This document shows positions 1 to 24,927 of a stretch of DNA of 24,927 bases, piece by piece. This DNA is from Nitrospira sp. (GTDB taxonomy: Bacteria; Nitrospirota; Nitrospiria; Nitrospirales; Nitrospiraceae). A program made the position numbers and the translations under genes. Every line of letters starts with the position of its first letter. Positions within the stretch are counted from its first letter, which is position 1. The stretch covers positions 1 through 24,927 of the forward strand of contig JAJFBJ010000081.1 in NCBI GenBank assembly GCA_020697375.1, read 5' to 3'. The notes below the pieces were generated by a model. It did no database searches. It saw nothing but the letters and a program-made list of their open reading frames with translations, and had not been told where the DNA came from.

Positions 1-153
1 GCTCCTCCCAACCCACATTTGGTCTGCGGCTCTTCACGAAAATCGCGCGGAGCTCCCCTCTTGTCAACGAACCACATTCTTTCGAAGACTGACCGGGTCC
101 AAGAACCCGCTGGCCTTCGTCTGCCGAAAGATCGGAGAGCGTCGCGCGCATTG

Positions 154-810
154 ATGGGCATACGTGGCCGGTTTATCGGGCTCCTGATTGTCGTCACGGT
201 CGCCCTGGCCGCTTCCTTCTTCGGACATGCGTTTCTGTTCGAGCAATGGCGCATGCAACAAGAGCGACAGCTCCATCGTTCGAAAATTCTTGAAGAAGTG
301 TTGCGCTTGCAACGCCTCATGATGGATGTGGAGACGAATTTTCGGGGCTATCTCCTGGCCGAACAACAGTCCTTTCTCGAACCCATTCAGTTGGCGGAAG
401 TCCGCCTGGAAATCGGCATTGCGCGGTTGACGGATCTGACTGCGAGCACGCCCGGTCTGCAGGCCGGAGTGCAGGTACTTTCAGCCCGTCTGAAAGAATT
501 CATCGACAGCAAAAAACAGTTGGCCGCTTTCATCGGAACGGACCAGCAGGAACAGGTCCGGTTATATGTGCGGGGTGGAAACGGCCGTGCGCTGTTCCTG
601 ACCGTTGAAAAGGCCATCGGAGATTTCGAAGTGCGGATTGAACGCGAAGTGCCGCTTGCATCCATGACCTACGAATCCTGGATGCAACGCGCTCGATGGC
701 AGCTGTTGCTCCTGGAAGGCCTTGGGGTCGTCCTCTGCGTCTATCTCACCAGAACCATAGGACTGCCGAAGAAAAATTCTTTCGAATCGGGCGCTCGCCT
801 CCTGCTTTGA
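154..810 (+). CDS. CHASE3-domain membrane sensor, truncated after second TM helix
   Basis: The 218-residue product has a hydrophobic helix at about residues 8-28, an extracytoplasmic helical region at 29-180 that reads like a CHASE3 sensor domain (amphipathic stretches around LQRLMMDVETNFRGYLL), and a second hydrophobic helix at about 181-200. In CHASE3 receptors this is followed by HAMP and histidine kinase, cyclase or chemotaxis modules. Here the reading frame ends 18 residues after the second helix (TRTIGLPKKNSFESGARLLL) and no kinase motif follows in any frame. I chose the ATG at 154 because it starts directly before the first helix; the frame is open upstream to a TTG at 19, but that extension is Arg/Ser-rich and unconvincing. 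No strong ribosome site is visible. It is either a sensor fragment left by loss of the output domain, or a stand-alone sensor acting through a partner. The domain call is by pattern only. Confidence 0.6.
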   Translation: MGIRGRFIGLLIVVTVALAASFFGHAFLFEQWRMQQERQLHRSKILEEVLRLQRLMMDVETNFRGYLLAEQQSFLEPIQLAEVRLEIGIARLTDLTASTPGLQAGVQVLSARLKEFIDSKKQLAAFIGTDQQEQVRLYVRGGNGRALFLTVEKAIGDFEVRIEREVPLASMTYESWMQRARWQLLLLEGLGVVLCVYLTRTIGLPKKNSFESGARLLL

Positions 811-887
811 TTCACCGCCCGGCCCTTCTTCCCTTCCTTTGATTCAGCGCCGATTGGGTTTCTGACGCCCACCGGTTGGCGATAATT

Positions 888-907
888 CGCACAGTGCGCC
901 ATGTGCG
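888..907 (+). promoter_or_regulatory. Putative activator-binding site (motif copy A)
   Basis: The 20-mer reads CGCAC-A-GTGCG-CCAT-GTGCG. It lies inside a perfect 9-bp inverted repeat, AATTCGCAC at 884-892 and GTGCGAATT at 903-911. Its centre is about 97 bp upstream of the predicted sigma-54 start site near 995, a normal distance for a bacterial enhancer-binding protein. Copies B (2708-2727) and C (9435-9454) share 15 of the 16 fixed or two-fold positions. The site is seen directly; the regulator is unknown. Confidence 0.65.
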
Positions 908-968
908 AATTCGCTCGATTTGAATCAGTAGAAAATTAAAAAAGCTTTGATTTCCAAGCAAATCGCCG

Positions 969-984
969 TGGCATGTGCCTTGCT
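969..984 (+). promoter_or_regulatory. Sigma-54 (-24/-12) promoter of the 38-aa membrane protein
   Basis: TGGCATG then TGCC then TTGCT matches the RpoN consensus TGGCACG-N4-TTGCW with exact GG-N10-GC spacing (GG 970-971, GC 982-983). Transcription should start near 995, leaving a leader of about 33 nt to the ATG at 1028. An AT-rich tract lies just upstream (about 928-960), between the enhancer-like palindrome and the promoter, where DNA bending is usual. Confidence 0.75.
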
Positions 985-1027
985 TTGTTAAGTGATCGTC
1001 ACGCAAACGAAAGAAAGGGGCCACCAC

Positions 1028-1144
1028 ATGATACGGATGATCAAGGTACGGATGATTAAGCGGATCGGTGATCGAGAATTGGCATGGGCCATGCTGGCAG
1101 TGGCTGCCGTCGCGATCTGGAGCACCTGGGGGCTCATCAGCTAA
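1028..1144 (+). CDS. 38-residue single-helix membrane protein
   Basis: This small gene encodes 38 residues: a basic N-terminus (MIRMIKVRMIKRIGDRE, with an internal repeat of the unit RMIK/VRMIK) followed by one hydrophobic helix (LAWAMLAVAAVAIWSTWGLIS) that runs to the C-terminus. The positive-inside rule suggests the N-terminus is cytoplasmic. A good ribosome site, AAAGGGG at 1014-1020, sits 7 nt before the ATG, and a near-perfect sigma-54 promoter lies 44-59 bp upstream, so the gene is far better supported than its length suggests. It resembles small stress-induced membrane peptides in form only; I recognise no family. A weak terminator-like hairpin follows at 1287-1307. An antisense frame covers the same bases but lacks any expression signal. 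Confidence 0.6.
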   Translation: MIRMIKVRMIKRIGDRELAWAMLAVAAVAIWSTWGLIS

Positions 1145-1645
1145 ACCACCTGTAGGCTGCCGTCGCTCAATATCTGCTTTCATCGCAAGACGAGTCCCAA
1201 TGAGGCTCTGCGCTATCGTTCTCCTGTTAGTCTGCCCTCCGCATTTACCATCACCATTCTCTTGAAGGCATGCTCAGATCCGCTGGAGAAGCTAGCGCAG
1301 AGCTTCTTTTGTGGACGAACAGGGATTCCCCTCCCGGTGACGAACGGGTTATGCCGGCCGTGGCATTGTGAAGCGATCCTGAGCCGTTTTCATCGGCTTA
1401 TCTCGCGCCGGAACAATGGAACCACCGATCGTTATTGCACAGCATTTCGGCCACAAGCGCGAGAGCTGTCGTGTCGTGATGAGCACATTGTTCAAGGTAA
1501 GATCGAACGTGGAGTCCATAGATTCCGGCTCCTGCTTGTCAGGTCTATGATGATGAGGTTGGGGATACGTGACGGCTGTGGACCTGTTTTTTCGACAGAA
1601 GGCGAACGCGTTCAGAGAAGCGCTTGCACCGAAAATGTTCCAGTC
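1145..1645. other. Non-coding gap between the small membrane gene and the modA-like gene
   Basis: I see no convincing gene here. The long plus-strand frame from 1262 starts at TTG without a ribosome site, runs antisense through the modA-like gene and has a composition unlike a protein. The stretch holds the weak hairpin at 1287-1307, a 5-bp hairpin (AGCCG/CGGCT) near 1383-1399 and a 10-bp palindrome GAACGCGTTC near 1605. It may be the 3' untranslated region of the two convergent transcripts. Confidence 0.5.
1287..1310 (+). terminator. Possible weak rho-independent terminator
   Basis: AGAAGCT at 1287-1293 pairs with AGCTTCT at 1301-1307 around a 7-nt loop and runs into TTTT (1307-1310). The stem is only 7 bp and the T tract is short, so this is a tentative end for the small sigma-54 transcript. 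Confidence 0.3.
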
Positions 1646-2446
1646 TCAGCCCCGTGCCTCATTCGATGGCATGGAATCAAATCCATATTTGAGCAGGAGT
1701 TTTTGGATGCGAGGACTCATGATGAAATTGAAAAAGTCTTCCGCCGCACTAAGAGATGCTTCTTTACAGGTCCATACCACCGCCTCCCCGAATTGAACCG
1801 TTGTATACCTTCCCGCCGGCGCTTCGTCAATGATGCGTACTTGACCGCTGTTGATCGCGTCCACGCGGTAGACGATGCCCACCTCAGCCCCCCCTGTGCG
1901 AATTAAATTCACAACGTCCTCGCTATGTTGCGCGTGGAGAAGGTGAGAACGGTTCTTATAGGCGGGATTGAGCTTGGTGAGCGCCCTGGCAGTGATTTCC
2001 CCCAAGGCTGAAGTCTGAGGATCGACGAGGGCGATGCGGATTGTTCGATCAGGAAACACTTCGCGAAAGGAGATCGAGGCTGCCGGGGAGGCCGTGGCCA
2101 TGACGAGCACGAGAGAGGTCTGGGCAAAGATGCGAGGCCCTCCGTTGAGAGTCAGACCCTTCTTTTGCAGTCTCTCGACTTCCTCAAACGACTCGGGAAG
2201 AAATACATCGATAGGAGCTCCCTGTTCAATCTGCCTGCGAAGCGTTCGCGACGGACCGTACAGCACCTGTACCGTCACACCATATTCTTTCTCGAACATC
2301 GGCACGATATCTTGGAAGGCCCCCTTCAGACTATGGGCTGCCGCAACTGCCAGGGTTTCAGCCTGAACAGCATTCTCGGTCACCACGACGCTTGCGAGTC
2401 CAATTACGAGAGCCATCGCGATGCTAAATTTCCGAAATCCCACCAT
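1646..2446 (-). CDS. ModA-like periplasmic substrate-binding protein (orphan)
   Basis: The 266-residue product has a signal peptide (hydrophobic core at about 9-22, cleavage likely after VQA at 27-29) and a class II solute-binding fold of the molybdate-binding ModA type: AAAHSLKGAFQDIVPMFEKEYGV near the mature N-terminus, YGPSRTLRRQIEQGAPIDVFLPES in the first lobe, TSLVLV at the hinge and GGAEVGIVYRVDA in the second lobe. Length is normal for ModA. A GGAAGAGGAG ribosome site precedes the ATG. ModA normally works with ModB and ModC, but none is present nearby. The gene diverges from the RND efflux operon and has its own sigma-54-like promoter, with the two promoters sharing one activator-type site. 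The ligand could be molybdate, tungstate or another oxyanion; an efflux- or signalling-related role is inference from position. Confidence 0.8.
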   Translation of the reverse strand: MVGFRKFSIAMALVIGLASVVVTENAVQAETLAVAAAHSLKGAFQDIVPMFEKEYGVTVQVLYGPSRTLRRQIEQGAPIDVFLPESFEEVERLQKKGLTLNGGPRIFAQTSLVLVMATASPAASISFREVFPDRTIRIALVDPQTSALGEITARALTKLNPAYKNRSHLLHAQHSEDVVNLIRTGGAEVGIVYRVDAINSGQVRIIDEAPAGRYTTVQFGEAVVWTCKEASLSAAEDFFNFIMSPRIQKLLLKYGFDSMPSNEARG

Positions 2447-2573
2447 GTGCTCCTCTTCCTGACGTTATCGTCAAAGCTCCTTGCCGGTACAGCCGATCGG
2501 TGAGCCTGATCGATCTCAGATCCTGAATGCTGAGCGCCATGCGTCTTCCTGCAGGCACTGTTGCTCCTTGATG

Positions 2574-2589
2574 CGCAAGATCGATACCA
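2574..2589 (-). promoter_or_regulatory. Sigma-54 promoter of the modA-like gene
   Basis: Read on the minus strand the site is TGGTATC-GATC-TTGCG, with GG-N10-GC spacing kept exactly. The predicted start is near 2563. The centre of motif copy B lies about 155 bp upstream of that start. The -24 box matches TGG and the -12 box matches TTGC; the A/T after TTGC is G here. Confidence 0.65.
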
Positions 2590-2707
2590 CCTGTAGTATT
2601 GATCGGACGACCTTTTCGGCAATCAACCTAACCGCCACATTTCCAATGAATTCTTAGGCCTCTTCGGTCACTGTATGGGCCAGGCCTGTGGCAAACATGT
2701 GAAATTA

Positions 2708-2727
2708 CGCACGGTGCGCTCAGTGCT
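2708..2727 (+). promoter_or_regulatory. Putative activator-binding site (motif copy B), shared by divergent promoters
   Basis: The 20-mer reads CGCAC-G-GTGCG-CTCA-GTGCT, preceded by AATTA as copies A and C are preceded by AATT and AATTC. It lies about 155 bp from the modA-side start and about 163 bp from the RND-side start, so a single bound activator could serve both promoters. The outer half-site is less palindromic than in copies A and C (GTGCT in place of GTGCG). Confidence 0.6.
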
Positions 2728-2854
2728 GAACCGCGCAATTCAGGGTTGCGGGGGTTTGCCGGTAGAACTATCAGAGAGGCTCGCCATGTTCCAAGGCAGT
2801 AAATGGCGCAGCGCTTTTTGCGGCAGACTCATTTCGCAGAGTGAATTCGACGAC

Positions 2855-2870
2855 TGGTAAGCTCCTTGCT
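2855..2870 (+). promoter_or_regulatory. Sigma-54 promoter of the RND efflux operon
   Basis: TGGTAAG-CTCC-TTGCT fits the RpoN consensus with GG at 2856-2857 and GC at 2868-2869, exactly 10 bp apart. The predicted start is near 2881. It is the best -24/-12 match upstream of the permease gene at 3044 and has motif copy B in the expected enhancer position. Confidence 0.7.
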
Positions 2871-3043
2871 ACATCTCAGGCTGGTGTGTAGTAAGGGTCG
2901 AGTCATGCCGGTCCCCACGAATGTTCTATGAAAACATGGCAATGAACCTGTTCCTCTCAACCTCTGTATCGGAACCATAGGGGTCGTATAGAAAACTCTG
3001 CCCACATGGCGAAAAATAGAACCGCGTTCGGCGGACTTGGCAC

Positions 3044-4546
3044 ATGAACGAGATTGTTCTCATTGCCCTGCGCAGGCCCTACACCTTCGTCGTCATGTCT
3101 ATCCTTATCGTGCTGCTGGGCGCCAAGACGGTGCTCCACATGCCGACCGACATCTTCCCGAATATCACGATTCCCGTCACCTCCGTAGTCTGGATCTACA
3201 ACGGCCTGCTGCCGCAGCAGGTGGAAGGGCGCATCACATATCTGTTCGAACGCTTTCTGACCTCGACGGTGGAAGGCATCAAGTACATCCACAGCCACTC
3301 CTACTTCGGCAGCAGCATCACCAACATTTATCTCCAGGACGGAGTCGATGTGGCCAGGGCCGAAGCCGATATCGTGGGCATTGCGCAGAACGTCGTCAAG
3401 GCGTTGCCACCAGATATTTCGCCGCCCATGGTCATGCGTCTGGCGCCATCCTCCATACCGGTGGCCATGCTCCAAATCAGCTCCGACAGGATGACGCCCG
3501 CGGAGCTTTATAACCTCGTCTACATGCGGATCCGCCCTCTGCTCGTGACGGTACCGGGGATAGTCCTGCCGCACCCATACGGCGGGCAGGACATGCAGGT
3601 CATGGTCAATCTCGATCAGCAGAAACTGCTCGCCCGTCAACTCACTCCGGCGGACATTCACGATGCCCTCATGAAGCAATATCTCGTGCTGCCGGCCGGG
3701 GACATTAAGATCAAGCAGACGGACTGGATCGTCCTGACGAACGCGTCACCGTTGAAGATTGAGCATTTCAACGATATCCCGATCAAGCGGGAAGGTAACG
3801 CATTCATCTATCTGCGCGACGTCGCCACGGTGCAGCTCATGGGCCGGGTGCAACAGAACGCGGTGCTGGTGAAGGGCAAACAGACCGTCATCCTCGTCGC
3901 GATGAAGAGCACGGAGGCCTCGACTCTCGACGTCGTCGATGGGATCAAGAAGCTGATCCCGCGCGCCGAGCAAATCTCTCCCGAGGGCGTGGAGATCAAG
4001 CTCCTCGACGACGCCTCGACCTTCGTGAAGGATTCGATCTCGGACGTTCTGCATGAAATGCTGATGGCCGGTGCGCTGGTCGGCCTCATCGTGCTGTTGT
4101 TGCTCGGCTCATGGCGGGCCACCGTCATCGTCTGGACCTCGATCCCGCTGTCCATTCTGACCGCCATCATCGGCCTGCATCTGCTCGACGAGACGATCAA
4201 CGTCATGACGTTGGGCGGGTTAGCGCTGGCCGTCGGCATTCTGGTAGACGATGCGACCGTGATGATTGAAAACATCGATCGCCATATCGAAATGGGCAAG
4301 CCGCTCGAACAGGCCATCATCGACGCCGCCAATCAGATCGTCGTCCCGACGCTCGTCGCCACCCTCTGCATCGCGATCGTCTGGCTTCCGCTTTTCGAGC
4401 TCGGCGGCGTCGCCGGCTACCTGTTCAAGCCCATGGCGGAGGCGGTCATCATCGCGATGCTCGCCTCCTTCATCCTGTCGCGCACATTGGTGCCGACCAT
4501 GGCGAAATATATGATGAAGAGTCCCCATGTCGCAGCCGCACGATGA
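3044..4546 (+). CDS. RND efflux permease, N-terminal half
   Basis: This is the first half of an AcrB/MdtB-like inner-membrane proton antiporter. Its 500 residues start with the usual RND opening (NEIVLIALRRPYTFVV, first membrane helix), continue through the first large periplasmic loop with the FPNI motif (DIFPNITIPV), and end with helices 2-6. The helix carrying the proton-relay aspartates is clear (GGLALAVGILVDDATVMIEN). The protein stops right after helix 6 at KSPHVAAAR, where intact homologues go on into the second half. The next ORF starts 20 bp inside this one in the +1 frame, and the two halves together give about 1,060 residues, a normal RND length. No clear ribosome site precedes the ATG, but the conserved N-terminus fixes the start. 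It is either a genuinely split permease or one gene with a one-base shift at the CCCC run near 4523-4526. Confidence 0.85.
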   Translation: MNEIVLIALRRPYTFVVMSILIVLLGAKTVLHMPTDIFPNITIPVTSVVWIYNGLLPQQVEGRITYLFERFLTSTVEGIKYIHSHSYFGSSITNIYLQDGVDVARAEADIVGIAQNVVKALPPDISPPMVMRLAPSSIPVAMLQISSDRMTPAELYNLVYMRIRPLLVTVPGIVLPHPYGGQDMQVMVNLDQQKLLARQLTPADIHDALMKQYLVLPAGDIKIKQTDWIVLTNASPLKIEHFNDIPIKREGNAFIYLRDVATVQLMGRVQQNAVLVKGKQTVILVAMKSTEASTLDVVDGIKKLIPRAEQISPEGVEIKLLDDASTFVKDSISDVLHEMLMAGALVGLIVLLLLGSWRATVIVWTSIPLSILTAIIGLHLLDETINVMTLGGLALAVGILVDDATVMIENIDRHIEMGKPLEQAIIDAANQIVVPTLVATLCIAIVWLPLFELGGVAGYLFKPMAEAVIIAMLASFILSRTLVPTMAKYMMKSPHVAAAR

Positions 4547-6221
4547 TCATGGTAAGGCGGGCGTGAAACCATCGCGGAACGTCTTCGTCCGGTTTCAGCA
4601 GGCGTTCGAACGCGGCTTCAATCGGTTCCGCGAGCGCTACGGTGCGATGCTCGAACGGGTCATCGCCCGTCGGAGCGCCTTCGTCACGATTTCTCTGGCC
4701 ATTGCGGTGGGATCGCTGTCGCTCTTCTATTTCCTCGGGCGCGATTACTTCCCCGAGATCAGGTCGGGGATCATTACGATGCATATGCGTGCGCCGCTCG
4801 GGACGCGCATCGAGGTATCAGCACGCATTGCGACTCTTGTCTCCGACAGCATTGAGGAGTTGCTGCCCGGTCAGGTCGAAAACGTCGTCAGTAATTGCGG
4901 CTTGCCGGTCGGACCGCACAATCTCGCCTTCATTCCGACGCCGACCATCGGCTCACAGGATTGTGATCTGACGATCCTTTTGAAGAATGAAAAGTCGCCG
5001 GTGTGGGACTACCGGCGCACTCTCCGCAAGGGCCTGAAGGAGCGTTATCCGGGAACTGAATTCACGTTTCAGCCTTCCGATCTGACCGCAAAAATTCTCA
5101 ACTTCGGCGCGCCTGCGCCGATCGATGTGCAAATCAACGGCCCGGACATGTATCCCAACTACGAGTTCGCCCGAAAACTGGTAAGCAAATTTCGCGAAAT
5201 CCCGGGCGCCACCGACGTGGTGATCCAGCAGACGATGCGCACGCCGACCCTCATGGTCGAAGGCGACCGCACGTTCGGGCTCGGTGTCAACAGGACTCTG
5301 AAGGAAATGGCCGACAACCTACTCATGACGACCGCCGGGAGCCAACAGGTCGACCAGATCTACTGGCTCGATCCCAGCACAGGCATGTCGTACCTGATCA
5401 ATGTCTATACGCCGCAGTCGCAGATCAACAGCGTCAATAGTCTCAAGACCATCCCGGTCGAGTCCTCCGGCAATTCTCCGAACGGTCAGGAGATGCAGCT
5501 TCTCGGCAATTTGGCCGGCATCTCAGCGGAGGGAACGCCGGGCGTAGTCACGCACGGAAACATTATGCCGCTGTTCAACATCTACGTCTCAGCGGAAGGG
5601 CGTGACCTCGGCGCGGTGCTGGCGGATGTCGAAAAGGTCGCCAAGAGCATGGAGCAGGACTTGCCCGGCAGCGCGGCGCTCGAAATCCATGGCCAGGCCT
5701 CACTGATGCACGAGGCCTATTTCGAGCTGATCTTTGGACTGCTCGTCGCAATCGCGCTGGTCTATCTGCTGATCGTCGTCAACTTCCAATCCTGGCTGGA
5801 TCCCTTCATCATCATTACGGCCTTGCCAGGCGCGCTGGCGGGTATCGCCTGGGCGCTGTTCCTGACCCATACGCGGCTTTCGGAGCCCGCGCTGACGGGC
5901 GCCATCATGACCATGGGCACGGCGACCGCCAATTCGATCCTCGTCGTCTCCTATGCCCGTGAACGGCTCGAAGAGCACGGCGATGCCCTGCGGGCCGCGA
6001 TCGAAGCCGGAACGACCCGCTTCCGTCCGGTGCTCATGACTGCCTCGGCCATGATCATCGGGATGGTTCCCATGGCGACAGGGTATTCCGCCAATGCGCC
6101 GCTGGGTCGCGCCGTCATCGGCGGCTTGCTCGTTGCCACCGTCTTCACCCTGCTGTTCGTGCCCTGCGTCTACGCGATGGTCTACAACAGGCGAGCGGGT
6201 CGCCAAAAGGACCGTGCATAA
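4527..6221 (+). CDS. RND efflux permease, C-terminal half
   Basis: The 564-residue product holds helices 7-12 and the second periplasmic loop of an RND permease. It opens with a His/Asp-rich linker (SQPHDDHGKAG), then FERGFNRFRERYGAML and the helix-7 region, then DYFPEIRSG, the second-half counterpart of the FPNI motif. The C-terminal membrane block has the usual RND signatures (GALAGIAWAL, MGTATANSILVVSYARERLEEHG, RFRPVLMTASAMIIGMVPMA). The ATG at 4527 lies within the end of the preceding ORF, and no ribosome site is evident, which favours a frameshifted single gene over two separately initiated proteins. It is followed after one base by the adaptor gene, so the operon order is permease, adaptor, outer-membrane factor. 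Confidence 0.85.
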   Translation: MSQPHDDHGKAGVKPSRNVFVRFQQAFERGFNRFRERYGAMLERVIARRSAFVTISLAIAVGSLSLFYFLGRDYFPEIRSGIITMHMRAPLGTRIEVSARIATLVSDSIEELLPGQVENVVSNCGLPVGPHNLAFIPTPTIGSQDCDLTILLKNEKSPVWDYRRTLRKGLKERYPGTEFTFQPSDLTAKILNFGAPAPIDVQINGPDMYPNYEFARKLVSKFREIPGATDVVIQQTMRTPTLMVEGDRTFGLGVNRTLKEMADNLLMTTAGSQQVDQIYWLDPSTGMSYLINVYTPQSQINSVNSLKTIPVESSGNSPNGQEMQLLGNLAGISAEGTPGVVTHGNIMPLFNIYVSAEGRDLGAVLADVEKVAKSMEQDLPGSAALEIHGQASLMHEAYFELIFGLLVAIALVYLLIVVNFQSWLDPFIIITALPGALAGIAWALFLTHTRLSEPALTGAIMTMGTATANSILVVSYARERLEEHGDALRAAIEAGTTRFRPVLMTASAMIIGMVPMATGYSANAPLGRAVIGGLLVATVFTLLFVPCVYAMVYNRRAGRQKDRA

Positions 6222-6222
6222 A

Positions 6223-7494
6223 ATGGGTAAGATCCTGCGTGGAAGACTAATGGTCATCTCAGCGATCCTCCTCTGTGTGCTGTACATCGGCTATCGGATT
6301 TATGAGAGCAAAAGCGACGCCGCTCTGCTGCGCGAACAGACGCTGGAAGAGGCCGTTCCTACCGTGGCGGTCATCTATCCGAAGCCGGTGCCGCCGACCG
6401 AGACCATTACGCTCCCCGGCAATGTTCAGGCTTGGTTTCAGGCGCCGATCTACGCGCAGGTCTCGGGCTATGTGAAGATGTGGTACAAGGACTACGGCGA
6501 GCTGGTGAAGAAGGGCGATGTCCTCGCCGAAATCAACGCGCCGGCCCTCGACGCCCAATATGCGCAGGCCAAAGCGGATCTGGAGTCGGTGCGCGCCATA
6601 TATGCTCTCGCCGATCTTACAGCGAAGCGCTGGGTGGCGCTGCGCAAAAACCATGCGGTGTCCGAGCAGTCGATCTCGGTGCAGGAAGCCCACGCCAAAG
6701 CCGAATTGGCGAAGGTCAGGGCATCGGAACAGAATGTCAAAAATTTCGAGGCGCTGATTCGGTTCAAAACGATCGTCGCGCCCTATGATGGCGTGGTGAC
6801 CGTTCGCAACATCAACGTCGGTGAATACGTCAATAAGGAAGGCGGGTTCAGTAGTCCCAATGCGGTCAGCAATCTCTTTACCGTGGCCGACGTCAGCATG
6901 TTGCGCCTCTTTGTCTCGGTGCCGGAGTCGTTCGGGCCCTTCCTCAAGCCGGGCATGACGGCCGAGGTGACGGTGCCGCAATTGCCCGGTCGACAGTACA
7001 CCGCCCAATTCCTGACTGTCGCCCGCGGGTTCGATGTGAGCACGCGCACCGCGATCACCGTCTTCACGATCGAGAACGAGGACAGAGCCCTCTGGCCCGG
7101 CTCCTATGCCCAGGTCATGCTCACGGCGCCGGTCGACAGGCAAGTGCACACGATTCCCTCCACCGCGTTGGTGTTCCAGGAGCACGGCACCGAAGTGGCC
7201 GTGGTGACGCGGGACGGCCGGGTGCACTTACAACCAATCACCGTGAGCCGACTCCTCGACAACGCCGTCGAAGTGGCAGAGGGGATTTCCACGAGCGACC
7301 GCATCGTGAACAACCCCAGCGCCGCGTTACTTGAAGGCGACAAGGTGCGCGTCGTGACTCCGGCGCCCGGTTATGACCTCATCGATACAGAAGGGACTAC
7401 CTCAAGGGAATCTTCCGGATCGAAAGCTCCCGGGTCAAAAGAAGATCCCGGCTCGAAAGAAGCTTTGACCTCAAACGAGCAGTCTCCCAAATGA
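6223..7494 (+). CDS. RND periplasmic adaptor (membrane fusion protein)
   Basis: The 423-residue HlyD/AcrA-type adaptor links the permease to the outer-membrane channel. It has an N-terminal membrane anchor (about 8-24), then a lipoyl-like half (PTVAVIYPKPVPPTETITLPGNVQAWFQAPIYAQVSGYVKMWYKDYGELVKKGDVLAEI), an alpha-hairpin (about 108-170), the second lipoyl half (FKTIVAPYDGVVTVRNINVGEYV), and beta-barrel and membrane-proximal domains with the VPESFGPFLKPGMTAEV and PSTALVFQEHGTEVAVV patterns. The start is the ATG one base after the permease stop, since the open frame further upstream is antisense-like read-through of the permease gene. The last 25 or so residues are an unusual low-complexity tail with three GSK units (SSGSKAPGSKEDPGSKEAL), which is not part of the adaptor fold. 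Confidence 0.9.
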   Translation: MGKILRGRLMVISAILLCVLYIGYRIYESKSDAALLREQTLEEAVPTVAVIYPKPVPPTETITLPGNVQAWFQAPIYAQVSGYVKMWYKDYGELVKKGDVLAEINAPALDAQYAQAKADLESVRAIYALADLTAKRWVALRKNHAVSEQSISVQEAHAKAELAKVRASEQNVKNFEALIRFKTIVAPYDGVVTVRNINVGEYVNKEGGFSSPNAVSNLFTVADVSMLRLFVSVPESFGPFLKPGMTAEVTVPQLPGRQYTAQFLTVARGFDVSTRTAITVFTIENEDRALWPGSYAQVMLTAPVDRQVHTIPSTALVFQEHGTEVAVVTRDGRVHLQPITVSRLLDNAVEVAEGISTSDRIVNNPSAALLEGDKVRVVTPAPGYDLIDTEGTTSRESSGSKAPGSKEDPGSKEALTSNEQSPK

Positions 7495-7510
7495 GGGGCT
7501 ATTACAGGTA

Positions 7511-9124
7511 ATGGACCAGCGATTACGAACGAGACCAGAGATGTCGTGCATCTTCCAGGCCCCAGCGTGGCGAGGCGGCATTCTACTATTAGTGCTCAAC
7601 TTGCCGGCCTGCAATAGTTTCCCGGCCGTCGACCTGTCGCCCACCTATGAGCCGGCCCAATTCGTCGTCCCAGCCTCATGGCGTGGGTCGAGTCCCTTCG
7701 TCGAGGCGAAGCCGTCGGATGGCGAATTGCGTCAGGAGTGGTGGAAGCTCTATAACGACCCGATCCTGAATCAGCTTGAAGAACAGGCCATGGCGACCAA
7801 TCCGGACCTGCAGGCCGCCGCCGAGCGGTTCGTTCAGGCCCGCGATGTGATGATGAGGGCCAGGTCGCAGTACATGCCTCGCGTCGGCCTGGGGTTCGAC
7901 GCCTCGGACAATAGACAGTCGGTCAATCGCCTGTTTCGCGCGCCCGACAGTCCGCTCGAGGAATCAAGCGTATGGGGCGGGGGGCTCGCGTCCTGGGAGC
8001 CCGACTTCTGGTCGACGCTCCGCAATGCGACCCGCGTCGAGCTGTACCGCGCAGAAGAGCGCGCCGCTGACTATGGGCTCGCCCGCCTCAGCCTGCAGGC
8101 GGAAATTGCCGCCAACTATTTCACTCTGCGCGGCCTCGACGCGCAGGATGCCATCTATTCCCAATCCATCGCCCTCTACAAACAGTCGCTCGACCTCGTC
8201 AAGGCCCAATTCGTCGGCGCCATCGCCTCGGCGCTCGATGTCGCCCGCGTCGAATCTCTGCTGTTCAGCACGGAGACGAAATTGGCCCAGATTCAAGGCC
8301 AACGCCAAGTGACGGAACAGGCTATCGCCATCCTTCTCAATATGGCGCCGGCCAGTTTCAAGATTAAGCCGGTCGACGACCTGCGCGTGGCGAATTTTAC
8401 GGTTCCCCAGACCATTCCATCCACCTTGCTCGAGCGCCGGCCTGATGTCGCCGGGATGGAGCGCCGGATGGCGCAGGCGAACCGAGTCATCGGCATTGCG
8501 CGCGCCGCCTTTTATCCCAATATCTCGTTCCGGCTCGGGGGCGGGTTCGAGGATGACGCCTTCAATCTGTTCAAGCTCGCTAATAGCTTCTGGTCCTACG
8601 GCTCCGCCGTCTCGCTGCCGCTCTTCCAGGGTGGGTATCGCCGCGCTCAATTACAGCAATCCTGGTCGGCCTATCGCGAGACGGAAGACCGGTACCGTTC
8701 GACCGTGCTGAACGCCTTTCGCGAAGTGGAGAACAATTTGAGCCTGACCAACCGGCTGACGCTCGCGGCCAACCGGCAAGACGCCGCCGTCGGGGCCACG
8801 CTCCAGACGCAAGACCTGACCACGGAGCTCTATCAGGGCGGTCTGGCTTCCAGCCTTGAGCTAATTTACGCGCAGGTCGCCACGCTGACGGCGCGCATCG
8901 ACTCGGTACAGATCAAGGCCGAACTGCTGAGAACCTCGGTGGCGCTCATCCGCGCGCTCGGCGGGGGCTGGAACCGCCGGCAATTGCCCACGGATGAGCA
9001 AATCCAGCCCTTCGATACATTCCAATATACCAACCTCGACAAACCGCCACCCGCTGGGGGAATCGACGTCAATGCAGGCAATAACCGGATCAACAATGAT
9101 CTGACAAAACCCGTCGGCCCTTGA
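7511..9124 (+). CDS. NodT/TolC-type outer-membrane efflux lipoprotein
   Basis: The 537-residue protein is the outer-membrane factor of the RND system. It has a signal sequence ending in a lipobox (LPAC, cysteine 34), then the two repeated coiled-coil and barrel halves of the family. Typical elements are WWKLYNDPILNQLEEQAMATNPDLQAAAERFVQARDVM in the first half, LARLSLQAEIAANYFTLRGLD, the family signature IPSTLLERRPDVAGMERRMAQANRVIGIARAAFYPNIS, and SLPLFQGGYRRAQLQQSWSAYRETE in the second half. A second in-frame ATG at 7541 would give a shorter signal peptide; either start keeps the lipobox. The 16-bp gap from the adaptor gene indicates co-transcription. No terminator is obvious after the stop. 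Confidence 0.9.
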   Translation: MDQRLRTRPEMSCIFQAPAWRGGILLLVLNLPACNSFPAVDLSPTYEPAQFVVPASWRGSSPFVEAKPSDGELRQEWWKLYNDPILNQLEEQAMATNPDLQAAAERFVQARDVMMRARSQYMPRVGLGFDASDNRQSVNRLFRAPDSPLEESSVWGGGLASWEPDFWSTLRNATRVELYRAEERAADYGLARLSLQAEIAANYFTLRGLDAQDAIYSQSIALYKQSLDLVKAQFVGAIASALDVARVESLLFSTETKLAQIQGQRQVTEQAIAILLNMAPASFKIKPVDDLRVANFTVPQTIPSTLLERRPDVAGMERRMAQANRVIGIARAAFYPNISFRLGGGFEDDAFNLFKLANSFWSYGSAVSLPLFQGGYRRAQLQQSWSAYRETEDRYRSTVLNAFREVENNLSLTNRLTLAANRQDAAVGATLQTQDLTTELYQGGLASSLELIYAQVATLTARIDSVQIKAELLRTSVALIRALGGGWNRRQLPTDEQIQPFDTFQYTNLDKPPPAGGIDVNAGNNRINNDLTKPVGP

Positions 9125-9434
9125 CGATCCCTCACAAGTCTTGACTCTCTCTCGCTCGCTTTCAAGCCTCCCAAACCTGCCGTCTTTGCGTTGAACCTAT
9201 GGAGCAGTAGGGGCTCTCGTCGGGATTCACTCGATGTGATTGCGTCAATAGCGAACCGTCCTCTTCGTCCATCTGCCAGACAGAAGTGAAGCATTTCGGA
9301 TTCCTGAATCGCAGTGACTGTTCATCTGCAGGCGATCGCCTGGCGTCCTGCGAGTAAGTCATACGATGAAGGACAGGACATAGGAGCAGTACTACAACAG
9401 CGTTTTCAATCGAGACAATGCGACTGAGCGAAAC

Positions 9435-9454
9435 CGCACGGGACGCACCGTGCG
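9435..9454 (-). promoter_or_regulatory. Putative activator-binding site (motif copy C)
   Basis: Read on the minus strand it is CGCAC-G-GTGCG-TCCC-GTGCG. On the plus strand it is part of an inverted repeat with 8-bp arms (CCGCACGG 9434-9441, CCGTGCGG 9448-9455). AATTC precedes it on the minus strand, and the bases after it (GTTTCGCTC) resemble those after copy A (AATTCGCTC). Its centre is about 127 bp upstream of the predicted sigma-54 start near 9572. Confidence 0.6.
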
Positions 9455-9545
9455 GAATTCTTGCGCCACGAAATCCGCCCACGACAATTCCACGCAGGCC
9501 GTCTCAGTCATGGGTGATTTGCTTCGTGGGCTTCCACGAACCAGT

Positions 9546-9561
9546 GGGATCACATATTGCA
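9546..9561 (+). promoter_or_regulatory. Sigma-54 promoter of the second envelope cluster
   Basis: GGGATCACATATTGCA has GG (9547-9548) and GC (9559-9560) exactly 10 bp apart and a perfect TTGCA -12 box. The -24 box is poorer (GGGATCA against TGGCACG). The predicted start near 9572 leaves a leader of about 67 nt. Confidence 0.55.
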
Positions 9562-9638
9562 CAACAATGGATCATGACCGAGTCCTTCGCCGTAGAACAG
9601 AAATTCCGAAGCGGTCCTCTCTCGCAAGGAGGTGGATG

Positions 9639-9902
9639 ATGGAGCGTCATGACGATCGATCGGCAGGCCCGACCGATCAACAAATTTTTTCGTTGTTACA
9701 GCAAAATCGCCGGATCACCTTTCTCGCGCCGGCGGATTTGCTTCCGGCATATAGCTGGCGTTCCCTATTTGTGGCCTTGAGCCGAGGGAGCCATCAACAG
9801 CATGTCGAATTGATTCCGCTGTCAGCGGATTACGAAGTGTTGTGGCGACATTCCCGCGAAGGTTCTGCCGTGAAGCCCGAAGAGTCCTGCGTTGCGGGCT
9901 AG
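9639..9902 (+). CDS. Small soluble hypothetical protein (87 aa)
   Basis: I do not recognise a family. The product is 87 residues with a polar N-terminus (MERHDDRSAGPTDQQIFSLLQQNRRITFLAPADLLPAYSWRSLFVALSRG) and no membrane helix or signal peptide. A very strong ribosome site (AAGGAGGT at 9626-9633) favours the ATG at 9639, with 5-6 nt spacing; the ATG at 9636 is also possible. It is the first gene after the sigma-54 promoter at 9546 and is followed after 2 nt by a lipoprotein gene, so it leads an operon. Confidence 0.6.
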   Translation: MERHDDRSAGPTDQQIFSLLQQNRRITFLAPADLLPAYSWRSLFVALSRGSHQQHVELIPLSADYEVLWRHSREGSAVKPEESCVAG

Positions 9903-9904
9903 CC

Positions 9905-10258
9905 ATGCGACGGCCATGGTCGCTCTGGCTCAGATCGCTGCTGTTGGGCGGAGCCTGCCTCCTGCCAGGTTGCGTGGATGCGGGGACAGAGCTTGAACTG
10001 ACGACGTTTGACCGGGGGCAGGATCAAGAAAAGATAGCGGACCTCTATCGTGAGGAAGCTGCCAGGCTACGGTATATGGCGCGCGACCTGCTCGATCGAG
10101 CGGCGGTCTACGGACATGTGTTCGGGCAAGATTCAGACTGGGTCCGGGGAACCCGTCTGTTGGCTCAGTCTTATCTGGATGCGGCAAGAGATCACGAGGC
10201 TAAAGCCGAGAGACATTATCAATTGTCTCATGAGTCACACTTTCCCCCGGTTCGATGA
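9905..10258 (+). CDS. Small helical lipoprotein (117 aa)
   Basis: The 117-residue product opens with MRRPWSLWLRSLLLGGACLLPGC, a classic lipoprotein signal with lipobox LPGC (cysteine 23). The mature part is charged and helical (REEAARLRYMARDLLDRAAVYG, SYLDAARDHEAKAERHYQ), which suggests a coiled-coil lipoprotein at the inner or outer membrane. I chose the ATG at 9905, 2 nt after the preceding stop, because it places the signal peptide at the N-terminus. Its stop overlaps an ATG at 10255, and the next gene's better start is at 10306. Function is unknown; its neighbours (SPFH-like lipoprotein, protease) point to envelope maintenance. Confidence 0.65.
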   Translation: MRRPWSLWLRSLLLGGACLLPGCVDAGTELELTTFDRGQDQEKIADLYREEAARLRYMARDLLDRAAVYGHVFGQDSDWVRGTRLLAQSYLDAARDHEAKAERHYQLSHESHFPPVR

Positions 10259-10305
10259 AAGAATTTTCAGCGGAACCCGATCGTTCTGATCGGAAAGGAG
10301 GTCTT

Positions 10306-11057
10306 ATGACCCGCTGGACGACGATCATTGTGCTTCTCTTGTCGGGTTTCCTGCTCGAAGCCTGCGGGACGACCGTTCATCCCGGGCAACGGGGCCTGCG
10401 TTGGTATCCACTCGGTGAAGGATTGACCACTGAACCGCTGAAGAGCGGTTTCTACTGGCGCGCTCCCTGGAACGACGTGTTCGTCTACGACGTTCGCTGG
10501 CAGAGTTTTACGGAAAAAGTGGATGCCTTGAGTGCCGATGATCTCCCGGTGATGCTGCACAGCGCCATCACCATGCGGCCGGTCGATCGCGAACTTTATT
10601 TCCTCGCCCAGGAGTTGGGGCCCAGATGGTATCAGGAAGTCGTCAAGCCGTTGTTTCTCTCGTCTGTGCGGAGCGTGATCTCCAACTATCCCATGGTAAG
10701 GAACAGGAAAAAGAACAGAAGGAATTTGAAGTGCTGATCGCCAGCCGAGATGCGGAAATCGCGCGCATTTCCGCGAAGGGACAAGGAGATTCCATCCGCA
10801 TCAGGTCGGAAGGCGAGGCCGAAGGGGTGAAGATCCGGGCGCTTGGACAGGCCAGGGCGCAGGAGACGATTACGAAAACGCTGACTCCCGAGTATCTTCG
10901 ATACAAGCTCTACGATAGTCCGAACGCGAAAATGGTGTTGCTGCCGGACAATTTGCATGTGCCGATTCTGATCAACCCGGACCAGGAGCGCGGGGCAAAA
11001 ATAAATCCAGAAAGCCTCATGCATGCGGAGCAGGGCCTGACCGATAAAGGACGCTAG
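10306..11057 (+). pseudogene. SPFH/prohibitin-like lipoprotein gene with internal deletion and frameshift
   Basis: The first part starts at an ATG with a strong AAAGGAGGT ribosome site and encodes a lipoprotein signal (LLEAC, cysteine 20) and the first half of a band-7/prohibitin domain (VHPGQRGLRWYPLGEGLTTEPLKSGFYWRAPWNDVFVYDVRWQSFTEKVDALSADDLPV), up to SVRSVISNYPMV. There the frame changes and ends at a stop near 10737. The C-terminal part continues in another frame from about 10695 (KEQEKEQKEFEVLIASRDAEIARISAKGQGDSIRIRSEGEAEGVKIRALGQARAQETITKTLTPEYLRYKLYDSPNAKMVLLPDNLHVPILIN) to 11057. In intact relatives a segment of some 40 residues, covering the end of the SPFH fold and the start of the long helix, lies between these parts. 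It appears missing, so this is more than a one-base slip. SPFH proteins scaffold membrane microdomains and often work with proteases, as with the HtrA-type gene downstream. Confidence 0.75.
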
Positions 11058-11223
11058 CGCATTCAAAAGGGACCGGGGATGTCGACGCAGCCGAGGTCAG
11101 AATTGATGGTTGCCGAGAGGTAGTTCAGTCCTCGCGGCGGCGGCGACCATAGAAACAGCCGACGACAGCCGGCCTATGGCCGTGATCGTAGGGGTGACAT
11201 GTCGCAAACGGAAGGAGAACTCC

Positions 11224-11640
11224 ATGGATGGGCATGGAAGGCGCGTGCTGGTTGCGGACCAAGAGGAGTCCGTATGTTGCCTGATCAGGGCGATCCTTGA
11301 GCGAGCCGGCTATATCGTTCATTCGGCAACCGATGGAATCGAAGCCCTTTCCGAGATGAAGAGACTGCGCTTCAATGCAATTATGGCGGATTATGCCATG
11401 CCCCGGCTCGATGGCGTGCGCCTCCTCCTGCTGAGCCGCATGATGTGGCCGCAGATCCCGGTCCTGCTTCTTTCCAATGAATGCATGGAACTGCCGGGCC
11501 TGGTTCAAAAACAAGGCCTGTGCGCCTTCATTCAGAAACCCTTCGATCCACAGGACTTGCTGCGGATCCTTGAGGAAACTCTGTCGTGGGCATCTGAACA
11601 GGCTCCGGCTGTTCCCACGGCGGCGGAAGTGTCGCCATGA
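11224..11640 (+). CDS. Single-domain response regulator
   Basis: The 138-residue protein is a CheY-like receiver with no output domain. The acidic pocket is present (D12 in VLVADQEES), the phosphoacceptor is D56 in MADYAMPRLDG, S84 (LLLLSNE) takes the switch Ser/Thr place and K105 is in IQKPFD. About 20 C-terminal residues (EQAPAVPTAAEVSP) form a short tail. The ATG at 11224 has a ribosome site (AAGGAGAA) 5-6 nt upstream; the open frame runs further upstream but without signals. It lies 166 bp after the broken SPFH gene and 98 bp before the protease gene, so it may be part of the same sigma-54 transcript. No cognate kinase is in the window. Confidence 0.85.
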   Translation: MDGHGRRVLVADQEESVCCLIRAILERAGYIVHSATDGIEALSEMKRLRFNAIMADYAMPRLDGVRLLLLSRMMWPQIPVLLLSNECMELPGLVQKQGLCAFIQKPFDPQDLLRILEETLSWASEQAPAVPTAAEVSP

Positions 11641-11650
11641 GATGCAATTG

Positions 11651-11674
11651 CCCCTGTGATGCGTCTCTCAGGGG
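11651..11674 (+). other. Hairpin between response regulator and protease genes
   Basis: CCCCTGTGA and TCTCAGGGG form 9-bp arms with one mismatch and a 6-nt loop. No T run follows, so it is more likely an mRNA-stabilising or processing hairpin than a terminator. Confidence 0.35.
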
Positions 11675-11738
11675 ATGGCGGCCGGCGGAGACGAGACTAA
11701 ATAAATCGCGCATCGTTCCGTAGAGACGATTCTCAATT

Positions 11739-12935
11739 ATGAGGTGGGTGATGAGGAGATTCGAGAGGTCATTGCATCGAATGGGATTTCACGGACTTGC
11801 CGTAACGGCCATGGCTGCGCTCTGCTTATCTGCGCCCATTCCCGTGTCGGCCCATGAGGGGACTGAGCCTGACGAACGCCGTACGATCGATCTGTTTCAA
11901 CGGTTGGCGCCTGCCACGGTGTTTCTGTCGGTTACATATGACTCGACCCATCCGCTGTTGAGCCCTTCCGTCACCGGCGTGGGAGCAGGCTTCGTCGTTG
12001 ATGAATCCGGCACAGTGCTGACGAATAGCCATGTCGTCGAAGGAGCACAGATGGTCACCGCCACGTTCTATGACGGCCGGCGGGTTTCTGCAGCACTGGT
12101 CGGGCTCGATCCGACCTCCGATGTCGCCGTGCTGCAGCTCGCCGCCGAGCGTCCGGCGATCGTCCCGATCCTTCTCGGCGACTCCGACGCATTGCGAATC
12201 GGACAACAGACGATGGTAGTGGGAAGTCCATTCGGCCTTGGATTTACCCTCACGACGGGAATCATCAGCGGCGTAGGCCCACCGCAGGGAATGACGCCCT
12301 TTGCTCCTTCCCGGCTGATTCAAACGACGGCGCCGCTCAATCCCGGTAACAGCGGTGGACCCTTGGTGGATTCGCAAGGCCAGGTGGTCGGCATTGCCAC
12401 GGCCACGCTGATGGGCGCGCAGAATATCGGCTTCGCCATCCCTATCAACGTCGCGAAACAGGTGCTGGCGGAGTTGAAAGAAAAGGGTCGAGTCGTGCGC
12501 CCCTGGCTCGGTGTCGGCGGAAAATTCGTGACCGAAGACCTCCGGCGGCTGTTGACCCTGCCCCTGACCACCGGCTTGCTGGTGGAAGATATCGAGGATG
12601 GGAGTCCCGCCGGGGAGGCTGGTATCAGGACCGGTCAATTGAATATGACGATCGAAGGGGTGCCGTGGGTGCTGGGAGGTGACATCGTCGTGGCTCTTCA
12701 TGGTCAGCCCATTCCCACGCCGGAAGCGTTCGCGCAGGTGTCGTCACAGCTCCAGGTGGGGCAAGAGGTCCAAGTTGAGGTTATGCGGGAGGGCCAACGT
12801 CTGATGAGGTCCGTGGTGCTCAGTGAACGGCCGGTTACCTCAGGCCGGCGCCCGCATCAGTCGCGTCAACAGATGTCGGAGGCAGTCCCGCGCGGTCTCA
12901 TGCGAGCGATCGACGCTCAGTTATCATCGTTTTGA
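11739..12935 (+). CDS. HtrA/Deg-family periplasmic serine protease with one PDZ domain
   Basis: The product of up to 398 residues has a signal peptide (core about 19-33, cleavage near VSA-HE at 38-39), a trypsin-like domain with the full triad (H98 in TNSHVVEG, D128 in DPTSDVAVLQL, S205 in NPGNSGGPL) and the GSPFGLGFTLTTGIISG loop, and a single C-terminal PDZ domain (about 255-362: RPWLGVGG, GLLVEDIEDGSPAGEAGI, GDIVVALHGQPI). Such proteases degrade or refold damaged envelope proteins. The ATG at 11739 has no ribosome site, whereas GAGGTG at 11741-11746 serves the in-frame ATG at 11751 (MRRFERS), which may be the true start. It lies downstream of the SPFH-like and response regulator genes. The 30-residue tail after the PDZ (SGRRPHQSRQQMSE) is polar and of unknown role. 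Confidence 0.9.
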   Translation: MRWVMRRFERSLHRMGFHGLAVTAMAALCLSAPIPVSAHEGTEPDERRTIDLFQRLAPATVFLSVTYDSTHPLLSPSVTGVGAGFVVDESGTVLTNSHVVEGAQMVTATFYDGRRVSAALVGLDPTSDVAVLQLAAERPAIVPILLGDSDALRIGQQTMVVGSPFGLGFTLTTGIISGVGPPQGMTPFAPSRLIQTTAPLNPGNSGGPLVDSQGQVVGIATATLMGAQNIGFAIPINVAKQVLAELKEKGRVVRPWLGVGGKFVTEDLRRLLTLPLTTGLLVEDIEDGSPAGEAGIRTGQLNMTIEGVPWVLGGDIVVALHGQPIPTPEAFAQVSSQLQVGQEVQVEVMREGQRLMRSVVLSERPVTSGRRPHQSRQQMSEAVPRGLMRAIDAQLSSF

Positions 12936-13041
12936 GTTGAACAGGACCCGACCCGGTTTGCCCGTCGCCGATCATCCCATGACAACGTTCGGCTCGATCT
13001 AGGGTACTTCCCAGCTGTTGGGGTTCATGTTCGGCTGATAC

Positions 13042-13066
13042 AGGACTACAGGTTGCGCTCAGTGCG
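13042..13066 (+). promoter_or_regulatory. Degenerate motif copy upstream of hpnR
   Basis: TGCGCTCAGTGC at 13054-13065 is identical over 12 bp to the right half of motif copy B (2716-2727 region), but the left CGCAC half is not conserved. A GG-N10-GC arrangement with TTGC (13042-13057) overlaps it, and another weak one lies at 13094-13109 (CGGAAAACC-GG-CCGCA). Neither has a good -24 box, so control by sigma-54 is only suggested. Confidence 0.25.
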
Positions 13067-13147
13067 CTTAGATGGAACGGCGGGCCATGGCAACGGAAAA
13101 CCGGCCGCAGAGGGACATGGTCCAGTGACATGTAAGGAGGAGATACA

Positions 13148-14704
13148 ATGAGAGTGTTCCTGGTCCATCCAGGCCCCCTGATGTATACCAAAATTTATCT
13201 GCGACTGGAGCCCTTGGGACTTGAGCTGGTGGCGGCGGCGGTGCGGCAGGCCGGCCATGAAGTCCGTCTCATGGACCTTCAGGTCGATACGCAACGAGAC
13301 TATGCCGGAGTCCTGGAGAGCTGGGAGCCTGCGCTTGTCGCCTTCTCATGCAACTACCTGGCAAATGTGCCCGAGATCGTCGATCTCGCGAAGATGACGA
13401 AGCGGCTCCTTCCGCGAAGCGTCGTCGTGGTCGGAGGACATAGCGCATCGTTCATTGCGCAGGAATTGCTCAGACATGGTGAGGGCTGCATCGATTGCGT
13501 GATGAAGGGCGAAGGGGAAGCCGCTGTTCCGCACCTGCTGCGCGCGGTTGAGCATGACCGTCACGCCTTGGACCGGATTCCCGGCTGCGTGACAGCGACG
13601 GGCGAAGGACCCCCGGCATCATTTGTGGCGACCCTGGACGACCTGCGGCCGGCCCGCGATCTCGTGCGTCAGCGGCATAAGTACTTCATCGGCGTTCTGG
13701 ATCCCTGCGCCTCGATCGAATTCACGCGCGGCTGTCCCTGGGACTGTTCTTTCTGCAGCGCCTGGACCTTCTATGGTAGGAGCTACCGCGCGGTCAGCAG
13801 TGACAAGATTGTGGACGACCTGGCACGGATTGAAGAACCGGGGGTCTTCATCGTGGATGACGTGGCCTTCATCCAGGAAAAACATGCCTTCGACATCGGA
13901 GAGGCCATCGCCAGGAGGGGCATCCGGAAGCAGTACTATCTGGAGACCAGGGGCGACGTGTTGTTGCGCCATAAGGAAGTCTTCAAATTCTGGGCGGCGC
14001 TTGGAATGAAGTATATGTTCCTCGGCATCGAGGCCATCGATGAAGAAGGCCTCGCCAAGCATCGCAAGCGGGTGTCACTGGGAACGAATTTCGAAGCGCT
14101 CGAATTTGCCCGTACGTTAGGGGTGACGGTCGCCATCAATTTGATCGCTGATCCGTCCTGGGACCGGAAGCGGTTTGAAACCGTCCGCCAATGGTGCCTG
14201 GAAATTCCTGAAATCGTGAACATCAGCGTGAACACGCCCTATCCAGGAACGGAAAGCTGGGTCACCGAATCTCGTCCGATTCAATCGCGAGACTACCGCT
14301 TATATGATATTCAGCATGCCGTCCTGCCGACCGTTCTGCCTCTGACCGAGTTCTATGAGGAGTTGGTGAAGACGCAGCAGGTGTTGAACAAAAAACATCT
14401 CGGGTGGTCGGCGCTCAAATCCACGGCCAGGATCGCCGCTCAACATGTGCTGCGCGGGCAAACCAACTTCGTCAAGATGTTATGGAAGTTCAATAGCGTG
14501 TACGACCCGAAGCTGCAGCTTGCCGACCATGCCAGGCCGGTCAGGTACGAGATGGATCTTCCTCCGGCTGATGCCGGTAAGAAGGGTTCGCAGCTGCTCT
14601 ATATCCATGCGGCTCGCGGCCGTCGCGGGCGCGCGTTGGATGATGCCATGGAGCGGTTTGTGGACGAAACGAGGCAGGCGGCGGCCGGAGACGGCAAGCC
14701 CTGA
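13148..14704 (+). CDS. hpnR: Hopanoid C-3 methylase (B12-binding radical SAM)
   Basis: The 518-residue protein has an N-terminal cobalamin-binding domain (MRVFLVHPGPLMYTKIYLRLEPLGLELVAAAVRQAGHEVRLMDLQV, VVVVGGHSASF, MKGEGEAAVPHL) and a radical SAM domain with the cluster motif CxxxCxxC at C196, C200 and C203 (RGCPWDCSFCSAW). The opening PGPLMYTKIYLRLEPLGLELVAAAVR and the CNYLANVPEIVDLAK segment are what I associate with HpnR, which methylates hopanoids at ring-A carbon 3. That lipid change helps membranes under stress or in stationary phase. Length fits. A strong ribosome site (AAGGAGGAGA) precedes the ATG. No other hopanoid gene is in the window, so it acts on hopanoids made elsewhere. A generic B12 radical SAM enzyme is the alternative. 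Confidence 0.85.
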   Translation: MRVFLVHPGPLMYTKIYLRLEPLGLELVAAAVRQAGHEVRLMDLQVDTQRDYAGVLESWEPALVAFSCNYLANVPEIVDLAKMTKRLLPRSVVVVGGHSASFIAQELLRHGEGCIDCVMKGEGEAAVPHLLRAVEHDRHALDRIPGCVTATGEGPPASFVATLDDLRPARDLVRQRHKYFIGVLDPCASIEFTRGCPWDCSFCSAWTFYGRSYRAVSSDKIVDDLARIEEPGVFIVDDVAFIQEKHAFDIGEAIARRGIRKQYYLETRGDVLLRHKEVFKFWAALGMKYMFLGIEAIDEEGLAKHRKRVSLGTNFEALEFARTLGVTVAINLIADPSWDRKRFETVRQWCLEIPEIVNISVNTPYPGTESWVTESRPIQSRDYRLYDIQHAVLPTVLPLTEFYEELVKTQQVLNKKHLGWSALKSTARIAAQHVLRGQTNFVKMLWKFNSVYDPKLQLADHARPVRYEMDLPPADAGKKGSQLLYIHAARGRRGRALDDAMERFVDETRQAAAGDGKP

Positions 14705-14769
14705 GTGACGGCTGCGCCTGTGACAGGAAGCGCTGATGAAAGGTTGCATCAAGATAGGTTGAGGCATTC

Positions 14770-15027
14770 ATGGATGACAACAACGAGGTCGAAATTGCCG
14801 TATTGCAGTATATGCAGCAGCATGTGGTCTGTCCGATGGAAGAGTTATTCCGCAGCCTGCCCGGCTTCACTCTGAACCAAAAATTCCTGACGGTGCATCG
14901 GTTGAGCCGGGAAGGCAAAGTACATCTGCGATTTCAGAATCGTTGCGAATATGTTATCGTGCCCCCCGCCGTTCGCCGTGAATCGCTTTACGGAGCGTCC
15001 GGCCGGCGGCTTGGAGACAGGTTTTGA
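14770..15027 (+). CDS. Short winged-helix-like protein (85 aa)
   Basis: The 85-residue product has the shape of a small winged helix: EVEIAVLQYMQQHVVCPMEELFRSLPGFTLNQKFLTVHRLSREGKVHLRF would form helix 1, the helix-turn-helix and the first wing strand, followed by a strand (CEYVIVPP) and a charged tail. It could bind DNA, but no target is visible. The ATG at 14770 is 66 nt after hpnR with a weak ribosome site (GGTTGAGG). Its stop overlaps the next gene's start (TGATG), so the two are likely translationally coupled and may be co-transcribed with hpnR. Confidence 0.65.
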   Translation: MDDNNEVEIAVLQYMQQHVVCPMEELFRSLPGFTLNQKFLTVHRLSREGKVHLRFQNRCEYVIVPPAVRRESLYGASGRRLGDRF

Positions 15028-15284
15028 TGGGAGAACGCATGAAGAAAAAATCAGTGCCGGCCAAGGCCGCCTCGCGTCCGGCGAAACGGACTGCAACCCT
15101 TTCCGCCAGCATCAAGAGCCCTGGACCTATGCAGGACATCCAGGTTCGTATTGCGGCGCGAGCCTATGAGTTATATGTTCAGCGCGGCTGTCTGGAGGGG
15201 TATCATATCAATGACTGGTTGGATGCGGAGAGAGAAATCCTGGGGAATGCCGCCGGTTCGGACAGATCTTTCGCGCGGATTTAA
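15027..15284 (+). CDS. DUF2934-like small protein
   Basis: The product of about 85 residues has a basic, low-complexity N-terminal third (MKKKSVPAKAASRPAKRTATLSAS) and a C-terminal helical motif (QDIQVRIAARAYELYVQRGCLEGYHINDWLDAEREIL) that closely follows the DUF2934 pattern: RIAxRAYELYxxRG, then a short loop, then DWLxAExEI. The function of that family is not established. The start may be the ATG at 15027, which overlaps the preceding stop, or the ATG at 15039, which has GGGAGA 4 nt upstream. Confidence 0.75.
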   Translation: MGERMKKKSVPAKAASRPAKRTATLSASIKSPGPMQDIQVRIAARAYELYVQRGCLEGYHINDWLDAEREILGNAAGSDRSFARI

Positions 15285-15323
15285 CAGGGTGCCGGAGAAG
15301 TCTGCGGCAGTCTGACGATCTGC

Positions 15324-15349
15324 CGATCTGATGAAATGTTGACAGATCG
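15324..15349. terminator. Possible hairpin between convergent genes
   Basis: CGATCTG (15324-15330) pairs with CAGATCG (15343-15349) around a 12-nt loop in the 95-bp gap between the DUF2934-like gene and the convergent pepF-like gene. There is no T tract, so its role as a terminator is uncertain. Confidence 0.25.
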
Positions 15350-15379
15350 ACAAATCAACAGATTCGTGCTATCCACCTG

Positions 15380-17197
15380 TCAGCGCATCGTCTGTTCGAG
15401 CTGATCCACCATCCCTGAAATCGCCTCGAACCCGGATTGCCAGAAGGCTTCGGAATGCATATCGACGCCCACCTCCGCCAGGATTGATTGCGGGGACTTC
15501 GATCCGCCCGCCGCCAGGAGCTCCAGGTACTTCGGGACAAACGCGCCACCCTGCTCCTGGTACATGCGGTAGAGCGCCAGCACGAGCAGATTGCCGAAGC
15601 TATAGGCATAGCAGTAGAACGGGCTGGCATAGATGTGCGGAATGGTGAGCCACTCCCATTGAAACTCCTGAGGCACCCGCAGGGATTTCCCGAATTGCTG
15701 CCGGAGCAGTGCCAGATAGGTCTTCGCCAAGTCCGTCGTCGTCGCCCCTTGCGCCACCATGTCGTGCGCGGTCCGTTCGAACGCGACAAAATAGGCCTGC
15801 CGCATGACCGTGGCATAGATATCGTCGAGCTGGTTGACGAGGAGGCTCTGTTTCACCGGCTTGCTGGTTTCCCAGGCCATCAAGGCATCCGAGAGGATAC
15901 GCTCGCCGAAGACCGACGCCGTTTCCGCCAGCGGCAGCGTCGAGTGAAAGGTGAATACGTTGTGCCGCTCGGCCATCATGCCGTGGACGGCATGCCCTAA
16001 CTCATGGGCCATGGTGGCGATGTCGCGGGCCTCGCCGGTAAAATTCAGCATAACATAGGGCGTCTGACCGGGAGCCACGCTGTAACAATAGGCTCCGCCC
16101 ATTTTCCCCGGCTTCGTACGCGCATCGATGTGGCGATCGGCGAACACCCGTTCAGCCAATTCGGCGAGGCGCGGCGAAAAACCGCGGTAGGCATCCAATA
16201 CCATCCGGGCCGCATCCGCGTAGCGGTAGGTCTTCTGTTCGGCCCGATGGGGCGCATAGATGTGATATCGGTTCATCGTCTTGATTTTGCAGAGACGAGC
16301 CTTCAAGCCGAAATACCGTTGGAAGATCGGAGCGTTTTTCATGCAGACGGACAGCAGGGCTTCCACGGCCCGATCCGGAATGTCATTGCCGAGGTTTCGG
16401 CAGGCCATGGGCATGGAAAAATTGCGCAGCTGCAGATTCTCGTATTTCCAGTCGCTCACCAGCGTTTTATACAGTTCGCCCAGCAGATCCTGCTGGCCCT
16501 CATAGACTCGATACATCTCACGATAGGCGGCCTCTCGCGTGGCGGCCTTCGGGCTGCGCAGGTAGGCCGTCAGCGCCTCGCGATTCATCTGCTTCTTCTT
16601 TCCTCCGATCCGCATCGTGAAGCTGTACCCGTTGGTGACGACATCGTAGAGCGTCTGCACGGCGCTTCGACCGGTAATGTTCTTGACGTTGATGATCTTC
16701 TCTTCCGGTTCCGAGAGGGTATGAGGCTTGAAACGCCTGATCGTTTCCAGGTGATAACGAAAGTCTCCGCTGTTCGCCATCAACCGTTCCGCATTTGGCT
16801 CGTCCACGCCTTGCCACCACAAGTCGAAGAACAGCAGCCGATTGTGAAGGGCGGTGAGGTGCTCCTCTACTTTGTGTTTGAATGACCGGGCCTGAAGCTG
16901 TTTCGTATCTTCAGAAAACCACAGATACGCATAGGCTCCGAGCCGGGCCGAATCCCTGGCAATCTGCTCCGACAGGGTCAACAGGTCGAGGAAGGTGCGT
17001 TCCGGCATCAGGGCGGCAAGGTCCGCGCGGGCGGATTCGAACCGCGCAACATTCGCGCTCAGGTCTTTGAGATAGCGGTCGAATCGTTCAACCGGATCCT
17101 TGACCAGGTCGACAAGTGACCAGTGATCGGCGAACTCGCGAAGTGATGATGAACGGCCTGTCCGAGTGGAGGGAACAGTCTTGTGCGCAACAGCCAT
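15380..17197 (-). CDS. pepF: Oligoendopeptidase F-type M3 metallopeptidase
   Basis: The 605-residue cytoplasmic zinc peptidase has the M3 catalytic motif HELGH at 398-402 (DIATMAHELGHAVHGMMAERHNVFTFHSTLPLAETASVFGE), where the two histidines bind zinc together with a downstream glutamate in LAETASVFGE. The helical N-terminal region (oligoendopeptidase F N-terminal domain), GGAYCYSVAPGQTPYVMLNFTGEARD and YASPFYCYAYSFGNLLVLALYRMYQEQG also match the family. It cleaves short peptides during protein turnover. Length is normal, there is no signal peptide, and the start has a GGAGCC ribosome site. It is transcribed alone on the minus strand, divergent from the small gene at 17352. Confidence 0.9.
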   Translation of the reverse strand: MAVAHKTVPSTRTGRSSSLREFADHWSLVDLVKDPVERFDRYLKDLSANVARFESARADLAALMPERTFLDLLTLSEQIARDSARLGAYAYLWFSEDTKQLQARSFKHKVEEHLTALHNRLLFFDLWWQGVDEPNAERLMANSGDFRYHLETIRRFKPHTLSEPEEKIINVKNITGRSAVQTLYDVVTNGYSFTMRIGGKKKQMNREALTAYLRSPKAATREAAYREMYRVYEGQQDLLGELYKTLVSDWKYENLQLRNFSMPMACRNLGNDIPDRAVEALLSVCMKNAPIFQRYFGLKARLCKIKTMNRYHIYAPHRAEQKTYRYADAARMVLDAYRGFSPRLAELAERVFADRHIDARTKPGKMGGAYCYSVAPGQTPYVMLNFTGEARDIATMAHELGHAVHGMMAERHNVFTFHSTLPLAETASVFGERILSDALMAWETSKPVKQSLLVNQLDDIYATVMRQAYFVAFERTAHDMVAQGATTTDLAKTYLALLRQQFGKSLRVPQEFQWEWLTIPHIYASPFYCYAYSFGNLLVLALYRMYQEQGGAFVPKYLELLAAGGSKSPQSILAEVGVDMHSEAFWQSGFEAISGMVDQLEQTMR

Positions 17198-17351
17198 GGT
17201 CGAGGCTCCAATAGTAGAATGTGAATACTTGATAGGATCATACCATCGTCGGAGCGGGGCGGGCGCATAGATTGTTCAGCAGCAAGTGGCAAGCAAGGCG
17301 CACCGTTGACAGCCCCGGTCCGGATGTTACAATCCGCCGCAAGGTGAAGTC

Positions 17352-17681
17352 ATGACCGAACAAGAAATCAACCGCGCGATTCAATATGTGACAGCCGCCA
17401 CGTCCTACGGCAGGGACACGGTGGCTGAGATTCTCCACACCGGCCTCTCGGAATTGTCGTTGTTGTCCATCCAATCGACCCGGCGTTTCGAGCGGGAAGA
17501 TTTGTTGGGTTATCTCTGCCAGTGGACGATGAAGCGTACCGGCCATCCGGAGCCCCTGGTGCGTGAAGTGCTCGATGGGGCGGGCCGCTGGCTGGACGAA
17601 GTCGCGACTACCCTGGAGCAGCGGCGTGAAGAGCAGGTCAAGGCCGAAGATGACGATGAGAGCGGGGCCGCACCGGCTTAA
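17352..17681 (+). CDS. Conserved-looking hypothetical protein (109 aa)
   Basis: I do not recognise a family. The 109-residue product is mostly helical (QEINRAIQYVTAATSYGRDTVAEILHTGLSELSLL, REDLLGYLCQWTMKRTGHPEPLVREVLDGAGRWLDEVATTLEQRREEQ), soluble and ends in an acidic tail (EDDDESGAAPA). AAGGTGAAG just before the ATG is a usable ribosome site. The next gene follows after some 68 bp on the same strand. Confidence 0.65.
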   Translation: MTEQEINRAIQYVTAATSYGRDTVAEILHTGLSELSLLSIQSTRRFEREDLLGYLCQWTMKRTGHPEPLVREVLDGAGRWLDEVATTLEQRREEQVKAEDDDESGAAPA

Positions 17682-17749
17682 CCGCCCTATACGGATGTCT
17701 CGTGAATAATCCGGGACGGAACCTCGCTAGGATCCATGCCGGCGGAAAA

Positions 17750-18598
17750 ATGCCTGGTTTTAAACGATATAAAAAATCCGCCTCCCATCGGGCCGCCTGG
17801 TTGTTCGGCATGCGGTCATTTCGACAGGCCGCAAGGGCCAGGCGGATCTCAGAAGACCTCGAGCGCCGTTGGGGCTTGCTCCGTCGCCATTGCGAAGATC
17901 AGGGCAGCCGGTCGCGATTGGAACGGTTGCTGGCGCGGCTGAGCCATGTCGATCGCGGCGGCCAGGAATCCGCCCTTGCCGAACTCGAACTGGCGACGCT
18001 GCTGATACGGGCGGGGTGCCGAATCGGTTTCCTGCCGGAGTCTCAGGCCCGCACGGCGGATTTGGAATGTCATCTAAAAGGCGAGCGATTTTTCGTGGAG
18101 GTCACCGCAATGGTGGGGACCGTGGAACGTTCTTTGCGGCTGGGTGAGGAGGCGGCTGCCGAAGATGAGGAGAGCGACGAGGGGCCGCCTACAGCCGAAC
18201 AGATCTTCATGAAAGCGTTGCTTGCCAGGATCACACAGAAAGCGAAGCAACTCATCCACTATTGCGCGCCGGTCGTGCTGGCGATTTCGGTGCCCCGATT
18301 GGACGAGAGGGCCGTTCCTGCCCGCCGGAGTCTCACCATCGATCTGGACGTCAAATATCTCGCCGGAGCGATCAGCCTGTTGCTGCCGAAGTTGCGGCAT
18401 GTGAGCGGCGTGCTGATTGCCCTGTGGGATGTGGAGCCTCAACTCTCGACCTCCGCTGTGCGCCTGAGTAATGTCACGATCGTCGAACGGTCGCGGCAAC
18501 AGTCCGGCTATCCTCGCCTGCGCATGCTCGTTCAAAACCCAGCCGCCTCCCAGCGGTTGACAGAGACACAGCAAGAGGCTTTACGCGGAATCCTCTGA
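17750..18598 (+). CDS. Hypothetical protein with a nuclease-like core
   Basis: The product of about 282 residues has a very basic N-terminus (KRYKKSASHRAAW, RQAARARRIS), then helices and a stretch that looks like a restriction-endonuclease-like fold: ALAELELATLLIRAGCRIGFLPESQARTADLECHLKGERFFVEVTAMV. The glutamates E78/E80, D104 and E117 fall where a PD-(D/E)xK core has its residues, but the lysine position is threonine (EVT), so it may be inactive or use another residue. An acidic insert (EEAAAEDEESDEGPP) follows. The remainder is alternating helix and strand. Start choice is uncertain: a GTG at 17702 extends it by 16 residues; neither start has a clear ribosome site. Fold assignment is tentative. 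Confidence 0.6.
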   Translation: MPGFKRYKKSASHRAAWLFGMRSFRQAARARRISEDLERRWGLLRRHCEDQGSRSRLERLLARLSHVDRGGQESALAELELATLLIRAGCRIGFLPESQARTADLECHLKGERFFVEVTAMVGTVERSLRLGEEAAAEDEESDEGPPTAEQIFMKALLARITQKAKQLIHYCAPVVLAISVPRLDERAVPARRSLTIDLDVKYLAGAISLLLPKLRHVSGVLIALWDVEPQLSTSAVRLSNVTIVERSRQQSGYPRLRMLVQNPAASQRLTETQQEALRGIL

Positions 18599-18647
18599 TA
18601 GATGCCTGCAGCGGGCCTTGAGGAACAAGGGATTGAGCTTCGCCTGA

Positions 18648-19292
18648 TTACCTTCTCTTACTGCCCGCGTATGCGCTCAGGATCTTGGTCACCTCGAATG
18701 ATCCGTTATTCACGCTGATATAGATCAGGCCCTTCCCTCGCTCGTAGTATTTGACGTCCCTTGTCTCGGTCAATTTGCCATCGACGCCGGTCCCGTTGGA
18801 TGTCACGGTAATTTTGGCGCAGGCCGGAATGATCTTGCCCGATGTATCGAAATCTTCGATTCCCTCGAACGTGAATGTGTCTTTCCCGTTCACCCATGTG
18901 TGCCCCGTTTTCAGCGGCCGGGGGACTAATTTGACCTCTTTCCCATTTTTCATCCGCTCATATAGGCCGTCGTCAGCGGTGCGAACGAGCGTCTTGATCG
19001 CTTTATCTTTCAACAGGCCCGAATCATGACTCACGGCGGATTCTCTATATCTCTGTCCGGCGATGGAGGCGGTACCTTTCGGTTCGACGCGCTCTCGAAA
19101 TTCTTCATGTCCTAACGGCGAATCCGCCGTGACCTTGTACTCCCGTGGTTCGGTGGTTTCCGTCCCGAAGTAGGCCATCCAATCCGCGTCCGACAGTTCT
19201 TCCGCCTTCGCGTCTTGAGCGGATGGGAGCCACATCAATACAAACAAGAGCAGCAGGAAATTGAGCGGCCTGATCCTATTGAGGAGTTTCAT
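18648..19292 (-). CDS. Exported beta-rich hypothetical protein (214 aa)
   Basis: The 214-residue protein has a signal peptide (MKLLNRIRPLNFLLLLFVLMWLPSAQDAKA, cleavage near residue 30) and a mature part that appears beta-rich (GHTWVNGKDTFTFEGIEDF, KITVTSNGTGVDGKLTETRDVKYYERGKGLIYISVNNGSFEVTKIL). Repeated strand-turn-strand patterns suggest a periplasmic barrel or sheet like those of surface-antigen or lipid-carrier proteins, but I do not recognise a family. Its ATG is 7 nt after the stop of the TPR gene, so the two form an operon. Confidence 0.65.
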   Translation of the reverse strand: MKLLNRIRPLNFLLLLFVLMWLPSAQDAKAEELSDADWMAYFGTETTEPREYKVTADSPLGHEEFRERVEPKGTASIAGQRYRESAVSHDSGLLKDKAIKTLVRTADDGLYERMKNGKEVKLVPRPLKTGHTWVNGKDTFTFEGIEDFDTSGKIIPACAKITVTSNGTGVDGKLTETRDVKYYERGKGLIYISVNNGSFEVTKILSAYAGSKRR

Positions 19293-19299
19293 CGGCTGA

Positions 19300-19620
19300 T
19301 TACTCGGTGGGAAGAGAACCTTTGAGCAGTTCCAAGTTTTTCGTCACCATCGCGTCGCCGTTCTTCCTAGACACCTCGATCCCCTGGTCGGACACCTGCC
19401 GGCATTCGTCGAGACGGCCGAGTTTCTGAAGCGATTGAGCCAATGCGTAATAGGCTGCTGAGTAGGAAGGCTTGACCTTGATGCAGCCCTGCAGTGCCGT
19501 GACCGCTTCCTGCCACTCGCCATCCTCCATATAGGCCTTGCCGAGGCCGAACCAAGCCACATCGTCGTTCGGGTCGATCGCCAGCACTTTTTTCAGCGGT
19601 TCGATTCTCGGATTCGGCAT
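19300..19620 (-). CDS. TPR-repeat protein (106 aa)
   Basis: The 106-residue soluble protein is built of about three tetratricopeptide repeats: PLKKVLAIDPNDDVAWFGLGKAYMEDGEWQEAVTALQGCIKVKPSYSAAYYALAQSLQKLGRLDECRQVSDQGIEVS has the spaced small and aromatic residues of TPR helices. It probably mediates protein contacts. I chose the ATG at 19620 because GGAGAAG lies just upstream; a longer frame to 19665 lacks support. It leads the two-gene operon with the exported protein and diverges from the deacetylase-like gene. Confidence 0.75.
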   Translation of the reverse strand: MPNPRIEPLKKVLAIDPNDDVAWFGLGKAYMEDGEWQEAVTALQGCIKVKPSYSAAYYALAQSLQKLGRLDECRQVSDQGIEVSRKNGDAMVTKNLELLKGSLPTE

Positions 19621-19753
19621 TAGCTTCTCCAGTGGTGAGCCTGCGGTGAATGCCGACCGTAACATGCGTTTCCGCTCATTGTCTATGGTCTTTCCTGCAT
19701 GATAGTCTGACCGAGAGTGTGAGATATTGACTCACGGATCAGTGATTCAGTTT

Positions 19754-20698
19754 ATGGGAAAAACCGGTCTCGTCTACGATCCACGTTACCTCGAACATGA
19801 CATGGGCGCCGGACATCCGGAATCGCCCAACCGGCTTCGCGTGATCATGCAGCGGCTCGAACAGACGGGCTTGATTGCCGGGCTGACCAAAATCGAACCC
19901 AGGAAAGCCGAGGACGAGTGGGTGACGCTGGTGCATCAATCAAGTTATGTGGCAAGGCTCAAGGAGAAGGCGCCGGCCAGTGGACGCCTATCGCTCGATG
20001 CCGACACGTCCATGTCCCCGGGATCGCTGACTGCCGCCTATCTCGCTGCCGGAGGGGCATTGGCGGGAGTGGATGCCATCATGGCAGGCCTGGTGCAACA
20101 GGTGTTCTGTGCCGTGCGTCCGCCCGGTCATCATGCGGAGGCGGGACGGGCAATGGGCTTTTGTCTGTTCAACAACGTCGCCATCGCCGCGCGTTATGCG
20201 CAGCAGCGTCACGGCCTGCAACGCATCCTCATCGTCGATTGGGATGTGCATCATGGCAACGGCACGCAGCATAGTTTTGAGGCGGATCCATCGGTCTTGT
20301 TTTTCAGCACGCATCAATATCCTCATTATCCCGGTACGGGGCGCGAAAAGGAACGCGGAACGGGCCAGGCGGAAGGCTACACGATCAATGTGCCGATGGA
20401 GGCCGGCCAAGGCGACGAGGAATATCGAGCCGTGTTTCAGAAAATCTTGCTACCGGCTGCCGATGCCTTCAAGCCGGATCTGGTCATTATTTCCGCCGGC
20501 TTCGACGCGCACCGGGACGATCCGCTGGCGAGCATGGCGCTCACGGAAGAAGGCTATGCGGACCTGACGACTCTTGTGGCCGGGATCGCCAAGCAACATT
20601 GTCGTGGACGCCTGCTGTCGTCACTTGAAGGGGGTTATCACTTGCCGGCGCTGGCGGCTTCGGTCGGGCGGCATGTCCAGGCGCTGGTTGACGCATGA
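19754..20698 (+). CDS. Histone-deacetylase-family amidohydrolase
   Basis: The 314-residue protein is a class II-like HDAC or acetylpolyamine amidohydrolase homologue. It has GHPESPNRL near the start, the catalytic histidines H126/H127 in RPPGHHAE, the zinc ligands D164 and H166 in VDWDVHHGNGTQ, D251 in ISAGFDAHRDDPL and the tyrosine in SLEGGYHLPALA. In bacteria such enzymes remove acetyl groups from small amines or proteins such as acetyl-CoA synthetase; the substrate here is unknown. The ATG at 19754 begins the conserved GLVYDPRYLEHD segment; an upstream TTG at 19727 is unlikely. Its stop overlaps the cytochrome gene's start (ATGA), so the two are translationally coupled. Confidence 0.9.
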   Translation: MGKTGLVYDPRYLEHDMGAGHPESPNRLRVIMQRLEQTGLIAGLTKIEPRKAEDEWVTLVHQSSYVARLKEKAPASGRLSLDADTSMSPGSLTAAYLAAGGALAGVDAIMAGLVQQVFCAVRPPGHHAEAGRAMGFCLFNNVAIAARYAQQRHGLQRILIVDWDVHHGNGTQHSFEADPSVLFFSTHQYPHYPGTGREKERGTGQAEGYTINVPMEAGQGDEEYRAVFQKILLPAADAFKPDLVIISAGFDAHRDDPLASMALTEEGYADLTTLVAGIAKQHCRGRLLSSLEGGYHLPALAASVGRHVQALVDA

Positions 20699-21969
20699 GC
20701 ATTTGGGTGAAAATCGGCCTGGGCGCCGCGGCAGTCGCCGGCATCGTCTACCTCTATTATACGGAGGTGAAACCGGTCGTGATTTTCGGGCTGCGGTCGG
20801 AATATTCACACGCGATTCCGTTCCAGAAGATTCCCGAAGGTCTGACAAGCTTGAAGGCCGAGTCATGCGGGCAATGCCATCGCGAGATCTACGAAGAATG
20901 GAAGACGAGCATCCATGCCAAGGCCTATGACGATCCGTTCTTCCAGGCCTATTGGAAAAAAGACAAGCACATCTGGGTCTGTTTGAATTGCCATACGCCG
21001 CTGGAAAACCAGCAGCCGACACTGGTCAACGACATCCCGCGCGGACGCGTGGAGAAGGCGGCGCAGGACCCCAATCCGCATTACGATCCGGAATTCCAAA
21101 AAGAAGGCGTCACCTGCGCTGCCTGTCATGTTCGTGACGGAGCCATTCTCGGTCCCTTCGATGACTCGGCCGCGCCCCATCCGACGAAATTCGATCCAAC
21201 CTTCCGCACGGCTCAATTCTGTTCGCGTTGCCACAATGTGGCGTCGGGGCCGGCGCAATTCTACAATGTCGGGCCCTGTGGAACCTATGCCGAGTACGAG
21301 GGTAAATTCTTCATGCAGGAGCGGGGCTTCATTTGCCAAAGCTGCCACATGCCTGAAGTGGACCGGCCGGTCGCCGAAAACGGGCCGATCAGACGGGGAC
21401 GACGGCATCTCTGGCGTGGAGGTCACGATCCCGATATGGTGAAGCGTGCCGTGGCGATTCAGGTCAAGGCCGATCCCGTCGCTCCCAAACCAGGCGAGGA
21501 GGTCACGATCACCTTGACCCTCATGAACGCGGGGGCCGGTCATAAAATTCCGACCGGTGATCCGGATCGGCACTTTACAGTCGAGTTCAGGGTCACGGAC
21601 GGCAGCCGGCAGGTGCTGGCCGAAAAAACCCATACCATGGGGCGCTGGATTATGTGGCAACCGGCCATCGTGGAATTGTACGATAACCGGTTACTCCCGC
21701 TGGCCGGCCGGGATTATCAGTTCACGTACCGCATGCCGGAGGCTTCTACGGGGTTGACGCTGAAGGCGCTGGTCCGGTACCACATTCTGACCGATGGCCA
21801 ACATGAGATGTTGAAGAACAAGTTCGGACTCATGGCGGACGATCCCTACGCCTTTACCGTGTATGAGCGGGAGGTGCCGCTGAATGGAGAACTGGCGGCC
21901 GCGTTTGCGGATCCGCCGTCCGAGCCGCCGCCGATGGCCTGTTTGAATCCGGCAGTATCGAAAGGGTAA
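20695..21969 (+). CDS. Membrane-anchored pentaheme cytochrome c
   Basis: The 424-residue protein has an N-terminal membrane anchor (about 5-24, no cleavage site) and five CxxCH heme-binding motifs: CGQCH 58-62, CLNCH 96-100, CAACH 141-145, CSRCH 176-180 and CQSCH 214-218. The heme domain (AESCGQCHREIYEEWKTSIHAKAYDDPFFQAYW) resembles the cytochrome c554 family of multiheme electron carriers. From about residue 245 a beta-rich domain follows (VKADPVAPKPGEEVTITLTLMNAGAGHKIPTGDPDRHFTVEFRVTDG). It acts outside the inner membrane in electron transfer. The start overlaps the deacetylase-like stop by 4 nt; the sulfurtransferase gene follows after 27 bp. Confidence 0.9.
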   Translation: MSIWVKIGLGAAAVAGIVYLYYTEVKPVVIFGLRSEYSHAIPFQKIPEGLTSLKAESCGQCHREIYEEWKTSIHAKAYDDPFFQAYWKKDKHIWVCLNCHTPLENQQPTLVNDIPRGRVEKAAQDPNPHYDPEFQKEGVTCAACHVRDGAILGPFDDSAAPHPTKFDPTFRTAQFCSRCHNVASGPAQFYNVGPCGTYAEYEGKFFMQERGFICQSCHMPEVDRPVAENGPIRRGRRHLWRGGHDPDMVKRAVAIQVKADPVAPKPGEEVTITLTLMNAGAGHKIPTGDPDRHFTVEFRVTDGSRQVLAEKTHTMGRWIMWQPAIVELYDNRLLPLAGRDYQFTYRMPEASTGLTLKALVRYHILTDGQHEMLKNKFGLMADDPYAFTVYEREVPLNGELAAAFADPPSEPPPMACLNPAVSKG

Positions 21970-21996
21970 GTATTCATCCAAGAGATCGAGGAACCT

Positions 21997-22890
21997 ATGC
22001 AACATCCCTTATTGATCGACAGCGACACATTACAGCAACGATTGGGACAACCGGGACTGGTGATAGTCGATGTGCGAGGACGAGCGGCCTATGAATTCGG
22101 CGGTCATATTCCCGGCGCCGTCCATTCCACCTGGCATGAGTTCAGCGATCCCGACGCCATTCCGAAGGGGTTGTTGGATCCGGACCTGAAACGGATCGAA
22201 AAGAAGGTGCGCGAGCTCGGCATCCATCAGGACAGCGAAATCGTCATCTATTCGAACCCTTTCGACAACTGGGGCGACGAAGGCCGAATGTTCTGGATGT
22301 TGGAATATTTAGGCCATACGAAACTGAAAGTTTTGGATGGGGGATGGGTGAAGTGGATCAACGAACGACGGCCGTTCGAACATGGGGCGGTGCGACCCGC
22401 CCCGGGTACCTTCACCGTCACTCCGGTGGAATCGGCGATCATCATGAAAGATGAATTGAAGGGGATCGTGCGCAAGCCTCGTCCCGCGACGACGATCGTC
22501 GATGCGCGCAGCCTCGAAGAATATCTGGGGAAAGAAGTGTCCGGCATCCCGCGTCCCGGTCATATCCCGGGCGCCGTTCATGTGGCCTGGAGCGGATTTC
22601 TCAATGCCGATGCCACGATGAAGGACATGACGATGATTGCCTCGCAGCTGGAGCACAAAGGCCTGGATCCGGCGTATGAGACGGTGTGTTACTGCACCGG
22701 CGGCGTCCGCGCGGGATGGCTCTACTTCGTGCTGCGGGTGGCCGGATATGGCAAGGTGCGCAATTATCCGGGATCCTGGTGGGAGTGGAGTCGTGATTTC
22801 GCCTGCCCGGTCGAAAAAGATCTGCTTGCACTGCAGCAACTGCTGGGCTTGTCGGAAACAACAGCCCCCCAGGGTATGCGCCCGTCTTGA
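21997..22890 (+). CDS. Two-domain thiosulfate/3-mercaptopyruvate sulfurtransferase
   Basis: The 297-residue protein has two rhodanese domains. The N-terminal one (VIVDVRGRAAYEFGGHIPGAVHSTWHEF) lacks a catalytic cysteine, with SNPFDNWGDE in place of the loop. The C-terminal one has the active site C233 in YCTGGVRAGW, preceded by TIVDARSLEEYLG and RPGHIPGAVHVAW. The CTGGVR loop is nearer thiosulfate sulfurtransferases than the CGSGVTA type of mercaptopyruvate enzymes. No signal peptide is seen. A GAGGAA ribosome site precedes the ATG. It probably lies in one operon with the cytochrome and deacetylase-like genes. The sigma-70 promoter of smbP begins within its stop codon. Confidence 0.9.
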   Translation: MQHPLLIDSDTLQQRLGQPGLVIVDVRGRAAYEFGGHIPGAVHSTWHEFSDPDAIPKGLLDPDLKRIEKKVRELGIHQDSEIVIYSNPFDNWGDEGRMFWMLEYLGHTKLKVLDGGWVKWINERRPFEHGAVRPAPGTFTVTPVESAIIMKDELKGIVRKPRPATTIVDARSLEEYLGKEVSGIPRPGHIPGAVHVAWSGFLNADATMKDMTMIASQLEHKGLDPAYETVCYCTGGVRAGWLYFVLRVAGYGKVRNYPGSWWEWSRDFACPVEKDLLALQQLLGLSETTAPQGMRPS

Positions 22891-22915
22891 CAGGCAGCAG
22901 AGCCGTCTTTATGCT
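22887..22915 (+). promoter_or_regulatory. Sigma-70 promoter of smbP
   Basis: TTGACA (22887-22892), a 17-bp spacer and TATGCT (22910-22915) give a nearly ideal housekeeping promoter. It overlaps the stop codon of the sulfurtransferase gene and should start transcription near 22922, about 50 nt before smbP. With the strong terminator at 23361-23388 this makes smbP a separate, highly expressed transcript. Confidence 0.7.
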
Positions 22916-22970
22916 GACTCGAACGATGCGCGCGAGCATGCAGTGTACATACTTACAGAGGAGGAATTTC

Positions 22971-23327
22971 ATGCAGACTCATATGTGGCGGGGAATCGTG
23001 GCGGGTGCTGTCATGATGGCGCTGGTCGTGGCACCGATAATCGCCGGCGTGGCGTCAGCCGCAGGAAATAAACATCAGGCGGAAGCCGTGACCCATGCCA
23101 AGGAAGCCGTGACCCATGGGAAGAAAGGCCATGCCGAAGAATTGGTCAAACATGCGGAAGTGGCCTTGAAGCATGCCGAAGGCGCGATGACAGAAACGAA
23201 GAATCCCCATGTCGGCGAAGGGATCAAAGGGCTGAAGGACGGGATCGAACATGGCAAGGCTGGCCACGCCGATGTGGCGACCAAAGCCGTTGAAAACGCC
23301 ATTGCCCACTTGTCCGAGGGCATGTAA
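22971..23327 (+). CDS. smbP: SmbP-type periplasmic small metal-binding protein
   Basis: The 118-residue protein has a signal peptide (core about 8-26, cleavage near ASA at 28-30) and a mature part of Ala-, Lys- and His-rich helices. Histidines recur every seven residues (H35, H42, H49 and H54, H61, H68) in units such as AVTHAKEAVTHGKKGHAEELVKHAEVALKHAE. This matches SmbP of Nitrosomonas europaea, a four-helix bundle binding several copper or other divalent metal ions, which buffers metal in the periplasm of nitrifiers. A strong GAGGAGG ribosome site precedes the ATG at 22971; the frame upstream is not coding. It has its own near-consensus promoter and terminator. Confidence 0.85.
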   Translation: MQTHMWRGIVAGAVMMALVVAPIIAGVASAAGNKHQAEAVTHAKEAVTHGKKGHAEELVKHAEVALKHAEGAMTETKNPHVGEGIKGLKDGIEHGKAGHADVATKAVENAIAHLSEGM

Positions 23328-23360
23328 GTATTCTTTGCCATTGAGCGGCCGGTGAAGCGA

Positions 23361-23388
23361 CGGGCAGGGAAGTCCCTGCCCGTTTTTT
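23361..23388 (+). terminator. Rho-independent terminator after smbP
   Basis: CGGGCAGGGA (23361-23370) pairs perfectly with TCCCTGCCCG (23373-23382) and is followed by six T residues. It is 33 bp after the smbP stop. Confidence 0.92.
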
Positions 23389-23418
23389 GTTTGTCGGAAT
23401 AGTCGGAAAGGCGACAGC

Positions 23419-24210
23419 ATGCGGGTCGGATATTTCCAGTTCGCTCCGGTCTTCGGCGATGTCACTCGCAATCTCGACCTCGTGACAGCACGGCTTGAAC
23501 CGGTGGAAGCCGATCTCATCGTGTTGCCTGAGTTGTTTGCGACCGGCTATCAGTTCTTGTCGCGCGAAGAGGCGCTCCGGCTCGCGGAACCGGTGCCGGA
23601 TGGAGAAACCACCAGACGGCTGGCGGCCATCGCCGGACGGCGCAAGATGACGATTGTGGCAGGTTTGCCGGAACGGGCAGGGGCCCGCTGTTACAATTCC
23701 GCGGTTGTAGTCGGGCCGAAGGGATTCATCGGCTGCTACCGGAAGACCCATCTGTTTTTCGAAGAAACCCTCTGGTTCACTCCCGGCGACAGCGGCTTTC
23801 AGGTGTGGGATCTCGGCATCGCCAAAGTCGGCGTCATGATTTGTTTCGACTGGTTCTATCCTGAGGCGGCCCGCACGCTGGCCTTGCAAGGCGCGGACAT
23901 CATCGCGCATCCTTCCAATCTCGTGCTGCCGCATTGCCCTGACTCGATGGTGACGCGCTGTCTCGAAAATCGCCTGTTCAGCGTGACGGCGAATCGATTC
24001 GGCAGTGAAGCGCGCGGCGGAAAGGACCGCCTGACCTTTATCGGAATGAGCGAAGTCGTCTCTCCGAACGGCTGCATCCTGCATCGAGGGCCTCGCGAGG
24101 CCGACGATTTGACCGTCGTTGAGATCGATCCGGCTCAGGCCAGGACGAAGGCTCTCAATTCCTACAACGATCTTCTGCGCGACCGCCGCCCGCTTCTGTA
24201 TGGAACATAA
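23419..24210 (+). CDS. Nitrilase-superfamily carbon-nitrogen hydrolase
   Basis: The 263-residue cytoplasmic amidohydrolase has the Glu-Lys-Cys triad: E38 in VLPELFATGY, K109 in CYRKTHLFFEE and C142 in VMICFDWFYPEAAR. The rest of the fold (AHPSNLVLPHC, RCLENRLFSVTANRFG, GMSEVVSPNG) is complete. Substrates in this superfamily include omega-amides, deaminated glutathione, N-carbamoyl compounds and NAD-related amides, and nothing here decides between them. The ATG at 23419 begins the conserved VGYFQFAP strand. A GGAAAGGCGAC sequence serves as ribosome site. Confidence 0.9.
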   Translation: MRVGYFQFAPVFGDVTRNLDLVTARLEPVEADLIVLPELFATGYQFLSREEALRLAEPVPDGETTRRLAAIAGRRKMTIVAGLPERAGARCYNSAVVVGPKGFIGCYRKTHLFFEETLWFTPGDSGFQVWDLGIAKVGVMICFDWFYPEAARTLALQGADIIAHPSNLVLPHCPDSMVTRCLENRLFSVTANRFGSEARGGKDRLTFIGMSEVVSPNGCILHRGPREADDLTVVEIDPAQARTKALNSYNDLLRDRRPLLYGT

Positions 24211-24274
24211 CGCCGGGCCGCTTCATTTTCATGACGCAACTTGCGCCTCCTCATGGCGCACGGTAGGATGACCT

Positions 24275-24835
24275 ATGTCGACTGAATTGACGAAGGGTAT
24301 TTTTTTAGTGGCTACGCCGGCCTTGAAGGATCCGAACTTTCGTCAGGCGGTGGTGCTGCTGTGCGAGCATGGGCCGGAAGGCGCGCTCGGGGTGATCGTG
24401 AACCGGCCGACCGCGATGTCCATTTCAGAGGCGCTTCCGCAAGTCCCCATTCTAGAAGGCCAACCACATGTACTCTATGCGGGCGGGCCGGTCCAGACCA
24501 ATCAGGTCATGATGCTCTATCGTATCAATCAAACGCCTGAGAATTCGCACCAGGTGTTCGATGGCGTCTGTCTCGGGGGCGATTTGGACATCATGGAGAG
24601 GATCCTTACGGAACAACCGGGGAAGGAATCGTTTCGTGCCTACCTGGGCTATTCGGGCTGGGGACCGGGCCAGTTGGAGTCGGAGATGCAAATCGGCTCT
24701 TGGATTACCCTGCCTGCCGATCCCTCGATCGTGTTTGAAAAAGAGCCCACGCGAATCTGGTCGGATGTCTTTATCTCCCTCGATGACATGTCGCGGCATT
24801 ATGCGGACATGCCGTTCGATCCCACCTGCAACTAG
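24275..24835 (+). CDS. YqgE/AlgH family protein
   Basis: The 186-residue soluble protein matches the YqgE/AlgH (DUF179) family over its whole length: LTKGIFLVATPALKDPNFRQAVVLLCEHGPEGALGVIVNRPT, LYAGGPVQTNQVMMLYR, DGVCLGGDLDIMERIL, FRAYLGYSGWGPGQLESEMQIGSW. Its biochemical role is not settled; AlgH was named from Pseudomonas alginate regulation. A usable ribosome site (AGGATGA) lies before the ATG. Its stop codon TAG lies within the CTAG at which an IS630-type element appears to have inserted, leaving the coding sequence whole. Confidence 0.9.
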   Translation: MSTELTKGIFLVATPALKDPNFRQAVVLLCEHGPEGALGVIVNRPTAMSISEALPQVPILEGQPHVLYAGGPVQTNQVMMLYRINQTPENSHQVFDGVCLGGDLDIMERILTEQPGKESFRAYLGYSGWGPGQLESEMQIGSWITLPADPSIVFEKEPTRIWSDVFISLDDMSRHYADMPFDPTCN

Positions 24836-24927
24836 TGTTGCGTCCCTGAAATACGTTCACAAAGTCGTTGGACCTTGCCCAGGATGGAATCGGCCGTGGC
24901 GGTCCAACTGAAGGGCCTAGCCTTGGC
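24832..24927 (-). mobile_element. IS630-family transposase, C-terminal end (partial, runs off the window)
   Basis: The minus strand encodes 31 residues and a stop, AKARPFSWTATADSILGKV followed by QRLCERISGTQH. The pattern PFxWTxTADxIL...RxCxRIS is the usual C-terminus of IS630-type DDE transposases. The stop codon falls in CTAG at 24832-24835, the known preferred target of IS630 (TA duplicated within CTAG). The element therefore seems to begin at 24835, and its stop is supplied by the duplicated TA plus the flanking base. The rest of the element lies beyond the window. Confidence 0.75.

Follow-up and report, generated by a model that had tools for sequence, protein, structure and literature searches.

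In the NtrBC, AtoSC and ZraSR systems, a kinase is paired with an activator composed of receiver, AAA+ and Fis helix-turn-helix (HTH) domains, which acts with an upstream site and a -24/-12 promoter. PspF and ZraPSR are sigma-54 activators that serve the envelope; PspF is built without a receiver domain, and the small membrane protein PspG is among the phage-shock targets. The DNA analysed here (the window, 24,927 nucleotides in full) comes from Nitrospira, which are nitrite-oxidising bacteria. Sigma-54 regulators adjoin nxr genes in this genus and have been discussed for nitrite oxidoreductase (PMC6606698, PMC7522533), and in acid-tolerant Nitrospira an RND/SMR/OsmC cluster with a sigma-54 regulator has been read as stress adaptation (PMC12516955).

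We propose that a motif recurring in the window is probably the upstream activating site of a Nitrospiraceae sigma-54 regulon run by a CHASE3-PAS kinase and its partner activator, here called EBP-D. The regulon would be of a known kind, the NtrC-type sigma-54 system, and a new member of it, not described in the literature searched. It shares with NtrBC, AtoSC and ZraSR the domains of activator and kinase, the upstream site and the -24/-12 promoter, but its targets and its site are different. One of its predicted targets, a small membrane protein, resembles PspG, whereas EBP-D differs from PspF by its receiver domain; no match to the PspA or ZraP family was found among the window proteins scanned. 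At the NCBIfam equivalog cut-offs EBP-D would not be NtrC, AtoC, ZraR or PspF proper, as it scored below the cut-off in the best 25 of 113 families (AtoC 427 of 714, NtrC 390 of 558.6, ZraR 337 of 760, PspF 252 of 444). Like the nxr-adjacent regulators it would be a Nitrospira sigma-54 activator, but the accessible text on those gives no binding site and does not mention the targets proposed here (PMC6606698, PMC7522533). An RND pump by a sigma-54 regulator also recalls the RND/SMR/OsmC cluster, which is however a different gene cluster, with no site, promoter or regulon in the accessible part of its description (PMC12516955). The Desulfovibrio sigma-54 regulome is a comparative reconstruction of the same type in another organism; most promoters there lie ≤100 nt from the activator site according to its accessible part, and GTGCG and CGCAC are absent from its main text (PMC4641369). 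No binding site is assigned to any Nitrospira sigma-54 activator in the accessible text of the literature searched; the present work uses sequence alone to link one site with its targets and a probable activator, suggesting that bacteria with a central part in nitrification share a conserved programme for envelope and efflux.

The initial annotation had described a 20-bp motif preceded by AATT. Exact copies were indeed found at 888-907 (+), 2708-2727 (+) and 9435-9454 (-), with AATT 0-1 bp ahead of each in the window sequence, but the length had to be revised: the 20 bp belong to a longer element, attCGCACaGTGCGnncnGTGCGAAttCGCTC, the consensus of 54 sites. Allowing up to 3 mismatches and counting each strand of a site separately, we found 7 matches in the window, whereas 100 dinucleotide shuffles gave a mean of 1.31 and a maximum of 5. 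The core of site 1, an exact 20-bp match, is kept in 6/6 aligned sequences. Site 2, exact over 20 bp and with 3 mismatches to the 24-bp dyad, falls in a conserved block of the modA/RND intergenic alignment (9 sequences, mean column identity 43%), and site 3 is conserved in 4/4 aligned sequences (Table 1).

Table 1. Predicted regulatory elements and genes in the window.
Feature	Position	Strand	Remarks
Putative upstream activating site 1	886..916	+	24-bp dyad 886-909, extra half site CGCTC to 916
Putative upstream activating site 2	2706..2729	+	between divergent modA and RND promoters
Putative upstream activating site 3	9433..9456	-	20-bp motif exact, 24-bp dyad with 3 mismatches
Predicted sigma-54 promoter, small-protein gene	969..984	+	TGGCATGTGCCTTGCT; score 17.2
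Predicted sigma-54 promoter, ModA-like gene	2574..2589	-	TGGTATCGATCTTGCG; 117 bp from site 2
Predicted sigma-54 promoter, RND operon	2855..2870	+	TGGTAAGCTCCTTGCT; score 14.3, 126 bp from site 2
Predicted weak sigma-54 promoter	9546..9561	+	GGGATCACATATTGCA; GG-N10-GC, score <9
38-aa membrane protein	1028..1144	+	one hydrophobic stretch
ModA-like solute-binding protein	1646..2446	-	SBP_bac_11; TIGR01256
RND efflux operon	3044..9124	+	ACR_tran, HlyD_D23, OEP
RND permease, two ORFs	3044-4546, 4527-6221	+	
RND membrane fusion protein	6223-7494	+	
RND outer-membrane factor	7511-9124	+	
Downstream cluster	9636..12935	+	Pfam, except first two genes
88-aa protein	9636-9902	+	no Pfam family
Lipoprotein-like gene	9905-10258	+	no Pfam family
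Damaged SPFH gene	10306-11057	+	homologue is Band_7
Response regulator	11224-11640	+	Pfam
HtrA-type protease	11739-12935	+	Pfam

The four promoters proposed initially were located at 970-983, 2575-2588 (-), 2856-2869 and 9547-9560, each predicted from a conserved GG-N10-GC with TGGCA/TTGC flavour. By itself GG-N10-GC is uninformative, because the window holds 337 occurrences against 340 expected; nor does the longer consensus TGGCACGN4TTGCW exceed expectation when up to 3 mismatches are allowed (31 observed, 40 expected). Support for these predicted promoters is conservation in relatives, not pattern frequency: the small-protein promoter is kept together with the site 1 core in 6/6 aligned sequences, the RND -24/-12 elements are present in 9/9 and those of modA in 8/9 (not seen in L003), and the promoter at 9546 appears as GTGGGATCACWTATTGCA in 4/4, with AGC replacing ATC in one. 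Three promoters scored 10.4-17.2 on our own scale and the one at 9546 below 9. Measured as the base difference between where the 24-bp dyad ends and where the -24 box begins, the distances are 60 (small protein), 90 (9546, from coordinates), 117 (modA side) and 126 bp (RND); the 97-163 bp given initially would thus fit the predicted start sites instead.

We carried out the checks suggested with the initial annotation on the genomes of relatives. The motif followed by N50-80 and a -24/-12 box gave 76 matches in 55 of 175 family genomes and 0 in the backward control, and this unit matched in 0 of 284 other Nitrospirota genomes. Spacing was quantised: 34 of the 76 matches were at 59 and 18 at 69, with 71 at 58-61 or 68-71, so that the two peaks differ by one helical turn, a spacing rule that is open to in vitro testing without Nitrospira genetics. 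A conserved dyad at set distances from -24/-12 promoters is what marks the motif as a predicted activating site. Far from being common genome-wide, the motif matched 1-11 times per genome (10 relatives, both strands, up to 3 mismatches); it is kept upstream of orthologues in three footprint alignments, and sigma-54-like sites lie near 51 of 76 motif sites compared with 103 of 1520 random positions. Altogether, the rarity of the motif, its conservation, the sigma-54-like sites and a co-conserved enhancer-binding protein, for which EBP-D was found as a candidate by co-occurrence and linkage, make a sigma-54 regulon with a common activator motif well supported in silico.

The likely activator is EBP-D, a predicted NtrC-type protein with receiver (PF00072), AAA+ (PF00158) and Fis HTH (PF02954) domains, in which GA[FY]TGA and a Walker-type motif were found by regular expression. 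It is encoded with a CHASE3-PAS histidine kinase (CHASE3, PAS, HisKA and HATPase domains), whose gene adjoins EBP-D in L405; kinase-like ORFs adjoin it at other loci. EBP-D was singled out because of its adjacency to the motif in genome G023, where motif and promoter read into kinase and EBP-D; in G007, G057, G094 and G121, the motif also separates FNT from kinase/EBP-D. In co-occurrence counts whose Fisher tests ignore phylogeny and assembly completeness, EBP-D was present in 58/67 genomes with the exact core motif vs 29/108 without, in 73/86 with the motif vs 14/89 without, and in 49/55 with the full architecture vs 38/120 without. Nine genomes have the exact core without EBP-D and 29 have EBP-D without the exact core. 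In 37 genomes both were on one contig, and in 32 of these no more than 25 kb separated an exact core site from EBP-D. No exact core site was found at this distance on the same contig in G005 (where a one-mismatch site lies at 8 kb), G006, G049 and G054, nor in 28 kb near EBP-D in G043. In the lineage closest to the window (G001, G002, G006 and G043), no motif with up to 4 mismatches lies ahead of FNT or kinase/EBP-D. No EBP-D gene was seen in the window. Going by synteny with G001 and G002, it would be located past the left end, with its kinase and the FNT operon and within ~20 kb, or else in another place as in G006.

Two readings question whether the motif is an activating site at all. A dispersed repeat or chance palindrome of no regulatory role would be in keeping with a near-palindromic motif and with the 25 of 76 sites that have no good promoter nearby, but copies per genome are few, backward-control matches are almost nil and the motif is held in position amid diverged intergenic DNA; already contradicted by the intergenic alignment and the backward-control searches, this reading is scarcely credible. 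The sites could also be bound by a non-activator, a repressor or co-regulator modulating the adjacent sigma-54 promoters, since sites are found 60-130 bp ahead of promoters and where two promoters diverge, and another regulator could make use of their three or four half sites; against this, spacing proceeds in steps of one helical turn and an enhancer-binding protein co-occurs and is linked, and we consider it quite improbable.

The regulon may instead be real and its activator another enhancer-binding protein (EBP-A, EBP-B or another), which we regard as unlikely. Six Nitrospira-family genomes counted have 28-38 sigma-54 activator-domain matches each, and picking the activator by HTH similarity failed to discriminate candidates. 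EBP-A, of NtrC type with helix SRRTLYR, often adjoins RND and lipoprotein/SPFH genes; in G043 and G044 an EBP-A pair is placed under the motif, and in G016 and G017 the pair is close to it. EBP-B, of GAF type, adjoins a molybdopterin oxidoreductase, and several genomes have it ~7 kb away from the site of the small-protein gene. In Fisher tests of the same kind, EBP-A was weakly associated with the up-to-2-mismatch motif (22/86 with vs 8/89 without, p 0.005), as was EBP-B (p 8e-8). Yet neither the full architecture (10/55 vs 20/120) nor the exact core (10/67 vs 15/108) is associated with EBP-A, and the clade rich in EBP-A has a different dyad, for which reasons it was dropped as general activator; its best match in G006 is only ~50%, though G006 retains sites. 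EBP-B is syntenic and tied to the full architecture (20/55 with vs 1/120 without), but it is confined to one genome set and missing in G001 (best match 54%), which retains motif and small protein. Autoregulation was looked for in G006 in 17 EBP ORFs, filter-picked out of 33 domain matches; between 400 bp ahead of the ORF and 100 bp into it, none had the motif even when 5 mismatches were allowed.

With EBP-D as activator, a periplasmic or membrane signal would reach the CHASE3-PAS kinase/EBP-D pair and pass by phosphorelay; EBP-D would bind clustered GTGCG half sites, placed ~60-130 bp ahead of the -24/-12 promoters, and its ATP hydrolysis would remodel sigma-54 RNA polymerase for activation. 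The targets would be the 33-38 aa membrane protein; the ModA-like protein and the RND pump divergent from it; an FNT channel together with a tripartite pump of MFS type; CBS and DUF488 proteins; the lipoprotein/SPFH/HtrA genes; and, in some genomes, the operon of EBP-D itself. We infer an envelope or efflux response; the role in envelope stress or against toxic compounds suggested initially was read from gene content alone.

The small-protein gene was detected in 37 of 175 genomes, with the motif-promoter unit upstream in 32 of these 37. The window's protein is 67-88% identical to eight relatives, GDRE and WSTWGL being invariant, and the regulon offers a first handle on this conserved tiny membrane protein. 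A wider and, as a whole, doubtful reading is that the Nitrospiraceae-restricted, partly autoregulated CHASE3-kinase/EBP-D pair might govern a nitrite- or reactive-nitrogen-linked envelope response, opening the FNT channel and bringing in two tripartite pumps as well as quality control by lipoprotein/SPFH/HtrA, to which some genomes would add a hopanoid C-3 methylase operon; the small membrane protein, undescribed before, would be the most tightly conserved target and possibly a pump or channel modulator.

Among the other window genes, the ModA-like product scored 124.5 bits with TIGR01256, above the cut-off of 62.5, and no ABC permease (ModBC partner) was found among the window proteins scanned. 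The downstream cluster may form one transcript; the SPFH-like gene that had been noted in it is damaged in the window. The window had no Rfam match at gathering thresholds. For hpnR in the window (12936-13150 checked), no promoter scored at least 7 and the best motif was a 5-mismatch partial one. In G043 and G044, hpnR is preceded at ~470-600 bp by a motif and a weak promoter (7.3), which stand ahead of a small lipoprotein-like ORF.

All three copies of the motif proposed in the initial annotation are present with zero mismatches. The shared motif thus stood, but its 20-bp extent did not, as the consensus of 54 distinct sites, selected by the architecture pattern, is a longer half-site array, attCGCACaGTGCGnncnGTGCGAAttCGCTC. 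Genome-wide, copies are few: the 24-bp dyad, searched on both strands at up to three mismatches, gave 1-11 matches per genome in 10 genomes. Across 175 genomes of the family of N. moscoviensis (G005), the dyad at up to two mismatches matched 86 genomes (a backward control gave 11 hits in total) and the exact core CGCACNGTGCGNNNNGTGCG occurred in 67 (one control hit).

The four GG-N10-GC sites also lie where they had been placed. In the window, this pattern occurs 337 times vs 340 expected and a longer sigma-54 consensus at up to three mismatches 31 times vs 40 expected, with no enrichment; neither is informative alone and a comparative test was required. In an alignment of nine modA-RND intergenic sequences with a mean column identity of 43%, the RND -24/-12 element is kept in all nine and the modA element in eight (it was not seen in locus L003), and the motif is located between the two promoters. 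At the other orthologous upstream regions, the first motif core and its small-protein promoter are kept in 6/6 aligned sequences, and the promoter of the lipoprotein/SPFH/HtrA cluster, the weakest of the four, in 4/4. Given this footprint conservation, all four stand as predicted sigma-54 promoters.

Motif sites, predicted promoters and other features (window positions unless a locus is named)
Feature	Position	Observation
Motif site 1	888-907 (+)	
Motif site 2	2708-2727 (+)	
Motif site 3	9435-9454 (-)	
Small-protein promoter	969-984	
modA promoter	2574-2589 (-)	
RND promoter	2855-2870	
Cluster promoter	9546-9561	
Promoter-like sequence	1080-1095	score 15.1, within small-protein coding sequence
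CHASE3-only membrane protein	154-810	ahead of small-protein site; similar ORFs at same place in L107, L176, L181, L188 (CHASE3 also in L176)
RND permease	3044-6221	pair of overlapping ORFs (profile positions 4-493 and 499-1020); also split in L001, L101; single 1061-aa ORF in L025, L405
SPFH gene	10306-11057	damaged: no counterpart to ~residues 132-175 of L102 homologue, remainder frame-shifted
Hopanoid C-3 methylase HpnR	13148-14704	TIGR04367, 882.7 vs cut-off 650; adjoins HtrA
EBP-D query	L113:13777-15162	
EBP-A	L175:16362-17768	GSFTGA instead of GAFTGA
Short EBP-D-like paralogue	L402:4559-5758	receiver + AAA+, no HTH match
GAF-type EBP-B, then oxidoreductase	L101:3400-8604	TAT-signal molybdopterin oxidoreductase with sigma-54-like promoter (14.7); no motif at <=6 mismatches
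Perfect 24-bp palindromic motif	L100 386-409; L104 303-326	5' of ~350-aa ORF in two genomes; no promoter scoring >=9 within 400 bp of L104 site

The link between motif and promoter extends beyond the window. A promoter-like site scoring at least 12 was found 20-200 bp off 51/76 distinct motif sites vs 103/1520 random positions drawn from the same loci (42/76 vs 64/1520 at a cut-off of 13, 36/76 vs 67/1520 at 14), on a scale whose base frequencies come from general knowledge; 25/76 had no such site at the lowest cut-off. The full architecture (site, N50-80, GG-N8-TTGC) gave 76 hits in 55 of the 175 genomes and no control hits. Spacing was counted as the base difference from the dyad's last base to the first base of the -24 box. 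It equals 59 for 34 hits and 69 for 18, and lies at 58-61 or 68-71 for 71/76; an A-tract separates site from promoter in the 59-bp class. The small-protein gene accounts for 32 hits (spacing 59 in 31, 58 in one), so the pattern is partly orthology; the other 44 peak at 69 (18), followed by 60 and 61 (five each). The promoter-like sequence inside the small-protein gene is likely a by-product of its codons.

This small protein (33-38 aa) has a single hydrophobic stretch and, in nine aligned sequences, invariant GDRE and WSTWGL. Its gene was detected in 37/175 genomes (E 0.01); of these, 32 have the full architecture no more than 250 bp away and 35 encode EBP-D. Further predicted targets are the ModA-like gene with the RND operon, an FNT channel together with MFS, outer-membrane and HlyD genes, a CBS-domain gene and the DUF488 gene after it, and the 88-aa/lipoprotein/SPFH/response regulator/HtrA cluster; single lineages add a second RND operon, the EBP-A pair and a gene whose GDSL-like match falls under the Pfam cut-off. 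In one genome, G094, a single stretch holds the predicted regulon, namely CBS, small protein, modA, RND, FNT-MFS-OMF-HlyD and kinase-EBP-D. In G043 and G044, a motif and a weak promoter lie upstream of the hpnR operon. One half of the RND permease recovers loci from Nitrospira with identities reaching 97%, which places the window in this genus. Among 395 Nitrospirota genomes drawn in a search confined to this phylum, 40 have the architecture, each already found in the family search, and the 284 newly drawn ones (G177-G460) gave no match.

Three activators were compared across the same 175 genomes, in tests that ignore phylogeny and assembly completeness. The leading candidate for the co-conserved enhancer-binding protein sought after the initial annotation is EBP-D, an NtrC-type activator paired with a CHASE3-PAS kinase. 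With an E-value of at most 1e-190, it has matches in 87/175 genomes: 58/67 with the exact core vs 29/108 without, 73/86 with the motif at up to two mismatches vs 14/89, and 49/55 with the full architecture vs 38/120. Of the 58 genomes with both, core and EBP-D share a contig in 37, at most 25 kb apart in 32; the EBP-A counterpart of this count is 4/10 genomes with both core and EBP-A. EBP-A, also NtrC-type (30/175 genomes, five by kinase alone), is independent of the full architecture (10/55 with vs 20/120 without) and associates with the looser motif at up to two mismatches (22/86 vs 8/89, p 0.005). EBP-B (21/175) follows both the full architecture (20/55 vs 1/120) and the looser motif (21/86 vs 0/89), though its best match in G001 is only 54% while G001 retains motif and small protein.

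Gene context bears on EBP-D in both directions. In four genomes (G007, G057, G094, G121), FNT and kinase/EBP-D flank the motif, and G023 has motif and promoter directed into the pair. Exact core sites lie far from EBP-D in G005, G006, G049 and G054, and no motif at up to four mismatches precedes FNT or EBP-D in G001, G002, G006 and G043, whose gene order is nearest the window's. Because these nearest relatives lack it there, we regard it as quite probable, rather than firmly established, that the motif is a sigma-54 regulon's upstream site with EBP-D as its predicted activator.

NtrC-type activators are phosphorylated, oligomerise and promote open-complex formation. From this and from the domains, we infer that the kinase would sense through its periplasmic CHASE3 domain, and that EBP-D, once phosphorylated, would oligomerise on the half-site array and then drive open-complex formation. 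Since most of the recognised targets belong to the envelope or to efflux, an envelope or toxicant response is the probable output; with FNT among these targets, and given the lifestyle, nitrite or reactive nitrogen is a plausible candidate signal. EBP-D falls under the cut-off of every one of the best 25 of 113 NCBIfam families matched, and its relatives' source names, where given among the 120 listed of 724, are generic, 'sigma-54-dependent Fis family' or 'AtoC'. The regulon appears undescribed in the literature covered, that is, in titles and abstract starts among the matches listed, most subscription journals lying outside this scope, and in the parts compared of PMC6606698, PMC7522533, PMC4641369, PMC6131200 and PMC12516955.

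Two further observations concern the activators. Short EBP-D-like paralogues like that of L402 precede the kinase/EBP-D pair, in the vicinity of SulP-type transporters. In L318 and L321-L324, from genomes where EBP-A neighbours RND and SPFH genes, inspection by eye showed a second dyad, approximately TGGCA-N5-TGCCA, ~110 bp before the -24 box; it is perhaps the site of EBP-A.
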